Shown here: positions 1 through 64,000 of the stretch, piece by piece
Position numbering within the stretch: the first letter of the stretch is position 1
Layout of the letters: each line of letters opens with the position of its first letter
Source of the DNA: a virus
Virus record (IMG/VR): IMGVR_UViG_3300032213_001813
Span: 1 to 64,000 of that record
Length of the DNA stretch: 64,000 nucleotides
Direction: 5' to 3' (one strand)
Made by a program: the position numbers and the translations under genes
The notes under the pieces: model-generated
Database searches by the model: none
Told to the model about the DNA's origin: nothing
Seen by the model: the letters and a program-made list of their open reading frames with translations, nothing else

Positions 1-1
1 A

Positions 2-3000
2 ACTAATAAAGTATTAATAAATTCAACATTTGTATCAGCATCTAACTCAAACGTTACTGCATACGAATTGATATTCAATAATAAGGCATTTATACAAAAT
101 GAAACTATTGCGTATCTATCTTCGTCTTGGTCTAATTTTTATTATAGTGAATCAAAATGTAAAAGAGATATTGGTTATATATTAGATGCGGTTGCAACTG
201 ATATACTTTATGGTGGTAACGAAAGAGTAGCTAAAGCTGGTGAGTATTATTACTTATATCCTTCATTAGCAACAGAAGGTAACGATGGTGATACTGGTGG
301 ACAATTAAATCAAACTTTAGATGGTATAAAGTACACTAAAGGAATTACTGAAAAAATTGTAGCAAATTTATTATTACAATCACCAACAACATCCGAATTA
401 ACTGGATTTAATTTATTACTTGATAATAAGAAGTTTATACAAAGTGAATCAATTGCGTATCTATCTTCTTCTTGGAGTGGTGGAGATGGATTCTATTATA
501 ACGAAACAACTTGTAAGAGAGATATTGGACATATTATAGATGCGGTTAGAACTGATTTAGTTTATGGTGGTAATGAGAGAAGCTCTAAAGCTGGAGAATA
601 CTATTACCTATACCCATCAGCAGCAATCCTAACAGGTTCCGTTTCACCAACTGCAGCAACTCAAAAAGGACCTACTCTTGATGGACTAAAATATGTAGCT
701 GGTACTGCGGAAAATGTAATAGCAAATAAAGTATTAATATCACCAACTGGATTTACAACATCATCAGTTAATTTATTAAGACAGAATAAAACATTTATAC
801 AAAACGAAACTGTACAATACATAGATGCTTTCTTCCCTAACTTAGTTTATTTAAGAGAAACGTGTAGACGTGATGTTGGATATATTTTAGATGCAGTTAT
901 AACTGATACTTTCTATGGTGGAAATCAAAGAAGTGTTATAGCTGGACAATATTATTATTTATATCCATCATTAGCAACAAAGAGTACGCAAGTTAGAGAG
1001 ACTGTTGCTGGTGTTGATTACGCAAAAGCATTAGCTAAAGCAATAGCTCAAAATATAAAATTAAATTCTCCAACATTAACAACAAATACTGATGGAAATA
1101 TTAAGGTAACAAATACTACACAATATACATCATCTTTAGGTGCAACTACAACTGAAGTAAATCAAATTAGTTCATCATTTGCATTAGTTACTAATATTGT
1201 TGAAAACGGATTAACTTCAATACCAACTATTATTGAAAATGGTAATGGATTGGTTAAGGTAACAAATACAATTCAATACTCATCATCAATATCAGCAAGT
1301 GGAGCTGAATTGGATATTATTACATCATCATTTAAGCATGTAGCTGATATTATTGAAAAAGGTGTTTCATTTGTGCCTGATTCATTAGCAAGAAACTATA
1401 ATTATGGATTTGAATTAGCTACACCAACTTTATTACATATAAGTTCTAAAGAGCAAACAATTGGTACGGGTTCATATAACTTATCAACTCAAATTACAAA
1501 CGTAAGTTCTTCTTATGGTAGTGTTGTAAACGTTGTTAAAAACGGATTGAGTGTATTACCTACATTAGTAGCAAATACATCATCATCGTTAAAAGTAACA
1601 AATGCAAATCCTATAAGACAAGCAATATCCGCATCATCTTTTGATACTAATAAGATTGCAAGTGGATTTGATTTGATATTAAGTGTAATTGAAAATGGAA
1701 CATCTTTACTTCCAACAATTATATCAAATACATCAGCAAGTATTAAGGTAACTAACACACCACAAATAATAAGTGGAAGTGCAGCGGGAAGATTGCAAGG
1801 TAAATTAATATCATCATCTTTATCTTTGGTAATCGATGTGTTATTAAGTAATGGTACAAGCTCAATTGGACTTAAACAATCAACATTCCCAATAGCAAAT
1901 ACAAATGCAAAGATAAATTCGGCATATAATCTATTAGTAAGTAACTCTAAATTTATAGTTGATGAAACTATTGCTTATATGAGTTCATCTTGGAGTGGAT
2001 TTGCATATACTCAAAGTAAATGTGAAAGAGATTTGACAGGAATCCTTAGTGGTTCTGCATTTGACCTTTTATATGGTGGTAATTCGGCATCGTTGTTTAA
2101 TGGTAAGTTCTATTTTGATTTCCCATCCCAAGCTACTGGTTCTCAATTAGACCAAACAATTACGGCAATCAAATACGCAAGTGGATTAGCAGAAAAAGTG
2201 GTATTGAATACTGTATTTACACACATATCGGCATCAATTAATCAACCAACATCAGCATCTTGGAATTCATTGAGAACTAATAAAGCATTTATACAAAGTG
2301 AATCAATTGCTTATCTATCTTCTTCTTGGAGTAATTTTGGTTATAACGAAACTACTTGTAAGAGAGATATTGGATATGTTATAGATGCGGTAGCAACGGA
2401 TTTACTATATGGTGGTAACGAAAGAAGTGTGGTAGCAGGTAGATACTATTATGATTATCCATCTCAAGCTACAAACGCACAATTAGAACCAACATTGACT
2501 GGTGTAAGATACGCAAAAGGAACGGCTATGAACGTAGTGGTTAATAAGCAAATATTTACATCATCATTAGAAACACAATACGCATACGATTTAATAAAAA
2601 GTAACAAACTATTCATACAAAGTGAAAGTATTGCATTTGTAAACGCTAAATATCCTAACTTACAATATAGTGAAAGTAAATGTTATAGAGATTTAGGATA
2701 TATCATTGATGGTGTAGCAACGGATTTACTATATGGTGGTAATGAAAGAAGTAGAGATAACGCAGATTACTATTATCAGTTCCCATCTCAAGCTAATGCG
2801 TCTGGTTCGCAAGTTGTAGAAACGGTAGAAGCAATTAAGTACGCAGCTAGAATCACAACGGCATCTATTAGTAGTACATTAATAGGTACACCACAAATTA
2901 TCCGTAATACTTTAGGAAATATTAAAGTAACTAACGCTACTCAATATATTTCAGCATCATCTGCAACTTCTACTGAAGCAACAATACTATCAGCATCAAT

Positions 3001-5410
3001 TGCTATTGTAACAAACATAGTTGCTAATGGAACTGGTTCAGCAATAGTATCCGCATCATTAAGTTTACCAACATCATCTTATACAACGGCGGTAAGCAAT
3101 GATAATAGATGGATTGCATACGGAATACTAAAAAATAACATTTCATTCATACAGGACGAAACTATTGCTTATCTATCTTCTTCTTGGAGCACGGCATCTT
3201 ATGATGAAAGTAAGTGTAGACGTGATGTGGGCTTGATTATAAGTGGAGCAGCTGAAGATTTAGTATTTAACTCAAATTCAGCATCATTATTTAATGGTAT
3301 ATTCTATTATCAATACCCATCACAAGCGCAAGGTGCACAATTGAACCAAACATTGGATGGTATCAATTACGCAAGTAAGTTAGCACAAAATATAGTACAA
3401 AATGTAACTTATGTAACGGCATCAGTAATTGTATCGGCATCATACGCATTAATTAGAAAGAATAGAGAGTTTATACAAAATGAAACTATTGCTTATCTAT
3501 CTTCTTCTTGGAGTACGGCATCTTACATTGAATCAACTTGTAAAAGAGATGTTGGTCATATTATAGATGCAGTTTCTACGGATTTACTTTATGGTGGCAA
3601 TGAAAGAAGTACAAACGCTGGGGTATTCTATTACTTATATCCATCACAAGCGCAAGGTGCACAATTACAACCAACATTGACAGGTGTTAAATACGCAGGA
3701 CAACTTTCTAAGAATACTGCGGCATCATTAACATTTGTGACAGCATCTCAAATAGTATCAGCATCAGTTAATTTGTTGAGAAAGAATAGAGAGTTTATAC
3801 AAAATGAAACCCTAGCTTACTTAACTGCTAGTTGGAGTACATTTGAATATGATAAAGATAAGTGTAAGAGAGATGTTGGTTATATATTAGATGGTGTTAC
3901 TACCGATTTATTATATGGTGGTAATGAGAGAACTGTATTGAATGGTAAATTTTATTACGAATATCCATCTTTAGCAATTGTTGAAGGAGATGGTGATGGT
4001 GTTGGACAATTAGGACAAACAATTGATGGTATAAACTACGCAGGTAGAATAGCACAAAAGATTGTACAAAATACACAATTCGTAACTGCATCATTACAAG
4101 CATCAGCATCATTTGATTTATTAAGAAAGAATAAAGCATTTATAGCAGAAGAAACTATTGCGTATGTATCTTCTTCTTGGAGTAGTGTATATTATAACGA
4201 AGCAACTTGTAAGAGAGATGTTGGGTATCTAATAGATGCGGCAGCAACGGATGTATTGTATGGTGGTACTGAAAGAAGTGTAATAGCTGGACAGTATTAT
4301 TATTTATATCCATCAAATGCAACCAATAAGGGTGTTCCATCGACTCAAAATCAATCAGACCCAACACTTACTGGTATCCGATATGCTGGAAGGGTATCTA
4401 AAAAGGTAATAACTAACCCAATATATTCAGTACCATCAGCATCTTTATTAACAACTGCAAAATTGTTGACAGATAACAAACAATTGATACAAAAAGAAAC
4501 TATAACGTTCTTATCTGCATCTTGGAGTGGTTTAAAATACAATGAAGTAAGTTGTAGTAGAGATTTAGGATTTATTATAGATGCAATTAGAACCGATTTA
4601 GTGTATGGTGGTAATGAAAGAAGTATTGAAGCTGGTTCATACTACTACAAATTCCCATCTGTAGCAATATTAGATAGTTACTCTGATAATAATGGACAGA
4701 AAAAACAAACGGTAGATGGTATAAACTTCGCAAGAGGACTTTCTGAAAAAATAGTAGCAAATACTCTATTAACTTACTTAGCACCAACTACATTAAGAAG
4801 ACAAGCCGCTGAAAGATTAAAAGGTGGAAAAGAAGAATTAAAACAAAGAGCAATTGGATACACAAATGGAGCTTTTCCATATTTAGTATATAATGAGGCA
4901 AGTTGTTCGCGTGATACTGGATTTATTGTAGATGCGGCTGTAACTGATTTATTATATGGTGGAAATGAAAGAGGAATTAGAGCAGCATCTTCATATTACG
5001 ATGGTCAATATGGAAGTGCAATAGCTGTGACTAGAGACCAATTATTGGAAACTTTGGAAACAAATAGATATTTAAGAACTAGAGCAGAGTTTATTGCAGC
5101 AGGAGCACCTTTGGAATCATTTGGTTCACTAATTGTGGCAACTGGTATTGACTACTCTTACAATGGTAGTGGTGTTACATTTAAAGCACTTCCTCCAAAT
5201 CAGGGTGGTAGTGGTGTTGCGGACCCGGCATTTGAAATTACTGAATTAGGTGGTGGTAGAATATTCTTCACCTCTGGAAATCAGGATGGTGACTTTAGAA
5301 TTGGTACTGGATTAAGTATCAATCAAGCTACTGGAACTTTAGTTGGTAGAACATTTAGTAAATCATTGTTCTCATTGGTAACTCCGTTCTCATTAGCACT
5401 ACAAATATAA
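2..5410 (+). CDS. Repeat-rich virion structural protein, 5' end missing
   Basis: The reading frame is open to the left edge, so the gene starts upstream of the window; a TTG at 68 is not a convincing start. At least 12 copies of a roughly 65-80-residue unit are visible. Each carries FIQ-E-IAYLSSSW, then C-x-RD, then a YGGNER-like segment and a YYY-YPS motif. Copies 1-3 and 4-12 are separated by a Ser/Thr-rich region (about 1080-1900) with 5-6 shorter repeats of the form IKVTNT...ISSS. Every long unit keeps a single Cys. Similar units occur in large structural proteins of marine T4-like phages (from memory). The C-terminal 100 residues are Gly-rich and not repeated. The position beside giant fibres suggests a tail or neck fibre component. 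Function is inferred; the repeat structure is seen directly. Confidence 0.75.
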   Translation, partial: TNKVLINSTFVSASNSNVTAYELIFNNKAFIQNETIAYLSSSWSNFYYSESKCKRDIGYILDAVATDILYGGNERVAKAGEYYYLYPSLATEGNDGDTGGQLNQTLDGIKYTKGITEKIVANLLLQSPTTSELTGFNLLLDNKKFIQSESIAYLSSSWSGGDGFYYNETTCKRDIGHIIDAVRTDLVYGGNERSSKAGEYYYLYPSAAILTGSVSPTAATQKGPTLDGLKYVAGTAENVIANKVLISPTGFTTSSVNLLRQNKTFIQNETVQYIDAFFPNLVYLRETCRRDVGYILDAVITDTFYGGNQRSVIAGQYYYLYPSLATKSTQVRETVAGVDYAKALAKAIAQNIKLNSPTLTTNTDGNIKVTNTTQYTSSLGATTTEVNQISSSFALVTNIVENGLTSIPTIIENGNGLVKVTNTIQYSSSISASGAELDIITSSFKHVADIIEKGVSFVPDSLARNYNYGFELATPTLLHISSKEQTIGTGSYNLSTQITNVSSSYGSVVNVVKNGLSVLPTLVANTSSSLKVTNANPIRQAISASSFDTNKIASGFDLILSVIENGTSLLPTIISNTSASIKVTNTPQIISGSAAGRLQGKLISSSLSLVIDVLLSNGTSSIGLKQSTFPIANTNAKINSAYNLLVSNSKFIVDETIAYMSSSWSGFAYTQSKCERDLTGILSGSAFDLLYGGNSASLFNGKFYFDFPSQATGSQLDQTITAIKYASGLAEKVVLNTVFTHISASINQPTSASWNSLRTNKAFIQSESIAYLSSSWSNFGYNETTCKRDIGYVIDAVATDLLYGGNERSVVAGRYYYDYPSQATNAQLEPTLTGVRYAKGTAMNVVVNKQIFTSSLETQYAYDLIKSNKLFIQSESIAFVNAKYPNLQYSESKCYRDLGYIIDGVATDLLYGGNERSRDNADYYYQFPSQANASGSQVVETVEAIKYAARITTASISSTLIGTPQIIRNTLGNIKVTNATQYISASSATSTEATILSASIAIVTNIVANGTGSAIVSASLSLPTSSYTTAVSNDNRWIAYGILKNNISFIQDETIAYLSSSWSTASYDESKCRRDVGLIISGAAEDLVFNSNSASLFNGIFYYQYPSQAQGAQLNQTLDGINYASKLAQNIVQNVTYVTASVIVSASYALIRKNREFIQNETIAYLSSSWSTASYIESTCKRDVGHIIDAVSTDLLYGGNERSTNAGVFYYLYPSQAQGAQLQPTLTGVKYAGQLSKNTAASLTFVTASQIVSASVNLLRKNREFIQNETLAYLTASWSTFEYDKDKCKRDVGYILDGVTTDLLYGGNERTVLNGKFYYEYPSLAIVEGDGDGVGQLGQTIDGINYAGRIAQKIVQNTQFVTASLQASASFDLLRKNKAFIAEETIAYVSSSWSSVYYNEATCKRDVGYLIDAAATDVLYGGTERSVIAGQYYYLYPSNATNKGVPSTQNQSDPTLTGIRYAGRVSKKVITNPIYSVPSASLLTTAKLLTDNKQLIQKETITFLSASWSGLKYNEVSCSRDLGFIIDAIRTDLVYGGNERSIEAGSYYYKFPSVAILDSYSDNNGQKKQTVDGINFARGLSEKIVANTLLTYLAPTTLRRQAAERLKGGKEELKQRAIGYTNGAFPYLVYNEASCSRDTGFIVDAAVTDLLYGGNERGIRAASSYYDGQYGSAIAVTRDQLLETLETNRYLRTRAEFIAAGAPLESFGSLIVATGIDYSYNGSGVTFKALPPNQGGSGVADPAFEITELGGGRIFFTSGNQDGDFRIGTGLSINQATGTLVGRTFSKSLFSLVTPFSLALQI

Positions 5411-5430
5411 AAATGATAAAATAAAAAGAA

Positions 5431-6303
5431 ATGGCAGAAGTTTTTGTACCCTTAAATAGATTCCAGTCAGTAGTAGCAACTCTGACTGGTGAGCAAGATG
5501 AAATATATGCAACTCCTGTTGGAGTTTCATCAATTGTACTATCTTGTCAAATTACAAACAATAGTGTTTCAAATCAACCTGTAACTATTTTTGTAACATC
5601 AAATAAAGAATTACCTATACCAAATTTTGCTGGAATTGAAGCAACTGGAAGTTATGTATCAGCATCTGCTTTATTAACATTAAACAGACAATTTATTAGA
5701 AAAGAAACCGCTGCATATATTCAAAATCAAAATGGTTTATCCGAAACTCCATTTACATTTGTATCATCTTTATTTGAAGGATATACTTTGGACCAAATTG
5801 ATGCATTTGCATATGATATAAAAAATAATACAACAATTAGAACAAATAAATACGCAAAATCATTCTTTACAAAAAATGGTGTTAGTGTAATTGATTCTAC
5901 TGAATATAGTGCATCTTTATTGACAATTGAATATGCAAATATATTGGCTCAGCAAGTTATTAAAAATCAATCAATAACTGGTTCAGCATTAGTTAGTACA
6001 ATATACCAAAATACAGTTACTCAATCGTTTAACACATTAATTACACCAACTAATTTAGAACTTAGTGGTTCATCTTATTTATTAGAAAGGTTTACCGATG
6101 TTGTTATAAATACAATTGAGAATCCTACGTTAGTTGCACAAGACCCAATACAATTAGTTACTAATGTTTTAATACCCCCTGCTGATTCACTATCACCTGT
6201 TGTTTCTGGTAAATTGGTATTAGAAGAAACATATGGTTTTATAGTTTCTGGCTCAACTCAATTAAGTGTAATTCTTTCTTTATTAGAAAGCGCTAACGAA
6301 TAA
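5431..6303 (+). CDS. Virion structural protein related to the upstream repeat protein
   Basis: 290 residues, starting 20 bases after the previous stop and probably cotranscribed with it. Around residues 80-155 it has a degenerate single copy of the upstream repeat: NRQFIRKETAAYI, then an acidic/aromatic stretch, then AYDIKNN. The Cys-RD core is lost. The N-terminus (PLNRFQSVVATLTGEQDEIY) and the following beta-rich segment resemble small phage structural proteins that attach to fibres, but I cannot name a family. No signal peptide or membrane segment. Probably a connector or accessory protein for the repeat protein; this is inferred from position and the shared motif. Confidence 0.55.
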   Translation: MAEVFVPLNRFQSVVATLTGEQDEIYATPVGVSSIVLSCQITNNSVSNQPVTIFVTSNKELPIPNFAGIEATGSYVSASALLTLNRQFIRKETAAYIQNQNGLSETPFTFVSSLFEGYTLDQIDAFAYDIKNNTTIRTNKYAKSFFTKNGVSVIDSTEYSASLLTIEYANILAQQVIKNQSITGSALVSTIYQNTVTQSFNTLITPTNLELSGSSYLLERFTDVVINTIENPTLVAQDPIQLVTNVLIPPADSLSPVVSGKLVLEETYGFIVSGSTQLSVILSLLESANE

Positions 6304-6322
6304 CGATAATATTAATCAATTA

Positions 6323-6350
6323 TATTTATAAGTAATTGTGAATATTTATA
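6323..6350 (+). promoter_or_regulatory. Two copies of the putative late-promoter motif TATTTATA
   Basis: TATTTATA occurs at 6323-6330 and again at 6343-6350; the second ends 19 bases before the ATG of the giant fibre gene. The same octamer precedes many other virion genes here. It is the reverse complement of the T4 late element TATAAATA. Promoter function is inferred from recurrence and spacing. Confidence 0.45.
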
Positions 6351-6369
6351 TCAAAGCTAGAAAGTACTA

Positions 6370-9300
6370 ATGGCAATAAGCAATCTATTAAGTGGAAGAG
6401 TTCGATTAAAAGGACCTAAAAATGTAACATCAGACAGATACGAATTTGTAGATTTATCTCAAGTTGAACCAAACTTTGGTGTTCCATCATTTTCAGCATC
6501 TTTAGTAACTAATCCGGCTATTTTAGTAACGGATAGTGATGGTAATAGGGGATTTGCACAAAAAATTGTATTAAGTGAAATAACATCCTCATTTAAAGGT
6601 ATTGCTGACCTTTCTGGTTCATTTAGTGGTTCGTTTATAGGTAAATTTTCAGGAGATGGTTCTCAATTAGTAAATGTACCTGCGGTAGTTGCACCTAGAA
6701 TTGCTAGTGGTTCTGCAACGGCATCCATTTCACCAAATTTAGGATTACAAATAAATGTAGATACTACAATAGCTGGTAATTTATATGTATCCAAATCAAT
6801 ATATGCGGAATCTCTTATAGTAACGTATATATCATCATCAATAATTTATTCATCTGGTTCTAACATATTTGGAGATAATAGTTCAGATAACCAACAATTA
6901 ACTGGTTCGGTTGGAATTAGAGATGTTTTAACTGTAAATAGTGCAACGGGTTCATTTACTGGTTCATTTAAAGGTAGTGCAAATTTAACTGGTTCATTTA
7001 CTGGTTCATTTAGTGGAAGTTTTAGTGGAGATGGTAGTGGATTGGTAAATATTCCCGCACTAACATCAACTTTAATAGGAAGTGGTTCTACAACAGCATC
7101 AATTGCACCAAACACTGGTTTAGTTGTTAATACATTTTCAACATTCCAATTTCCTGTTTCCGCATCAATGTTTACTGGTAGTGGTAGGGGGTTATTTGAT
7201 ATTCCAGAATCATCTTTAGCATTTCAAATTAATAGAATAGCAAGTGGTAGCGTAACTGCATCAATTGCACCAAATACTGGTTTATTTGTAAATACAACTG
7301 TATCCGCATCTGCATTTACTGGTAGTGGTGAAGGATTATTTAATATCCCTCTATCTGCATTTTCTGCTGAAGTTTATAGAATTGCAAGTGGTAGTGTAAC
7401 CGCATCGGTATCACCAAATAGGGGATTTTTAGTTGAAGCAATAGCAAGTGGTTCAACATTTAGTGGTAGTATTGCAGTTAGTGGAAGTATAACCATTCCA
7501 ACTGGTAGTGGATTCTTTAGTGGTAGTGGTGCTGGTTTAACAAATATCCCCCGTTCAGCTTTAACTCCTGATGCATTACTTACAACCCAATTAGCAACAG
7601 GTTCAATAACCGCTTCGGTAACTCCTGAAACTGGATTTTTGGTAATATCAATAGCAAGTGGTTCTACGTTTAGTGGAAGTGTTACTACTGTTGGAAATAT
7701 AACTATACCAACTGGTAGTGGATTTTTTAGTGGTAGTGGTAAGGGATTATCTGATATACCTCGTTCTGCATTAACACAAGATGCTTTATTAACAAATGAA
7801 ATAAAATCCGGTTCAGTAACTGCATCTGTAGCACCAAATACTGGATTTGTCGTTAATTCAGCGCAAAGTGGTTCTACTTTTATTGGAAACGTAGTTGTAA
7901 GTGGTAGTGTATCTGCATCATTTTTTATTGGAGATGGTTCTCAATTATTAAATATACCTGCATTAACCGCAACTTTAATATCAAGTGGTAGTGTAACCGC
8001 ATCGGTTTCACCTAATACTGGATTTGTAGTAACTTCACTAGAAAGTGGTTCTAGATTCATAGGAAATGTAGTTGTAAGTGGTAGTGTATCATCATCTTTC
8101 TTTATTGGAGATGGTTCTCAATTATTTAATATACCTGCTTTAACGGCAACATTAATAGCAAGTGGTAGTGTAACTGCTTCGGTTAGTCCAAATAAAGGAT
8201 TCGTAGTAACTTCGATAGCAAGTGGTTCAATATTTAGTGGTAGTTTATTTGTTAGTGGAAATATAGTAATTCCAACTGGTTCTGGTACTTTTTCTGGTAG
8301 TGGAGCTGGGTTATTTGATATTCCCGAATCGGCACTTTCTTTCAAAATAAATAGAATTGCAAGTGGTTCGGCAACTGCATCAATTTCCCCTGATAGAGGG
8401 TTTTCGGTAAACACATTTGCTAATTTTGAATTTCCAGTATCAGCATCAATGTTTACTGGTAGTGGAGCTGGATTATTTGATTTACCATTATCAGCATTAT
8501 CCCAAGAGGTATTTAGAATTGCATCTGGTTCAGTAACCGCATCTGCATTACCTGATAGGGGATTTGTTGTAGAATCTGTACAAAGAGGTTCTCAAATAAG
8601 TGGAAGTGTAAATATAAGTGGTAGTGTAACTATTAATAGTAGTTCATTTTTTATTGGAGATGGTAGATTCCTTTCTAATATAACACTTGCTAACTTAGCA
8701 ATTGATTCAACAAAAATATTTAGTGGTTCTGCAACCGCATCTATATCTCCGGTAGAAGGATTTAACGTAAATGTACCTGCATTCTTTACTAATACAATAT
8801 CAGCATCAATTTTTAGTGGAAGTGGTAAAGGTTTATTTGATATTCCACAATCTGCATTAGCAACCGAAGCATATAGAGTAGCAAGTGGTAGTGTAACCGC
8901 ATCAGCTAACCCATTAACTGGATTTGGTATAAACGCAATTACAACAATTAGTGGTAGTTTAATAGTATCATCATCTGGATGGGAATTACCAACATCTTCA
9001 TTAAACACTGTATTTAATGTGGTAAACAATGGTAGTGGTGAATATGTATTTACTGGAGCGGCTAGTGGTTCAAATCCTACTTTAGTATTATATCAAAATG
9101 TACCATATACATTTAACATTGCAGCAACAGGTCACCCTTTTTGGATAAAGACCACTAAAACAACTACAAGTTTAAATGCATATAATACTGGTGTAGTTGG
9201 TAATGGAGCTGCAAACGCTACAATAACATTCACACCACCAACAGGTTCTCCTAATATTTTATACTATAATTGTGAATTCCATGCTTCAATGGCGGGTACA

Positions 9301-12300
9301 ATTATTATAAAAGAAAAATATCAAATTGAACCTACTATTAAATTTATAGGGGATACTATTGTAAGTGGTAATTTGTATGTACCAAGTTCTTCATATTTTG
9401 TTGGAGATGGTAGATATCTTTCTAACATTACATTAGCTAACTTAGCAATTGATTCAACAAAGATATTTAGTGGTTCAGCAACGGCATCAATTTCACCTGT
9501 TGAAGGATTTGTAGTTAATACATTTTCAACATTCCAATTCCCAGTATCAGCATCAATGTTTACTGGTAGTGGTAAAGGATTGTTTGATATACCTCAATCA
9601 GCTTTAGCAAGTGAAGTGTTCCGTATTGTTAGTGGTAGTGTAACTGCTTCGGTAGCACCTGATAAAGGATTTTTAGTTGATTCAATAGCAAGTGGTTCAA
9701 AGTTTAGTGGTAGTATTTCAGTAAGTGGTTCGGTAATAATACCAATTGGTGGTGGATTCTTTAGTGGTAGTGGAGCTGGATTAACAAATATACCTCGTTC
9801 AGCTTTAACTGAAGATGCATTACTTTCAAATTTAATAGCTAGTGGCTCTGCAACGGCATCAATTTCACCAAATAAAGGATTAGTTGTAAACACATTTACT
9901 ACTATTAGTGGTAGTTTTGTAGTTTCATCATCGGCTAGACCTACTCCATTGGATGAATTGCCAAATACATTTAATGTAATAAATGATGGAAATATCGCAT
10001 ATTGGTTTAGTGGAGCAGCTAGTGGTTCAAATGTAAATCTAACGGTAGTAAGAGGTGGATATTACATTTTTAATATAAATGCAATTGGACATCCATTTTG
10101 GATTAATACGGCAAGTGCGGTTGGAAATAGTAATGGATATAACGCTTATGCAACAAACAACGGAGCATCTTTTGGAACTCCAATTACATTAAATGTCCCA
10201 TTAGATGCACCAAATACATTGTACTATAATTGCCAAAATCATTTAGCAATGGCGGGTACTATCAATGTAGTAGATGCAATTTACATTCCTTCAGAAATAA
10301 AGTTAGTTGGTGATACTAGAGTAATTGGTGTAGTAACCGCATCCGTATTTAGTGGTAGTGGTGCTGGTTTATTTAATATTCCTCGTTCCGCATTAACACC
10401 GGATGCATTAGTAGCAACATTAATAGCATCTGGTTCGGTAACTGCTTCAGTAGACCCTGCTTATGGATTTAAAGTAATATCACGTGATTATAGTGGTTCT
10501 CAATCTCATAATTATGGTATAATCCTTAGTGGAAGTACTATTGTAAGTGGTAGTGTTAATGCATTTACATTTATTGGAGATGGTTCTCAATTACAAAATG
10601 TAGTAGCAGCCGCATCACCAAAAATAGCATCTGGTTCAGTAACTGCTTCGGTAGCACCTAATACTGGTTTCTTAGTAACTTCAATAGTAAGTGGTAGTAC
10701 ATTTAGTGGAAGTGTTGTAGTAAGTGGTTCGGTAAGAGCAATAACTTATTTTGGAGATGGTTCTCAATTAACAGGTGTGGTAGCTGAGATTTCGGGCGAT
10801 GCATCTCGTATTGCTAGTGGTAGTGCAACTGCATCTATTTCTCCAAACGGAGGATTGATATCAAATGTACCATTAACAATTCAAAGAAATACTAATTTTA
10901 GTTCTAGTTTAGTTGTTAGTGGTAGTACATTATTAAGTGGTTCGATATCAGCATCACTTTATAGAGGAGATGGTGGTGGGTTATTTAACATTCCTGCTGA
11001 AGCCCTAACAAACCTACAATTAGATAAAATCCAATCCGGTTCTGGTATTGCTGTAATTGACCCTCAAAAATTAAATGTAAACGTAACTGTAACCGCATCA
11101 TATTTTGCTGGAGATGGTGGTGGATTATTTAACATTCCACCTGAAGCATTGCAAGATTTAGAATTAGATAGAATTCAATCGGGTTCTGCACAAGCAATAA
11201 TTTCACCAAATAAAGGTTTGCAAGTTAATACGGATGTTAGTATAACTGGTTCATTGCATACTACTGGTAGTATGATTGTAAGTGGGGGTAATTTTATAGC
11301 AAAATCCGGTTCAACATTTATTGGAGATGGTAGTGGATTGACAAATATTACAATTGCAAATCTATCATTTGAAACTAATATATTAAAAAGTGGTTCATAT
11401 ACTGCATCTATTTCACCTGATAAAGGTTTTGTTGTTAATACATCGGCAAGTATCTATGGTAGAACTTATTCTGATTTCATAACAACACCTGAATTAACCG
11501 CAAGTTTTGCATTTTCCCCTCATTGGAGTGGTTCATTCAATGGTATATATCGTTTTAATGGAGCCGGTATTATAGCATCTGCAGAATACAATACTTTAAG
11601 ATACGATACTGCTAGAGGATACTATATTCCACAACCTGAATTATCATTAACGGAGACTGTTGCATTTAGTAACGCAAGTTCGGTAACGATTGTACATGGT
11701 TTGGATATTAGATACCCAATGGTACAGGTGTATGGAACTGGTTCGCAAGATGAAATGATTCTACCAGCATCTATCTTAGCAATTGATAATAACACTGTCC
11801 AAGTAACATTTAGTGGATTGACAAGTGGACACATCGTAATTGGTAGTGGTGGTTCGTTAATAAATGGTACAATCCAAGCTGATAGAGTAATTGGAACTGT
11901 ACTTTCTTCATCGCATGCAGTAAACGCTAATTTTGCAACCATAGCTGGTAGTGTGTTAGGATTAAATACGGCATCTTTAGAAGCATTAGTATCTGCATCG
12001 GCAAATGCTGGACAATTTGTATTGAATTCACAAACGGCATCAATGACAGTATTAAGTGCATCGTTTGCTAGAACTGCTTCTTACGCATTATTTGCACAAA
12101 ACGCATCAAATGTTGATACTGCTGCATTTGTACAAAGTGCTCAAACTGCATCAATGTTAGTTGGTACTGCTTCATTGGCAGTTTCCGCATCTTATGCACT
12201 AACCGCATCTCATGTATTGGGTGGAGTATTATCTGCGGAAGGATTTGTTACAAATGCACAAACGGCATCAATGACGGTGTTTAGTTCATCATTTGCTAGT

Positions 12301-15300
12301 GTAGCCCAATTTGCATTAAATGCACAAAGTATAAACACATCATCATTCTTACTAAATTCAGGTAATCAAAGATTTAGTGGTAGTTTAGTAATAACTGGTA
12401 GTTTAGATATCACCGGTAGTATATATGTTGGCGAATTTTATACTTCTTCTCAATCTCAATTAGTTGTAACTTGGGACCCTGCTACAAAGTTATTACAAAC
12501 AAGAGATGTTCAACAAGCAGCAGGTACATCTGGTACTTCTGGTACTTCTGGTACTTCGGGTACGACTGGTTCGGGTGGTACTTCTGGTACAAGTGGTACA
12601 TCTGGTACGTCTGGAACATCTGGAACATCTGGAGTTGATGGTACATCTGGTTCAAGTGGTACATCTGGAACATCTGGGGTTGATGGTTCTTCTGGTTCAA
12701 GCGGTAGTAGTGGTTCTTCTGGTTCAAGCGGTAGTAGTGGTTCTTCTGGTACATCTGGAACAAGCGGTTCTTCTGGTTCTTCTGGTTCGTCTGGTTCAAC
12801 TGGAACTGATGGAACATCTGGAACTTCTGGAACATCTGGAACGTCTGGAACAAGCGGCACATCTGGTACTTCTGGAACAAGCGGAAGTGGTGGTACATCT
12901 GGAACAAGTGGAAGTAGTGGTAGTACGGGTAGTGCTGGTACATCTGGAACTTCTGGAACATCTGGAACTTCTGGTACAAGTGGTAGTTCTGGTAGTGGTG
13001 GAACATCTGGTACAAGCGGAACAAACGGAACTGCTGGTAGTGGTGGAACTTCGGGTACATCTGGTTCATCGGGAACTACTGGTTCAAGTGGAACATCTGG
13101 AACATCTGGAGTTGATGGTACATCTGGAACTTCTGGAACATCTGGAACATCAGGTTCATCTGGTTCAGCTGGTAGTGGTGGTTCAGCTGGTTCATCTGGA
13201 TTAGATGGAACATCTGGAACAAGCGGTATTGATGGAACTTCTGGAACATCTGGTACTTCTGGAACATCGGGAACTTCTGGTTCATCTGGTACAGCTGGTT
13301 TAGCTGGTTCATCTGGTTCGTCTGGAACATCTGGTACGTCTGGTACAAGCGGTAGTAGTGGTTCAACGGGTTCAAGTGGTACAACAGGTTCATCTGGTAC
13401 ATCTGGAACTTCTGGAACTTCTGGAACATCGGGTAGTAATGGAACTTCTGGTTCAAGTGGAACTTCTGGAACATCAGGAACATCCGGTACTTCTGGTACA
13501 AGCGGTACTTCTGGTACTTCTGGTTCGGATGGTACTTCTGGAACTTCTGGTTCAAGTGGAAGTAGTGGTACGACTGGTTCTGGTGGAACTTCTGGAACAA
13601 GCGGTACATCTGGTACATCTGGAACGGATGGAACTTCTGGTACATCCGGCACTTCTGGTTCGTCTGGTACAAGTGGTGTAGGAACGGATGGAACTTCTGG
13701 TACAAGTGGTACATCTGGTACATCTGGTACTAATGGAACATCTGGTACATCTGGTTCTTCTGGTACGGATGGTTCTGAAGGTACATCTGGTACAAGCGGT
13801 ACTTCTGGTACAAGTGGCACATCTGGTAGTAATGGAACATCTGGGACAAGTGGAAGCAATGGAACATCTGGAACTTCTGGTACAAGCGGAACTTCTGGTA
13901 CAAGCGGAACTTCTGGTACAAGCGGTAGTGATGGAACTTCTGGTACATCTGGATTAGATGGTACAAATGGTAGTGATGGAACTTCAGGAACTTCTGGTTC
14001 ATCTGGAACATCAGCTGAAGGTTCGTCTGGTACAAGCGGTACATCTGGAACAAGCGGAAGTAATGGAACTTCAGGAACTTCTGGTACAGGGGGTACATCT
14101 GGAACTTCTGGAACAAGCGGAGTTGGTACTGATGGAACTTCTGGAACAAGTGGTACAAGCGGTACATCTGGGACAAGTGGAAGTAATGGTACTTCTGGTA
14201 CAAGTGGTATTGATGGAACTTCTGGAACATCTGGTACATCTGGTAAAGATGGAACTTATTTTGGTTCATCTGGAACATCTGGTACATCAGGTGTAAGTGG
14301 TTCATCTGGTGCTAGTGGAAGTAGTGGATTTAGTGGAAGTAGTGGAGTGGCTGGTAAAGATGGTACATCTGGAACAAGCGGTGTAAACGGAACATTCTTT
14401 GGTTCTTCTGGTACGTCTGGTAGTGATGGTACATCTGGTACATCTGTAACGTCTGGTACTTCTGGAACATCTGGAACATCTGGAACATCAGGTAAAGATG
14501 GTACATACTTTGGAAGTAGTGGAACATCTGGAACGTCTGGTACAAGTGGTACATCTGGTTCAAGTGGTACATCTGGCACATCGGGAACATCTGGTTTAAA
14601 TGGTACATTCTTTGGAAGTAGTGGTTCATCTGGAACATCTGGAACATCAGGTACTTCTGGAACAAGCGGAAGTAGTGGAACATCTGGTACTTCTGGTATA
14701 GATGGTACATTTTTTGGTAGTAGTGGTTCTTCTGGTACATCTGGTACTTCTGGAACAAGTGGATTGGATGGTACATCTGGTTCAAGCGGTACATCTGGAA
14801 CTTCGGGTTTAGATGGCACTTTATTTGGAAGTAGTGGTTCATCTGGTACATCTGGAGCTGGTACTTCTGGTACTTCTGGAACAAGCGGAACTTCAGGAAC
14901 TTCGGGACTAAATGGAACTTTCTTTGGTTCATCTGGTACTTCTGGTGTTGATGGTACTATGGGTACGTCTGGTACATCTGGTATTGGTACATCTGGTTCA
15001 AGTGGAACATCTGGTACATCTGGATTAGATGGAACTTTCTTTGGAAGTAGCGGAACTTCGGGAACATCTGGTACGTCTGGAACATCTGGATTTGGCTCTA
15101 ATGGTACTAGTGGAACATCTGGTACATCTGGTACATCTGGTTTAAATGGTACATTCTTTGGAAGTAGTGGTACATCTGGAACATCAGGTTCTTCTGGTTC
15201 ATCTGGTTCAACTGGTACGGATGGTACATCTGGTACATCTGGTACATCTGGTAAAGATGGAACTTATTTTGGTTCATCTGGAACTTCTGGAACTTCTGGT

Positions 15301-16047
15301 AGTGATGGAACTTCTGGTACGTCTGGACAAGGTACAAATGGTACTTCTGGAACTTCTGGTACGTCTGGATTAGATGGTACAAACTTTGGTTCATCTGGTA
15401 CGTCTGGTACTTCTGGTACGTCTGGAGCTGGTACTTCTGGTTCATCTGGTTTGAGTGGTTTCTTAACATTGACAGGAACTACTAATAATGGTGTTATTAC
15501 ATTAGATGGAATTTCACCAAATGGAAATGTTGAGAGTAATTTAACTTTTGATGGAAGTACATTGACGGTAACTGGTAAAATTCAAGCAACTGGACCTGTA
15601 TCAGCATCTGCATTCAATGTTTATACTGGTGGAACTCCTAATTTGACTTCACCAACATCATTAAACATAGTTGCAACTACGGGTGTTAATCTATCGACAA
15701 GTTTAACAACAACTGGATTTACAACATCAACAACTTTTAGAGAAACATATTCTGATTTAGGTAGTGGGGCTGGTGCATCGATTGATTTATCAACTGCAAA
15801 CAACTTTAAAAGAACTTTCACTGGAAATGGTTCAATATCAATCTCAAATGCACCTGCTGGAAAAGCATTTGGATTTACATTATTAACAGTAAACGCAGGG
15901 GCACATTCATTAGCTTGGAGTGGTGTAAATTGGGTAGGTGGTACACCTCCAATTCTAACTTCATCTGGTGAAGATATATTAGTATTTTACACATTCGATG
16001 GTGGCACATCTTATTATGGATTTGTGACCGGATTAGACATGAATTAA
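6370..16047 (+). CDS. Giant collagen-like tail fibre with cupredoxin-like domains
   Basis: 3225 residues. Residues 1-870 and 985-1700 are built from repeats such as SGSFSGSF, IASGSVTASVSPN and FSGSGAGLFDIP. Two plastocyanin-like domains lie at about 876-982 and 1196-1303; each has a GHPFW His and a C-x2-H-x2-M cluster (NCEFHASMAG, NCQNHLAMAG), suggesting a type 1-like metal site. Residues 2052-3029 are almost uninterrupted Gly-X-Y triplets, mainly GTS and GSS. The C-terminal 195 residues form a non-repeated, probably receptor-binding or trimerising domain. The cassette YISSSIIYSSGSN...FGD is shared with the fibre at 18133. Similar cupredoxin-like fibre domains occur in marine T4-like phages (from memory). 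Role inferred: long fibre contacting the host. The start follows two TATTTATA motifs. Confidence 0.8.
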   Translation: MAISNLLSGRVRLKGPKNVTSDRYEFVDLSQVEPNFGVPSFSASLVTNPAILVTDSDGNRGFAQKIVLSEITSSFKGIADLSGSFSGSFIGKFSGDGSQLVNVPAVVAPRIASGSATASISPNLGLQINVDTTIAGNLYVSKSIYAESLIVTYISSSIIYSSGSNIFGDNSSDNQQLTGSVGIRDVLTVNSATGSFTGSFKGSANLTGSFTGSFSGSFSGDGSGLVNIPALTSTLIGSGSTTASIAPNTGLVVNTFSTFQFPVSASMFTGSGRGLFDIPESSLAFQINRIASGSVTASIAPNTGLFVNTTVSASAFTGSGEGLFNIPLSAFSAEVYRIASGSVTASVSPNRGFLVEAIASGSTFSGSIAVSGSITIPTGSGFFSGSGAGLTNIPRSALTPDALLTTQLATGSITASVTPETGFLVISIASGSTFSGSVTTVGNITIPTGSGFFSGSGKGLSDIPRSALTQDALLTNEIKSGSVTASVAPNTGFVVNSAQSGSTFIGNVVVSGSVSASFFIGDGSQLLNIPALTATLISSGSVTASVSPNTGFVVTSLESGSRFIGNVVVSGSVSSSFFIGDGSQLFNIPALTATLIASGSVTASVSPNKGFVVTSIASGSIFSGSLFVSGNIVIPTGSGTFSGSGAGLFDIPESALSFKINRIASGSATASISPDRGFSVNTFANFEFPVSASMFTGSGAGLFDLPLSALSQEVFRIASGSVTASALPDRGFVVESVQRGSQISGSVNISGSVTINSSSFFIGDGRFLSNITLANLAIDSTKIFSGSATASISPVEGFNVNVPAFFTNTISASIFSGSGKGLFDIPQSALATEAYRVASGSVTASANPLTGFGINAITTISGSLIVSSSGWELPTSSLNTVFNVVNNGSGEYVFTGAASGSNPTLVLYQNVPYTFNIAATGHPFWIKTTKTTTSLNAYNTGVVGNGAANATITFTPPTGSPNILYYNCEFHASMAGTIIIKEKYQIEPTIKFIGDTIVSGNLYVPSSSYFVGDGRYLSNITLANLAIDSTKIFSGSATASISPVEGFVVNTFSTFQFPVSASMFTGSGKGLFDIPQSALASEVFRIVSGSVTASVAPDKGFLVDSIASGSKFSGSISVSGSVIIPIGGGFFSGSGAGLTNIPRSALTEDALLSNLIASGSATASISPNKGLVVNTFTTISGSFVVSSSARPTPLDELPNTFNVINDGNIAYWFSGAASGSNVNLTVVRGGYYIFNINAIGHPFWINTASAVGNSNGYNAYATNNGASFGTPITLNVPLDAPNTLYYNCQNHLAMAGTINVVDAIYIPSEIKLVGDTRVIGVVTASVFSGSGAGLFNIPRSALTPDALVATLIASGSVTASVDPAYGFKVISRDYSGSQSHNYGIILSGSTIVSGSVNAFTFIGDGSQLQNVVAAASPKIASGSVTASVAPNTGFLVTSIVSGSTFSGSVVVSGSVRAITYFGDGSQLTGVVAEISGDASRIASGSATASISPNGGLISNVPLTIQRNTNFSSSLVVSGSTLLSGSISASLYRGDGGGLFNIPAEALTNLQLDKIQSGSGIAVIDPQKLNVNVTVTASYFAGDGGGLFNIPPEALQDLELDRIQSGSAQAIISPNKGLQVNTDVSITGSLHTTGSMIVSGGNFIAKSGSTFIGDGSGLTNITIANLSFETNILKSGSYTASISPDKGFVVNTSASIYGRTYSDFITTPELTASFAFSPHWSGSFNGIYRFNGAGIIASAEYNTLRYDTARGYYIPQPELSLTETVAFSNASSVTIVHGLDIRYPMVQVYGTGSQDEMILPASILAIDNNTVQVTFSGLTSGHIVIGSGGSLINGTIQADRVIGTVLSSSHAVNANFATIAGSVLGLNTASLEALVSASANAGQFVLNSQTASMTVLSASFARTASYALFAQNASNVDTAAFVQSAQTASMLVGTASLAVSASYALTASHVLGGVLSAEGFVTNAQTASMTVFSSSFASVAQFALNAQSINTSSFLLNSGNQRFSGSLVITGSLDITGSIYVGEFYTSSQSQLVVTWDPATKLLQTRDVQQAAGTSGTSGTSGTSGTTGSGGTSGTSGTSGTSGTSGTSGVDGTSGSSGTSGTSGVDGSSGSSGSSGSSGSSGSSGSSGTSGTSGSSGSSGSSGSTGTDGTSGTSGTSGTSGTSGTSGTSGTSGSGGTSGTSGSSGSTGSAGTSGTSGTSGTSGTSGSSGSGGTSGTSGTNGTAGSGGTSGTSGSSGTTGSSGTSGTSGVDGTSGTSGTSGTSGSSGSAGSGGSAGSSGLDGTSGTSGIDGTSGTSGTSGTSGTSGSSGTAGLAGSSGSSGTSGTSGTSGSSGSTGSSGTTGSSGTSGTSGTSGTSGSNGTSGSSGTSGTSGTSGTSGTSGTSGTSGSDGTSGTSGSSGSSGTTGSGGTSGTSGTSGTSGTDGTSGTSGTSGSSGTSGVGTDGTSGTSGTSGTSGTNGTSGTSGSSGTDGSEGTSGTSGTSGTSGTSGSNGTSGTSGSNGTSGTSGTSGTSGTSGTSGTSGSDGTSGTSGLDGTNGSDGTSGTSGSSGTSAEGSSGTSGTSGTSGSNGTSGTSGTGGTSGTSGTSGVGTDGTSGTSGTSGTSGTSGSNGTSGTSGIDGTSGTSGTSGKDGTYFGSSGTSGTSGVSGSSGASGSSGFSGSSGVAGKDGTSGTSGVNGTFFGSSGTSGSDGTSGTSVTSGTSGTSGTSGTSGKDGTYFGSSGTSGTSGTSGTSGSSGTSGTSGTSGLNGTFFGSSGSSGTSGTSGTSGTSGSSGTSGTSGIDGTFFGSSGSSGTSGTSGTSGLDGTSGSSGTSGTSGLDGTLFGSSGSSGTSGAGTSGTSGTSGTSGTSGLNGTFFGSSGTSGVDGTMGTSGTSGIGTSGSSGTSGTSGLDGTFFGSSGTSGTSGTSGTSGFGSNGTSGTSGTSGTSGLNGTFFGSSGTSGTSGSSGSSGSTGTDGTSGTSGTSGKDGTYFGSSGTSGTSGSDGTSGTSGQGTNGTSGTSGTSGLDGTNFGSSGTSGTSGTSGAGTSGSSGLSGFLTLTGTTNNGVITLDGISPNGNVESNLTFDGSTLTVTGKIQATGPVSASAFNVYTGGTPNLTSPTSLNIVATTGVNLSTSLTTTGFTTSTTFRETYSDLGSGAGASIDLSTANNFKRTFTGNGSISISNAPAGKAFGFTLLTVNAGAHSLAWSGVNWVGGTPPILTSSGEDILVFYTFDGGTSYYGFVTGLDMN
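12523..15459 (+). repeat. Collagen-like Gly-X-Y coding repeat in giant fibre
   Basis: About 2.9 kb of 9-base-phased repeat of the GGT-ACA-TCT-GGA type, encoding some 978 residues of GTS/GSS triplets without proline. From about 14246 onward a different unit, (K/L/I/V)(D/N)GT(Y/F)FGSSG, recurs 11 times at roughly 100-140-base intervals (near 14246, 14388, 14496, 14600, 14700, 14811, 14910, 15030, 15144, 15252 and 15372), giving a period near 36 residues. The minus strand shows long Pro-Val-rich open frames here; they are by-products of the repeat. Confidence 0.9.
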
Positions 16048-16052
16048 GAGTT

Positions 16053-16955
16053 ATGGGAATATTTAGAAGATTAACATCATCAGGGGCTGGAAGTGAATTG
16101 TTTCCATTTAAGGTTACAATAACAACTACAACTGCTAACAGAGCATTTAGATTACCTATTTTTGATTATGAGGGATTGACTCCTAGTTTTGTTGTGGATT
16201 GGGGAGATAGTAGTAGTGATGTCATAACTTCATCTTCGGATGCAGCATTAACACATAATTATGTATCCATAGGTTCATATACAATAAGTATAAGTGGGTT
16301 TATGCCCGCATTTACTGTAAATAATAGTGTATCTAATCGTAGTTTATACACTGCTATTGTACAATTTGGTATAAATGGATTAAGAAGATTAAACTTTCAA
16401 GGATGTAATCTTTTAACATCAATTCCATCATCCGCATCTTTATCGGCAGTTGGTGGGTATGATGGTTTGGATGAAATAATTGATTGGACGGCATTCATGT
16501 CAAGAACTGGATTAACAACAATCCCATCGGATATGTTTAATTATTCTCCAAATTCACAATTAATCAATTCAGCATTTTCATTTACACCAATAACTTCAGT
16601 TCCTTCTGGTTTGTTTAATAACATACCATTGGCAGTTGATTTTACATCTACATTTTATGGATGTACATCATTAACAACTGTACCTTTGACTTTATTTGAT
16701 TTATGTCCCGATGTAGTAAACTTTTCGCAAACATTTAGACAATGTGCGGCAATAACATCTGGTGTAATTCAATTTACCTTTAATACTTCGGTTTCAACTT
16801 TTCAAAATGTGTATTATATGAGTTCAACTACAAATAGTATTAGTGGAACTGCTCCTACAATTTGGTTAAGAACACCAACACCTTTTGGAACTGGTGCATT
16901 TAGGAATTGTACTGGATTAACTAACTTTGCATCAATACCATCAACTTTCAAATAA
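16053..16955 (+). CDS. Adhesin with PKD-like and BspA-like leucine-rich segments
   Basis: 300 residues, starting 5 bases after the giant fibre gene. Residues about 35-90 resemble a PKD-type beta sandwich (VVDWGDSSS followed by HNYVSIGSYTISISG). The rest has repeats ending in GC.sLttVP..LF and tF..C, typical of the BspA/DUF285 leucine-rich surface repeats of Bacteroidota and Firmicutes. Both modules are extracellular recognition folds, so this is probably a fibre-tip adhesin or fibre-associated binding protein. The BspA-like sequence is consistent with exchange with a Bacteroidota host. Fold assignment is by motif only. Confidence 0.6.
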   Translation: MGIFRRLTSSGAGSELFPFKVTITTTTANRAFRLPIFDYEGLTPSFVVDWGDSSSDVITSSSDAALTHNYVSIGSYTISISGFMPAFTVNNSVSNRSLYTAIVQFGINGLRRLNFQGCNLLTSIPSSASLSAVGGYDGLDEIIDWTAFMSRTGLTTIPSDMFNYSPNSQLINSAFSFTPITSVPSGLFNNIPLAVDFTSTFYGCTSLTTVPLTLFDLCPDVVNFSQTFRQCAAITSGVIQFTFNTSVSTFQNVYYMSSTTNSISGTAPTIWLRTPTPFGTGAFRNCTGLTNFASIPSTFK

Positions 16956-16956
16956 T

Positions 16957-17400
16957 ATGTATTTAAGAATAATAGATAATGAAATAACATACCCATACTC
17001 TTTAAAACAATTTAGAGTGGATAATAAGACTTATACATTTCCGTTAAACATACCAACTGAAATATTAAGTGATTTTGGTGTATTTGAGGTCACACAAACC
17101 CAAAAACCAAACGATTATACTAAAAACATATCCGAAGGAACTCCAACTTTAACGAATGGTGTATATTACCAAAACTGGGTTCAGATAGATGCTTCTAATT
17201 CTGAAAAAGAATTAAGATTAGCAATAAAATGGAGTGAAATTAGAGAATTAAGAAATCAGTTATTATCAGAATGTGATTGGACACAATTAGGGGATGTTTC
17301 TGAAAGTATTAGGACTTCCTACCAATCATATAGACAAGACTTGAGAGATATTTCATCTCAATCAGACCCTTTCAGTATAGTTTGGCCGGAGAAACCATAA
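16957..17400 (+). CDS. Probable tail fibre assembly chaperone
   Basis: 147 residues from the ATG at 16957, one base after the previous stop; an upstream in-frame ATG at 16927 would overlap the adhesin and is less likely. The C-terminal third (RNQLLSECDWTQLGDV, then SYRQDLRDISSQ and IVWPEKP) matches the pattern of phage fibre-assembly chaperones: a leucine-rich helix, a DWTQ motif, YRQ-LRDI and a terminal WP-x-P. Its place between fibre genes supports this. It would help fold or trimerise a neighbouring fibre and may not stay in the virion. Confidence 0.6.
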   Translation: MYLRIIDNEITYPYSLKQFRVDNKTYTFPLNIPTEILSDFGVFEVTQTQKPNDYTKNISEGTPTLTNGVYYQNWVQIDASNSEKELRLAIKWSEIRELRNQLLSECDWTQLGDVSESIRTSYQSYRQDLRDISSQSDPFSIVWPEKP

Positions 17401-17415
17401 AAGATAGATAACTTA

Positions 17416-17423
17416 TATTTATA
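17416..17423 (+). promoter_or_regulatory. Putative late-promoter motif TATTTATA
   Basis: The octamer ends 23 bases before the ATG at 17447 in a 46-base gap between genes. Spacing matches the other copies. Function inferred. Confidence 0.45.
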
Positions 17424-17446
17424 TCTATAACATTACAAACTATTAA

Positions 17447-17776
17447 ATGAAAATACAAAGTCCTATATTTTCGGGTTCGATAATTCAATCGGCAAATGCC
17501 TACGCAAATTTAAGTGGTTCATTCACTGGGTCTTTTACTGGTTCATTTAAAGGTGAAATTGAAGTAGCTGCAGCAACTTTTGAAAATTTAGTAGTAACAA
17601 GAACTTTAACTCTTGGAACTTTTTCAAATGATAGACAGAGAATTACTGGTTCTGTGTTTATAAGTGGTTCTGAAAGAGTACAAGGAAGTGTAAATGTAGT
17701 TGATGGAGGACAATTTCAAGTAGATGGTGTAAATGTATTAGATACCGCATTAGCTTTTGCTATTGCATTAGGATAA
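17447..17776 (+). CDS. Small fibre-like structural protein
   Basis: 109 residues with the same low-complexity beta motifs as the giant fibres: SGSFTGSFTGSFKGE near residues 23-38 and ITGSVFISGSERVQGSVNV near 65-84. It looks like a stand-alone version of the N-terminal shaft modules of the two giant fibres, so it may be a short fibre or a connector. It probably forms a unit with the next two genes (gap of 6 bases, then 17). No catalytic motif. Confidence 0.5.
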   Translation: MKIQSPIFSGSIIQSANAYANLSGSFTGSFTGSFKGEIEVAAATFENLVVTRTLTLGTFSNDRQRITGSVFISGSERVQGSVNVVDGGQFQVDGVNVLDTALAFAIALG

Positions 17777-17782
17777 AAAAAG

Positions 17783-18115
17783 ATGGCAAACATATTTAAA
17801 AATAGTATAACTGGTTCAATAGGTTCAACGGGAGTTGGAGTCTACACTGTACCATCGGCAACTACAACAACGGTAATTGGTGTAAATGTGGCTAATGTGG
17901 CTTCACAAAACATATCAGTTAGTGTAATGTTGAGAGATACTTCGGCAAATAAAGCAGTATTTTTAGTAAAAGATGCTTTAATTGTACAAGGTGGTTCAAC
18001 AGTATTAGTTGGTGGGGAGCAAAAAGTGGTAATGGAAGCAAGTGATTTACTTTCGGTAACATCATCATTGGCTAATTCAGCAGATGTGATTGTTTCAATA
18101 TTAGAATTAACATAA
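17783..18115 (+). CDS. Small virion protein, unknown
   Basis: 110 residues, mostly beta-strand in pattern (TTTTVIGVNVANVASQNI, then SVSVMLRDTS and ADVIVSILELT). It lacks the Gly-Ser repeats of its neighbours. Small all-beta proteins of this kind sit beside fibre genes in marine T4-like phages, but I do not recognise a named family. It lies between a short fibre-like gene and a giant fibre, so a structural role is inferred. Confidence 0.45.
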   Translation: MANIFKNSITGSIGSTGVGVYTVPSATTTTVIGVNVANVASQNISVSVMLRDTSANKAVFLVKDALIVQGGSTVLVGGEQKVVMEASDLLSVTSSLANSADVIVSILELT

Positions 18116-18132
18116 AATAAAAATATAATTGA

Positions 18133-21100
18133 ATGGAGTTCAACGGTAAAAGTCCTAATGGGTTAAATCAGTTAAGTGCAAGTTTAGTATCACTTTTTGT
18201 AAGTGGTGGAGCTGTAATTAATGTATCACCCCAATCGGTAAATGTTTTAACAGATATTACAGCATCTGGGGTTCAAACTTCGGAAATAAATCCATCTGTT
18301 GGTGGAACGTTATCCATTCAAGGAAATACAAAAATAACAGGTTCATTATTAGTATCATCATCAATTTCCGCATCTTCAGTAGTTGCAAATACTTTAGTTG
18401 GTGATGGTAGTGGAATAACAAATATACCAGCATCATCAATTGGTGATATTGATAGAATTAAATCAGGTTCAGTACAAACAATAATCTCACCAAACAAAGG
18501 GTTAGAAGTACAAACATCATTGACAGTAAAAGACTTTTTAGTTGTAACTGGTAGTGGTATTTTTAGAGGAGATTTGAGTGTAGCTGGTACAATTAATACA
18601 ACTGAATTAAAAGCAACTTATATATCTGCTTCAATTATTTTCGCAAGTGGAAGTAACAAATTTGGTGATAATGTAGTTGATAAGCATGAATTTACTGGAA
18701 GTGTTGGTATTAGTGGTTCAATATTTGTAACCGGAAATACAATTGCAACTGATATTACTACCGATGAGGTATTAGTATTAAACACAACCACAGGTAGAAT
18801 TGGTAGAAAGTTTGCAGCTGCATCTTCTGGTACTTCTGGAACAAGCGGTACATCTGGTACAACTGGTTCAAGCGGTACAACTGGTTCAAGCGGTACAACT
18901 GGTTCTGAAGGTACTTCTGGAACAAGTGGTACATCTGGTAGTGGGGGAACATCTGGTACTTCTGGTAGTGGGGGAACATCTGGTACTTCTGGAACAAGCG
19001 GTACATCTGGTACGTCTGGTTCTTCGGGAACAACTGGTTCTTCTGGTTCTTCTGGAACATCAGCAACAAGCGGTACATCTGGTTCGTCTGGAACAAGTGG
19101 AAGTGGTGGAACATCTGGAACAAGTGGAAGTGGTGGTTCTTCAGGTACTTCTGGTTCAAGCGGAAGTAGTGGTTCATCAGGTACAACTGGTTCATCAGGT
19201 ACAACTGGTTCATCAGGTACAACTGGTTCATCGGGTACAACGGGTTCATCGGGCACAACGGGTTCAAGTGGTATTTCTGGAACAAGTGGAACAAGTGGAA
19301 CATCAGGTACATCTGGAACTTCTGGAACAAGTGGTATAACTGGAGCTGGTGGTTCATCTGGTTCATCGGGTTCATCTGGAAGTAGTGGTAGTGGGGGAAC
19401 AACAGGTTCATCTGGTACATCTGGAAGTGGTGGTAGTGGTGGAACATCTGGAACATCAGGTACTTCTGGTTCAAGTGGTATAACTGGTGCCGGTGGTGGA
19501 GCTGGTACTGCTGGTAGTGGTGGTACATCTGGTTCATCTGGAACAAGCGGTACATCTGGAACAAGTGGTACATCGGGAACTTCTGGTGTAAGTGGTAGTA
19601 GTGGAACATCAGGTACATCTGGTTCAAGCGGAACAATGGGAACTGCTGGTAGTGGTGGTACATCTGGAACATCGGGTACTTCTGGTACAAGCGGTACTTC
19701 TGGTAGTTATGGTACATCTGGAACAAGTGGTAGTAGTGGAACTTCAGGAACAAGCGGTACTTCTGGTACTTCTGGTTCGGCTGGTGCAACTGGTTCTTCT
19801 GGTTCAGCTGGTACATCGGGAACTTCTGGAACATCTGGAGCATTATCTATTACTGGGACAACTGATAATGGTGTAATTACTCTTAATGGTTCATCTCCAA
19901 ACGTAACTGCGGAAGCTAATCTTACATTTGATGGTACTACATTAACGGTAACTGGAAACGAAACCCTTAGTGGTAACTTAACTGTTGGTGGTACAATCAG
20001 AGCACAACAAATATTTGTACAATACATTTCCGCATCTTTAATTTACGCATCTGGTTCAAACAAATTTGGTGATGCAACAAATGATAAGCAAGAATTTAGT
20101 GGAAGTGTTGATATTAGAGATTCATTAGCAATTCCAGCATTCGCAACAAACCCTGTTGGAACAAAAGCTGGACAAATATATTACAACACAGGTGATACAA
20201 ACATATATCGATACAATGGTACAACTTGGTTAGCAGCAGCTGGTACTTCTGGTTCTGGTGGTACTTCTGGTACTTCGGGTACAAGCGGTAGTAGTGGAAG
20301 TAGTGGTACTTCAGGTACAAGCGGAACATCTGGTACTTCTGGAACTTCTGGTGTAAGTGGTTCTGCTGGAAGTAGTGGTACTTCAGGTACAAGCGGAACT
20401 TCTGGAACATCTGGTACTTCTGGAACAAGCGGAACATCTGGTACTTCTGGAACAAGCGGTACTTCTGGTACTTCTGGTTCAAGCGGTACAATGGGAACGG
20501 CTGGTAGTGGTGGTTCATCTGGAAGTAGTGGTTCATCTGGAAGTAGTGGTTCATCTGGAAGTAGTGGTTCATCTGGAAGTAGTGGTGGAGCTGGCGTACC
20601 TGGTTCTCCCGGTACGCCGGGTGCATCTGGTTCATCGGGTTCTTCTGGAACTTCTGGAACTTCTGGAACAAGCGGTACAAGCGGAAGTAGTGGTTCATCT
20701 GGTAGTAGTGGTACATCTGGAACTTCTGGAACAAGCGGAACATCTGGAACGTCTGGTACATCGGGAACTTCTGGAACATCTGGTACATCGGGAACATCTG
20801 GTTCTTCTGGTTCATCTGGAACTTCAGGAGCAAATGCTGGTATTACCTCATTTACAAACCCTGCTGATAATAGAGTATTAACTGCGGTAAGTGCAAATAC
20901 AATTAATGCAGAAGCTAATTTAACATTTGATGGTAGTACATTGCTTGTTTCTGGAGATGTAACCGCAACCGCATATTATAACGCACAAGCAAGTAGTGGA
21001 TATAGATTAAGAAACGCAGGAAATACTGCAAACGTTGGTGGATTTACTCGTAGAGGATTATGGGAAGGTAATGCAAATTATGACCCAAGTTTGTGGGCTG

Positions 21101-24100
21101 AAACTGGATATAGTTTGTATTTTTATACAAATGGTAGTGCTACATCAAAAATGACTTTAGATACTGTTGGTAATCTTAGTTTATTAGGTACATTAACAGC
21201 AACTCAAGTTGATACTGGACAAGGTTTGACAGAAGTTCATCTAATGAACCAAAATATTCGTACAACTGATAATGTTATACATAATCAGGTGACTGCAAAC
21301 TCTGGTGGTAATGGTGGGGCATTTTATTTAAGTGATACTAATGCTGGATTGTATAGAGATAATACTTATGATGTAATTCTTTTACAAGCTAACTCATCTG
21401 GTAATCCACTTTATATGGCAGGTGCTGGTGAAGTTAGAGTAAGTATAGATTCAAATAATAACGAAACCGCACAAAAATTTATAGTAGGTAATAATGCAAT
21501 AAAATCAACAAACGAATTATTTTCAGTAAACGAAAGTGGTACGGCGTTTGCATCTTCTGATTTTAGAGCACCTATATTTTATGATTCTGCAAATCCTACA
21601 TACTATGTAGACCCAGCAACATATACCAATTTGTTTGGTGGATTCTTAATGAATGGTTCGCATGGTAGTACTTTAATTCAAAATTCACTACCTGCTGCAA
21701 ATAATGGTGGTGGTACTGGACTTGTTAGAATGAGTTGGTGGGTATCTGAACCTGGTGTAACTTACGATTGGGGTGGATTTGGATATAATGTATTAAATGA
21801 TGGTGGTTCTCCATCCGGATTTGGTAGAATAAATACTTCATTTGGACAAGCTTATATGAGATTTGGTACAAGTGGACAATTCTACTTCTATACTACTTCT
21901 ACTGGTGGTACTCGTTATACTCATATGTACTTAGCACCTAACAATGGAGTTGAGACATATGGTAGATTATATAATGATACTTATGTAGATGCACCACAAT
22001 TCCGTGATTCAAGCAATACTGCATATTTTTTAGACCCATTATCCGATTCAAATTTAAATACGGGTACAATGAACGGCCGTTGGAAATTCTCTAATTATTT
22101 GAGAAGTAACAATGCAGGTGGTTTAATGGGTGATTATGATACTAATAGTACTGCATCAAAAGTTATTTGGACGATTGGTGAAGCTTGGCCATTAGCTAAT
22201 ATGTACGGATTGGGTTATGAATACGGAAGTGGATATGACCATCATTTGGCATTAAGAAACAATGGTACAACTTACTCTCGTTTTGGATTTGCTGGTGCAG
22301 CATTTATAGGTGGTAACTTAACATTAGGTAATGATTTATACGCATATAGATTCTACGATAGAGATAATACTGCATACTATTGTGACCCGGCTGGAACATC
22401 CGTATTTACATATTTAACTATTGCAAACGGAAACTCTGTTCAGGCAAACGGATATAACAACAATGGTGGATTTGCAATGAATAACGCATCTACCTATTGG
22501 GGATTGGTGTGGAATTTTGCTGCAAACGATTGGAGATTAGGATATGGTTCAACTACCTCACAAGTTGGTTGGAATTTAAGATGGGATAATGGAAGTACGG
22601 CATTTGCACAAAACTTCCAAGCTAACATATATTACGATGCACAAAATACTGGATATTATGTAGACCCTAATTCGGGTACAACCTCATTAAGAACCGCAGG
22701 TGATTGGAGGTCAGATTCGGGAGCATGGTCTGGTGAATTTTCTGGTAAGATTCAATACCATAGTAGTAACTGGTATTTTCAATATGCAGGTCAATTCTTA
22801 TTTAGAAATAGTGGTGGTTCAAACGTAACTTATGGTGATACTTCAGGTAATCTATGGGCAGTTGCATCAATGCGTTCACCAATATTTTATGATGAAAACA
22901 ATACTGGATATTATTTAGATGCGGCTTCTGATAGAACTACAAACATCAATGGATTTAATTCAGATACTAACGCTAGACACGGTCATACCTACAAATACAA
23001 CTATTGGAGACCTTATATAACTGGAGATACTAACTATTGGACAGGACAAATGGGTTGGGGTACTACGGATATGAACACCGTAATGACATGGGGTAGTGGT
23101 TTTACTGATTCTTGGTCAAATCCGGCTAACCAACCATCTGGTACTTCTCACTGGGTAGGTGTTCAAACTTATCACTATGTAAATAGTTACAATAGTGGAT
23201 ATGGATGGCAATTAGTTGGTGGTCCAATAGGAAATTTAAGGTTTAGAAACTCTTGGCCAACTAATAGTGGTTGGGTAACTGTTGCAATGCATGACCGTAA
23301 CGATGGTAGTGGTGGTGGTTTATATGCAGGTGCATATTATGATGCAAATGATAGTGGTTACTATATGGACCCTAATTCGACTTCAAACGCAGCAATGAGA
23401 ATTAGAGGTGGTACTTTACATGGACCTAACCCTTCTTGGGGAGCATATATGTACGTTGGTTCAAATGGTAGACCGGGTGGTGAAGGTTCTGTTGTAGTAA
23501 CAAATGGTAACTTACACTTAGATTGCCAAAACGGATATGAAACTTATATCAACCATTATTCTGGTAATAGAACATATCTTTATGAAATAAGAACAAACTT
23601 TATTTACGATAGAGATAATACGGGATACTATTTAGACCCTAATGGTACATCATATCAAAACGTTGTGTATGGGGCTATATTCTATGACCACGACAGTACT
23701 TGGTATGGTGATTTTAATGGTAACTCTAGAATGAGCTCGGGTGATTTCTATTTTGCAGGATTCTCACATATGTATCGATTAGGTACACAAAATTCGTGGA
23801 ATGCATATGAAGGATTTGGTGTTTCAAACTCTGATAATGGGCAAAACGCAACATTTGAAGTAAACGTTTATGGTAATGGTGGTGACTGGAATTCTTGTGG
23901 TATGAATTCCAACGCTCGTAAATATGAGTGGTATTGTGGATACACCAAAATGATGGACTTGGATGAAGGTGGACACTTGAGAACTAGAGGTGCACAATGG
24001 GAATGGAATGGTTTCTCTGATGCAGATTTGAAAACCAACTTACAGGTTATTGATAATGCATTAGAAAAAATATCACAAATTAGTGGTTATACTTATGAAT

Positions 24101-24393
24101 TTACTGAAGATTCTCCATATAGAAACAATGATATTGAGGAAAGAACACATGGTGCTGGTTTAATTGCACAAGAAGTTGAAGCAGTATTACCTGTATTGGT
24201 TGATGAAGATTGGGTTGGTGGTGAATATAATAGATACTTCAAAACTCTTAACTACAATGGTGTACATGGTTTGACTGTTCAGGGTATTAAAGAATTAAAA
24301 GGATATCATGATACATTAGAAGATAGAGTTGCTGCATTGGAAAGTAGATTGGAGCAATTGGAAAGTAGAATACAAAATTTAGAAAATCAATAA
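18133..24393 (+). CDS. Second giant collagen-like fibre with S74 chaperone
   Basis: 2086 residues. The N-terminal 230 residues share the GSN-FGD-FTGSV cassette with the fibre at 6370, and the cassette recurs near residue 640. Two collagen-like Gly-X-Y blocks (about 232-570 and 705-900) flank it. Residues about 930-1950 contain repeats of the form YYDAQNTGYYVDPNS, interrupted by Trp/Tyr/Asn-rich beta segments likely to bind receptor or glycan. The C-terminus is a peptidase S74 intramolecular chaperone: SDADLKTN with candidate catalytic Ser1962 and Lys1967, then GLIAQEVEAVLP, and a final coiled coil rich in LESR/LEQ. Known S74 proteins trimerise and then cleave just before the Ser, which would release about 125 residues. 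Starts 17 bases after the previous gene. Confidence 0.85.
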   Translation: MEFNGKSPNGLNQLSASLVSLFVSGGAVINVSPQSVNVLTDITASGVQTSEINPSVGGTLSIQGNTKITGSLLVSSSISASSVVANTLVGDGSGITNIPASSIGDIDRIKSGSVQTIISPNKGLEVQTSLTVKDFLVVTGSGIFRGDLSVAGTINTTELKATYISASIIFASGSNKFGDNVVDKHEFTGSVGISGSIFVTGNTIATDITTDEVLVLNTTTGRIGRKFAAASSGTSGTSGTSGTTGSSGTTGSSGTTGSEGTSGTSGTSGSGGTSGTSGSGGTSGTSGTSGTSGTSGSSGTTGSSGSSGTSATSGTSGSSGTSGSGGTSGTSGSGGSSGTSGSSGSSGSSGTTGSSGTTGSSGTTGSSGTTGSSGTTGSSGISGTSGTSGTSGTSGTSGTSGITGAGGSSGSSGSSGSSGSGGTTGSSGTSGSGGSGGTSGTSGTSGSSGITGAGGGAGTAGSGGTSGSSGTSGTSGTSGTSGTSGVSGSSGTSGTSGSSGTMGTAGSGGTSGTSGTSGTSGTSGSYGTSGTSGSSGTSGTSGTSGTSGSAGATGSSGSAGTSGTSGTSGALSITGTTDNGVITLNGSSPNVTAEANLTFDGTTLTVTGNETLSGNLTVGGTIRAQQIFVQYISASLIYASGSNKFGDATNDKQEFSGSVDIRDSLAIPAFATNPVGTKAGQIYYNTGDTNIYRYNGTTWLAAAGTSGSGGTSGTSGTSGSSGSSGTSGTSGTSGTSGTSGVSGSAGSSGTSGTSGTSGTSGTSGTSGTSGTSGTSGTSGTSGSSGTMGTAGSGGSSGSSGSSGSSGSSGSSGSSGSSGGAGVPGSPGTPGASGSSGSSGTSGTSGTSGTSGSSGSSGSSGTSGTSGTSGTSGTSGTSGTSGTSGTSGTSGSSGSSGTSGANAGITSFTNPADNRVLTAVSANTINAEANLTFDGSTLLVSGDVTATAYYNAQASSGYRLRNAGNTANVGGFTRRGLWEGNANYDPSLWAETGYSLYFYTNGSATSKMTLDTVGNLSLLGTLTATQVDTGQGLTEVHLMNQNIRTTDNVIHNQVTANSGGNGGAFYLSDTNAGLYRDNTYDVILLQANSSGNPLYMAGAGEVRVSIDSNNNETAQKFIVGNNAIKSTNELFSVNESGTAFASSDFRAPIFYDSANPTYYVDPATYTNLFGGFLMNGSHGSTLIQNSLPAANNGGGTGLVRMSWWVSEPGVTYDWGGFGYNVLNDGGSPSGFGRINTSFGQAYMRFGTSGQFYFYTTSTGGTRYTHMYLAPNNGVETYGRLYNDTYVDAPQFRDSSNTAYFLDPLSDSNLNTGTMNGRWKFSNYLRSNNAGGLMGDYDTNSTASKVIWTIGEAWPLANMYGLGYEYGSGYDHHLALRNNGTTYSRFGFAGAAFIGGNLTLGNDLYAYRFYDRDNTAYYCDPAGTSVFTYLTIANGNSVQANGYNNNGGFAMNNASTYWGLVWNFAANDWRLGYGSTTSQVGWNLRWDNGSTAFAQNFQANIYYDAQNTGYYVDPNSGTTSLRTAGDWRSDSGAWSGEFSGKIQYHSSNWYFQYAGQFLFRNSGGSNVTYGDTSGNLWAVASMRSPIFYDENNTGYYLDAASDRTTNINGFNSDTNARHGHTYKYNYWRPYITGDTNYWTGQMGWGTTDMNTVMTWGSGFTDSWSNPANQPSGTSHWVGVQTYHYVNSYNSGYGWQLVGGPIGNLRFRNSWPTNSGWVTVAMHDRNDGSGGGLYAGAYYDANDSGYYMDPNSTSNAAMRIRGGTLHGPNPSWGAYMYVGSNGRPGGEGSVVVTNGNLHLDCQNGYETYINHYSGNRTYLYEIRTNFIYDRDNTGYYLDPNGTSYQNVVYGAIFYDHDSTWYGDFNGNSRMSSGDFYFAGFSHMYRLGTQNSWNAYEGFGVSNSDNGQNATFEVNVYGNGGDWNSCGMNSNARKYEWYCGYTKMMDLDEGGHLRTRGAQWEWNGFSDADLKTNLQVIDNALEKISQISGYTYEFTEDSPYRNNDIEERTHGAGLIAQEVEAVLPVLVDEDWVGGEYNRYFKTLNYNGVHGLTVQGIKELKGYHDTLEDRVAALESRLEQLESRIQNLENQ
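18826..19842 (+). repeat. Collagen-like coding repeat, block 1 of second fibre
   Basis: About 339 residues of GTS/GSS/GTT triplets. It contains an 18-base tandem repeat (GGTTCATCAGGTACAACT) at 19171-19260: five copies, the first three identical and the last two differing by a few bases. This arrangement is prone to length change by slippage or recombination. Confidence 0.85.
20245..20832 (+). repeat. Collagen-like coding repeat, block 2 of second fibre
   Basis: About 196 residues of Gly-X-Y triplets. At 20512-20583 the 18-base unit GGTTCATCTGGAAGTAGT is repeated four times without a mismatch. A short Pro-containing stretch (VPGSPGTPGAS) follows, the only proline-rich collagen-like segment I see. 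Confidence 0.85.
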
Positions 24394-24417
24394 TTACAGT
24401 TATAAAGATTAAATAAT

Positions 24418-24765
24418 ATGGCAATTACATACGAATACTTTATTAAAGGAATATCAACGGATACTGCTAGAATTAATAAGCAGGAGTTTCCAAATACAGT
24501 TAGAGCTATACATTGGGATTTAATTGGTACACATGAAGATGGAACGGTTGAAAAACTTGAAAGTATAACAACTTTTGTAAAATTTATGACAAGACATACT
24601 GGTAGTTTTACACCATATAGTGATGTAACCAAAAATCAGGTTGTAAATTGGATTGATGAAGCAGCTGATACGGATTCAATGAAATTTGGTTTGGATATGG
24701 CAATAAATAAAACACAAATTGTACCAAATACTACCAATATTGATAATTTGCCTTGGAATAAATAA
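24418..24765 (+). CDS. Small virion protein, paralogue of the next gene
   Basis: 115 residues. Its pattern YTYEYFIKGI, then W-LIG-HEDG, then TGSFTPYSD and VVNWIDEA, lines up with the protein at 24813, so the two are tandem paralogues. A similar family (YTYEW, DEDG, L-E-VLGWI) occurs in marine T4-like phages and is of unknown function. The position between the second fibre and the sheath suggests a structural role. No membrane or signal segment. Confidence 0.6.
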   Translation: MAITYEYFIKGISTDTARINKQEFPNTVRAIHWDLIGTHEDGTVEKLESITTFVKFMTRHTGSFTPYSDVTKNQVVNWIDEAADTDSMKFGLDMAINKTQIVPNTTNIDNLPWNK

Positions 24766-24781
24766 AAATAAAAATTAAATA

Positions 24782-24789
24782 TATTTATA
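24782..24789 (+). promoter_or_regulatory. Putative late-promoter motif TATTTATA
   Basis: It ends 23 bases before the ATG at 24813, the same distance as at 17447. Function inferred from recurrence. Confidence 0.45.
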
Positions 24790-24812
24790 CTATATAATAA
24801 AAGAATAAAAAA

Positions 24813-25211
24813 ATGGGATACACATACGAATGGAAAGTTACTGGAGTTAAAAAGGTAAATTCTGAAAATATAGATGAAGCAATAATTGGTACGCAATGGA
24901 AAGTTGTTTGTACTGATGAAGATGGAAATACTGGTGAATTTGTTGGAGCAACTCCATTTGATTTAAATTCAATTAATACTGGTAGTTTTACAGCATATGC
25001 AGATTTAAATGAAGAGCAAGTATTAGGATGGATTAAAACTGTGGTAAGTGGTTCAAACCGAATGACAAACTATTGGGGACATATTCAAGGGCAAATGGAT
25101 AAGCAAATTACTAGAAGTAAGTTATCATTTACTGAAGTTAGTGATGTTGGTTTACCTTGGTCACCAACAAGTGGTTCTGTGACACCTGACCCATTATCAA
25201 AAGATTACTAA
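24813..25211 (+). CDS. Small virion protein, paralogue of the previous gene
   Basis: 132 residues: YTYEWKVTGVKKV at the start, W-VVCTDEDGNTGEF in the middle, then TGSFTAYADLNEEQVLGWIK. It is closer than its neighbour to the consensus I recall for the marine T4-like phage family of unknown function. The C-terminal 25 residues (LPWSPTSGS) are extended and probably flexible. It is the last gene before a strong terminator, so it ends the fibre transcription unit. Confidence 0.6.
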   Translation: MGYTYEWKVTGVKKVNSENIDEAIIGTQWKVVCTDEDGNTGEFVGATPFDLNSINTGSFTAYADLNEEQVLGWIKTVVSGSNRMTNYWGHIQGQMDKQITRSKLSFTEVSDVGLPWSPTSGSVTPDPLSKDY

Positions 25212-25235
25212 TAGTACTACAAATTATTATTTTTA

Positions 25236-25282
25236 ATACCCAAAGCATATTTTTAATATAAAATTTATGTTTTGGGTATTTT
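25236..25282 (+). terminator. Intrinsic terminator after fibre region
   Basis: ATACCCAAAGCATA (25236-25249) pairs with TATGTTTTGGGTAT (25266-25279), a 14-base-pair stem with one G-U pair, followed by TTTG. It separates the fibre genes from the tail sheath gene. Confidence 0.75.
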
Positions 25283-25287
25283 GTTTA

Positions 25288-25295
25288 TATTTATA
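25288..25295 (+). promoter_or_regulatory. Putative late-promoter motif TATTTATA before sheath
   Basis: It lies directly after the terminator and 58 bases before the sheath ATG, so the sheath message would have a longer leader than the other late genes. Confidence 0.45.
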
Positions 25296-25353
25296 TGTGT
25301 AAATTGGAAAACTTTTTACGCAATAACAAACATAGAATTTTAGAGATAAAAAA

Positions 25354-27657
25354 ATGGCAGAAAGAATTGTATCACCCGGTGTATTCACAAGAGAAAACGA
25401 TTTATCCTTCTTAACGCAAGGAATCGGTGAAATCGGAGCAGCATTTATAGGACCTTTCAAACAAGGACCAGCATTCATTCCAACGATTGTAACAACTCAA
25501 TCGGAATTTGAAGAAATCTTCGGAACACCCGATGGAACATATTATACTGAATATGCAGTACAAAATTACCTTAGAGAAGCTGGAACAGCAACTATTGTAA
25601 GAGTAGCTGGTGTTGGTGGATATGAACAAATTGCACCAATTGCAATTAAAGGTGTAGATATTAACGGAAATTCCAAAATAATAGGAGTTTTACATTCAAC
25701 AGCTGCTGGTGATGAAAAAGTAGGATTCCCTTCAGTACAAATTACTTCAAGTTTATCAACTTCTGGTTCATTTGTAGTTTCTGGTTCTGGAATTGGATAT
25801 GTATCTGCTTCAATATTTGCAACTGCAACAAATGATATCGCCGATGTATTTGGTGAATCTCCATTTGGTTCAAAGAAAGCATATTCTTACATTTATTTAG
25901 AAAACACTGTAAGTGCTTCTTATACTGGTTCTGGATTAGCTAGCATTGCAGCTAGTAATTTACCAACTCAAAATTACGCATACGATGCACAGGCTGCAGA
26001 AACACCAATGGTTCAATCACAATTGATTAGTGGTGAGAGATATGATTTATTTAAATTTGTAACATTAGGTGATGGTACATTATACAATACTAAATTTAAA
26101 GTTGGTATTTCTAATGTAAAAGCAGCTGGCGAAGATGGAGCAACTGATTACTCTGTATTTACTGTAACAATTCGTTCATACTCCGATACTGATAAGAGAA
26201 AGGTAGTTTTAGAAACATTTAACAATGTAAACTTAGACCCTGCTTCTCCAAACTATATTGCAAGAAAAATCGGTGATAGATATATGACTATTGATGCAAA
26301 TGGTAAAATTACTGAATTTGGTGATTACTCAAACAAATCAAAATATATAAGAGTTGAAGTATCAGCTCAGGGTTCATTCCCTATATCAGCAGCACCATTT
26401 GGACATACTGCATATACAAACCCAATTAAAGCAAATAGTAACGCTGAAGCTAGACAATTCCCAGCAATAACTTTCCAAACAAATTCAACTGGAAACACAT
26501 CATCATCTCCAATTTATTATGCTGGATTTGATTTTGAAACTACTGGTGTATCAATGGATAACAAACAATACTTAAAACCAATTCCTGTAAACGCTGAAAC
26601 TGGTTCTAACGTAGCATTTGCATTTGATTCTCAACTATCATATGTAATGACTGGTTCGGTTTCATCTGATATGGTTAAAAGACAATTTGTATTAGGATTC
26701 CAACAAGGATTTGATGGTTCTAATCCAACAATTCCTGTTAATTTAGGAACTGATATTAGTGCAGCTAACACACAGGGATTAAATTGCGCAACTTCAACAA
26801 CATCTGGTTCAGTAGCATACTCTAAAGCAATCAACGCAGTATCCAATCCTGATGAATGGGATATTAATATGGTTGTAACACCTGGTATTATAAGAAGATT
26901 ACACCCAGCAATTACTACAAAAGCAATTGATATGTGTGAAGATAGACAAGATTGTTTCTATTTGGCTGATTTTAACGCATCTGCGGATACGATTACTGAA
27001 GCAACTGAACAAGCTAACTCTGTAGATTCAAACTATGTAGCAACTTACTACCCTTGGGTTAAGACTATTGATAATAACACAAACAAATTAATGAGTGTTC
27101 CACCATCAGTATTGTTACCGGCAGTATTTGCACAAAACGATAGATTAGCAGCAGAATGGTTCGCACCTGCTGGTTTAAATAGAGGTGGTATCACTGGAGC
27201 AGTTAGTGTATTAAATAGATTAACACACTCTGAAAGAGATACTCTATATGAGAACAAAGTAAACCCAATCGCAGCATTCCCTGGACAAGGTATTGTAGCA
27301 TTTGGACAAAAAACATTGCAAGATAAAGCATCTGCATTGGATAGAATCAACGTTAGAAGATTATTAATTACTGTTAAGAAATTTATCGCTTCAACATCTC
27401 GTTATTTGGTGTTCGAACAAAACACAGCAATAACAAGAGGTAAATTCTTATCAACTGTTAATCCTTATTTGGATGATATTCAAAGAAGACAAGGTCTTTA
27501 CGCATTTAGAGTAGTAATGGATGAAACCAACAACACTCCTGATGTAATTGATAGAAACATATTAGCTGGACAGATTTTCTTACAACCTGCTAAGACTGCT
27601 GAATTCATCGTAATCGATTTCAACATCTTACCAACTGGAGCATCGTTTACAGCATAA
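25354..27657 (+). CDS. Tail sheath protein, gp18-like
   Basis: 767 residues, close to the T4 gp18 length (659) but longer. The N-terminus is typical of contractile sheaths: ISPGVFT-like (VSPGVFTRENDLS), then GAAFIGPFKQGPAF-P and SEFEEIFG. The C-terminal 250 residues have the conserved sheath core: NRLTHSERDTLYENKVNPI, IVAFGQKTLQ, INVRRLLITVKKFI and FLSTVNPYLDDI. Subunits stack around the tail tube and contract to drive the tube through the envelope. The extra length is in the middle insertion domain, usually exposed on the surface. Its own promoter-like motif and the upstream terminator suggest strong separate expression. Confidence 0.95.
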   Translation: MAERIVSPGVFTRENDLSFLTQGIGEIGAAFIGPFKQGPAFIPTIVTTQSEFEEIFGTPDGTYYTEYAVQNYLREAGTATIVRVAGVGGYEQIAPIAIKGVDINGNSKIIGVLHSTAAGDEKVGFPSVQITSSLSTSGSFVVSGSGIGYVSASIFATATNDIADVFGESPFGSKKAYSYIYLENTVSASYTGSGLASIAASNLPTQNYAYDAQAAETPMVQSQLISGERYDLFKFVTLGDGTLYNTKFKVGISNVKAAGEDGATDYSVFTVTIRSYSDTDKRKVVLETFNNVNLDPASPNYIARKIGDRYMTIDANGKITEFGDYSNKSKYIRVEVSAQGSFPISAAPFGHTAYTNPIKANSNAEARQFPAITFQTNSTGNTSSSPIYYAGFDFETTGVSMDNKQYLKPIPVNAETGSNVAFAFDSQLSYVMTGSVSSDMVKRQFVLGFQQGFDGSNPTIPVNLGTDISAANTQGLNCATSTTSGSVAYSKAINAVSNPDEWDINMVVTPGIIRRLHPAITTKAIDMCEDRQDCFYLADFNASADTITEATEQANSVDSNYVATYYPWVKTIDNNTNKLMSVPPSVLLPAVFAQNDRLAAEWFAPAGLNRGGITGAVSVLNRLTHSERDTLYENKVNPIAAFPGQGIVAFGQKTLQDKASALDRINVRRLLITVKKFIASTSRYLVFEQNTAITRGKFLSTVNPYLDDIQRRQGLYAFRVVMDETNNTPDVIDRNILAGQIFLQPAKTAEFIVIDFNILPTGASFTA

Positions 27658-27678
27658 TATAAAAAAACAAAAAAACAA

Positions 27679-27686
27679 TATTTATA
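27679..27686 (+). promoter_or_regulatory. Putative late-promoter motif TATTTATA before tube
   Basis: It ends 26 bases before the tube ATG, in a 55-base gap after the sheath gene. Function inferred. Confidence 0.45.
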
Positions 27687-27712
27687 ATTACTAAAAAGGA
27701 TATTAATAAGAT

Positions 27713-28210
27713 ATGGCAGAGATATTAGAATACGGACAGATTTTCTTTCAGAACTTCGAACCGAAAATGAAAAACCGCTTTGTGATGACGTTTGCAGATT
27801 TAACTATCGAAGCGTACACTGTAAAAGCGGCAAATAGACCAACTATTCAATTTGAAAAGGTAACAATGGACCACATAAATGTTAAAAGACATTTAAAAGG
27901 AAAAGGTGAATGGCAAGATATAACAGTGACATTGTATGACCCAATTGTACCATCAGCGGCACAAGCGGTAATGGATTGGATTCGTTTATCTCATGAATCA
28001 ATTACTGGTAGAGATGGATATGCTGATTTTTACAAAAAGCAAGTTGTAATTAAAATGCTAGGACCTGTTGGTGATGTAATTGAGCAATGGACTTTACATG
28101 GTGCATTCATTACTAACGCTAACTTTGGTGAATTAGATTGGTCTAATGCAACTGACCCTGCTGATATCGTTTTAACATTAACATATGATTACGCAGTTTT
28201 AGAATATTAA
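27713..28210 (+). CDS. Tail tube protein, gp19-like
   Basis: 165 residues, matching T4 gp19 (163). Features include FEPKMKNRFVMTF at the start, the tube-family stretch GEWQDITVTLYDP, and WTLHGAFI-N-NFGELDWS near the C-terminus. It would polymerise into the inner tail tube inside the sheath, through which DNA passes. It follows the sheath gene as in T4 and is closed by a terminator just downstream. Confidence 0.92.
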   Translation: MAEILEYGQIFFQNFEPKMKNRFVMTFADLTIEAYTVKAANRPTIQFEKVTMDHINVKRHLKGKGEWQDITVTLYDPIVPSAAQAVMDWIRLSHESITGRDGYADFYKKQVVIKMLGPVGDVIEQWTLHGAFITNANFGELDWSNATDPADIVLTLTYDYAVLEY

Positions 28211-28230
28211 TAATATTGTATTTTATAGAG

Positions 28231-28263
28231 AAAAGGGATTTCCGAAAGGTTATCCCTTTTTTT
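28231..28263 (+). terminator. Intrinsic terminator after tail tube gene
   Basis: AAAAGGGAT (28231-28239) pairs with ATCCCTTTT (28252-28260), followed by further Ts. Clear rho-independent shape. Confidence 0.8.
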
Positions 28264-28287
28264 ATTTCTAATTTTTTAAATTTGATG

Positions 28288-28295
28288 TATTTATA
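28288..28295 (+). promoter_or_regulatory. Putative late-promoter motif TATTTATA
   Basis: It ends 24 bases before the ATG at 28320, directly downstream of the tube terminator. Function inferred. Confidence 0.45.
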
Positions 28296-28319
28296 TATAT
28301 AATTAAACATAATAGAGTT

Positions 28320-29081
28320 ATGGCAGAAACGCAATACGATTTTCCAACCGAAGTGTTGGATTTACCATCTGAAGGAAAACTTTATCCAAAAGAAAATCCT
28401 TTATCATCCGGTAGAATTACAATAAAATATATGACAGCAAAGGAAGAAGATATTCTTTCCTCAACCAATTTAATCAAAAAAGGTATAGTATTAGATAAAC
28501 TATTTGAATCAATTATAGTAGATAAAATTAATATAAATGATATTACAATCGGTGATAAAAATGCAATCCTTTTAGCAACTAGAGTTTTGGGTTATGGACC
28601 TGAATATGAATTTAATTTTTATTCTTCAGTAGAGGAAGATATGATTGAAACTTCAATTGATTTAACTAAAATTAAAACAAAAGAGGTTGATATGTCATTA
28701 TTTAACAACAAAAATGAATTAGAATATATCACACCAATTGGAAAAAATAAAATTGTGTTTAAAATACTTACACATGGTGATGAAAAATTAATTGATGCTG
28801 ATATTGAAGCACTTAAAAAAGTAAACAAAGATGTTTCATCGGATATCACTACTAGATTAAGATATATGATTAAATCAGTAGATGGTAATTCGGATATGGG
28901 AGCTATTAGTAAATTTGTAAATAATATGATTGCTAGAGATAGTAGAGCATTTAGAGATTATGCTAAAAAAATAACTCCAGATGTTAATATGAAATTTGAA
29001 TATACCCACAATAATGGGGAGGTGGAGGAGGCGCCTATCTCTATGGGTGTTGGCTTTTTTTGGCCTTCCACCAAATCATAG
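28320..29081 (+). CDS. Baseplate protein, T4 gp26-like
   Basis: 253 residues. The N-terminus LPSEGKLYP-ENPLSSGRI followed by YMTAKEEDILSS is characteristic of the T4 gp26-like baseplate family in marine T4-like phages. The C-terminus ends in a family-like MGVGFFWP. Expected role: baseplate hub assembly, or a tail chaperone acting before tape-measure assembly. A run of seven Ts at 29055-29061 lies in the last codons, and an overlapping +1 frame continues with conserved-looking sequence; see the next entry. The 5' part is well supported; the exact C-terminus depends on whether a frameshift occurs. Confidence 0.75.
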   Translation: MAETQYDFPTEVLDLPSEGKLYPKENPLSSGRITIKYMTAKEEDILSSTNLIKKGIVLDKLFESIIVDKININDITIGDKNAILLATRVLGYGPEYEFNFYSSVEEDMIETSIDLTKIKTKEVDMSLFNNKNELEYITPIGKNKIVFKILTHGDEKLIDADIEALKKVNKDVSSDITTRLRYMIKSVDGNSDMGAISKFVNNMIARDSRAFRDYAKKITPDVNMKFEYTHNNGEVEEAPISMGVGFFWPSTKS

Positions 29082-29277
29082 TTTATTACTTCATAGTCAA
29101 ATATTTGACATGGTTCAATATGGTAATGCATTTAGTGTGATGGAACTATATAAAATGCCAACCTACCTACGAATGTTTTATTACAATAAGTTGGTAGAAT
29201 CAAAGAAAAAAGAATCAGAGCAAGTTCAAAACGCAAATAATTCATCAAAACAATCCAAAGTTAGGTTTAAGAGATAA
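29014..29277 (+). CDS. Overlapping +1-frame ORF, possible gp26 extension or chaperone
   Basis: 88 residues if started at the ATG 29014; alternatives are ATG 29111 (55 residues) or fusion to the previous gene by frameshift at 29055-29061. The conserved-looking core is LLLHSQIFDMVQYGNAFSV, then ELYKMPTYLRMFYYNKL, a pattern found downstream of gp26-like genes in T4-like phages, and it begins before 29111. The first 15 residues from 29014 (WRRRLSLWV) look like out-of-frame translation of a GGAGG-rich stretch, which favours frameshifting over a start at 29014. The tail is Lys/Ser-rich. Probably a tail assembly chaperone segment. Product boundaries uncertain. Confidence 0.5.
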   Translation: MGRWRRRLSLWVLAFFGLPPNHSLLLHSQIFDMVQYGNAFSVMELYKMPTYLRMFYYNKLVESKKKESEQVQNANNSSKQSKVRFKR

Positions 29278-29303
29278 CATCAAAAAACCTAACTTTTCTT
29301 TTT
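29257..29303 (+). terminator. Intrinsic terminator after gp26-like unit
   Basis: AAAGTTAGGTTT (29257-29268, inside the end of the ORF) pairs perfectly over 12 bases with AAACCTAACTTT (29285-29296), followed by TCTTTTTA. The left arm overlaps the coding sequence, so translating ribosomes could affect it. Confidence 0.7.
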
Positions 29304-29309
29304 ATATCA

Positions 29310-29317
29310 TATTTATA
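29310..29317 (+). promoter_or_regulatory. Putative late-promoter motif TATTTATA
   Basis: It ends 27 bases before the ATG at 29345 and directly follows a terminator, repeating the terminator-motif-gene order seen at 25236 and 28231. Confidence 0.5.
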
Positions 29318-29344
29318 GGTAAACAAACATAAAATAGTATTATT

Positions 29345-29572
29345 ATGGCTAAATATAGATTATCCGAAGGAAACTTTGATAAATTTTTAAGATTTTTTGG
29401 TATAGATAACAATAAAAGACCAAAATCAATTGAAGATATTATTAAAAACGACCCAAAATTACAAAGTATAGATAGACAAATGGCTAGGTTAAATGATGAG
29501 GCAGGTGAGCGTATTAGAAAAAATCCACGTATGATGGATGCGTTTAAAATAGCGGGTATAGAAATATATTAA
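29345..29572 (+). CDS. Small unknown protein before tape measure
   Basis: 75 residues, charged and helical in pattern (FDKFLRFFGID, then IEDIIKNDPKLQSIDRQMARLNDEAGERIRKN). No known motif. It begins the unit that includes the tape-measure gene (gap of 11 bases). Its position resembles that of small tail-assembly or accessory proteins, but the function is unknown. Confidence 0.55.
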   Translation: MAKYRLSEGNFDKFLRFFGIDNNKRPKSIEDIIKNDPKLQSIDRQMARLNDEAGERIRKNPRMMDAFKIAGIEIY

Positions 29573-29583
29573 AATTATTAAAA

Positions 29584-32088
29584 ATGAATACCAATGCATC
29601 TGGTGATTTAAAGGCAGCTAAAAAAGATTTAAACGATTTAACACAAAAAGAGGTTAAACTTTTAGAAGAGCAAATAAAGTTGGAGGAGAAACTTAGTGAC
29701 CTTCAATCTAAAAAAGATGCTGCTTCTAAAAAACAAATAAAATTAGTAAAAGAAGAATTAGCGGTAATAAAAGAAAAGGTATCCCAAACAGACAATTTAG
29801 TCAAAGCTGCTCAAGAATTAGTAAAAGAAAAGAAAAAAGAATTAGCTATTACTAATTCAATGGGTAAAGAGTTGGCATCTTTGGTACATCATTATCACGA
29901 AATGCCTCAAGAAGTCCAAAAACAAATTGCTGGTGTTAAAAAAATGTCAAATTTGTTTAATGAAGTCCTAGCAACAGTTGCTGAGCAAAAGGCAACAATG
30001 AAATTGGGTAATGCGGAAGATAAAAGAGCAGCAGCAGAAAAATTAGAATTATTTGAAAGTTTAGCACATGAAATAGAACATTCAGCCGAACATGCGGCAG
30101 ATGCTCAACGTGAGTTAAATCAGATGTTATTAAGTGAGTTGGATAAACGAGCACTAATAATAAAAGCTAATACTGAATTGGGTGATGATGAAAAGAAAAG
30201 AGCAATTGCGGCATTACACTATGCTGATTTATTAAATAAAAAAGCAGAAGCACTACACGAAGTACAACACTCAAGTGGGCACATATTCCATGCGATAGAT
30301 GATGATTTACAAAGTTCTGTAAAAGGAGCGGCTTCTTTTGCAAAAACAATGTTTCATGCGGGTGCTGGTGGGGCTCTATTATTGGGTGTATTTACTGCAT
30401 TAGCGGCAGGTGTTCACTCTTTTGTAGAATTAGATGCAGCAGCCGAACAATTTAGAAAAGATACAGGTCTTACTAAAGATAATTTATATGAGGTAGACCA
30501 CACAGTACATGATGTTGAATCTGAATTTAGGGGAATTGGTGTAACTGCAAAAGATGTATATAAGACTGTTGAAGAATTAAAAAATAGATTTGGTGATATA
30601 ACTCACTTTTCAACTGAAACTGTAGCTGCATTATCAGCAATGAACGCTAATTATGGTTTGGTTAATGGTACTGCTGAAAAAGTACAAGCTGTATTTGAGC
30701 AAGTTGGTGGGTTATCATCGGAAACGGCAGCAAATGTTCAAATGCAAGTTGCTGAAATGTCTAAAATGGCTGGTGTATCACCTAAAGAAGTTTTGGATGA
30801 TATGGCAGACAGTGCAGAAGTAACTTCCAAATATTTTCATGGTGATATAAATTTATTAAAACAACAAGTAATACAAGCACATAGATTAGGTACTACATTA
30901 GAAGATGTAGCATCAATTGCTGGAAAGCTTGTTGATTTTGAACAAGGTATTGAAAGTGAATTAAAAGCAGCAACCTTTGTAGGTGGCCAATTTAATCTTG
31001 CTAGAGCTAGAGCATTAGCATTTGAAGGTAAGTTAGTAGAGGCACAAGAAGAAACATTAAAACAATTGCAAAGAAGTGGTGATTTCCGTGATAAGGATAT
31101 GATTACTCAACAAGTATTAGCCGATGCGGCTGGTATGACTGTTGCACAAATCACTAAGCAGTTGGATATGCAAGAAAAAATGTCTCATTTAACTGATGAT
31201 GAGAGAAAAAAAGCAGATGATGCAGTAAAAGCAGGATTGGATTTGAGTAATATTAGTAAAGAAAATTTAAAACAAAAAGTTGATGAATTTAAAAAACAAC
31301 AAGATATAAATGGGCAAATAACTGAAATGAAAAATCAATTTTTAGGTATTGCCGCTCAAGTTGGTGGTGTACTTGCTCCATTATTTAAATCATTGGCACC
31401 TATCTTAGAAGCAGCACTTACTCCTGTTAAATGGATGATAGAAGGTTTTGGTAAAATTGTAGAATTTGCTAAAGAACATAAAGGAATTGCTATTACATTG
31501 GGTACTATAATGGCTAGTATATGGGCATATCAAAAAGCTACTGCATTGTGGGCACAAAAAGATGCATTTTTTAGATTGTTAAGTATAAGAAGAGCAGGTA
31601 TGTTAGCTGCAGTAAGTGCAATATCAAATCCAGCAAAAGCTTTAATAGGTTTAGCCGTAGCGGCAACCGTTGTAGGTGCGGTTTCAAGTTATAGTTCTGG
31701 TGCCGAAGCAGATGGTGGTGCACCTGAAGCACCAGAAACAGTACAAACGGCCGGTGATGTCATATCTCCAGCTAAAGGTAGAACTCAAATATCAACAAAA
31801 GAGGGTGGATTACTCAATCTTTCAAAAAATGATGATGTTTTAGCAGCACCTGGTATGGCATCTAAAATATCAAATTTATCTACCGGTGATAAAGCTTTAT
31901 CTATGTTAGCCGGAGGATTGAATCCCGCTCAAGGTGCATTTAATGTGGCAGTAATTGCTGAATTAAAAGCATTAAGAACTGATATGGGTAGTGGCAAAAT
32001 CGGAGTATATATGGATGGTTCTAAAGTTTCATCTAATTTAAAAAATCAAAGTGATAAAACAAGCAGAAATAACGGTTCATTAGCTTAA
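29584..32088 (+). CDS. Tail tape-measure protein (gp29 role)
   Basis: 834 residues. Residues 1-230 are nearly all heptad-like coiled coil (KLEEKLSDLQSKKDAA, AVIKEKVSQ). A hydrophobic Gly/Ala segment follows near 260-280 (AGGALLLGVFTALAAGV), with another near 640-700 (GIAITLGTIMASIWAY and ALIGLAVAATVVGAV). Residues about 285-540 resemble phage tape-measure cores. This layout, and the position between tail tube and hub genes, fits a tape measure that fixes tail length and helps deliver DNA through the inner membrane. T4 gp29 is shorter (590). The family call is architectural, since tape measures diverge quickly. Confidence 0.75.
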   Translation: MNTNASGDLKAAKKDLNDLTQKEVKLLEEQIKLEEKLSDLQSKKDAASKKQIKLVKEELAVIKEKVSQTDNLVKAAQELVKEKKKELAITNSMGKELASLVHHYHEMPQEVQKQIAGVKKMSNLFNEVLATVAEQKATMKLGNAEDKRAAAEKLELFESLAHEIEHSAEHAADAQRELNQMLLSELDKRALIIKANTELGDDEKKRAIAALHYADLLNKKAEALHEVQHSSGHIFHAIDDDLQSSVKGAASFAKTMFHAGAGGALLLGVFTALAAGVHSFVELDAAAEQFRKDTGLTKDNLYEVDHTVHDVESEFRGIGVTAKDVYKTVEELKNRFGDITHFSTETVAALSAMNANYGLVNGTAEKVQAVFEQVGGLSSETAANVQMQVAEMSKMAGVSPKEVLDDMADSAEVTSKYFHGDINLLKQQVIQAHRLGTTLEDVASIAGKLVDFEQGIESELKAATFVGGQFNLARARALAFEGKLVEAQEETLKQLQRSGDFRDKDMITQQVLADAAGMTVAQITKQLDMQEKMSHLTDDERKKADDAVKAGLDLSNISKENLKQKVDEFKKQQDINGQITEMKNQFLGIAAQVGGVLAPLFKSLAPILEAALTPVKWMIEGFGKIVEFAKEHKGIAITLGTIMASIWAYQKATALWAQKDAFFRLLSIRRAGMLAAVSAISNPAKALIGLAVAATVVGAVSSYSSGAEADGGAPEAPETVQTAGDVISPAKGRTQISTKEGGLLNLSKNDDVLAAPGMASKISNLSTGDKALSMLAGGLNPAQGAFNVAVIAELKALRTDMGSGKIGVYMDGSKVSSNLKNQSDKTSRNNGSLA

Positions 32089-32099
32089 AAATATTAATT

Positions 32100-34016
32100 A
32101 TGCCAACATTATTAGAATTATTTTCGAATAAAAACTTTTTAGGTATGAATTCAAAAATGGATACATATGAAAAAGAAGTTGATGCTCAAATAAAAAAGTT
32201 TAAAGATGATAATGTAGCATCCGATGGTACAAATATACCAGGTCCTATTCGATATTACAACACTGTTCAAATAAAAGGTGGTAAAACTGCGGCATTTATA
32301 TATGATATTAAAAATAGACCTTTATCTAAAATAGATACATCAAATATATTTTTAAAATATACATCTTTTCCAATAGTTAATAAATTAAGAACAAATCCAA
32401 CTTTAGCATCAAAAGACAGCCAAACGGTAGTAGAATCCGAAGTAACGGGATTGAGACCATTACAATTATTTTCAGAACCTGTATTATATGGTACGCAAAT
32501 ACTTACTATAAATAAACAGCAAAGTAATTCTGTAAGAAAAATGAATCTTGGTACAATGTCGTTTGAAGAAGCCCAAGAAGCAAAAATATTAAACCCCAAA
32601 AAATATACACCAAGTAATCTTTGGTTATTAAACGATTTTAGAACTGGAAAAATTGAAGAGTATCCTAAATTATTTTCTAAATTAAATGGCACTCCTAATT
32701 TATTACTAAATTTACTAACAAAACCTGTTAGTACTGTAAAAAGTTTAGTAAGAGAAGCAATTTTACCAAAGCAAAAAGCAAGTTCACCTATACCATCTCG
32801 TATTCCTGAAAATTTACCGGATGATGCATATAGTAAAAAAGTAGATAAAACAAATGCAGATGAATATAAACGTAATGACTTAGGTTCAAAATTGGTTACA
32901 TTGGAAGTATTGCAAAATTTTACTCTTGGACCGGATGGATTTGTAACCGCATCACCTAAAAAGAAAGAAAAAATAAAATATTCGGATTCTAGAAACGCAA
33001 TAATAAAAAATTTACAAATTGAAGATAAAAGAGGAATTAAAGATGGAAGTGATATAATTAACTCAAAAGGTGTATATACGCCATCTGAATTTGTAAATAA
33101 TACATTAGAATTAAAAGATAAAACAATTTTAGATGATTATGATTTTATTACATTAAAATTCTTTTCCGTTCAAACAAGAAAAGCAGCTAATTTTAGAGCA
33201 ACTATAAATGGATTAAGTGAAACATTTACACCAACTTGGGAAAGTAGTAAATTTGTTGGAAATCCATTTAATTTTTATACATATAGTGGTGTTGAACGTA
33301 GCGTTACATTTAATTTTATTGTTTATTCACTAAATGATTCAGAGCATATAGCAGCTTGGCAACGATTATCATTTTTATCATCTTTGGCATATTCACAAGG
33401 ATTTATAAACAATTATTCAATTCCACCTTTTATTAAATTTACGTTAGGTGATATGTACAAAAATAAACCGGCATTTATAGAATCATTAACTTATACTGTT
33501 CCTGATGATTCTACTTGGGAAATTGGTTTAGGGCAGGAAAGCAATCGTTACGCTAATGGTACAGTATATGGGCAAACTATTGAAAATAAAAATACAAAAG
33601 ATGCAAAATTGCCAAAAGTAATAGAAGTTGCAATTACACTTAAATTAGTTGAATCTCAAGATAGTGTATATGAAGTAACAACTGTTAAGGATAGTAATGG
33701 TGCAGAATTTACCGAAGCAAAAGAAAACAAAAATTTATACGGATATAAAAGTACATTAATTCCACCCAAGCCAACAATACAAGCAAATGGAGCTGATAAA
33801 AATGTAGATACATCCAAAAATACCGATAATACTAGCAAAGCAGGTGCTCTTGGTTCATCTACAACTGATAACACAAATGGAGCTAAATTTAAACCAAAAG
33901 AAGATTCGGTACTCAAAGATTCTGTAACTGGTGAACCTTCGGATGTTCCTGCTACAAAATCTATAAAAAATGATTCGGAATTTGATACTGGTACTGCAGC
34001 TGAAAGAACACCATAA
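32100..34016 (+). CDS. Baseplate tail-tube initiator, gp48/gp54-like
   Basis: 638 residues, 11 bases after the tape-measure gene. The core at about 350-490 has the tube-fold signature of baseplate tube proteins: FRATINGLSETFTPTWESS, then YSGVERSVTFNFIVYS, IPPFIKFTLGDM and FIESLTYTVPDDSTWEIG. Expected role: the first ring on the baseplate hub, from which tube polymerises. T4 gp48 and gp54 are 364 and 320 residues, so this protein has extra N-terminal (about 330) and C-terminal (about 120, Lys/Asp/Thr-rich, low complexity) regions; it may combine functions. Start is preceded only by AT-rich sequence. Confidence 0.65.
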   Translation: MPTLLELFSNKNFLGMNSKMDTYEKEVDAQIKKFKDDNVASDGTNIPGPIRYYNTVQIKGGKTAAFIYDIKNRPLSKIDTSNIFLKYTSFPIVNKLRTNPTLASKDSQTVVESEVTGLRPLQLFSEPVLYGTQILTINKQQSNSVRKMNLGTMSFEEAQEAKILNPKKYTPSNLWLLNDFRTGKIEEYPKLFSKLNGTPNLLLNLLTKPVSTVKSLVREAILPKQKASSPIPSRIPENLPDDAYSKKVDKTNADEYKRNDLGSKLVTLEVLQNFTLGPDGFVTASPKKKEKIKYSDSRNAIIKNLQIEDKRGIKDGSDIINSKGVYTPSEFVNNTLELKDKTILDDYDFITLKFFSVQTRKAANFRATINGLSETFTPTWESSKFVGNPFNFYTYSGVERSVTFNFIVYSLNDSEHIAAWQRLSFLSSLAYSQGFINNYSIPPFIKFTLGDMYKNKPAFIESLTYTVPDDSTWEIGLGQESNRYANGTVYGQTIENKNTKDAKLPKVIEVAITLKLVESQDSVYEVTTVKDSNGAEFTEAKENKNLYGYKSTLIPPKPTIQANGADKNVDTSKNTDNTSKAGALGSSTTDNTNGAKFKPKEDSVLKDSVTGEPSDVPATKSIKNDSEFDTGTAAERTP

Positions 34017-34045
34017 AAATATACTAAACTCTAACATTAAAAAAA

Positions 34046-34318
34046 ATGAGTAGATACCAAAATAATGAAATAAAAAAAACAAATGATGGTAGGAGTGTGT
34101 ATAGAACAACAATATACCCAAATATTCCACTATCTGATGCTGATATTTATATAGCAACTGAAACTGGTGATAGACTTGATACATTAGCTTATCAATTTTA
34201 TAATGATGCTTCTTTGTGGTGGGTAATTGCATCTGCTAATAATATACATAATGCAGTATTTGGTTTACCTGATGGAACTGTACTTAGAATACCAAAAAAT
34301 TTTAATCCAAACATATAG
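34046..34318 (+). CDS. Baseplate wedge protein with LysM-like fold, gp53-like
   Basis: 90 residues. The pattern GDRLDTLAYQFYNDASLWWVIASANNI is the LysM-like signature of phage tail protein X and T4 gp53, here with little else attached. In T4, gp53 joins wedges during baseplate assembly. The stop at 34318 is followed two bases later by the next ATG, so the two are translationally coupled. Confidence 0.7.
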   Translation: MSRYQNNEIKKTNDGRSVYRTTIYPNIPLSDADIYIATETGDRLDTLAYQFYNDASLWWVIASANNIHNAVFGLPDGTVLRIPKNFNPNI

Positions 34319-34320
34319 TT

Positions 34321-37047
34321 ATGTATCCTCAATTATCCGATATTGAACCAAAAATTGCTCAAAAAATTAGAAAACGAGCAACGGATTTAAATTCATTTCC
34401 AAATACAAACGATTCTAGCAATCCATCCAATTTACAAGTATGGATAAGACTTGTGTCTGGTGCTGTAATAAAGGATGGTGATGAGGGATTGATATTAGAA
34501 TCAATACCTAATAAACAATCTGTGTTTTTTGAAACGGCTGGGCAAATGAGTAAATATGGTGGTAGTAGTTTTGATAAAAATTCACCTAGAAGTGGAACTA
34601 TTGGTAAAAATTTAAATAATGCTCTTGTAGGTACATCAACCATAGGAAGTGATACGAATACAGAAAGAAATTTAAGACCATCTCCTGTAATAACTGCATT
34701 AACTATAAAAGAAGGTAAGGACCAAATATCAAGAGAATGTACACTTAATATAACTTGTTTTACATTAGCACAGTTGGAAAAATTACAAACGTATTGTATG
34801 GAACCTGGTTATAGTTTGTACATTGAATATGGTTGGAATACCGACTCTGCATATTTTCAATCAATTCAAAATGATTCAACCGTAACGGATTCCGATAGTA
34901 CAATAAACGCAGCTTGTAAGCGTGGTTTAAATTACGAACATCTACATAAAATAAGATTGGAATCTGGTGGTGAATTTGATTGTTTTTTAGGATTTATTGT
35001 TGGGGGTACTGTTGTTACGGAAAATGAAAACTTTAACATAACCATAAATTTAAGAGGAGCACCATCACTACCAACATTTTTACAAGGACATCATAAAATT
35101 CAAAAAAAATCACCAAACGCAGCAATCGAACAGCAAATAATTGAAGTTGCAAAAACTTTAACTTATGATAACGCAACTTTAACAACCGAAACACTAACAC
35201 CAGTTCAAAGAAGATTTCGTTATATGTTTAATTCATTACCACCTCAAAGACAAACATTAGAAGTTAGAAACTTAGAATCTAAAGTAAAATATACCGATTT
35301 TGTAAATTTTGACCCATTAATTTCTAAAAAAATAGTAGAATATACAGACGTTACTGCATTTGAAGCAGTTCAAGAATTTTTAAATTGGGGACAAGGTAAT
35401 AATATAAGATTAAAACCATCGGCTGGTGTTGATATTAGTATAAGTAAAGATAAACTATTTTCACACAACAGATACATACGATTTGGACTTGCGGTAGATA
35501 TATTAAATGCAAATAATAAAATAATGGCTTTGTTAATGGGTAATGAAAAAGCTCCATTTAGAATTAATATAAACAATAGCATAATAGGTGCATTTCCTTA
35601 TATATTTTCAACTAATCCTCAAAAATTAATTATAACGGGTGGTTTGCCTGATTTTAGTACTTATTTTTTAAATCCAAGTAAAGTTGTTCAAGGATATACT
35701 TCTACAAGCGGTGGTAAAACAACTATGAACGCTGAAACTTTATTAGTAGATTCGGTACAATATCCACCTACATTAAACGCAGCTGGACCAGCTGGTAGTG
35801 ATGAAGCTATTATTTTTGTAGAATCAAACGAATTAAATGGTAATACACCAGGAAATATTAATACTAGTGGTAAGACACGATATAATGAAGATGCTAAATA
35901 TTGGGGTTATTTAAAAAATTTATATGTAAACTTTGATATGTTTATTGAAAAAATGACACAACCAAATAAACTTGTGGGTGAAGTTTTATTAGATATATTA
36001 AAATCAATGTCTACTGCTGTAAACGGATTTTGGAATTTTCAATTAGTTGAAGATAAAGATAAAGATGGAAATGTAATAATAACCGTAATTGATGAGCATT
36101 TTATAGGAAAGCCAGCAGATAAAAAAAGAGAAGAATTTGCAAATAATGGAATAACTTCACCATTTTTAGAAAATAATTTAGATATATCAATCCCAGCGGA
36201 TATGGCTAATAAAATTATTATGAATAGATTATCTTTTCTTGTAAATCCTGAAGGTTCATCGTTATCAGGAAGACCTAGTAGTTTTTTTAATTCAAAAACT
36301 GATTTATTTTTGAAAAAAGTTCAAAATGTAAATACTAAAGAAATTGAAGATAGTGAATCCAAACCAGCGGAAGAAGATGAAGATAAAAATGCTAAATTGG
36401 AAAGAACAAGAGCAGAATTTAAAGAAGCTGTAAAACAATATAACGATTTTATTGCTAAATATGGTGCTGGTAACTTTAGAGAACCAGAATATAGAGCTGT
36501 ATTGGATGAAGCTAGAAATGCATATAAAGCAGCTGGTGGAAAGACTGAAGGTACTGATATTTTTGGTATATCAAAAGGTGAAGGTGGTGCTGATAAGGAA
36601 CTTCAAGCAGAAATAGCAGCAGAGTATAAAAGTACATTTGATACAAATATGACTAAAATAGATGTACTACCAAAATGTAGTCTATTTAATATAAAAAGTG
36701 TTGAAGATTCATATGTTACTAACATAGATAAATTTAAAGAAGTGTTTCAAGTATTTGTATTAAAAGACCAAGCTTATTTTGATGTACTTAAACAAAATGC
36801 ATTTGCAGTAAGAGTTAAAAACAATTCAAATGGAGAAAAGCAGGGGTTGGGTGTACCAATGCCAATAAAATATAGTTTTAAAACAATAGGTGTTAGTGGA
36901 CTTAGAAGAGGAGATATGTTTAATATAATTGGTATTCCAAGTAAATACAAAAATAATGGTTTATTTCAAATAACTGAAATAGAGCAAACAATTTCTGATA
37001 TGAAATGGGAAACTAATGTAATTGGTGAATATAGAGCTTACGTTTAA
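34321..37047 (+). CDS. Baseplate hub protein, gp27-like
   Basis: 908 residues. Residues about 110-170 (ALTIKEGKDQISRECTLNI, then LYIEYGW) and the C-terminus (RRGDMFNIIGIPSKY, then LFQITEIEQTISDMKWET) match phage hub proteins of the gp27/Mu gp44 type: rings at the baseplate centre connecting tube and spike. It is more than twice the length of T4 gp27 (391). Insertions include a charged region near 680-790 (KPAEEDEDKNAKLERTRAEF). No lysozyme motif was seen, so the cell-puncturing enzyme is probably elsewhere. It is followed by a gene only two bases on. Confidence 0.7.
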   Translation: MYPQLSDIEPKIAQKIRKRATDLNSFPNTNDSSNPSNLQVWIRLVSGAVIKDGDEGLILESIPNKQSVFFETAGQMSKYGGSSFDKNSPRSGTIGKNLNNALVGTSTIGSDTNTERNLRPSPVITALTIKEGKDQISRECTLNITCFTLAQLEKLQTYCMEPGYSLYIEYGWNTDSAYFQSIQNDSTVTDSDSTINAACKRGLNYEHLHKIRLESGGEFDCFLGFIVGGTVVTENENFNITINLRGAPSLPTFLQGHHKIQKKSPNAAIEQQIIEVAKTLTYDNATLTTETLTPVQRRFRYMFNSLPPQRQTLEVRNLESKVKYTDFVNFDPLISKKIVEYTDVTAFEAVQEFLNWGQGNNIRLKPSAGVDISISKDKLFSHNRYIRFGLAVDILNANNKIMALLMGNEKAPFRININNSIIGAFPYIFSTNPQKLIITGGLPDFSTYFLNPSKVVQGYTSTSGGKTTMNAETLLVDSVQYPPTLNAAGPAGSDEAIIFVESNELNGNTPGNINTSGKTRYNEDAKYWGYLKNLYVNFDMFIEKMTQPNKLVGEVLLDILKSMSTAVNGFWNFQLVEDKDKDGNVIITVIDEHFIGKPADKKREEFANNGITSPFLENNLDISIPADMANKIIMNRLSFLVNPEGSSLSGRPSSFFNSKTDLFLKKVQNVNTKEIEDSESKPAEEDEDKNAKLERTRAEFKEAVKQYNDFIAKYGAGNFREPEYRAVLDEARNAYKAAGGKTEGTDIFGISKGEGGADKELQAEIAAEYKSTFDTNMTKIDVLPKCSLFNIKSVEDSYVTNIDKFKEVFQVFVLKDQAYFDVLKQNAFAVRVKNNSNGEKQGLGVPMPIKYSFKTIGVSGLRRGDMFNIIGIPSKYKNNGLFQITEIEQTISDMKWETNVIGEYRAYV

Positions 37048-37049
37048 TT

Positions 37050-37421
37050 ATGGCAATTGATATACTTACATTTGGGAGATTGTTTAAGGAAGATACTTCA
37101 ATTTATAAAAGAAGTGTAAAAACTTATTTTCCAAACCCAGAAATAAATTCATATAACAAAGGATATATTATTAGATATTTTTTACAAAAATCAAATGATT
37201 CCGATTCATATGTATATGAAGTAGAACAAACTTTATTTGATGAATTCTCAAACAATCCATTTTATAAGTGTGTTACGTTAACATGGAGATTAACGGGTAG
37301 TGTAGATGAAGTTATAGAATCTAATAGAATTTCATTACAAATTGCATGTGAACAATTACCTGCTCTAAAATTATACCTACCAAATTTTTTACAATTTCAC
37401 AAAGAATATTTGGAAAAGTAA
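37050..37421 (+). CDS. Unknown baseplate-region protein
   Basis: 123 residues with no motif I recognise; it is rich in Tyr and Phe (FGRLFKEDTSIYKRSV, then YIIRYFLQKS and ISLQIACEQLPALKLYLPNF). Tight coupling to the hub gene suggests a baseplate or hub-assembly role. The -33 element of the tmRNA promoter (37409) lies inside its last codons. T4 has several small baseplate proteins in comparable places, but a homologue cannot be assigned by eye. Confidence 0.6.
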   Translation: MAIDILTFGRLFKEDTSIYKRSVKTYFPNPEINSYNKGYIIRYFLQKSNDSDSYVYEVEQTLFDEFSNNPFYKCVTLTWRLTGSVDEVIESNRISLQIACEQLPALKLYLPNFLQFHKEYLEK

Positions 37422-37440
37422 AAAATTTATTGTATATTTG
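37409..37440 (+). promoter_or_regulatory. Bacteroidota-type promoter of the tmRNA
   Basis: -33 TTTG at 37409-37412 and -7 TATATTTG at 37433-37440, separated by 20 bases, matching the Bacteroidota consensus TTTG/TAnnTTTG. The mature tmRNA 5' end at 37460 lies 20 bases after the -7 element, leaving a short 5' leader for processing. Confidence 0.7.
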
Positions 37441-37459
37441 TAAAAGTTCTTTAAAATAT

Positions 37460-37839
37460 GGGGATGACCGGCTTTTGACAGGTATGAAGACTGGTTGTAT
37501 TGATGCAAGTAAGGTTAGATGGAAACCTTTGAAGACCTATCAAACAATAAGTGCAGACGTAGAATTATCTACAATGACTTTCGGAGATGCTATGGCATGG
37601 ATGGAGTCTTTCGATTACGCAGTAGCTGCCTAATCAATCCCGTATCACTCATGGGATTTAAAAAGAAGTGAATGTTTAAGTTTACCGAAACTTTAAATCG
37701 GTTGGTGGAATCTGCTGAATTAACCATTCGGCCCCAATTCTTTTGGAGTGTTAGTAAGATAAAACACTATCCTAAACTTGTGAACGATTTACATTAGAAA
37801 CTTATCTGGACGCGGGTTCGAATCCCGCCATCTCCACCA
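37460..37839 (+). ncRNA. ssrA: Transfer-messenger RNA (tmRNA), one-piece
   Basis: 380 bases. The acceptor stem GGGGATG (37460-37466) pairs with CATCTCC (37829-37835), followed by A and an encoded CCA (37837-37839). The T arm is GCGGG-TTCGAAT-CCCGC (37812-37828). The 5' part (GACCGGCTTTTGACAGG) and the 3' part (TGGACGCGGGTTCGAATCCC) follow bacterial tmRNA consensus. The tag frame ends TCGATTACGCAGTAGCTGCCTAA, giving a C-terminal DYAVAA like the ClpXP degron of bacterial tags. From AATAAGTGCAGACG, like the E. coli TAGTCGCAAACG context, I place the resume codon at GCA 37553, so the tag is 26 residues (37553-37633 with stop). tmRNA with SmpB rescues stalled ribosomes and tags the nascent chain for degradation. 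Resume codon is inferred; identity is firm. Confidence 0.93.
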
Positions 37840-37840
37840 C

Positions 37841-37876
37841 TCCCACTTTTCCATTTGGATTTGTGGGATTTTTTTT
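37841..37876 (+). terminator. Intrinsic terminator of the tmRNA
   Basis: TCCCAC (37841-37846) pairs with GTGGGA (37863-37868), followed by eight Ts (37869-37876). It begins one base after the CCA end region. Its loop contains the -33 box of the next promoter. Confidence 0.75.
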
Positions 37877-37885
37877 GTATCTTTG
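37854..37885 (+). promoter_or_regulatory. Bacteroidota-type promoter nested in terminator
   Basis: TTTG 37854-37857 (in the terminator loop), 20-base spacer, TATCTTTG 37878-37885. The -7 box ends four bases before the ATG at 37890, predicting a leaderless message. Confidence 0.7.
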
Positions 37886-37889
37886 TAAA

Positions 37890-39176
37890 ATGAAAGTTAT
37901 AGAATCCGTAGAGGAAGTAAATTGGTTGAAAGCTAGGCTGGAAACCGAAATATCTATATGGTATCCACTATGGGTTGATAACTCAAAGCATCCTCTTCAC
38001 ACTAATCTTTCCCTTATACTGATACGATGTTTAGATGAGTTGTATGTTTTACCAATTCAACACGCAGATGCGCTTACAATCAAAGTATCGGATGTTAAAT
38101 CAATACTAAATACCAAGGGGAAGAAGTGGGTATTTCAAAAGAAGAAAATATTGCACTCTCTCCACATTTCGGTAAATCTATATGATGTAGATTCGGAATA
38201 CTTTATAAGGACAGGTGAGGTAATCGACTATGACGGGGCTTTAAATCCTCTCTTATCAACGCTAACTCATAAAGGGTATAGAGATAACTTAATACAATCA
38301 ATTCCTCTAATGAAGATTGTGGAAGTAATAGAACCACAATTCCTAAAATATCATTCCAATAATTCAGATTCTAATACATATCAATGGTACAATGAAACAT
38401 TCATACCTACACTTTCAGAAATGGAGGGATATGGGATTCGGGTCGATAGGAAAAAATTTACTGATAGATGGAATCAAGCTATTAGACATTTGACAGATGA
38501 TAGTAAAGTGTTTACGGAATACAATCCATTTACGGTAACAGGTAGACCATCAAATCGACATGGTGGTGTAAACTATGCCGCTCTCAATAAATCGGATGGT
38601 AGTAGGGAGTGTTTCGTTTCCGATGGGATATTCCTACAAATGGATTATAACGCATACCACCCACGACTAATTGGTAAGTTGATTAAGTTTGATATGCCGG
38701 ATGGGAATGTACATGAGTGGTTAGCCAAACAATATGGTTGTGATGTGAATGAGGGTAAGGGTATTACATTCCAATTATTATATGGGGGAATTGATGATAC
38801 GTTCCGTCAAATCCCATATCTAAACGCAGTGGCTGATTACATAGATGGATTATGGATTGAAACACAACAAAACGGATACCTACAAACCAAATATCGTAGA
38901 ATACCCCTAAGTTGGATAGAGGGTTCAAATCCACAAAAAGTATTTAACTATCTCCTACAAGCCTTAGAAACTGAAATGAACATTGATAAGATGAGGAAGA
39001 TATTGGATTATATTAAGGGTAGTGAAATCCGTTTTATCTTATATACTTATGATTCGTTCCTTTTTGATGTTCCTATGGATGTGGATAAGAATAAGATTAA
39101 GGATTTGAAAGAAATGATTGAAGAGGGTGGGTTTCCAATCAAAGCAAGTTGGGGTTTGGATTATGGAAAAGTGTAG
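37890..39176 (+). CDS. Family A (PolI-like) DNA polymerase with degenerate exonuclease
   Basis: 428 residues from ATG 37890; an in-frame GTG at 37863 lies inside the terminator and is rejected. The palm motifs of family A polymerases are present: TGRPSN-HGGVNYAAL (TGR-S...N), motif A LQMDYNAYHPRLIG (Asp retained), motif B GKGITFQLLYGG (the K-F-YG fingers motif), and motif C YTYDSFLFDVP, where HDE has become Y-D-S. The N-terminal 200 residues (IWYPLWVDNSKHPLHTNLS) look like a DEDD exonuclease that has lost DxE. Possible roles are repair, primer filling or lagging-strand work beside the family B replicase at 60764. Base composition is slightly less AT-rich than the baseplate genes. Catalytic competence is uncertain. 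Confidence 0.75.
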   Translation: MKVIESVEEVNWLKARLETEISIWYPLWVDNSKHPLHTNLSLILIRCLDELYVLPIQHADALTIKVSDVKSILNTKGKKWVFQKKKILHSLHISVNLYDVDSEYFIRTGEVIDYDGALNPLLSTLTHKGYRDNLIQSIPLMKIVEVIEPQFLKYHSNNSDSNTYQWYNETFIPTLSEMEGYGIRVDRKKFTDRWNQAIRHLTDDSKVFTEYNPFTVTGRPSNRHGGVNYAALNKSDGSRECFVSDGIFLQMDYNAYHPRLIGKLIKFDMPDGNVHEWLAKQYGCDVNEGKGITFQLLYGGIDDTFRQIPYLNAVADYIDGLWIETQQNGYLQTKYRRIPLSWIEGSNPQKVFNYLLQALETEMNIDKMRKILDYIKGSEIRFILYTYDSFLFDVPMDVDKNKIKDLKEMIEEGGFPIKASWGLDYGKV

Positions 39177-39183
39177 AAAACCA

Positions 39184-39191
39184 TATTTATA
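39184..39191 (+). promoter_or_regulatory. Putative late-promoter motif TATTTATA
   Basis: It ends 26 bases before the ATG of the secreted nuclease, suggesting that gene and those after it are expressed late. Confidence 0.45.
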
Positions 39192-39217
39192 GTATATACA
39201 AAACAATACTATAACAT

Positions 39218-39847
39218 ATGAAAAAATTAGGTTTATCTCTATTGTTCTTATTTACTTTAATTGTTGTAAGAGCACAAGACATTGTAGTAATAAAACATAC
39301 AAATTACACAACACACTTTAGTAAATCAAAAAGATACCCAGTATTAGTACAATGGGAAACAACAAAAGCAATGGTAGGTTGTCCAACTCCCCTAAAAAGA
39401 AAGGATAACTTTAAGCCAGACCCACAATTGGTAGATGAAACTAATATTGCATTTTATTATGTAAAGAGTGGGTACGATAGAGGACACGTAATGCCGGCAG
39501 CAGATAATCTTTGCCAAACACAAGCGGTGCAGGATGAATGTTTCTACTTTAGTAATATGGTAGCACAAACACATAGATTGAATGCCGGAGATTGGAAATC
39601 ATTAGAAACTGCAACAAGAGATTGGGCATTAATTGCTTCAAAAGTAAGAGTATGGAGTGGTTCGGTTGGAGAACAAAAGAAAATAGGATTAGTATCAGTT
39701 CCTACTCAATGTTGGAAAGTAGTTCAGGTGGCAGGAAAGTGGCATGCATATTTATTCAACAATGATTTATCTAACCCAGATGGATTTCAAAATAACGAAG
39801 TACCTTTAGCACAAATAGAAAAATTGACTGGTTTCAAATTTAAGTAA
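39218..39847 (+). CDS. Secreted DNA/RNA non-specific endonuclease (DRGH family)
   Basis: 209 residues. An N-terminal signal peptide is clear: MKK, hydrophobic GLSLLFLFTLIVV, then RAQ with likely cleavage near residue 19-20. The catalytic block YDRGHVMPAADN carries the DRGH motif (87-90, general base His90), followed by FYFSNMVAQTHRLNAGDWKSLE with the Asn typical of the NUC1/EndA beta-beta-alpha-metal family. It should cut DNA and RNA in the periplasm or outside the cell. A secretion signal on a phage nuclease is unusual; possible roles are destroying competing phage DNA, thinning extracellular DNA at lysis, or recycling. Preceded by a late-type motif. Confidence 0.88.
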   Translation: MKKLGLSLLFLFTLIVVRAQDIVVIKHTNYTTHFSKSKRYPVLVQWETTKAMVGCPTPLKRKDNFKPDPQLVDETNIAFYYVKSGYDRGHVMPAADNLCQTQAVQDECFYFSNMVAQTHRLNAGDWKSLETATRDWALIASKVRVWSGSVGEQKKIGLVSVPTQCWKVVQVAGKWHAYLFNNDLSNPDGFQNNEVPLAQIEKLTGFKFK

Positions 39848-39850
39848 AAT

Positions 39851-40483
39851 ATGGCATATTTAAACCACAACATACCAACTACAAGATGTTTGATTAGAAA
39901 TGAGTTTCTTTTCAATCATACAAAAGGAAAAGGTGAATATACAAATTGTGATGTTCATAGTGTAGCTAGTATGGAGGGAATGACACCCGTATTTGAGGCA
40001 TTTTTGGAGAATGGTGTGAATTGGACAAGAAGACCCATACATGCATTTTGTTGGAAAAAAGATGCACCGGTATATCCACTAACGGAACACATTTATTGGG
40101 ATTGTTTTTCTAATTATTGTGATGTACAAATCCGAAATCGATTGAGTGGGTTGAAAGCAGAATTAATAAGCCCTAGTGGTACAAAAAGAGAGGGTACATA
40201 TATGTTTACATTAGATTGGGGATTTGAAAATAAAGCAGGTATGTTAGATGTATCATTTTCAGAGACATTTGAACATAAATGTGCACACATATTTAAAATG
40301 GATGATGGAAACTTTTTTGCATATCCAAACAATAGAATTATTTGGAAAGATAAAGCTTGGACATTTAACCAAATAAAAGAAAACCCTGGTTATATTATAG
40401 ACCATAACCTATATTCGGTAGAGGGTGAGGGTAAATTTGAAACCGATGATTCATATTTTACAGAGTTTAAAAATAAAAAATAA
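39851..40483 (+). CDS. Unknown late protein
   Basis: 210 residues, three bases after the nuclease stop, and the last base of its stop codon is the first base of the next ATG (TAATG). It is rich in Trp, Cys and aromatic residues (NCDVHSVASMEGMTPVFE, CWKKDAPVYPL, YWDCFSNYCDVQ). No signal peptide or known motif. Tight packing suggests coexpression with the nuclease and the large multidomain protein. Confidence 0.6.
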   Translation: MAYLNHNIPTTRCLIRNEFLFNHTKGKGEYTNCDVHSVASMEGMTPVFEAFLENGVNWTRRPIHAFCWKKDAPVYPLTEHIYWDCFSNYCDVQIRNRLSGLKAELISPSGTKREGTYMFTLDWGFENKAGMLDVSFSETFEHKCAHIFKMDDGNFFAYPNNRIIWKDKAWTFNQIKENPGYIIDHNLYSVEGEGKFETDDSYFTEFKNKK

Positions 40484-43400
40484 TGTCTTTAATTAACGAT
40501 ATAATAGAAAAGTGGGCTGATAGATTGGAAAATAGGGCGCCAAATCCCAATAATCCAACTCACATTAGCGAATTATCTTCCATACTAACCGAAATGGGAT
40601 TGAGTGAGATAAAAGATGAATTGATAGAAAACTTAACTGAAGCTGATAAACAATTCAGTAATCCTCTTTTAAATAAAGTAATTACTTATCAAAACGAAAA
40701 AGGAGAGCAAAAGAAAGCACCTATTGGAAATCTATTAAGATTAGCCGCTGACCATCCTGGTAGAAAGGCAGCTGAAGCAATGTTACCAAAAGATGGTACT
40801 CCTGAAAGAAAAGAATTAAACAAATCATTGGGTTCTGAAAAAGATGGTAGAAGTGTACCAACTGCTAATAATACTAAAAAAGGTGGTGAAGATAAACCAA
40901 AACCTACGGATGGTGGTGAAGATAAACCAAACGAAAAACCACAAACAAATCCAATGTTTACTAAAGATGCTGACCCAGCAATGGCGGCTAGAATAGATAC
41001 TGAAAAACAAACATTGGATAAACTTGCAAAAGCTGATAAGCCGGAACAATCTACGGAATTGGAACCTGTAAGTAGTGACCCTAATTCTAAAGCAAAGAAA
41101 TTTAAAGGAGAAACTTCTGGTAAAGATATTCAAACAATACCAATGGAAGGTGGTGGGCAGGTATATGGTACTGTTCATAGAAATAGAAAAATGGTTGATG
41201 ATATAATCAATCACATAAAAGCCACAATACCTGAAGAAAAATGGAAAGATATTGTATTTGTAGGTGAGGGTGGTTCAACTAATGATAGTGGAGAATTGGT
41301 ATTTTACGATGAAATGAAATATGCAGCTCCTAAATTCAAACAATTAGGTGCTGGTATTGATACTTGGGATGGTGATGAATTGGATGTGCATGATGACCAA
41401 TCTAAATTATACAAAAGACAGATAGAAAAAACAGGTTTTAACCAATCGCAGGTTAAAGCTGGAAACTGGGCAAGTATGATTGGGCAAGGTGAGGGTACTG
41501 ATACCATGTCTCCTAATGATTATTTAGATGATGAAGGTAAAAAGTTCTTACAAGATGAAGCAGTAAATGCTGGATTCCCACCAATAGAAAATTGGGATAA
41601 CCCAACGGATAAAGATATAGATACATTATATAGATTATCATTCCCAGAAGATTATGGTGATAAGGAAACAAAGATAAATGATATTCAAGTTGCTTTTAAT
41701 GAAATTAGAGATGAAAATCTTATAGAAAAAACAAAGCAATTACAATCACAAGGTAAAATACCGATTACAATAGCAGGTGAGAGTCATATTGAATTAGTGG
41801 ATAAAATGATGCAAAAATCAGAAAAACCGGATTCGGATTTCAAACCGGTAGAACCATCTGATGTAACTAAAGAAATACCAAAGGCAGATTCTGCTGCATT
41901 TAGTGGACAATCGGATATTGATAAAATAACAAAGCAGGAGAGAAAAGAAATCTCAATGAAAATCGATGAGTTAAATAAAATGACTCAAGATGCAATTGAA
42001 AAAGGTGAAAAAGCTCCAAACTATAACTTATGCCAAATAACTGTTCCTGGTACAAACTTATATTGTGATAACAATTTAGGAATACCAAGAGAGGATATGC
42101 CACAATTCAAAGGAAAACCACAACCCGGAACTCCGGCTGCGGATATGCCTGTTGATAAAAATGGTGAAGTAGATACCGAACCTCTATTCAAACAAATGTT
42201 GGCTGATAGAGGTGTTAAAGTATTAGATACTGAAATACCATCGGATTCCCTAAAAGCAACTCAATCAGAATTAGTTGGTTCGAAAGTGGCTGGAATGACG
42301 AAAGCATTAGAAAAAGACCCTAATCACCCAGCAATAACTGCACCAATTTATGTAAGTAGAGATGGGTATGTAGTAGATGGTCATCATCGTTGGGCAGCTG
42401 TAACTTCGGCAGCAATTAAAGCTGGAAAACCTACTGATATGAAAGTTAGGGTTATTGATATGGATGCAAAGGATATCATACCAATGGCTAACAAATTTGC
42501 GGAAGAGCAAGGTGTTGCTGCTAAAAAAGCAGATGCAAATCAAGAAGGACCTAAATCTGATATAGCTAGTGTACCAAAAGTAGAAGATGAAAAAGGTAAA
42601 ACCGCAAAAACTCCATCTGGTAAAAAATTATATAGTGTGGGTGGTGGTTATTATTCGGATAGACCGGATGGTGAACCTAAATTTATCAGAACTGAAGTAG
42701 TAGCTAGAAAAGCATTTTTGGAAGGCGATGAAAAGGCATATTTATTAATATTTGAAGCCGAATTTTCAGCAGATGTTGAAGGTGGTGAGTCTGGTAGATT
42801 TAAAGAAATACCTGAAAAAGATAGAAAAGATGCAGCTGAAGATTTAAAGGATACACAACCATCAACTGATACAACGGCTCAAAAACCAACCAAAAAAAGA
42901 GGTAAGAAAAATAAAGAATTAGACCAAACAAAAGATACAAAAAATGAATTTAATAATGGTAATCTATCAAAAGATGGTGTTACTGATGAACAATTTGGTG
43001 CTAATAAAAAAATAAAACCAACTCCAAATCAAATTAAAGTTGAACAAATTGAAAAATTCTTTTTAGATAAAAATGGAAATACAAAATTCCCTAAAAAATA
43101 TTTGAAAGTTTTAGCTAGAATGCTTAGTACAAAACCTGGTGGGGTAACTATATCTGATTTTACAGATGCGTCTGGAGCGGGTACATTATCATCAACAATG
43201 GGTGAACTACTTACATTGATGGCAGTTACTATTAAAGATGATAATGAGGCAAAAGAATTCTTTAATATGTTAAGACAGCATGTTAAATCAAATGGTAAAG
43301 ATTCAATTATTGATATTGGGTGGGTAAACTCAGCTGAAAAAGTTAGACAGACTCAATTTAATAGATATAATAGAAAATATGGAAAGGGTAATTGGGAATT

Positions 43401-44562
43401 AGATAATATGGCATGGGATGTTGAAAGTGAAGTTGATGCTATGGGTATGGAAAACTATAAACAAAATAAAGGATTCTCAACCGATGTTTATGCAAAAATT
43501 AAAGTTGGTGGAAAATACATATTAGATGAAATTTCACTTAAAAAAGAAATTAAAGCAAATTTATTGAATGCAACATCTGGTAGAGTTGCTGATATTATGG
43601 TGAGGGGATTGGCATCTGATGAAGATTTGGTAATATATGATGATTTAAACGCTAAAATAGACTCATTGATGGGACTAAAAGATGCCGCATCTAAAAGAGA
43701 AAAAGCAGAATTGGTAGCACAAAGAGATGCAATGGTTGAGAAATACAATGTTAATGTACCCGATGATGTTAAGGTATCTAATGTTCAAAAGAAGCAAAGA
43801 TTATTACATGAGGATTTTGTTAAAAAAGGAGTTAATGAAATTTCAGGGTTTTTAAATAAATTTTGTAATAAAACCGATAAGAAATATAGAGAAAATGCAG
43901 TAAATGTTATGACAACTACATTAAATCAAAAGCCTGATTATAAACCAAAAGTAACACAACAATTAGATACATTATGTTCGATAATGCCGACGGGTGGTTT
44001 CAAAACAGCTGAAGATTATAATAATGCATTAAAGGTAGCAAAAATTGGAGATACTTCGGATATGCAAAAATTAAATATGGCTTTTATGTCAGCAATTTCA
44101 TCAGAAAATCCACAATCTCAAGCTTCTAAATCACTTAATATGATTACTAAAAATTCTCATAATCACTCTAAGGCAGTTAGAAAATTTTTATTAGAAGACC
44201 CAGCTGCTAGAAGAGGATTGCTTGGTTCTATTAGAGAAGCATTTCCATTAAAAGCATTATTTGAGGGGGAAGAAAATATGATTTTAGGTGATGTTAGTGT
44301 TGATAGAGATGTATTAAAAGATGTTTTTGGAGTCGATTCATATGACCAATTGGAGCAAAAATTAACTGTAAGAGATACACCACCACCACCATCTATTGTT
44401 TATAGAGTTGCTGGTAATGAAGATATACCAGTTGCTGAAATAGTTTCTAGACCAGATGGTATTGGTTATGGTGGGAGTTGGAAACTTATTATGGCAGTAC
44501 ATCCTGATTTTGCTAAAAAATTAAAAGAATCAAATGAAAGATTAAACTCTAAAATTCAATAA
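40483..44562 (+). CDS. Large multidomain late protein (TraB-, ParB- and nuclease-like)
   Basis: 1359 residues. The N-terminal 130 residues look like a phage virion-protein start. Lys/Asp/Pro-rich linkers follow (near 130-225 and 800-860). Residues about 227-445 resemble the TraB/ChaN-EreA fold: GTVHRN, FVGEGG, and a closing ITIAGESHIELV. Residues about 575-670 resemble a ParB/sulfiredoxin fold: LKATQSE...PIYVSRDGYVVDGHHRWAAV. Residues about 1000-1022 (TDVYAKIK, then ILDEISLKKE) fit the D...E-x-(S)-x-K pattern of PD-(D/E)XK nucleases. The C-terminal 100 residues (EAFPLKALFEGEEN, then DGIGYGGSWKLIMAVHPDF) form another domain that I recall from T4-like phages. It may be a virion protein injected with DNA, or a maturation enzyme. 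Domain names are motif-level inferences. Confidence 0.6.
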   Translation: MSLINDIIEKWADRLENRAPNPNNPTHISELSSILTEMGLSEIKDELIENLTEADKQFSNPLLNKVITYQNEKGEQKKAPIGNLLRLAADHPGRKAAEAMLPKDGTPERKELNKSLGSEKDGRSVPTANNTKKGGEDKPKPTDGGEDKPNEKPQTNPMFTKDADPAMAARIDTEKQTLDKLAKADKPEQSTELEPVSSDPNSKAKKFKGETSGKDIQTIPMEGGGQVYGTVHRNRKMVDDIINHIKATIPEEKWKDIVFVGEGGSTNDSGELVFYDEMKYAAPKFKQLGAGIDTWDGDELDVHDDQSKLYKRQIEKTGFNQSQVKAGNWASMIGQGEGTDTMSPNDYLDDEGKKFLQDEAVNAGFPPIENWDNPTDKDIDTLYRLSFPEDYGDKETKINDIQVAFNEIRDENLIEKTKQLQSQGKIPITIAGESHIELVDKMMQKSEKPDSDFKPVEPSDVTKEIPKADSAAFSGQSDIDKITKQERKEISMKIDELNKMTQDAIEKGEKAPNYNLCQITVPGTNLYCDNNLGIPREDMPQFKGKPQPGTPAADMPVDKNGEVDTEPLFKQMLADRGVKVLDTEIPSDSLKATQSELVGSKVAGMTKALEKDPNHPAITAPIYVSRDGYVVDGHHRWAAVTSAAIKAGKPTDMKVRVIDMDAKDIIPMANKFAEEQGVAAKKADANQEGPKSDIASVPKVEDEKGKTAKTPSGKKLYSVGGGYYSDRPDGEPKFIRTEVVARKAFLEGDEKAYLLIFEAEFSADVEGGESGRFKEIPEKDRKDAAEDLKDTQPSTDTTAQKPTKKRGKKNKELDQTKDTKNEFNNGNLSKDGVTDEQFGANKKIKPTPNQIKVEQIEKFFLDKNGNTKFPKKYLKVLARMLSTKPGGVTISDFTDASGAGTLSSTMGELLTLMAVTIKDDNEAKEFFNMLRQHVKSNGKDSIIDIGWVNSAEKVRQTQFNRYNRKYGKGNWELDNMAWDVESEVDAMGMENYKQNKGFSTDVYAKIKVGGKYILDEISLKKEIKANLLNATSGRVADIMVRGLASDEDLVIYDDLNAKIDSLMGLKDAASKREKAELVAQRDAMVEKYNVNVPDDVKVSNVQKKQRLLHEDFVKKGVNEISGFLNKFCNKTDKKYRENAVNVMTTTLNQKPDYKPKVTQQLDTLCSIMPTGGFKTAEDYNNALKVAKIGDTSDMQKLNMAFMSAISSENPQSQASKSLNMITKNSHNHSKAVRKFLLEDPAARRGLLGSIREAFPLKALFEGEENMILGDVSVDRDVLKDVFGVDSYDQLEQKLTVRDTPPPPSIVYRVAGNEDIPVAEIVSRPDGIGYGGSWKLIMAVHPDFAKKLKESNERLNSKIQ

Positions 44563-44597
44563 AATTTCACCAAAACTATGTTTCAATCGTAATTTGA

Positions 44598-44605
44598 TAT
44601 TTATT
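44598..44605 (+). promoter_or_regulatory. Variant late-promoter motif TATTTATT
   Basis: One mismatch from TATTTATA; ends 30 bases before the ATG at 44636 in the 73-base gap. Weaker support than the perfect copies. Confidence 0.3.
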
Positions 44606-44635
44606 AAAAGAATACTGAATTACAACGAAAGATAG

Positions 44636-45049
44636 ATGAAGACACAGTTACTTTGTACGTTTACAACAAAAGAAGAGTTACAAAATACTCTACAACAAAT
44701 TAGAGAAATATATCACATAGTTTACAACTATATCTATATTTTACAAAATAAATCAAGTTTGGATGAGTTGTTTATAACGTACAATATAGATACTGCGTTT
44801 CAACCATCTACTCCATTAGAAAACACAATTCTTATCCATAGAAAGAAAGAATCAAATACTTTATATACAATCAATGCTCTTAACGAATTAGTTAAAGAAG
44901 AGAATGGTGGGGTTTTAAACTCCAACTTTGTAATTGATTGGCCTAAGTTCAAAAACTCAATTATACTTACAAACGCAACCGGTACAAAAAAGATACAAAC
45001 TCGGGTTTTTGAAGTAATCTCATTTGGAGATGAAAATAAAAGTGAGTAA
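44636..45049 (+). CDS. Unknown phage protein
   Basis: 137 residues. The central part (HRKKESNTLYTINALNELV, then NGGVLNSNFVIDWPKFKNSIIL) looks like a conserved phage protein, but I cannot name it. No membrane span, so it is not a typical holin despite lying two genes before the endolysin. Start chosen at ATG 44636 after a TATTTATT-like element. Confidence 0.6.
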   Translation: MKTQLLCTFTTKEELQNTLQQIREIYHIVYNYIYILQNKSSLDELFITYNIDTAFQPSTPLENTILIHRKKESNTLYTINALNELVKEENGGVLNSNFVIDWPKFKNSIILTNATGTKKIQTRVFEVISFGDENKSE

Positions 45050-45057
45050 TATTTATA
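45050..45057 (+). promoter_or_regulatory. TATTTATA motif at unusual distance
   Basis: The octamer overlaps the junction between two genes and ends only six bases before the ATG at 45064. If it is a real promoter, the message would be leaderless or would start within this gene, using a later ATG such as 45127. It may be a chance occurrence. Confidence 0.25.
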
Positions 45058-45063
45058 TCTGAT

Positions 45064-45834
45064 ATGTACAAAGTTAGGGGATACATCAAACCGGAAAATG
45101 CATTCCACACAATTGAAGAGTGGGAGATGATTTGCTACGAATTTTTGGGTTTGGAGCAAAAAGGATTTGATACAAGAGGTGGACAAATTGATTATAGTCC
45201 TCAATTGATAGATTTAATAAATAAACACTTCTCGTACCAACTATATATCGAAACTCAACAATTTCCAGACCAAACTCGTAAAAAGGTATTGGATTTTATT
45301 GAAGATTTTGTAAATCATAGAGTTTGGTCTTTAAGAAAAGAATATAAAGATTATTTAGTTAATATAGATAATGATAAAATTGCGTTCTTTTATTCAAGAG
45401 GTGCAACCGAACCATATCTATTATTAGATAAGCAATTTACGATGGATACTTATGGTACTACTGATGAAGAAGTAACAGTATTACATTGGACTTCAAAAGA
45501 AGGTTTGATTAATTTAGCGGATAGTGTTAAGAATGGATATAAATTTTCAGTATCAACATTTACAACACAAGCTAAAGACTTTTTTAGACCGGAGAGTAAT
45601 ATATTAGTAAAATTAAAAGGAACATTAGTAGCAGCATTCAAATCAGATGCTAAAACCTTTGCAACCGATAGAGGAAACAAAGCAGTTAATATGTTTAGGT
45701 TATCGTATCCTGGTAATGAAAGTAATCTTTGCCGTAACATAGAGGATTGTAAAGATAATAAAACAGCCCTATGGAATGAAATAGTTATAGTACCAAATGA
45801 AATTTTGGAATACAAAGAAATTAAAAAATATTAA
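45064..45834 (+). CDS. Unknown late protein with weak ADP-ribosyltransferase-like C-terminus
   Basis: 256 residues. The C-terminal half has LHWTSKEGLINLADSV (a His in a strand followed by a helix), a SVSTFTTQ segment and a final ALWNEIVIVPNEILEYKEI. That order resembles the His...Ser/Thr...Glu layout of ADP-ribosyltransferase folds, where the NEIV glutamate would be catalytic. The resemblance is weak and could be fortuitous. The N-terminal half is helical and charged. The next start (45839) lies four bases after its stop, so it is probably coexpressed with the endolysin. Confidence 0.5.
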   Translation: MYKVRGYIKPENAFHTIEEWEMICYEFLGLEQKGFDTRGGQIDYSPQLIDLINKHFSYQLYIETQQFPDQTRKKVLDFIEDFVNHRVWSLRKEYKDYLVNIDNDKIAFFYSRGATEPYLLLDKQFTMDTYGTTDEEVTVLHWTSKEGLINLADSVKNGYKFSVSTFTTQAKDFFRPESNILVKLKGTLVAAFKSDAKTFATDRGNKAVNMFRLSYPGNESNLCRNIEDCKDNKTALWNEIVIVPNEILEYKEIKKY

Positions 45835-45838
45835 AACT

Positions 45839-46705
45839 ATGTTATTGAAAAGAGGAGATAATAACGAAGATGTAAAAAAATTACAAACCAAATTGGGATT
45901 AGAACCAATTGGTAATTTTGGCCCGAAAACGGAAGATGCTGTAAAAGCATGGCAAGCAAAGAATGGTTTAACTGCCGATGGCATTGTTGGACCTAATACT
46001 TGGAACAAAATTATGGGAGTTACCCAAGTTCCAAAACCAGTAGCACAACCAACCGCACCTGCACCACAACCTGTTGCATCTGCACCTGTTGCAAGTGTAG
46101 CTGGATTGAATTTAGCAAAATTAAAAGGACATATTCCTGATGCAGTAATTGCAATGATACCCGATACCGCTGCAAAGTTTGGTATCAATACACCATTACG
46201 ATTGGCACACTTCTTAGCACAATGTGGACACGAAAGTGGAGGATTTAGAGCAACGCAAGAAAACCTAAACTATTCTGCGAAAGGTTTGATGGGTATATTC
46301 AAAAAGTATTTCCCAACTTCAGCATTAGCAGCAGCTTACGAAAGAAAGCCGGAAAAGATTGCAAATAGAGTATATGGTGGTAGAATGGGTAATGGAGCAG
46401 AAGCAAGTGGTGAGGGTTACAAATTCAGAGGAAGAGGATACATCCAATTGACAGGAAAAGAAAACTATACTGCATTTGGTAAATCAATAGGTGAAGATAT
46501 GACAGTGAATCAAGATAAAGTAGCAGGACCATATGCATTATTATCAGCAGCTTGGTTCTTTTCTAAAAACGGATTACATAGAATAGCAGATGAGGGAAGT
46601 TCAGATGCAGTTGTAACAAAAATTACTAAAAGAGTAAACGGGGGTACAATTGGTTTGGCAGACAGAATCAAACATTTCAAAGAGTACTATCACTTATTAG
46701 CATAA
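45839..46705 (+). CDS. Endolysin: peptidoglycan-binding domain plus GH19-type hydrolase
   Basis: 288 residues from ATG 45839, four bases after the previous stop; an earlier in-frame ATG at 45797 would add 14 residues overlapping that gene. Residues 1-60 are a peptidoglycan-binding domain (LLKRGDNNEDVKKLQTKLG, GPKTEDAVKAWQ, DGIVGPNTWNKI). An Ala/Pro linker follows. Residues about 85-285 are a GH19/chitinase-type muramidase: LAHFLAQCGHESGGF with a candidate catalytic Glu, then QENLNYSAKGL, and YKFRGRGYIQLTGKENY. It degrades the cell wall at lysis. No signal peptide, so release would need a holin, which I do not see nearby. Ends at a strong terminator. Confidence 0.92.
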   Translation: MLLKRGDNNEDVKKLQTKLGLEPIGNFGPKTEDAVKAWQAKNGLTADGIVGPNTWNKIMGVTQVPKPVAQPTAPAPQPVASAPVASVAGLNLAKLKGHIPDAVIAMIPDTAAKFGINTPLRLAHFLAQCGHESGGFRATQENLNYSAKGLMGIFKKYFPTSALAAAYERKPEKIANRVYGGRMGNGAEASGEGYKFRGRGYIQLTGKENYTAFGKSIGEDMTVNQDKVAGPYALLSAAWFFSKNGLHRIADEGSSDAVVTKITKRVNGGTIGLADRIKHFKEYYHLLA

Positions 46706-46707
46706 AC

Positions 46708-46737
46708 AAAAGGGAGAACGAAAGTTTTCCCTTTTTT
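46708..46737 (+). terminator. Intrinsic terminator after endolysin
   Basis: AAAAGGGAGAAC (46708-46719) pairs with GTTTTCCCTTTT (46724-46735) across a GAAA tetraloop, then more Ts. It closes the late block before the replication genes. Confidence 0.85.
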
Positions 46738-46738
46738 A

Positions 46739-46770
46739 TTTGGAATTGTAACAAATTATTAGTATCTTTG
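46739..46770 (+). promoter_or_regulatory. Bacteroidota-type promoter P1 upstream of gp32
   Basis: TTTG 46739-46742, 20-base spacer, TATCTTTG 46763-46770. First of two tandem promoters in the gp32 leader. Confidence 0.7.
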
Positions 46771-46818
46771 TTACAATTATATGAAAAATATCTGCATAAA
46801 AAAAAGTTTAAAAAAACA

Positions 46819-46850
46819 TTTGGTATTATCAAATATTCTTCGTATCTTTG
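46819..46850 (+). promoter_or_regulatory. Bacteroidota-type promoter P2 upstream of gp32
   Basis: TTTG 46819-46822, 20-base spacer, TATCTTTG 46843-46850. It lies 80 bases downstream of P1 with identical architecture. Confidence 0.7.
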
Positions 46851-46861
46851 TAAGAACGTTA

Positions 46862-46895
46862 TATTTATATAGGACGTCGGTGTAGGACAGACACC
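46862..46895 (+). promoter_or_regulatory. Late-type motif and hairpin in gp32 leader
   Basis: TATTTATA at 46862-46869, just downstream of P2, so gp32 may also be transcribed late. A small hairpin follows: GGTGT (46879-46883) pairs with ACACC (46891-46895) around a loop containing AGGAC, and AGGAC also occurs just upstream at 46871-46875. T4 gp32 represses its own translation through a leader pseudoknot; whether this element acts similarly is speculation. Confidence 0.35.
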
Positions 46896-46936
46896 CAAAT
46901 AAAACCATAAAACATAAACTCTTAAAACTCAAAAAA

Positions 46937-47773
46937 ATGGCTATTAATTTAGATGCTATCAGAGGTAGACTGAACAAACTACAATCAACCACATCGAAGA
47001 AAGTAGAATTGTGGAAACCAACACCGGGCAAACATCAAATCCGTTTAGTTCCGTATAAGTTCAACGAAGAGAATCCTTTTATTGAACTTTATTTTCATTA
47101 CAACATTAACAACAAATCTTATTTATCTCCAATGTCATTTGGCAGACCGGACCCAATTGTTGAGTTCGCTGACAAATTAAAACGTATGGGTGATAAGGAA
47201 GATTGGAAAGCAGCGAAAAAGATGGAGCCGAAACTTCGTACATTCGTACCAGTATTGGTAAGGGGTGAAGAAGGAGAAGGTGTTCGTTTTTGGGGTTTCG
47301 GTAAGACTGTTTACCAAGAAATCTTAGGATATATGGCTGACCCAGACTACGGCGATATTACTGACCCAACAACTGGTAGAGATATCACTGTTGAGATTGT
47401 ATCGGCTGAAGATAGTGGTACATCATACCCTGTTACAACAATCAGAGTAAAACCAAAAGAAACACCATTGGTAGAATCAGCGGAGGAAACTAAGAAATTC
47501 CTTACAAGCCAAATGGAAATCACAGACCTTTATCAAGAATTAACTTATTCAGAGTTGAAAAGTGTGTTAGAGGGATGGTTAAACCCATCTGCAACCGGTG
47601 ATGATGAATTAGAAACATCAGTATCGGCTCAAACATTATCTTCAACGGCATCACCTGCGGAATCGGTAATTCCAACACCAACACCGAAAGTGGAGGCAGT
47701 AACGGAAGCACCAGCACCAACTAAGAAATTAGATGATGTAACATCTGCATTTGATGACCTTTTCAACAACTAA
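46937..47773 (+). CDS. Single-stranded DNA-binding protein, gp32-like
   Basis: 278 residues (T4 gp32 is 301). The N-terminus (RGRLNKLQSTTSKKVELW) has the basic LAST-like segment used for cooperativity. The OB-fold core includes KHQIRLVPYKFN, FIELYFHYNI and RFWGFGKTVYQEILGY. The C-terminus is acidic and ends DDVTSAFDDLFNN, the usual protein-interaction tail. The Cys residues that bind zinc in T4 gp32 are absent, so this is probably a zinc-free version. It coats ssDNA and organises replication and recombination with UvsX, the helicase and the polymerase. UvsX follows 11 bases downstream. Confidence 0.88.
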   Translation: MAINLDAIRGRLNKLQSTTSKKVELWKPTPGKHQIRLVPYKFNEENPFIELYFHYNINNKSYLSPMSFGRPDPIVEFADKLKRMGDKEDWKAAKKMEPKLRTFVPVLVRGEEGEGVRFWGFGKTVYQEILGYMADPDYGDITDPTTGRDITVEIVSAEDSGTSYPVTTIRVKPKETPLVESAEETKKFLTSQMEITDLYQELTYSELKSVLEGWLNPSATGDDELETSVSAQTLSSTASPAESVIPTPTPKVEAVTEAPAPTKKLDDVTSAFDDLFNN

Positions 47774-47784
47774 AATAAGTTATT

Positions 47785-48906
47785 ATGGCAAAAAAGGAAA
47801 TTGAGTTAGCAGATATACTTGCTGAAACTCTAAACAAACAATCTAAAGACCAGAAAGTGGCATTCTTTTTGGATTCGGATGAAGCACCTACAAATGTAGA
47901 AGGTTGGGTATCAACTGGAGCATCATTGTTGGATGTGGCTATCTCAAATCGCCCTTATGGTGGATTGCCTGTTGGTAGAATTACCGAAGTTACTGGGTTG
48001 GAGCAGAGTGGTAAATCGCTCTTATCCGCCCACCTTCTTGCCGAAACGCAAAAGTTAGGTGGATTGGCAGTATTAATTGATACTGAAAATGCAGTAAGTG
48101 CGGAGTTCTTAAACGCAATTGGAGTAGATGTATCTAAAATGCTTTATGTAGCAGCTGAAACTGTGGAAGAGTGTTTTGAGTACACCGAAACAATTATCGA
48201 AAAGGTGAGAGTTGCATCGAAGGATAAGTATGTAACTATCGTAGTAGATTCAGTAGCAGCAGCATCAACTAAAAAGGAGATGGATGCTGATTACGATAAA
48301 GATGGATACGCTACCGATAAGGCAATTATTATCTCAAAAGCAATGCGTAAAATCACTAACTTAATTGGTAGACAGAAAATCACTTTGGTTTTCACAAATC
48401 AATTAAGACAGAAGATGAACGCTATGCCATTCTCTGACCCGTGGACAACTTCTGGTGGTAAGGCAATCGCTTTCCATGCTTCGGTTCGTTTACGATTGAA
48501 GGGTATGGGTACAATTAAAGCAAAAGACAAGAATGGAAATGACCAAATTGTGGGAATTAAAGTTCGTTGTCAGGTTGTAAAGAATCGTATGGGCCCACCA
48601 TTACGAACTGCAGATTTTGATATCTTCTTTGATAGAGGTATTGATAACTACGGAGCTTGGTTGGGTAGTATGAAAGACAATAACTTACTAAAAGCTGCTG
48701 GAGCATGGTACACTTATGTGGACACTGATACAGGTGAAGAAATTAAGTTCCAATCAAAGGATTTTCCTCAATTGTTGGAAACTAATCAATCAGTTAAAGA
48801 CCAAATCTACAAGCGTATTTGTGAGGCAACCATCTTACAATACAAAAAGGGTAGTACACTGGATTCAGAAGAACTATTTGTAGATTCGGAAGTTATTGGA
48901 GATTAA
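47785..48906 (+). CDS. uvsX: RecA-like recombinase, UvsX
   Basis: 373 residues (T4 UvsX 391). Walker A GLEQSGKS lies at 71-78. Walker B is YVTIVVDSVAA, and the following segment (DADYDKDGYATDKAIIISKAMRKI) is typical of phage UvsX. LVFTNQLRQKMNAMPFSDPWTTSGGKA marks the conserved RecA core. It forms filaments on ssDNA for strand exchange, recombination-dependent replication and repair. It lies immediately after gp32, its functional partner. UvsY was not recognised in this window. Confidence 0.93.
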   Translation: MAKKEIELADILAETLNKQSKDQKVAFFLDSDEAPTNVEGWVSTGASLLDVAISNRPYGGLPVGRITEVTGLEQSGKSLLSAHLLAETQKLGGLAVLIDTENAVSAEFLNAIGVDVSKMLYVAAETVEECFEYTETIIEKVRVASKDKYVTIVVDSVAAASTKKEMDADYDKDGYATDKAIIISKAMRKITNLIGRQKITLVFTNQLRQKMNAMPFSDPWTTSGGKAIAFHASVRLRLKGMGTIKAKDKNGNDQIVGIKVRCQVVKNRMGPPLRTADFDIFFDRGIDNYGAWLGSMKDNNLLKAAGAWYTYVDTDTGEEIKFQSKDFPQLLETNQSVKDQIYKRICEATILQYKKGSTLDSEELFVDSEVIGD

Positions 48907-48929
48907 TTAACTAATATGTTACAAACAAA

Positions 48930-49973
48930 ATGAAAGAACTTTACAAAAAATTACTCAATGAAGTAGAAACGGAACACGACTCAAACTCCCAAAGAGTGAG
49001 AAATAGTAGAGTTCTTATCATTGATGGACTAAATACCTTCATCCGTAGCTGGACAACTAATCCTACAATGAATGAGGATGGTGACCATACGGGTGGAGTT
49101 ATTGGTTCATTGAAATCAATAGGGTTTGGTATTCGCCAATTTAACCCTACAAGAGTTATCCTTACTTTTGATGGTAAGGGTGGTTCTAATGGAAGAAAAA
49201 AGATTTATGAGGGATATAAATCTGAAAGAGGTAAGAATCGTTTCAGAGTCAATAGACAGTATCCCGAAATGATGACCCAAGAAGATGAGCAGGTATCTAT
49301 GAAACGCCAATTTGTATGGTTGGTAGATATATTAGATAGTTTGCCTGTTACAACAATGGTATATGATGGTATAGAAGCCGATGATGTTATCGGACACATC
49401 ACTACACAACTATTGGGTGAGGATGAAGAGTGTGTAATCGTATCTACTGATAAGGATTTCCTACAATTGGTAAATGATAAGGTCACAATCTATTCTCCAA
49501 CTAAAAAGAAAAAATATGATAGGAAAGCGGTATTTGAAGAGTATGGCTTATATCCACAAAATCTACTTCTATTCAGAACGTTGGATGGGGATAATTCGGA
49601 TAATATTCCGGGTGTAAAGGGATGTGGATTAAAGACATTACTAAAAAGATTCCCAGAGTTAAGTGAAGATAGAAAGATAGAATTTGATGAGTTTTTTGAT
49701 ATTGCGGAAACTAAAGTCAAAGAATCTAAATTATATTCTGATATCGTAGCTAACAAAGATGTTATTTTAAGAAATCAACAATTAATGCAATTAGAAGAAC
49801 CTATAATTTCCACTAACGAAAAGATGAAAATTTTAGATAGGTTTAGAGAACCAAATAAGAAGTTTGAAAAGATGGAGTTCTTTAAGGTAGGAGCTAAATA
49901 CAAAATCCTACAAAATTGGAGTGATATTAATGATTGGTTAAAATCAACATTTTCAAACATTATAGTTAAATAA
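48930..49973 (+). CDS. 5'-3' flap nuclease, T4 RNase H-like
   Basis: 347 residues (T4 RNase H 305). Acidic metal-binding residues fall in the expected order: LIIDGLNTFIR, RVILTFDGKGGSNGR, GIEADDVIGHI, VIVSTDKDFLQLV, then the H3TH region TLDGDNSDNIPGVKGCGLKT. This is the FEN/PIN-type fold that removes RNA primers and flaps from Okazaki fragments. It sits between UvsX and helicase genes, seven bases before the latter, so it is probably part of the same operon. The first 20 residues are an extra helical extension. Confidence 0.9.
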   Translation: MKELYKKLLNEVETEHDSNSQRVRNSRVLIIDGLNTFIRSWTTNPTMNEDGDHTGGVIGSLKSIGFGIRQFNPTRVILTFDGKGGSNGRKKIYEGYKSERGKNRFRVNRQYPEMMTQEDEQVSMKRQFVWLVDILDSLPVTTMVYDGIEADDVIGHITTQLLGEDEECVIVSTDKDFLQLVNDKVTIYSPTKKKKYDRKAVFEEYGLYPQNLLLFRTLDGDNSDNIPGVKGCGLKTLLKRFPELSEDRKIEFDEFFDIAETKVKESKLYSDIVANKDVILRNQQLMQLEEPIISTNEKMKILDRFREPNKKFEKMEFFKVGAKYKILQNWSDINDWLKSTFSNIIVK

Positions 49974-49979
49974 AAATAA

Positions 49980-51377
49980 ATGGCAGAAGCATTAGATACA
50001 TTATCTAAATACGGTCAATCGTTTCAATCAAAAGTAATATCTGTATTATTGACGGATGCTAAACTTTTGGATTCGTTAAGTGATATTATACATAAGAAGT
50101 TTTTTGAATCGGAAGCTAATAAATGGATAGTTGAAACAATTAAAGATTATTTTGATGAGTTTAAGAAAGAACCTACATTGGATGTATTCAAATCAGAAAT
50201 ATCCAAAGTAGATAATCCATCTTTACAAAAAACCATAATCGAGCAACTTAAAGTAGTTTATACGCAAGTTGGACAAGATGATACGGATTATGTGAAGAAG
50301 GAGTTCTCATCATTTTGTATCAATCAGAATTTAAAAGAGGTAATTATACAATCGGTAGATTTACTCAAAGCGGGTAATTACGATAGGATTAAGGATTTAG
50401 TAGATAAGGCAATGAAAGTTGGTATTGAAACCGATTTGGGACATGATTATCTATTGGATTATATAGCTCGTATTGAGGATGAGAAAAGAGATACCATTGC
50501 TACTCCGTGGGAGGTTATTACCGAATTAATGAACGGAGGTTTAGGACCGGGTGAGTTAGGGGTTGTAGTGGCACCTTCTGGGGTTGGTAAGACTTGGGTT
50601 CTTGCCGCAATCGGAGCGGCAGCTGTTAAAGCAGGTAAGAGTGTTGTTCACTACTCATTGGAACTATCTGAAAACTATGTAGGTGAGAGATATGATACAA
50701 TATTCACATCAATCCCATCAGCTGATTTGGTTGATAATAGAGATTTGGTACATAGGAAAATAAAATCATTAGCAGGTAAGTTATTGATTAAGTATTTCCC
50801 ACCAAAAGGTGTATCATCCAAAAAGATTGAAGCTCACATTGAGAAGATGACAGCAGCTGGTAATAAACCCGATTTAATAATTGTGGATTATGCTGATTTA
50901 CTACTATCACACTCAAATAAGAATGATAGTACATATGGGGAGCAAGGTGGTGTGTATATTGAATTGAGAGGAATGGGTGGTGAGTTGGGTATTCCAATTT
51001 GGACAGCATCACAAACAAATAGAAGTGGTATAGATTCAGAGGTTATTGAAGCTGATAAGATTGCAGATAGTTACGCTAAAGTAATGAATGCAGATTTTAT
51101 TATGAGTGTTAGTAGAAAATCAAAAGATAAACTAAACAATACTGCTAGAGTTCACGTTATGAAAAATCGTTTTGGTATGGATGGTATCACATTCCCAACT
51201 AAAATGGATACTAACAAAGGAATAATCGAAGTTTTTGATGCAAATTCAGCAGATGGAATATTAGCACGGAAAGAAAGTAATAGTGGAGCTGAAGAAGAAA
51301 GGCAATTATTACACAAAAAATATATGGATACTATGCCGTTAGGTGGGGCAGTAAAGCCGGTATCTGGACTAGGATAA
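49980..51377 (+). CDS. Replicative DNA helicase, gp41/DnaB-like
   Basis: 465 residues, close to T4 gp41 (475). Walker A APSGVGKT is near 198-205. Further RecA-type helicase motifs are VVHYSLELSENYVGERYD (motif 1a), LIIVDYADLL (Walker B), and GELGIPIWTASQTNRSG (the motif 3 Gln). KNRFGMDGITFP is the typical DnaB C-terminal segment. The N-terminal 170 residues form the helical domain. It unwinds duplex DNA at the fork as a hexamer, usually with a primase, which I do not see here. Confidence 0.92.
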   Translation: MAEALDTLSKYGQSFQSKVISVLLTDAKLLDSLSDIIHKKFFESEANKWIVETIKDYFDEFKKEPTLDVFKSEISKVDNPSLQKTIIEQLKVVYTQVGQDDTDYVKKEFSSFCINQNLKEVIIQSVDLLKAGNYDRIKDLVDKAMKVGIETDLGHDYLLDYIARIEDEKRDTIATPWEVITELMNGGLGPGELGVVVAPSGVGKTWVLAAIGAAAVKAGKSVVHYSLELSENYVGERYDTIFTSIPSADLVDNRDLVHRKIKSLAGKLLIKYFPPKGVSSKKIEAHIEKMTAAGNKPDLIIVDYADLLLSHSNKNDSTYGEQGGVYIELRGMGGELGIPIWTASQTNRSGIDSEVIEADKIADSYAKVMNADFIMSVSRKSKDKLNNTARVHVMKNRFGMDGITFPTKMDTNKGIIEVFDANSADGILARKESNSGAEEERQLLHKKYMDTMPLGGAVKPVSGLG

Positions 51378-51420
51378 GATATATAAAAATATAAAAATAA
51401 AAAGTTAAAAAAACATGCAA

Positions 51421-51479
51421 TTTTTTGTATGAGAAGTTAAGATTGGTTGTATTTATTAAAACCTAAAGCATACAAAAAA
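51421..51479 (+). promoter_or_regulatory. Inverted repeat and TATTTATT motif upstream of nrdB
   Basis: TTTTTTGTATG (51421-51431) is the exact reverse complement of CATACAAAAAA (51469-51479). Between them lie TATTTATT (51450-51457, one mismatch to the late motif) and a short GGTT/AACC pairing. It could be an operator for a repressor, or an RNA hairpin acting as attenuator or terminator before the nucleotide metabolism genes. Seen directly; function unknown. Confidence 0.45.
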
Positions 51480-51490
51480 GACGATTACAT

Positions 51491-52504
51491 ATGAGCAATT
51501 TATTTACAGAAAGAATAGCGTACAAACCATTTGAATATCCAGACTATTACACCGAAGGGTGGTTGAAGCAAATGCAGGCATTTTGGTTACATACCGAAAT
51601 ACCAATGCAAGGAGATGTTAAAGACTGGAATGAAAATTTAACAAAAGAAGAAAAACATTTAGTAGGAAATATTCTATTGGGTTTTGCTCAAACTGAATGT
51701 GCGGTTTCCGATTATTGGACTGGTATGGTAACTAAATGGTTTCCAAAACACGAAATTAAACAAATGGCAATGGCGTTTGGTTCGCAAGAAACAATACATT
51801 CGGTTGCATATTCGTATTTGAATGAAACTTTAGGATTGGATGATTTTGCAGGTTTTATGCATGATGATGTTATGAAGGAAAGATTTGAATTACTAACAAA
51901 TACAACCGCAGATTGGACTCCTACTGATTTACAAACAAATCACAAAGCTAGAGTTGAGGTTGCTCGTTCACTTGCTATCTTTTCGGCATTTGCGGAGGGT
52001 GTGGCATTATACTCTTCGTTTGCAGTACTTTACTCATTCCAAATGAGAAATCTATTAAAAGGTATTGGGCAACAAATGAAGTGGAGTGTAAGAGATGAAT
52101 CCCTACATTCAAAAATGGGATGTCAATTATTCAGACATATGTGCGATGAGTTTCCTGAATTGTTAGAAGAAGCAAAATCATCTATCTACGAAGCAGCATT
52201 AATCATTAGAGATTTGGAGCATAAGTTCATTGATAGAATATTTGAAAAAGGTGATTTAGAAAATCTAAAAGCAAGTGACTTAAAAGAATTTATTACAAAA
52301 AGAGTTAATGAGAAATTAGGAGAGTTGGGATATAACCCAATACCTGGTGGTGATGATTACTTTGAATACAACGAAGAATCGGCATCGCAATTAGATTGGT
52401 TCTATCACTTAACTGGTGGAGTAACCCATACCGACTTCTTTGCAATGAGACCTACTGATTACAGTAAAGCAAACGAAGGTGAAGATTGGTCTGATATATT
52501 TTAA
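51491..52504 (+). CDS. nrdB: Ribonucleotide reductase class I small subunit, NrdB
   Basis: 337 residues. Di-metal ligand segments are present: the Glu in QTECAVSDYW, EETIH-like SQETIHSVAYSYL with the His ligand and the Tyr four residues on in the radical position, FAEGVALYSSF, and RDESLHSKMG. The C-terminus EGEDWSDIF fits the tail that docks in NrdA. It makes the radical used by NrdA to reduce ribonucleotides. The order nrdB then nrdA, 10 bases apart, is the reverse of E. coli nrdAB. Confidence 0.93.
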   Translation: MSNLFTERIAYKPFEYPDYYTEGWLKQMQAFWLHTEIPMQGDVKDWNENLTKEEKHLVGNILLGFAQTECAVSDYWTGMVTKWFPKHEIKQMAMAFGSQETIHSVAYSYLNETLGLDDFAGFMHDDVMKERFELLTNTTADWTPTDLQTNHKARVEVARSLAIFSAFAEGVALYSSFAVLYSFQMRNLLKGIGQQMKWSVRDESLHSKMGCQLFRHMCDEFPELLEEAKSSIYEAALIIRDLEHKFIDRIFEKGDLENLKASDLKEFITKRVNEKLGELGYNPIPGGDDYFEYNEESASQLDWFYHLTGGVTHTDFFAMRPTDYSKANEGEDWSDIF

Positions 52505-52514
52505 TTAAAATTTT

Positions 52515-54296
52515 ATGAAACATTACGGAGAAGAATTCGGTTGGGAAATCGATGTTGATTACCCATCGTGGGGAAATACGGAAATATACGTTAAAACAAT
52601 CTCAAAAGGTTATCTATTAGATGGTGAAAAGCCAAAAGATGCCTATTGGAGAGTTGCAACGGCAGTAGCTAGAAGATTGGGTAAACCACAACTTGCTACA
52701 AAGTTCTTTGATTACATTTGGAGAGGGTGGTTATGTTTAGCAACACCAGTATTATCAAATACAGGTACGGATAGGGGTTTACCTATTAGTTGTTTTGGTA
52801 TTGATGTTGGTGATAGTATCTATGAGATTGGATATAAGAATTTGGAGTTGATGTTATTGGCAAAACATGGTGGGGGTGTTGGTATTGGTATCAATCAAAT
52901 CAGACCTGCTGGTTCAAAGATTACAGGTAATGGTACATCGGATGGTGTAGTTCCATTTTGTAAAATTTATGATTCAACTATCCTAGCTACAAATCAGGGT
53001 TCAGTTCGTAGAGGAGCCGCTTCGGTGAATATGAACATTGAACACAAAGATTTTGAAGATTGGTTGGAGATTAGAGAACCAAAGGGTGATGTAAACCGCC
53101 AATCACTTAATATGCACCAATGTGCGGTAGTGGGTGATAAGTTTATGAGAAAGTTGCAGGAGGGGGAATCCGAAGCAAGAAGAAAGTGGGGTAAACTATT
53201 ACAAAAAAGAAAAGCAACTGGAGAACCTTATATTATGTTTAAGGGTAATGTAAACAAACAAAATCCAGACGCATATAAGAAAAATGGATTGAAGGTTTAT
53301 ATGACTAATATTTGTTCGGAGATTGTTCTACATACTGATGAATCTCACTCATTTGTATGTTGCCTTTCATCATTAAACTTAGCTAAATACGATGAGTGGA
53401 AAGATACGGATTTAGTGTACACTTCTACGATGTTTTTAGATGGTGTTTTAGAGGAGTTTATTCAAAGAGCTAAGGGATTGGTTGGATTTGATAATTCAGT
53501 TCGTTCAGCGGCAAAAGGAAGAGCATTGGGATTGGGAGTTTTGGGATGGCATACATACCTACAACAAAAAGGTGTTCCATTTGAAGGATTACAAGCACAA
53601 TTTGAAACTCGTAAAATATTCTCTCAAATTAAGATTGAATCGGAAAGAGCAAGTAGAGATATGGCATCCGAATATGGAGAACCCCTATGGTGTAGAGATA
53701 CCGGTTTTAGAAATACGCACCTAAGAGCAGTAGCACCAACGGTATCAAACTCTAAATTGAGTGGTAACGTAAGTAGTGGTATTGAACCTTGGGCAGCTAA
53801 CGTATTTACGGAGCAAACTTCTAAAGGTACGTTTATCCGTAAGAATCCTGAATTGGAAAGAGTTTTGAAAAAGATTGGAAAAAATACAAAAGAAACTTGG
53901 GATAGAATATTGGAAGATGGTGGTTCGGTGCAAGATTTGGCATTTTTAGATGAGTGGTGTTTCTTAGATAGTAAGTTAGTACAATGTAACGAAGTAACTA
54001 CGGAAGAGCATCAGAATAAATGTAATTCAGTTAAGGATGTATTCCGTACATTCAAAGAGATTAACCAATTAGATTTGGTAAAGCAGGCAGGTATAAGACA
54101 ACAATACATTGACCAGGCAGTATCTCTAAACTTAGCATTCCCATCAATTGCTGACCCGAAATGGATTAATCAAGTAACTATGGAAGCTTGGAAGCAGGGA
54201 GTAAAAACCTTATATTATATGAGAACTGAATCAGTACTAAGAGGTGATATTGCAGCAAGAGCAACTGACCCGGATTGTGTAAGTTGTGAGGGATAA
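52515..54296 (+). CDS. nrdA: Ribonucleotide reductase class I large subunit, NrdA
   Basis: 593 residues, much shorter than E. coli NrdA (761). Catalytic features are kept: ISCFGI (first redox Cys), TNICSEIVLHTD with N-x-C-x-E around the thiyl Cys, and a C-terminal C-x2-C (DCVSCEG) for re-reduction. LAKHGGGVGIGINQIRPAG and RRGAASVNMNIEHKD are family hallmarks. The N-terminus lacks the KRDG-type ATP cone, so overall activity is probably not inhibited by dATP. With NrdB and thioredoxin it would supply dNTPs for phage replication. Confidence 0.93.
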   Translation: MKHYGEEFGWEIDVDYPSWGNTEIYVKTISKGYLLDGEKPKDAYWRVATAVARRLGKPQLATKFFDYIWRGWLCLATPVLSNTGTDRGLPISCFGIDVGDSIYEIGYKNLELMLLAKHGGGVGIGINQIRPAGSKITGNGTSDGVVPFCKIYDSTILATNQGSVRRGAASVNMNIEHKDFEDWLEIREPKGDVNRQSLNMHQCAVVGDKFMRKLQEGESEARRKWGKLLQKRKATGEPYIMFKGNVNKQNPDAYKKNGLKVYMTNICSEIVLHTDESHSFVCCLSSLNLAKYDEWKDTDLVYTSTMFLDGVLEEFIQRAKGLVGFDNSVRSAAKGRALGLGVLGWHTYLQQKGVPFEGLQAQFETRKIFSQIKIESERASRDMASEYGEPLWCRDTGFRNTHLRAVAPTVSNSKLSGNVSSGIEPWAANVFTEQTSKGTFIRKNPELERVLKKIGKNTKETWDRILEDGGSVQDLAFLDEWCFLDSKLVQCNEVTTEEHQNKCNSVKDVFRTFKEINQLDLVKQAGIRQQYIDQAVSLNLAFPSIADPKWINQVTMEAWKQGVKTLYYMRTESVLRGDIAARATDPDCVSCEG

Positions 54297-54316
54297 ACAA
54301 ATAAACAAATAAAATT

Positions 54317-54580
54317 ATGTTAGAAGTTAAGAAATTTTCAGCAAGTTGGTGTGGACCATGCAAAACATTGGCACCAACATTTAATGAGGTAAAAAATTCA
54401 TTTAGTGGAGTATCCTTCAACGAATACGATATTGATGATAGTTCAGATATTGCATCTCAATTTGGAATCCGTTCAGTACCAACTGTATTATTAGTTAAAG
54501 ATGGTAAGGAAGTGAAAAGAATTGTAGGAGCACAATCTAAAATGGTATATGAAAACGCCATAAATGAAAATTTAGGATAA
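54317..54580 (+). CDS. Thioredoxin
   Basis: 87 residues, a compact thioredoxin. ASWCGPCKTLAP holds the active-site CGPC near residues 11-14. RSVPTVLLVKDGKEV contains the conserved cis-Pro. It is about 20 residues shorter than E. coli thioredoxin at the N-terminus. It follows nrdA by 20 bases, so it probably reduces the NrdA C-terminal Cys pair and could be a phage-dedicated donor for the reductase. Confidence 0.93.
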   Translation: MLEVKKFSASWCGPCKTLAPTFNEVKNSFSGVSFNEYDIDDSSDIASQFGIRSVPTVLLVKDGKEVKRIVGAQSKMVYENAINENLG

Positions 54581-54584
54581 AAAA

Positions 54585-54616
54585 TTAGGAAAATCCAAAT
54601 AAAAGTGTTATATTTG
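54585..54616 (+). promoter_or_regulatory. Bacteroidota-type promoter, degenerate -33
   Basis: TTAG at 54585-54588 in the -33 position, 20-base spacer, TATATTTG 54609-54616. The -7 box ends four bases before the ATG at 54621, predicting a leaderless message. Confidence 0.55.
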
Positions 54617-54620
54617 TTAC

Positions 54621-54824
54621 ATGGGAATATTAAGGGGTCAAACGCACCCATCTGCCAAACTTACGGATGAGCAGGTGTTACAAATTAGAAGACTATGGCA
54701 AATGGGTCATAGGAATATTAAAGTGATTGCCCGAAACAATAAGGTATCGCCATCAAATGTGTTAAAAATTATCCAACGTAAAACTTGGACTCATCTAAAC
54801 GAATTTTGGTCTGGTAGTTTATGA
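54621..54824 (+). CDS. Small HTH DNA-binding protein
   Basis: 67 residues: GQTHPSAKLTDEQVLQIRRL followed by VIARNNKVSPSNVLKIIQRKTWTHL. This matches the short helix-turn-helix often attached to HNH homing endonucleases, here without any HNH part. It could be a stand-alone regulator or the remnant of a homing endonuclease. The last four bases overlap the start of the first Mom-like gene (ATGA), so it may control or be cotranslated with that gene. Confidence 0.65.
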   Translation: MGILRGQTHPSAKLTDEQVLQIRRLWQMGHRNIKVIARNNKVSPSNVLKIIQRKTWTHLNEFWSGSL

Positions 54825-55594
54825 AAATAGAAGGTAAACAATATTGCGATATCTCTAAATTTTCAATTAGAGAGATTAACAAAAACATAGCAAAGGATAT
54901 CATTGTCAATAACCATTATAGTGGGATATGGACGAAGGTATCCTATGCTTTGGGATTGTTCTACATATCCGAAGATGAGCACAATTTCTTTAGTGGGGTG
55001 AATGAACAATTAGTTGGAGTTGCCTGTTATGGTGACCCAGTTGGTAGAAACGCAGGAGCATCTATTTCGGAGTTACTTCCAAGAGATGGTGTGTTAGAAT
55101 TGACCCGATTATTTGTATTTGATGGATATGGTTCTAACATTGAGAGTTGGTTTGTTGGACAATCGTTTGAATGGTTACGAAAGAATGTACCTCGTATCAA
55201 AGCCCTAATATCATATTCAGACCCAAATGCTGGACATTTAGGAACGGTATATCAAGCTACTAATTGGATATATCAGGGTAACAAAATCAGATGGAGTGAT
55301 AGTTGGAGTTTTAAATGGAGTGAGGAAGATGAATGGCATCATAGTAGAACATCCTATGTGAAATATGGAACGAATGACCCTAAGATAATTCAGACAATGG
55401 TAACATCTCCATTTTGGATTAAAAGAGAACCTCGTAAGCATAGATATGTGTATATTCTAACCAAAGATAAGAAAGAAAGAAAATCATTTATAAATTCACT
55501 AAAACATGAAGTGTTTCCATATCCCAAAGTGGAGTTGGATATTATTGATGAGGTTCATAAAATGGACCCGATAAATTTGGAAATATCAAATTAA
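54821..55594 (+). CDS. Mom-like DNA modification enzyme, copy 1
   Basis: 257 residues. It resembles the Mom family, a GNAT-like fold that in phage Mu makes N6-carbamoylmethyl-adenine and protects DNA from restriction. Motifs: AKDIIVNNHYSG with a His-Tyr pair (32-33), LVGVACYGDP, LELTRLFVFDGYGSNIESWFVGQSF-type core, ALISYSDPNAGHLGTVYQA, ATNWIYQG, then KHRYVYIL near the C-terminus. The paralogue at 55917 shares all of these. It overlaps the HTH gene by four bases. The exact modification is unknown; the family assignment is from remembered motifs, not a search. Confidence 0.7.
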   Translation: MKIEGKQYCDISKFSIREINKNIAKDIIVNNHYSGIWTKVSYALGLFYISEDEHNFFSGVNEQLVGVACYGDPVGRNAGASISELLPRDGVLELTRLFVFDGYGSNIESWFVGQSFEWLRKNVPRIKALISYSDPNAGHLGTVYQATNWIYQGNKIRWSDSWSFKWSEEDEWHHSRTSYVKYGTNDPKIIQTMVTSPFWIKREPRKHRYVYILTKDKKERKSFINSLKHEVFPYPKVELDIIDEVHKMDPINLEISN

Positions 55595-55607
55595 TTTCGT
55601 AACTTTG
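55576..55607 (+). promoter_or_regulatory. Bacteroidota-type promoter
   Basis: TTTG 55576-55579 (inside the end of the previous gene), 20-base spacer, TAACTTTG 55600-55607. It ends four bases before the ATG at 55612: the third case of this exact spacing. Confidence 0.7.
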
Positions 55608-55611
55608 TATT

Positions 55612-55920
55612 ATGGCTAAAAAACTAATAGAAGTACCAAACGCAACTCAATTCGAAAAAGTTTATAAAGATGAGGATTGTACAATGGTTTGGAAGTATGA
55701 TACTAACAAATTCACAAATGGACCTGTATCGGTTGAAATCAAATGGAGTGCTGAATATCTGAAAGAAAACAAATCACCAAGAAAACCAAAAGCAGAAGGT
55801 AAATTAGGTGAGTTGCATGATGCGTTCGCTAAGTTAGATGCTAAACGGAAGAAAAAGAAAAAGCCGGTAGCTAAAAAAAAAATGACAATAAAGAAGAAGA
55901 TGGTTTCTGGTAAGATATGA
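55612..55920 (+). CDS. Small lysine-rich protein between Mom-like genes
   Basis: 102 residues. The N-terminal 60 are mixed (TQFEKVYKDEDCTMVWKYD, then VSVEIKWSAEYL); the C-terminal 35 are strongly basic (KLDAKRKKKKKPVAKKKMT), suggesting nucleic acid binding. The end overlaps the start of the second Mom-like gene by four bases (ATGA). It could help deliver the modification enzyme to DNA or act as a transcription factor; unknown otherwise. Confidence 0.6.
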   Translation: MAKKLIEVPNATQFEKVYKDEDCTMVWKYDTNKFTNGPVSVEIKWSAEYLKENKSPRKPKAEGKLGELHDAFAKLDAKRKKKKKPVAKKKMTIKKKMVSGKI

Positions 55921-56717
55921 AAGTAGAAGGAAAAGATTATTGTGATGTTAGTAAGGTGTATGTTCATCCAATAGCTAAAAACATTGCAAAAGATATTATT
56001 GTAAAGAAACACTATACTCACGCTTGGACAGCTTGTAGATATGCATTAGGAATTTATTACAAATCCGATGATGCTAATACATTTGATGGAGATAGATTGA
56101 TAGGTTGTGTGATTTACGGATTCCCAGTAGGTGCAAAGGCATCAACATCAATTTGTGAGGGATTAACCAAAGATAACATTTTAGAACTAACTCGTCTATA
56201 TTGTGATGATGGGTATGGTTCTAACATTGAATCATTTGCATTAGGACAGACATTCAAATGGTTAAAAGAAAACGATAAAGCAATCAAAGTACTCCTATCA
56301 TATGCGGATAACGGACAGGCACATTTAGGTGGTATCTATCAAGCTACAAATTGGATTTATCAAGGATTATCATCAGATATAGCACTAATGCCAAATTGGG
56401 GTATCTCATTAAGTAAAGACCCTTACAAATGGATTCATAGTAGAACTGTATTCTCCCTATGGGGTAGTGGTAATTTGGCACACTTACAAAACGAAATTGG
56501 TAAAGAGGGATATAAAGAATTTTGGAGAAGAGAAGAACCACCAAAACATAGGTACGTTCAGATAATTGCGCAAGATAAAAGAGAGAAGAAGGATTTGATG
56601 GGTAGGTTGAAGCATGAAATTAAACCCTACCCAAAAGATACTGCATCTTATAATACAGAAGTAGTACATCATTTAACAACATACGAAGTACCAGAAGGAA
56701 CTGAAAACTTTTGGTAA
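55917..56717 (+). CDS. Mom-like DNA modification enzyme, copy 2
   Basis: 266 residues, clearly paralogous to the gene at 54821: AKDIIVKKHYTHAW with the same His32-Tyr33, IGCVIYGFPVG, LELTRLYCDDGYGSNIES, VLLSYADNGQAHLGGIYQA, ATNWIYQG and KHRYVQII. The segment between ATNW and KHRY is rewritten (LSSDIALMPNWG), which may change target recognition or the group transferred. ATGA overlap with the previous gene. Two diverged copies suggest two modifications, two targets or a heteromer. Confidence 0.7.
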   Translation: MKVEGKDYCDVSKVYVHPIAKNIAKDIIVKKHYTHAWTACRYALGIYYKSDDANTFDGDRLIGCVIYGFPVGAKASTSICEGLTKDNILELTRLYCDDGYGSNIESFALGQTFKWLKENDKAIKVLLSYADNGQAHLGGIYQATNWIYQGLSSDIALMPNWGISLSKDPYKWIHSRTVFSLWGSGNLAHLQNEIGKEGYKEFWRREEPPKHRYVQIIAQDKREKKDLMGRLKHEIKPYPKDTASYNTEVVHHLTTYEVPEGTENFW

Positions 56718-56721
56718 AATA

Positions 56722-56753
56722 TTTGGAAATATCAAAATTATTTATTACCTTTA
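56722..56753 (+). promoter_or_regulatory. Bacteroidota-type promoter, last base of -7 changed
   Basis: TTTG 56722-56725, 20-base spacer, TACCTTTA 56746-56753 (consensus ends in G). It ends 24 bases before the ATG at 56778. Confidence 0.5.
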
Positions 56754-56777
56754 TAAAACACATAAACCCATAACAAA

Positions 56778-58622
56778 ATGACAAAAGAATTAAAAAATGA
56801 GTTAATTGATTTTCTAACATCAAATGAAAATAAACGTATTTTTATTTCAACATTAAAGGATATACGTCCTATATACAGAGCACACCAACCATTTGGTAGT
56901 TTAGTTGCTCATATATTTAATTCTGGTTGGAATCGTAAACCAAAATTTGATAACTCTGATGTTATACAAAATAAACTTGGTTATGTGTTTCGTTTGGGGT
57001 CTGGACTTGCTTCAATTAATCAAATTCCTATATCATTATTAACAGACACTGCATCTCCTATACAAAACTTTTTGTTAAAGGATAGGGGTCATATATTAGA
57101 AATTACTTGTAAATTGTATGATATTAAAAATTGGAGTGTTCTTGATTTAATAAAAACTGTTGATTCTGAAATAAAAGAATTAGTTGAAAATACAATACAT
57201 CAAAGTTCTGATAGAAAAAATGCATTAATTATATTAAATTCTATAAAAGAATTTATAAATACAAAGCATGGTGAATTTTTATCAAATGGTATAACGGAAC
57301 AATGTGAAATGAAAATATCAATTAGAGATATTGCAGATGCTGTTCCTGAATTTGAAAAAAACTTAAATGATACCGAATTATCAGTTGAAGTTAAGCGTGA
57401 AAGTGTACCTACTCATATAAAAGAAATTTTATGGTTAAATAACCACAATAACAAATGGTCTGATACTCAATTAGCATGGTTATCGTTTTGGGCATATTGC
57501 TTTGAAAAAGATAATAATTCTGATTATATTGATACTGTTCTAAAATATGATAATCTTATTTCCATATTAGATAAAAGCAGTACATTTAATGGTACTCTTA
57601 ATTCGGAAAATGAGTATCCTTTATTATCAAATTGTATTGAAAAACATCGCAAAAAATTCACAGAAGGTTCTATTATAATTCCAATAAGATTAGTAGCAGC
57701 TGATTGTGGTATTTCCGATTTCTCTGAAATAGCTAAAACTTTGGAAAAAGAAAAACAAACAACATTTGAAAGTTTGTATAAATTTTTACATAAGAATAAA
57801 GTTTCTAAAGATGATTTTTTAAACTATACAAACTTATATGAAAAGATAATGAATCAGCCGGCTTGGGCTAAATTTGTTAAAAAAGTTAAAGCATTTAAAA
57901 AAACAAACTATAATAGCAAATCAAGTGTTATAGATACTACTAATTTAGAACATACTAATATTCTACACTCATCATATGGTGGACCTGCTCTTATAGCTTG
58001 TGCTAGAATTATTAATGAAGTTTGTGATAGTAGAACATCAGAATCTCAAATTAAAAAAATAGTTGATGATTTTTGTAATAGACTTTACAATAAAGTTGAA
58101 GAGGTTTGTAATGATGGTACATACTTTTCCGCTTCAAGCAAATCATCAATGCGTGTAATTTTAACTATTTTGCCTGTATTTACGGATATGATGAATGGAG
58201 CTGCATCAAAGGATAAAACTTTAACTAAACAGCAAGTATATGAAACTTTGTTGAATGAAGTAAAAGGATATCTTGATGGACAAGTTAAATTTAAAGTTGT
58301 AAAATTAACAACATCTAATTATAGTGGAAATCCCGATGTAACGGAAATTGATTTTTCGGAGTACGAAAGAGCTAAAGCTGGATTTGATTTGGGACAAAAG
58401 GAGCAAACTATGGGATACTCTTTAGATAATTGTATTGTTCAACAAAAACACCACAACCGCTCAGCACATAATGTTGACCATAATATTGGTAATGTTGATT
58501 ATTGGAAATGGTACTCTGAAGCGAATTTACAAATTGTAAACTCCAATAAGCAGTATTTCTTTGATAATGATATGGTTGAAGTTATATCTGATGCTAAAAA
58601 ACTAAATGAAAGATTTAATTAA
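56778..58622 (+). CDS. Unknown protein with possible HNH-like C-terminus
   Basis: 614 residues. Most is helical and unrecognised, with few motifs. The C-terminal 90 residues (AGFDLGQKEQTMGYSLDNC, QQKHHNRSAHNVD, NVDYWKWYSEAN) recall phage HNH-type nucleases, where GH...N...N/H bind metal, but the first His is replaced by Gln. It has its own promoter directly after the Mom-like genes and is more AT-rich than the neighbouring replication genes, so it may be a recent arrival. A defence, counter-defence or modification-dependent nuclease role is speculation. The next ATG starts at its last base. Confidence 0.5.
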   Translation: MTKELKNELIDFLTSNENKRIFISTLKDIRPIYRAHQPFGSLVAHIFNSGWNRKPKFDNSDVIQNKLGYVFRLGSGLASINQIPISLLTDTASPIQNFLLKDRGHILEITCKLYDIKNWSVLDLIKTVDSEIKELVENTIHQSSDRKNALIILNSIKEFINTKHGEFLSNGITEQCEMKISIRDIADAVPEFEKNLNDTELSVEVKRESVPTHIKEILWLNNHNNKWSDTQLAWLSFWAYCFEKDNNSDYIDTVLKYDNLISILDKSSTFNGTLNSENEYPLLSNCIEKHRKKFTEGSIIIPIRLVAADCGISDFSEIAKTLEKEKQTTFESLYKFLHKNKVSKDDFLNYTNLYEKIMNQPAWAKFVKKVKAFKKTNYNSKSSVIDTTNLEHTNILHSSYGGPALIACARIINEVCDSRTSESQIKKIVDDFCNRLYNKVEEVCNDGTYFSASSKSSMRVILTILPVFTDMMNGAASKDKTLTKQQVYETLLNEVKGYLDGQVKFKVVKLTTSNYSGNPDVTEIDFSEYERAKAGFDLGQKEQTMGYSLDNCIVQQKHHNRSAHNVDHNIGNVDYWKWYSEANLQIVNSNKQYFFDNDMVEVISDAKKLNERFN

Positions 58623-58921
58623 TGAAATTTGATAAAACTAAAAATGAAATAGTACATCACACATCATCTTTTAAAGATGGACATATTATTGTTGCTGCTG
58701 AAATATGTAAACTAAAACAAAACAGGTTGGTATTAATTGTACCAACCTGTAAACGTTATTCATTTCATATATTACGTGCCTTTGAATTATTAGGTGATGA
58801 TTTGTTGGTATATGAAATAACAATGGGTATGGGTGTGGTATTGGAAGCCCGTGCAAAAAAATATATAGAATACCATCCAAATAGTAAATTATATGAAAAA
58901 AATCCATTTTTTAAGTATTGA
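58622..58921 (+). CDS. Small unknown protein
   Basis: 99 residues, beginning on the last base of the previous stop (TAATG) and overlapping the next gene by 29 bases. Segments LVLIVPTCKRYSFHILRAFELLG and VVLEARAKKYIEYHP look like an alpha-beta fold. No family recognised. The tight overlaps suggest coexpression with the glycosyltransferase that follows. Confidence 0.5.
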   Translation: MKFDKTKNEIVHHTSSFKDGHIIVAAEICKLKQNRLVLIVPTCKRYSFHILRAFELLGDDLLVYEITMGMGVVLEARAKKYIEYHPNSKLYEKNPFFKY

Positions 58922-59681
58922 GACTGAAACTCAATCTAATATTGAAAAGAATTTAATTGAAAGTTCAAGAATAAATAATATTGATTTGCATATAATTGGT
59001 AGAGGTGTAAAGTGGGAAGGGTTTATTACTAAATTTCAAATACTTAAAGAATATCTACCAACAATTAGTGAAGATATTGTATGCTTAACAGATTCGCGTG
59101 ATGTATTGTATATGTCAGATTCTAAAAAAATATATAATACGTTTATTAAAAACTTTTCAAAAGATTGTATTGTATTCAATGGAGAAACAAATTGTTTTCC
59201 TGAAAAGAGTTTTGCTGAACTACATCCAAACCAAAGTAAAAAATACAAATATTTAAATTCTGGATGCGTAATCGGTAGTAGAATTTTACTTATTGAAATT
59301 ATTGATAAGTGTTTAGAATTATATGATAGTTGTAAGATAAATGATGACCAATATTTACTTCAAAAAATATTTTTAGATGGTGAGTATGGTGATGCATTTA
59401 CAATAGATTATGATTGCAAAATATTTCAATGTATTTGGGATGAGGATTATGGTAGAAGTAATAACTTTGATTTGGTATATACGCAAAACGAAATTTACAA
59501 TAGATTAACAGATACATATCCGTTAATATTTCACTACCCCGGACCTACTTGTACTGGTTCTCAGGTTTGGAAAATACTAAATAAAAAGTATTATAAAATA
59601 CCAAACACAAAATACTATAAAGAAAAGAAAAAAAAATATGAAAGTATTAGTGATTCCGAATTACACAAACTTTGGCTCTAA
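58893..59681 (+). CDS. PLOD-like glycosyltransferase
   Basis: 262 residues with the motif order of the collagen-lysine glycosyltransferase domain (PLOD/procollagen galactosyltransferase type): CLTDSRDVLY with a D-x-x-D metal site (67-70), YLNSGCVIGS (122-124 NSG), NDDQYLLQKIF (DDQ 151-153), and IFHYPGPTCTG (His214). This GT-A fold transfers a sugar from a nucleotide donor. Substrates could be the collagen-like fibres, DNA, or host surface glycans. It overlaps its neighbours on both sides (29 and 44 bases). The family is judged by motif order; the substrate is unknown. Confidence 0.7.
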   Translation: MKKIHFLSIETETQSNIEKNLIESSRINNIDLHIIGRGVKWEGFITKFQILKEYLPTISEDIVCLTDSRDVLYMSDSKKIYNTFIKNFSKDCIVFNGETNCFPEKSFAELHPNQSKKYKYLNSGCVIGSRILLIEIIDKCLELYDSCKINDDQYLLQKIFLDGEYGDAFTIDYDCKIFQCIWDEDYGRSNNFDLVYTQNEIYNRLTDTYPLIFHYPGPTCTGSQVWKILNKKYYKIPNTKYYKEKKKKYESISDSELHKLWL

Positions 59682-60750
59682 CAAAGATATAAATAGAGAT
59701 TCATTTTTGCTGGTATTTAAGGCATTTTTGGATAACACAAAAATAGGTAAGGAGTGGGAGTTTGTACTACCATACCCTGATATGGATAACCATCCTGGCA
59801 TTATTAATACATTCGAATATCCAAACGTATCACTTCGTAGAATGGATGGGTTAGATTGCTTTCCTCCAAAGATGAGAGTAAACTATCCATATAAGTTTTT
59901 CCAACGATTAATTGATAAGGAAAACTTTAATCTAATTTGGTCACATTTACCTGAATGGACTCACGAATACAAAATTACTCGTATCTACAATAAAACACAA
60001 CCTATTATCGGATACTGCCATTGGTGGGAAATCAAAGATAATGGTGCTAGAGATGATAACTCTTTTTGGAAAAACGTAAAGGGTATGTTGGATATGAAAG
60101 TATGTGGTGTAAACTCCCAATGGGTTAAAGATTTGGTAATTAAAAGAGCATCTGAAGATTTTCAACCACACATCATTGAAAAGTTGGATAGGATTATTCA
60201 GCCTTGGTATTTGGGTACGGATGAATTTGTAGAACCAAAAGAATATAAACCAAAAACTATTGTCTTTAATCATAGGGAAGGTGTATATACAGGTTCCGAA
60301 TGGTTCTTCGAAGCTATGGATAATTTATGGAAAGAAAGACAGGATTTTGAAGTATGGACTAGTTTGAAAGATATGAAAAAACCATACACAAAATACATTG
60401 GGCATGCCGATAGAAATGTATATATGAATCAACTATCACAGGCTCATTTTGGAGTTGGTTGTTTCCAAACATATTCAGCATGGAGTATGAGTACAACGGA
60501 TGGATTGAGTAGAGGTGTTCCCTATGTACTACCAAACGGATTATGTTACCCTGAAATGGTTGGTAATGATTATCCATTACTATACAATTCGAAGGAGCAT
60601 TTTAAAGAAGTGGTTGTTGGGTTATTAGATGGAACAATTGAAAGACCTGATGTAAGTGCAATATCAAAAGCCTTATTATGGGAAAACTCATTGAAAAGTT
60701 GGGATATTGAAACCAATTTTGAAAAAACCGCTAGAATATTTGAAGATTAA
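59638..60750 (+). CDS. GT-B-type glycosyltransferase
   Basis: 370 residues. The two-domain GT-B layout is suggested by an N-terminal VLVIPNYTNFGSN, WSHLPEWTHEY and IGYCHWWEIKD region, and a C-terminal donor half with TIVFNHREGVYTGSEW, YIGHADRNVYMNQL, FGVGCFQTYSAWSMSTTDG and LSRGVPYVLPNGLCYPEM. The final motif is the usual nucleotide-sugar site. T4-like phages use such enzymes on modified DNA bases or glycans. It starts 44 bases inside the previous glycosyltransferase gene. The acceptor cannot be read from sequence. Confidence 0.7.
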   Translation: MKVLVIPNYTNFGSNKDINRDSFLLVFKAFLDNTKIGKEWEFVLPYPDMDNHPGIINTFEYPNVSLRRMDGLDCFPPKMRVNYPYKFFQRLIDKENFNLIWSHLPEWTHEYKITRIYNKTQPIIGYCHWWEIKDNGARDDNSFWKNVKGMLDMKVCGVNSQWVKDLVIKRASEDFQPHIIEKLDRIIQPWYLGTDEFVEPKEYKPKTIVFNHREGVYTGSEWFFEAMDNLWKERQDFEVWTSLKDMKKPYTKYIGHADRNVYMNQLSQAHFGVGCFQTYSAWSMSTTDGLSRGVPYVLPNGLCYPEMVGNDYPLLYNSKEHFKEVVVGLLDGTIERPDVSAISKALLWENSLKSWDIETNFEKTARIFED

Positions 60751-60763
60751 TTAAAAAGACACG

Positions 60764-63283
60764 ATGTACCAGAACGCATATTACCAAAGAGAAAAGAATT
60801 TAGTGCACATTTGGGATGATAAACAAGGATATAGAAGTTTTCCTTACACTCGTTATGCGTATGAAAAAGCCGAAAGAGGTGATTATACATCCCTATATGG
60901 TGATAAACTAACAAAGATATACAAATTCAAAAAAGATGACCCGAACTTATTTGAATCCGATGTACCTGAAACAACTCGTATATTGGTGGACACTTATACG
61001 GATTCGGATGTTCCATCGGAGGGGCACGTTATCTTAACATACGATATTGAGTGTGAGATGGAGACCGGATTGCCGGATACTGAAAAAGCTGAAAATGAAT
61101 TAACTGCAATTGGTTTACATGATTCGGCAGCTGACCAATACTATGTTTTGATTATGGATAAGGCTGGAAAGATGGTTGAAAAAACTATTGGGAAAGCAAT
61201 TGTAATTCCGTTTAGAGATGAAAGGGATATGATACTTAAATACTTGGATTTGTATGAGTATATCAATCCCTCAATCGTTACAGGATGGAACATTGATTAC
61301 TTTGATACACCTTACCTATACAATCGTATTAAAAGGGTGTTAGGAGCAAAGCATGCTAATCGTTTATCACCGATTGGAGAATGTTTCTGGTCACCATATC
61401 GTAAGAGATTCTTTATGGCAGGTGTATCTTATTTGGATTACATTGGGTTGTACAAATCATATACCTATGTTGAGTTAGATAACTATCGTTTGGATACGGT
61501 AGCAACAAAAGAATTGGGTAGGGGTAAGATTGAGTACAAGGGTAATTTGGATAACTTATTCAGAGATGATATTGAAAAGTTTATTGAGTATAACTTAGTG
61601 GATGTTCAGTTGGTTGTGGATATGGAACGTAAGTTACAATTCATAGATTTATGTAGAGGTATCTGCCACGCTGGACACGTACCTTATGAGGATTTTGTAT
61701 ATTCATCCAAATTTTTAGAGGGAGCACTTCTAACTTATCTAAAGAGAAAGAACATTGTAGCACCTAACAAACCTGCGGATAGACAGGAGATGATGCAGGC
61801 ATTGAGAGATAATGAACAAGAGAAGTTTATCGGAGCATATGTTAAAGCACCTATTGTTGGTAAGTATGATTGGATATATGACTTAGACTTAACATCTCTA
61901 TATCCATCCATCATTATGACCTTAAATATCTCACCGGAAACAAAGGTAGCTAAGATTGATAATTGGGATGCTCAAAAGTATATGAAGGGTGAGATTGATG
62001 AGTTTAATATTGGCAATCGAACTATTTCAAAGGAGAATTTAGAAAAGTTATTTAAGGAAACCAATTATTCAGTATCATCAAATGGTGTAATGTATAGAAC
62101 CGATAAGCCAGGCTGTATTCCTGATATTTTGGATTTGTGGTTTGACCAAAGGGTTGAATTCCGTAAGTTGGAAAAGAAATTTGGTGAAGCTGGTGATAAA
62201 GAAAAATATGCATTCTATAAGAAAAGGCAGTTAGTTCAGAAAATTCTACTTAACTCACTATACGGAGTATTGGGATTACCTGCATTCCGTTTTTATGATG
62301 TGGATAATGCTGAAGCTGTAACAACATCAGGTCAAACTGTAATTAAATCCACAGCTGATATGGCTAATATTAAATACAATAAAGAATTAGGAACTAAAGG
62401 AGAGGATTTCAATATCTACATTGATACGGATTCGGTATTCTTTTCAGCAGTACCAATTCTAAACCATAGATATGAGGATTGGAAATCAGAAAACGATACT
62501 GAAATTGCATTAAAAGTGGATGCTATTGCTGGTGAAACGCAAGATTTCTTAAATAACTTCTATGATATATTATCCGAAAAGGTATTCAAAGTAGATAAAA
62601 CCAAACATCGTTTCCAAATCAAAAAGGAGTTTGTATCTAAATCAGGTATTTGGATTGCTAAAAAGAGATATGCACAATGGATTATTGCGGAAAATGGTAT
62701 TCCGTGTGATAGATTGGATGTTAAAGGATTGGACGTAGTTCGTTCATCATATCCTGCCCAATTCCGTAAGTTTATGAGTGAGGTTTTGATTGATATTCTA
62801 AGAGGTGTAGGTGAAGATGAAATGACGGATAAGATATATGATTTTAAGAAAGCATTATCGGAAATGGAAGTAGTATCTATCGCTAAGAATTCAGCAGTTA
62901 AAGAGTTATCTAAATACATACCAAAGAAAAAGGATAATAGGGCAATGTTCCAATTCAATAGTGGAACTCCTGCACACGTTAAGGCAGCAATTGCACATAA
63001 CCAACTAATTGCTCACTTTAATATTCAAAAGTGTGAACCAATGAGAGATGGTGATAAAATTAAATGGGTGTATCTAAAACAAAATCCATATGGTTTAGAT
63101 GGGCTTGGATTTAAAGGTTACGAAGACCCAGACGAAATTATGGATTTGGTAAAAACTTACATTGATTACGATAAAATCTTTGAAAGGGAACTACTAAAGA
63201 AGTTAGAAGATTTCTATGGAGCATTGGGTTGGGGTGAAGTTCTTTCTTCACAAAAAACAGCTGAAAAGTTTTTCTCTTTTTAG
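60764..63283 (+). CDS. DNA polymerase, family B (gp43-like)
   Basis: 839 residues (T4 gp43 898). Exonuclease motifs: LTYDIECE (D94, E96), GWNIDYFDTPYLYNR and YNLVDVQLV. Polymerase motifs: DLDLTSLYPSII (motif A, catalytic D373 with D375), KILLNSLYGVLG (motif B), and YIDTDSVFF (motif C, D554 and D556). All catalytic residues are present, so it should be the replicase with proofreading. It is followed by the sliding clamp, its processivity factor. The last codon overlaps the -33 box of the clamp promoter. A family A-like polymerase is also encoded at 37890. Confidence 0.96.
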   Translation: MYQNAYYQREKNLVHIWDDKQGYRSFPYTRYAYEKAERGDYTSLYGDKLTKIYKFKKDDPNLFESDVPETTRILVDTYTDSDVPSEGHVILTYDIECEMETGLPDTEKAENELTAIGLHDSAADQYYVLIMDKAGKMVEKTIGKAIVIPFRDERDMILKYLDLYEYINPSIVTGWNIDYFDTPYLYNRIKRVLGAKHANRLSPIGECFWSPYRKRFFMAGVSYLDYIGLYKSYTYVELDNYRLDTVATKELGRGKIEYKGNLDNLFRDDIEKFIEYNLVDVQLVVDMERKLQFIDLCRGICHAGHVPYEDFVYSSKFLEGALLTYLKRKNIVAPNKPADRQEMMQALRDNEQEKFIGAYVKAPIVGKYDWIYDLDLTSLYPSIIMTLNISPETKVAKIDNWDAQKYMKGEIDEFNIGNRTISKENLEKLFKETNYSVSSNGVMYRTDKPGCIPDILDLWFDQRVEFRKLEKKFGEAGDKEKYAFYKKRQLVQKILLNSLYGVLGLPAFRFYDVDNAEAVTTSGQTVIKSTADMANIKYNKELGTKGEDFNIYIDTDSVFFSAVPILNHRYEDWKSENDTEIALKVDAIAGETQDFLNNFYDILSEKVFKVDKTKHRFQIKKEFVSKSGIWIAKKRYAQWIIAENGIPCDRLDVKGLDVVRSSYPAQFRKFMSEVLIDILRGVGEDEMTDKIYDFKKALSEMEVVSIAKNSAVKELSKYIPKKKDNRAMFQFNSGTPAHVKAAIAHNQLIAHFNIQKCEPMRDGDKIKWVYLKQNPYGLDGLGFKGYEDPDEIMDLVKTYIDYDKIFERELLKKLEDFYGALGWGEVLSSQKTAEKFFSF

Positions 63284-63314
63284 TTGGAATATTCGGAAAA
63301 TATTCGTATCTTTG
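63283..63314 (+). promoter_or_regulatory. Bacteroidota-type promoter of the sliding clamp
   Basis: GTTG 63283-63286 as the -33 box, 20-base spacer, TATCTTTG 63307-63314. The ATG at 63355 is 40 bases further on, so this message has a leader. Confidence 0.65.
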
Positions 63315-63354
63315 TAAACGAATATAAAATAAATAAAACAATAAATAAACAATT

Positions 63355-64000
63355 ATGAACAGAAGCAAATTTGATGGTTTCGTTGGTCGTTACAACTTAG
63401 GTGGTGAGATTGAATCCGTTATGGTAAAATCCGATGATAATACATTATCGGTAAGAATGATTTCAGATGATAAAACTCTATTAGGTGATGTAAGTGTTGC
63501 AGAATCGGATTTTCCAAATGGTGAGTTTGGCATTTATACAACATCACAATTAAAAGGTTTGTTATCAGTATTAGGTGATGCTATCACTATTGAAGAAGTG
63601 ACTGGAGCATTAAAGTTTTCGGATAAGAAAACTAAAGTACAATATATGTTAGCTGCACCATCAGTTATCCCTGCGGTACCTGATTTGAAAGCACTTCCTC
63701 CATTTGATGCAGAAATTACATTAGATGATGATTTTGTAAATACATTTATCAAATCAAAAGGTGTGTTATCGGATGCGGATACATTTACATTTATTCACAA
63801 AGGTGGTAAGGGTGAGATTATTTTAGGATACTCTTCAATCAACTCCAACCGAATTTCATTGGATGTGGATTCAACTGCAACTAATGATATCGAACCAATT
63901 GCATTCTCTGCAAAGTATTTGAAAGCTATCTTAATGGCTAACAAAGGTTCTAAAACATCTTCATTGAAAATCTCTTCAAAAGGATTATCGCACGTATCAT
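63355..64000 (+). CDS. Sliding clamp, gp45-like, 3' end missing
   Basis: 215 codons are visible, with no stop before the right edge of the window. The layout follows T4 gp45 (228 residues): GIYTTSQLKGLLSVLGDAI near residue 60 corresponds to the T4 interdomain region, then VQYMLAAPSVIPAVPDLKA, and a second clamp half with FIKSKGVLSDADTFTFIH and IAFSAKYLKAILMANKG. It forms a trimeric ring that holds the polymerase on DNA; in T4 it also activates late transcription with gp33 and gp55. It has its own promoter, separate from the polymerase. Confidence 0.82.
   Translation, partial: MNRSKFDGFVGRYNLGGEIESVMVKSDDNTLSVRMISDDKTLLGDVSVAESDFPNGEFGIYTTSQLKGLLSVLGDAITIEEVTGALKFSDKKTKVQYMLAAPSVIPAVPDLKALPPFDAEITLDDDFVNTFIKSKGVLSDADTFTFIHKGGKGEIILGYSSINSNRISLDVDSTATNDIEPIAFSAKYLKAILMANKGSKTSSLKISSKGLSHVS

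Follow-up and report, generated by a model that had tools for sequence, protein, structure and literature searches.

The window analysed here, bases 1-64000 of a 188,016-base IMG/VR virus record, contains a complete one-piece phage tmRNA gene at 37460-37839 on the plus strand. The N-terminal part of its 26-residue tag is, judged from codon comparisons, conserved as a peptide among phages, and it is absent from the hosts searched. A phage tmRNA as such is not new; the novelty is the tag. The recurrence of this peptide motif across phages and its absence from bacteria is the point of interest that the original prediction for this locus missed.

ARAGORN and the RF00023 covariance model assign the same bounds to the gene (380 nt), in agreement with the original prediction of a phage-encoded tmRNA. 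The covariance-model search that the prediction called for gives 100 bits, compared with an Rfam gathering score of 47, over model positions 1-374 of 374 (E 7.5e-38). ARAGORN reports a single RNA gene in the window, the tmRNA, with the tag ADVELSTMTFGDAMAWMESFDYAVAA. The predicted tRNA-like domain and encoded CCA are recognized by both programs. The 5' strand of the acceptor stem, GGGGATG (37460-37466), pairs with CATCTCC at 37829-37835, the third pair being G-U, and the 3' part of the domain (37822-37839) comprises the end of the T-arm, the acceptor 3' strand, the discriminator A and CCA. Because the order of its parts is standard and the RF00023 match is full, the gene is not of the permuted two-piece form (RF04321). 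Elsewhere in the record RF00023 gives only ~12-bit fragments, in the tRNA gene region; the 23 tRNA genes lie at 127039-132505, ~90 kb from the tmRNA, and one of them is unassigned by ARAGORN. The match, the tag frame and the flanking signals are together far beyond chance.

Comparison with relatives reveals that these elements are maintained. The G3-U70 pair and discriminator A73 are alanine identity elements, and none of the 73 distinct family members lacks either. The acceptor stem is fully paired in 73 of 73 and the T-stem in 72 of 73, with compensatory changes in acceptor pairs 4-7. A hairpin, GATTACGCAGTAGCTGCCTAATC (helix 5; 37613-37635, plus strand; fold z -3.41), overlaps the stop and the codons for DYAVAA. 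Among relatives its stem alternates between GCAG/CTGC and GCTG/CAGC; the two bases change together and leave both affected codons specifying Ala. On its covariance match, tRNA-like domain, alanine identity and constrained tag frame, all read from sequence, the locus is a member of the tmRNA family. The region between the tag and the 3' domain, which holds the pseudoknots, is a mosaic in several relatives (e.g. loci L235, L245, L249 and L264), with a few alternative modules in varying combinations; this suggests recombination within the RNA gene.

The gene has transcription signals of its own, as had been predicted, and both are conserved in relatives. Upstream is a promoter of the pattern TTTGG-N19-TATATTTG (37409-37440, plus strand), which is found in all 37 distinct upstream regions of relatives. 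We take the form TTTG / TAnnTTTG to be the Bacteroidota type. The TTGG form occurs 8 times in the window against 1.9 expected, a count that none of 100 shuffles reaches; the six copies on the plus strand all lie at 37410 or beyond and precede replication-side genes. Downstream is an intrinsic terminator, a hairpin followed by a T-run (37841-37877, plus strand; fold z -4.65). A terminator scan with a loop limit of 8 missed this hairpin; the T-run is present in 29 of 31 distinct downstream regions of relatives. The promoter of the next gene, TTTGG-N19-TATCTTTG (37854-37885, plus strand), overlaps the terminator and is conserved in most relatives. A stable RNA of ~380 nt is predicted from the conserved promoter and terminator. 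Since the identity pair, the compensatory changes, the hairpin exchange, the promoter and the T-run are all conserved, the gene is best read as a working tmRNA and not a pseudogene, in which such features would not be expected to persist.

The tmRNA lies between a 123-aa protein of unknown family, the last gene of the structural module (37050-37421, plus strand), and a DNA-polymerase-A-like protein (PHROG 17; 37890-39176, plus strand) that served as the synteny marker for fetching relatives. Because structural genes of a contractile-tailed phage (sheath, tube, baseplate wedge) are upstream and a T4-like set of replication genes (PolA-like, SSB, UvsX, DnaB helicase, RNR, PolB) is downstream, the predicted position, where late and early modules meet, is confirmed. 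Several other features of the record were noted. A DNA/RNA non-specific endonuclease (PF01223) with a signal-peptide-like N-terminus is encoded at 39218-39847, right behind the PolA-like gene. The phage has both the PolA-like protein, which has no Pfam match, and a T4-type PolB (60764-63283). A Mom-type DNA modification protein (PF25680) is encoded at 54821-55594, and two genes further on, at 55917-56717, is a second protein with a similar N-terminus. At 73.4-93.3 kb of the record there are ~20 open frames on one strand, mostly of 200-410 aa.

The tag frame runs from the resume codon GCA to the stop codon TAA (37553-37633, plus strand), with 26 codons at 37553-37630 and the stop at 37631-37633. 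Tags of 30 loci from sampled Bacteroidota, with one ARAGORN misread set aside, have 8-11 residues, so that the phage tag is about three times as long, and the unusual length and AVAA end that had been predicted are both borne out. It is not of the host Bacteroidota type (GENNYALAA, ANDYSYAMAA; ~8-11 residues). In phage tmRNAs gathered through a generic 3' end, the median tag length is 13 residues. The conserved N-terminal segment of the tag, VELSTMTFGDAMAW, is encoded at 37559-37600 on the plus strand.

Relatives were fetched in three ways: by PolB, by the neighbouring PolA-like gene, a route blind to the tag, and by a degenerate pattern matching the core of the tag. Through PolB, a tmRNA above the cut-off was found in 7 of 50 records, every one with a long tag. 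Through the PolA-like gene, 71 loci with upstream sequence were obtained, and 70 have an upstream tmRNA, mostly ~50 nt from the gene (65 found by ARAGORN and five by sequence reading, one of the five confirmed by Rfam); L344 is the sole locus without a tmRNA at that place. All 70 tags have E[LM]S[TS][WMF]xxxxxM in common (fuller form E[LM]S[TS][WMF]x[FY]x[DS]xM), and their ends are degron-like, mostly [YL]A[VLIY]AA. A further, overlapping PolA-like fetch gave a tmRNA in 139 of 147 loci; no tmRNA was found near the gene in 80 loci of more distant PolA-like relatives. A strict form of the tag-core pattern occurs in 67 viral contigs and in none of 84,980 prokaryote genomes. In more than half of the pattern loci, no gene that flanks the tmRNA in the window is nearby, so the tag is present in several gene contexts.

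Some relatives depart from this picture. Among the family tags the C-terminal variants LAVAA, EYAYAA, EMAA and one MVHA are seen, and three loci keep the N-terminal motif with a deviant C-terminus (L264 1088-1478, SMVHA; L284 7259-7662, EMAVAA; L240 892-1284, LEMAA). Because the C-terminus is not invariant, the degron claim does not apply uniformly. Microcystis phage Mel-JY01 and several large PolB relatives lack a tmRNA, as does L344 at this place; since such close relatives exist, the tmRNA is not essential to this phage type. ARAGORN missed the tmRNAs of L302, L303, L308, L340 and L356 (~3559-3944), which are plain by sequence, and it selects a wrong tag frame in several other loci. Tags that it reports such as VNKPEHYLSAP were discarded as wrong frames, the true frame carrying a VELS-type tag.

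A profile of the phage tag has no credible match in 396 Bacteroidota genomes, while the positive control, the phage itself, scores 1.3e-13. Six weak matches in these genomes (best E 0.005, four inside longer open frames) were set aside as chance level. The profile finds no second copy in the rest of the phage genome and no match among solved structures. A tblastn search with the 25-aa tag against phage and plasmid collections returned nothing, short peptides being near the limit of that method.

Selection on the peptide was assessed by counting single-base changes along a minimum spanning tree over a 13-codon core, in loci fetched via the neighbour gene. Of the changes in the tag frame, 13 are synonymous and 15 are not (0.21 expected, P ~0.002); the other two frames of the same bases give P 0.59 and 0.97, and an enlarged set gives a similar outcome. 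Few changes underlie the test, and once the codons on which the search expression relied are removed the P value of the tag frame weakens to 0.035, so that the VELS class alone is moderate evidence. Differences per comparison are 0.32 at third codon positions and 0.18 and 0.19 at first and second positions, and the non-synonymous changes are conservative (E/D, A/V/L, T/S, F/Y/W). Counts on the tag-pattern loci (31 synonymous to 9 non-synonymous) were not used, the pattern itself fixing residues and freeing wobble bases. Nucleotide identity of the tag core is 0.77 in the unbiased set, an average value, so the core is not the best-conserved stretch of the RNA, as had first been supposed.

A second class of long tags occurs in Bacteroidota phages, with the form QVxANMxxV..IL-linker-ELAVAA, unrelated to the VELS motif. 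The query that led to it among phage records was the tmRNA of Cellulophaga phage phi38:1 (NC_021796; L535 26803-27164, minus strand), which scores 87.6 bits with Rfam, is unannotated and has the tag ...AQIEANMEAVNAILNLEVAVGV, ending in VAVGV. The tmRNA of phi40:1 is identical to it, and that of Calle, which is annotated, is 99.4% identical. Flavobacterium phage FpV4 (KT876724; L538 760-1174, plus strand) has an unannotated tmRNA of 58.2 bits, missed by ARAGORN, with the tag ...NAQVEANMNMAFSLIREDVAVAA. For Cellulophaga phage phi14:2 (KC821624, Crassvirales; L537 801-1270, plus strand) there is an ARAGORN candidate below the Rfam cut-off, whose frame NTQLKANM...KLAMVA resembles this class. Q[VIL][EK]ANM is common to the long tags of Calle, phi14:2 and FpV4. 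A wider search, with a pattern on the 5' RNA element and not on the tag, found 37 viral contigs and none of the 396 Bacteroidota genomes. The motif Q[VI]xANMxxV..[IL][LI], followed by a linker of variable length and then mostly by ELAVAA or similar, is present in 34 of these 37 tags. The synonymous excess in this class is stronger than in the VELS class, at 35 to 15 (P ~3e-12; 3e-8 without the N and M codons). Both classes combine a conserved N-terminal segment with a degron-like end; they are thus two unrelated motifs with the same build.

The host is likely a member of the Bacteroidota, as originally predicted, on the grounds of promoter type and gene kinship; the PolA-like neighbour is related to its counterpart in Flavobacterium phage immuto. 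Against this assignment, the nearest isolate PolB is that of Mel-JY01 (PP395634.1, 51%). The relatives of Mel-JY01 themselves look like Bacteroidota phages, and its stated cyanobacterial host may deserve checking. No SmpB was detectable in the phage record or in 21 other phage records, and dependence on the SmpB of the host is therefore presumed. Among the sampled Bacteroidota genomes, 60 of 61 have a tmRNA of their own and all 61 have Lon-family matches, most of them strong and full.

We consider it probable that the locus is a working phage tmRNA whose bipartite tag, with a recognition segment at the N-terminus and a degron at the C-terminus, alters the handling of rescued chains. Charging, use of SmpB, tagging and degradation are steps that we infer from sequence. 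The host promoter system would transcribe the tmRNA as a separate unit, host RNase P would process it and host AlaRS would charge it with alanine. Host SmpB would then bring the charged tmRNA to ribosomes stalled on broken or non-stop mRNAs, where translation would resume on the phage frame and add the tag. In the SsrA pathway, AVAA-like tag ends are read by ClpX. The C-terminal ...YAVAA would accordingly serve as a ClpX-type degron, as in the host tag, and VELS[TS][MW]TFxDAMA[FW] would be a second recognition element. Its reader would most likely be a protease, such as Lon or ClpX of the host, or else an adaptor of host or phage. This partner is conjecture, drawn from the parallels of Lon with the extended Mycoplasma tag and of SspB with the E. 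coli tag; no ClpP, another candidate, was found in the phage. During infection rescued chains would follow a rule set by the phage in place of the one that goes with GENNYALAA-type host tags. It is plausible that rescued proteins meet a different fate, and because the motif recurs in dozens of phage genomes and is found in no searched bacterial genome, the data suggest that these phages have changed what becomes of such proteins. Possible, if rather doubtful, is the wider proposal that several Bacteroidota phage lineages independently replaced the host tag, with an N-terminal targeting peptide, a dedicated partner and a phage-chosen fate beyond ClpXP.

Other explanations of the long tag have to be weighed against this bipartite reading. 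The extra residues might be a neutral spacer in an ordinary phage tmRNA that merely boosts ribosome rescue and degradation, a reading in keeping with the AVAA end, which other tags share, and with the frequency of phage tmRNAs (PMC9004378). A spacer would, however, be expected to drift or shrink. Other phage tags have a median of 13 residues, and ~20 distinct tags from different gene contexts show peptide-level conservation of the N-terminal segment; we regard this explanation as unlikely. If the length were instead kept for the sake of the RNA, through a pseudoknot or helix in the coding part, the near invariance of the codons GAA TTA TCT and the inclusion of the tag end in a covarying hairpin would be accounted for. 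The third codon positions are nevertheless the most variable, the amino acid replacements are conservative and the synonymous excess is confined to the tag frame, all of which make an RNA-level cause very improbable.

The tag could also redirect or stabilise rescued chains, or supply a peptide directed at a host factor, rather than cause degradation. The most constrained part is indeed not the degron alone, and some C-termini depart from the ALAA pattern (MVHA in L264, VAVGV in phi38:1), but nearly all other tags end in AA, and the profile searches of the 396 Bacteroidota genomes and of the phage genome found no host or phage protein that the tag mimics. This role seems improbable. That the RNA is a decoy titrating SmpB or the host tmRNA, as has been proposed for the tRNA-domain-only form of mycobacteriophage DS6A, has a precedent in the inhibition of tmRNA by DS6A-type molecules (PMC4131195, PMC11915505). 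The present gene has an intact tag frame, resume region and stop helix, which are under coding constraint, and we give the decoy hardly any credence.

The reason for phages to carry a tmRNA has been an open question since the first mycobacteriophage cases. A motif conserved as a peptide and absent from the bacterial genomes searched, together with the unrelated motif of the second class, which is present in cultured phages of Cellulophaga and Flavobacterium, suggests that the answer lies in the tag and not in rescue alone, and the bipartite reading predicts a partner, whether a protease, an adaptor or another factor. Such genes are missed by annotation: the copies of the second class in cultured phages are mostly unannotated, and ARAGORN mis-assigns or misses several.

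The original prediction held that tmRNAs are known in just a few phages, which is contradicted by 402 tmRNA-bearing phages among 18,146 genomes (PMC9004378); they are also known in huge phages (PMC7162821) and in mycobacteriophages (PMC4131195). Its statement that none is known in a T4-like phage of Bacteroidota stands to the extent that no report of one was found in the literature, while tmRNAs of other Bacteroidota phages had already been published, in Cellulophaga phage Calle (PMC8776804) and Maribacter phage Panino (PMC11590407). In Panino (PP540027; L536 27557-27889) the annotated tmRNA overlaps two tRNA genes, and Rfam places the start of a permuted tmRNA (RF04321) at 27590, which is unusual for a Bacteroidota phage. 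The open-access literature yielded no description of an extended tag conserved among phages.

The gene resembles the bacterial one-piece tmRNA (RF00023) in its full-length model match, G3-U70 pair, T-arm, AA-ending tag frame and stop codon inside a hairpin, and differs in being phage-borne and in its 26-residue tag with a conserved N-terminal motif. The tmRNAs of the mycobacteriophage Bxz1 group, the Streptomyces BE phages and the permuted forms of pelagimyophages and methylophages are likewise carried by lytic phages. Those of their tags that were seen are short (that of Streptomyces phage Tomas is DNSNVAFALAA), and no report of an extra conserved tag segment in them was found in searchable papers. 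Closer in design are phi38:1, phi40:1, Calle, phi14:2 and FpV4, which are Bacteroidota phages with a long bipartite tag and mostly an AVAA-like end, but have another N-terminal motif, another 5' element and belong to other phage families.

Outside phages, the E. coli SsrA tag, in which the N-terminal half is bound by the adaptor SspB and the C-terminus is a ClpX degron, offers the same bipartite logic of an adaptor-binding part plus a degron; the motif differs, however, and SspB was found in none of the 61 Bacteroidota genomes. Gur and Sauer in 2008 and Ge and Karzai in 2009 reportedly described an extended Mycoplasma tmRNA tag that is read by Lon. That tag is said to have ~26-27 residues and a long N-terminal part that matters, in both respects like the phage tag, with which it has, to our knowledge, no sequence similarity. 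Work on the extended Mycoplasma tag and Lon is cited in PMC11986505. The Bacteroidota hosts differ from this case in that they retain a normal short tag as well as Lon.

What the first reader, a model, noticed from the sequence alone, without database searches (positions are those of the whole stretch)
40483..44562. Giant late protein joining TraB-like, ParB-like and nuclease-like segments
One 1359-residue chain shows GTVH...GEGG...GESH (TraB/ChaN-like), DGHHRWAAV (ParB/sulfiredoxin-like) and D...E-x-S-x-K (nuclease-like), with charged linkers, like a multi-effector protein. It is coexpressed with a secreted nuclease and lies before the lysis gene. It could be injected with the genome to attack host DNA or signalling. 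This is my strongest candidate for an undescribed system.
Basis: inference. Interest (0 to 1): 0.75.

Follow-up and report, generated by a model that had tools for sequence, protein, structure and literature searches.

The report
Shuffled multi-domain phage cargo protein
A large protein of an uncultured T4-like virus of (probably) Bacteroidota joins several unrelated enzyme-like modules behind an N-terminal segment that looks like the removable tag T4 uses to load proteins into its head, and relatives shuffle and swap these modules, so it is probably a toolkit injected into the host with the viral DNA.

Summary
The 1359-aa ORF is real: about 94% and 85% identical to two other contigs over residues 1-805, dN/dS about 0.2. 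It is modular: an N-terminal ~53-aa segment (Nt), a small 'GNLLR' spacer, a GTVH...GEGG...GESH module, a ParB/Srx module (DGHHR), a small GGGYYS module and a PD-(D/E)xK-like C-terminal region. Relatives in IMG/VR permute, lose and swap these modules. Two close relatives carry an unrelated C-terminal cassette between conserved flanks. Nt is always N-terminal and ends in [LI]xE in 24/24 diverse sequences. In two relatives a short header (MI[RK]L..L[LI].E) replaces Nt exactly at that site. T4 head propeptides look alike (gp24 MAKINELLRE, IPII/III MKTYQEFIAE, gp23 SFLTE|A), and short-header proteins lie beside gp21-gp22 in relatives. Best explanation: a T4-internal-protein-style, protease-processed polyvalent cargo injected into the host. 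Packaging and activity are inferred. The TraB/TIKI signature is complete, but profile and fold searches do not confirm it; Cnuc also lacks a fold match. Nt, GTVH and Cnuc have no significant Pfam, PDB or PHROG match, and GTVH and an Nt-Cnuc relative have none in phage isolates. New variant of a known kind.

The parts
40483..44562 (+). whole gene, 1359 aa modular protein
   Evidence: dN/dS 0.18-0.20
40483..40641 (+). Nt segment, residues 1-53; putative propeptide / head-targeting segment ending in LTE53|A54
   Evidence: Nt always N-terminal in its hits; 24/24 sequences under 80% identical have [LI]xE in the window after Nt, shuffle mean 11.5, max 19; swapped for a short header at this site in L267 and L002
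40651..40791 (+). GNLLR/GRKAAE spacer module, residues 57-103
   Evidence: shared with L267:8652-9797 and L002:14365-15510, which have a short header instead of Nt
41065..41829 (+). GTVH module, residues 195-449; TIKI/TraB-like signature H232, E262, R409, H435
   Evidence: 78 loci, alignment A4, AF2 pLDDT 93.8, signature test; no PDB fold match
41911..42579 (+). ParB/Srx module, residues 477-699, DGHHRW at 632-637
   Evidence: phrog_2859 7e-20 and ParB-like phrog_1033 7.6e-4; alignment A6; homologous segment in giant proteins of Pseudomonas and Klebsiella phages
42685..42882 (+). small GGGYYS...FIRTE module, residues 735-800
   Evidence: recurs in relatives
43078..44559 (+). C-terminal PD-(D/E)xK-like module (Cnuc), residues 866-1359; E908, D1001, S1018-L-K1020
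   Evidence: 63 loci, many with Nt at the N-terminus; invariant residues; AF2 pLDDT 89.8; replaced by unrelated cassettes in L001 and L002
39182..39191 (+). TATATTTATA, candidate late promoter of the operon
39218..39847 (+). secreted DNA/RNA non-specific endonuclease, first gene of the apparent operon
   Evidence: PF01223 8.3e-35
39851..40483 (+). phrog_3704-family protein, stop codon overlaps the start of the 1359-aa gene
   Evidence: (3.5e-44), sequence
45797..46705 (+). endolysin (PG-binding + GH19)

Best explanation
The gene encodes a modular cargo protein made late in infection. Its first ~53 residues act as a propeptide that directs it into the prohead and is cut off by the phage's T4-type prohead protease after LTE53. 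The mature protein is injected with the genome and acts on the host through independent modules: a TIKI/TraB-like hydrolase, a ParB/Srx-type nucleotidase/nuclease and a PD-(D/E)xK-like nuclease. Shown: modularity, shuffling, C-terminal cassette swapping, conservation, the [LI]xE site and its exchange with a short header, short-header genes beside the protease and scaffold genes in relatives, and a shared upstream motif. Inferred: packaging, cleavage, injection, and the activity of each module.
For: Modules recur separately, permuted and swapped; relatives add CTP_transf_like, HD and DUF5661 domains. Nt ends in [LI]xE in 24/24 diverse sequences. In L267 and L002 a short header replaces Nt exactly at this site on the same spacer. 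Short headers M[IKR][KR]L..LL.E start 47 of 1376 distinct ORFs but 0 of 7261 internal Met positions, and head a protein beside gp21 and gp22 in L196-L199. T4's own head proteins have similar N-termini: gp24 MAKINELLRE|S, IPII/III MKTYQEFIAE|A, gp23 SFLTE|AE; T4 CTS/propeptides are described in PMC5694885 and PMC3012670. Large relatives encode gp21 (9/14) and gp23 (10/14). The ParB module lies in giant proteins, annotated 'structural protein' or PLxRFG, of Pseudomonas phage Epa33 and Klebsiella phage ZX1. The TATATTTATA motif is shared with tail genes.
Against: No proteomics. The window's own record, a linear fragment, shows neither gp21 nor gp23, so its protease is not seen. Cleavage in these phages is argued by analogy with T4. 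Some family members carry other N-termini (44 of 136), though many of these also show a short helix ending in LxE or LLE. GTVH and Cnuc have no confident fold match.
Confidence: 0.62

Rival explanations
1. A late, non-packaged intracellular enzyme complex: made in the infected cell to degrade host or competitor DNA or remodel the cell before lysis. Nt would be a protein-interaction or DNA-binding segment (weak SAP-like match), not a head signal.
For: Same apparent operon as a secreted nuclease, close to the endolysin; a SAP model hits the L004 N-terminus at E 0.0099; no virion data.
Against: Nt is exchanged for a T4-propeptide-like header exactly at an [LI]xE site; short-header genes lie in the prohead core cluster of relatives; in T4 the internal-protein genes also flank the lysozyme gene, so the position does not argue against packaging.
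Confidence: 0.22
2. A structural part of the particle: a scaffold/core or tail-associated protein whose enzyme-like modules serve assembly or DNA entry, with no effector role.
For: Late gene order next to tail genes; homologous ParB segment in giant 'structural' proteins; membrane-like modules in relatives.
Against: Extreme module shuffling, loss and C-terminal swapping between close relatives is not typical of an assembly part; the gene is reduced to ~320 aa (header + ParB) in many phages; invariant catalytic-type residues are kept.
Confidence: 0.12
3. An unordered fusion with no common role: neighbouring morons joined by recombination, Nt being only a frequent recombination partner.
For: High recombination in the locus; modules found as separate ORFs.
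Against: Purifying selection on each module (dN/dS 0.09-0.20); Nt always at the N-terminus and followed by a conserved spacer; recurring combinations across many contigs.
Confidence: 0.04

Closest known systems
Polyvalent proteins of phages and conjugative elements (Iyer et al. 2017, PMC5512222)
   Same: Large late-gene proteins combining unrelated enzyme domains, including ParB/Srx-type domains; proposed to be injected with the DNA; extensive domain shuffling.
   Different: No Pfam match to the DdrB-like ParB or other domains of that network; modules GTVH, Cnuc and Nt are not in Pfam or PHROGs; a T4-type propeptide rather than a zincin peptidase would do the processing; 'TraB' does not occur in that paper's text.
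T4 internal head proteins IPI-III and Alt with a capsid targeting sequence (PMC3012670, PMC9958956)
   Same: N-terminal propeptide ending in an [LI]-x-E-type site, variable cargo behind a common tag, gene near the lysozyme gene.
   Different: T4 CTS is ~10 residues; Nt is ~53 residues and the cargo is a 1300-aa multi-domain chain. Packaging is not demonstrated here.
P1 DarB/DdrB defence-against-restriction proteins (PMC9024508)
   Same: Very large head-packaged, injected proteins with an N-terminal targeting segment (first 30 residues of DarB suffice).
   Different: Different domains, and no shared N-terminal consensus among Dar proteins according to that paper.
PLxRFG giant virion proteins (Pseudomonas phage H66/Epa33, Klebsiella phage ZX1)
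   Same: Carry a homologous ParB segment, about 32% identity over ~110-140 residues.
   Different: 3800-aa proteins of other phages, no Nt, GTVH or Cnuc detected there.
TIKI/TraB/ChaN/Ere hydrolase superfamily (PMC6254334)
   Same: GX2H - E - R - GX2H residues in the same order and spacing.
   Different: No significant profile-profile or PDB fold match.

Membership tests
Polyvalent proteins (Iyer 2017) | two or more disparate domains in one polypeptide | tested here: met
   ParB/Srx plus GTVH plus Cnuc modules; relatives also CTP_transf_like 5.6e-8 and HD 1.1e-6
Polyvalent proteins (Iyer 2017) | late or virion gene context in a phage | tested here: met
   tail sheath, tube and hub genes upstream, endolysin downstream, shared upstream motif
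Polyvalent proteins (Iyer 2017) | domains drawn from the described network (DdrB-ParB, MPTase, ArdC, ART ...) | tested here: inconclusive
   a ParB-like domain is present but no Pfam model of that network matched
Polyvalent proteins (Iyer 2017) | delivered into the host with the DNA | not testable with these tools
   needs virion proteomics or an injection assay
T4-type CTS-tagged internal head proteins | N-terminal propeptide ending in a gp21-type [LI]xE site | tested here: met
   sequence level only:
T4-type CTS-tagged internal head proteins | cognate gp21 prohead protease encoded | tested here: inconclusive
   absent from the window's incomplete record, present in 9 of 14 records searched, including the L004 relative
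T4-type CTS-tagged internal head proteins | found cleaved inside virions | not testable with these tools
   no isolate or proteome found
TIKI/TraB/ChaN superfamily (GTVH module) | 2 x GX2H, Glu and Arg in order | tested here: met
   34/39 members match, 0/902 other ORFs, 0/3900 shuffles
TIKI/TraB/ChaN superfamily (GTVH module) | profile similarity to the family | tested here: inconclusive
   PF01963 best E 0.044 and 0.16 at matching ends; hhalign probability about 1%, no better than controls
TIKI/TraB/ChaN superfamily (GTVH module) | shared fold with solved members | tested here: not met
   AF2 model pLDDT 93.8, no PDB match with E <= 0.001; so it is not filed as a member
ParB/Srx superfamily | DGHHR-type active-site segment and profile match | tested here: met
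   PHROG ParB-like 7.6e-4 and phrog_2859 7e-20; invariant DGHHRW; the weak best PDB match is free serine kinase of this superfamily, E 0.13
PD-(D/E)xK nucleases (Cnuc) | E ... D ... (E/Q/S)xK in alpha-beta-beta-beta order | tested here: met
   invariant E43, D136, S153-L-K155; predicted helix 37-49, strands 106-113, 137-143, 146-155
PD-(D/E)xK nucleases (Cnuc) | fold match to a solved nuclease | tested here: not met
   no PDB match with E <= 0.001; not filed as a member

The most novel reading that the evidence does not exclude
Uncultured T4-like phages run a plug-in cargo system: two interchangeable, protease-removable head-targeting tags (a ~10-residue header and a ~53-residue Nt segment ending at the same kind of [LI]xE site) carry a large, freely recombining set of enzyme modules, including a new TIKI-like hydrolase domain and swappable nuclease-like C-termini, into the host with the genome, much as polymorphic toxins use a constant delivery part with variable ends.
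Probability: 0.45. Interest if true: 0.8.

Novelty: new variant of a known kind. Interest (0 to 1): 0.62.

Why it matters
Which proteins a phage injects is hard to read from sequence. If the [LI]xE-terminated headers are real head-targeting tags, injected cargo could be listed directly in thousands of uncultured T4-like genomes, and each module (including ones unknown to Pfam and PHROGs) becomes a testable candidate for counter-defence or host takeover. The swapping of a whole C-terminal module between near-identical phages suggests strong selection on what is delivered. The tag claim can be tested with a fluorescent reporter and one protease gene.

Tried and rejected
Pfam, PHROGs and PDB sequence searches with the whole protein and with modules: only the ParB part matched. 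tblastn of GTVH and of an Nt-Cnuc protein in 50,697 phage records: no match. Scan of 84,980 cellular genomes with GTVH: no relative. HrcA, T6PP_C, CbiK and similar weak Pfam hits judged chance: scattered and below cut-off. Histidine-phosphatase-like PDB and BFVD hits of the GTVH model rejected (TM about 0.3); the one BFVD hit, an Edafosvirus protein (E 1.2e-4, TM 0.53), is uncharacterised. hhalign of GTVH against a TraB alignment: no better than controls. The PD-(D/E)xK motif in further Nt-headed proteins: 4 of 10 against 44 of 413 background ORFs, suggestive only. T4-type TATAAATA is not enriched upstream of genes; its reverse complement TATTTATA is.

Full report
Observation. Window 40483-44562 (+) holds a single 1359-codon frame in a 188 kb linear virus record. 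The start overlaps the upstream stop by one base. Two other IMG/VR contigs encode it with about 94% and 85% identity over residues 1-805, with dN/dS 0.20 and 0.18 overall and 0.09-0.20 within the Nt, GTVH and ParB parts.

Modular anatomy. BLAST and iterative HMM searches against all ORFs in fetched loci show that the chain is built of separable pieces: Nt (1-53), GNLLR spacer (57-103), GTVH (195-449), ParB (477-699), a GGGYYS/FIRTE piece (735-800) and Cnuc (866-1359). Relatives have ParB before GTVH, lack GTVH, carry only header + ParB (~320 aa), carry Nt + Cnuc alone (~600 aa), or end in other cassettes. Two contigs match the window gene at 95% and 87% DNA identity up to about residue 788, then have no DNA match to the C-terminal part, then match again at 97% and 93% downstream. 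Their C-termini are related to each other but not to Cnuc. That is a C-terminal cassette swap between conserved flanks. Other members add cytidylyltransferase-like, HD and DUF5661 domains.

Nt and the cleavage-site argument. Nt is N-terminal in all its hits and occurs at most twice per record searched. In 24 of 24 sequences under 80% identical, the stretch after Nt contains [LI]xE, while shuffles average 11.5 with a maximum of 19; the alignment puts it at one position in nearly all, followed by a variable linker. These sequences are related, so the shuffle number is a guide and not a probability. In L267:8652-9797 and L002:14365-15510 the same spacer is preceded not by Nt but by the short headers MIRLSNLITE|ADEKQF and MIKLTNLLDE|ANTDP, and the join falls exactly at the [LI]xE site. 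Short headers of this form begin 47 of 1376 distinct ORFs and none of 7261 internal methionines (the ORFs include related sequences). In relatives L196-L199 such a header begins a protein lying with gp21 (protease), gp22 (scaffold) and gp23, and the MCP N-terminal region there reads QLLDE|A or QLLDE|T. T4 read from its record shows gp24 MAKINELLRE, IPII and IPIII MKTYQEFIAE and gp23 SFLTE|AE. The literature describes T4 gp24/IP propeptides as 10-20-residue capsid targeting sequences removed by the prohead protease (PMC5694885) and internal proteins as diverse defence proteins sharing only that sequence (PMC3012670). P1 DarB likewise carries a targeting segment within its first 30 residues (PMC9024508). 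Large relatives encode the gp21 (9 of 14) and gp23 (10 of 14) families; the window's own incomplete record does not show them.

GTVH module. An AF2 model has pLDDT 93.8, but Foldseek against the PDB finds nothing significant; against viral models there is one uncharacterised giant-virus protein. (i) The TIKI/TraB signature (two GX2H, Glu, Arg; the TIKI active site is described in PMC6254334) is present in order and spacing in 34 of 39 members, 0 of 902 other ORFs and 0 of 3900 shuffles; the pattern also recognises 5 of 9 TraB reference proteins. The pattern was written after seeing the motif, so the count shows that it is not a chance arrangement, not that the family is TraB. (ii) Pfam TraB gives only E 0.044 and 0.16, but at collinear ends. 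(iii) hhalign against YbaP plus eight plasmid-borne TraB proteins gives about 1% probability, like controls. It works plausibly like a TIKI-type hydrolase; membership is not established.

ParB and Cnuc modules. The ParB module matches phrog_2859 (7e-20) and ParB-like PHROGs. It is homologous to a segment in 387 phage records, including a standalone 149-aa protein of Salmonella phage SFP10 and 3800-aa giant proteins annotated as structural or PLxRFG. Its weak best PDB match is free serine kinase, a ParB/Srx-fold enzyme. Iyer et al. [quoted passage not shown] Cnuc has invariant E43, D136 and S153-L-K155 with a helix-strand-strand-strand order expected of PD-(D/E)xK enzymes, but no PDB fold match.

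Expression and context. TATTTATA occurs 32 times on the + strand of the record, 19 of them within 80 nt upstream of + ORFs, where 6% of positions qualify. These include tail sheath, tail tube, baseplate hub, the nuclease gene that starts this operon, and the MIKL-header cluster near 95.8 kb. This supports late expression of the operon. Tail, recombinase, helicase and ssDNA-binding genes agree with a T4-like myovirus; the Bacteroidota host is my inference from signal peptides and a TonB-receptor-like gene, not a test. In T4 the internal-protein genes ipII and ipIII also sit beside the lysozyme gene.

Conclusion. The protein works like a polyvalent injected protein delivered by a T4-style internal-protein route. 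It is a new variant rather than a new kind: the delivery idea, the ParB domain and multi-domain injected proteins are known, whereas the Nt segment, GTVH and Cnuc modules and the interchange of headers at the cleavage site were not found in the libraries searched here. Packaging, cleavage, injection and enzyme activity remain to be shown.

Noticed in passing
window 37460-37839: A phage-encoded tmRNA (Rfam RF00023, 100 bits) with an unusually long predicted tag of 26 residues ending AVAA.
   Followed up: partly
G000 record; window 6323, 6343, 17416, 24782, 25288, 27679, 28288, 29310, 39184, 46862: TATATTTATA motif upstream of late genes (19 of 32 TATTTATA sites within 80 nt upstream of + ORFs; 6% of positions qualify): candidate late promoter, the reverse complement of the T4 late promoter octamer.
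   Followed up: partly
G000:C1:133381-136247 and 140675-143593 (outside window): Four tryptophan-halogenase-family genes (PF04820, E 1e-95 to 5e-119) in one phage record.
   Followed up: partly
G000:C1:170583-173843 (-), also L010:652-3921: Phage-encoded TonB-dependent-receptor-like protein of about 1090 aa (PF00593 8.5e-8 in G000), on the opposite strand to most genes.
   Followed up: partly
G000:C1:95787-98462 and 168790-169542 (outside window): Small genes starting MIKL..LLxE or similar, candidate further head cargo of the same phage.
   Followed up: partly
L067:2480-7735, L102:2507-5929, L061:2612-6691: GTVH-module proteins starting with a helix ending in LLEE, LLED or similar, then a cytidylyltransferase-like (NMNAT-type) domain; L067 also has an HD domain. 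Could act on NAD or nucleotides.
   Followed up: no
window 6370-16047 and 18133-24393: Very large repetitive tail-fibre-like genes with long antisense open frames, probably a by-product of repeat composition.
   Followed up: no
window 37863-39176: DNA polymerase-like gene (phrog_17, 428 aa, matches only the C-terminal part of the profile) between the tmRNA and the nuclease gene.
   Followed up: no
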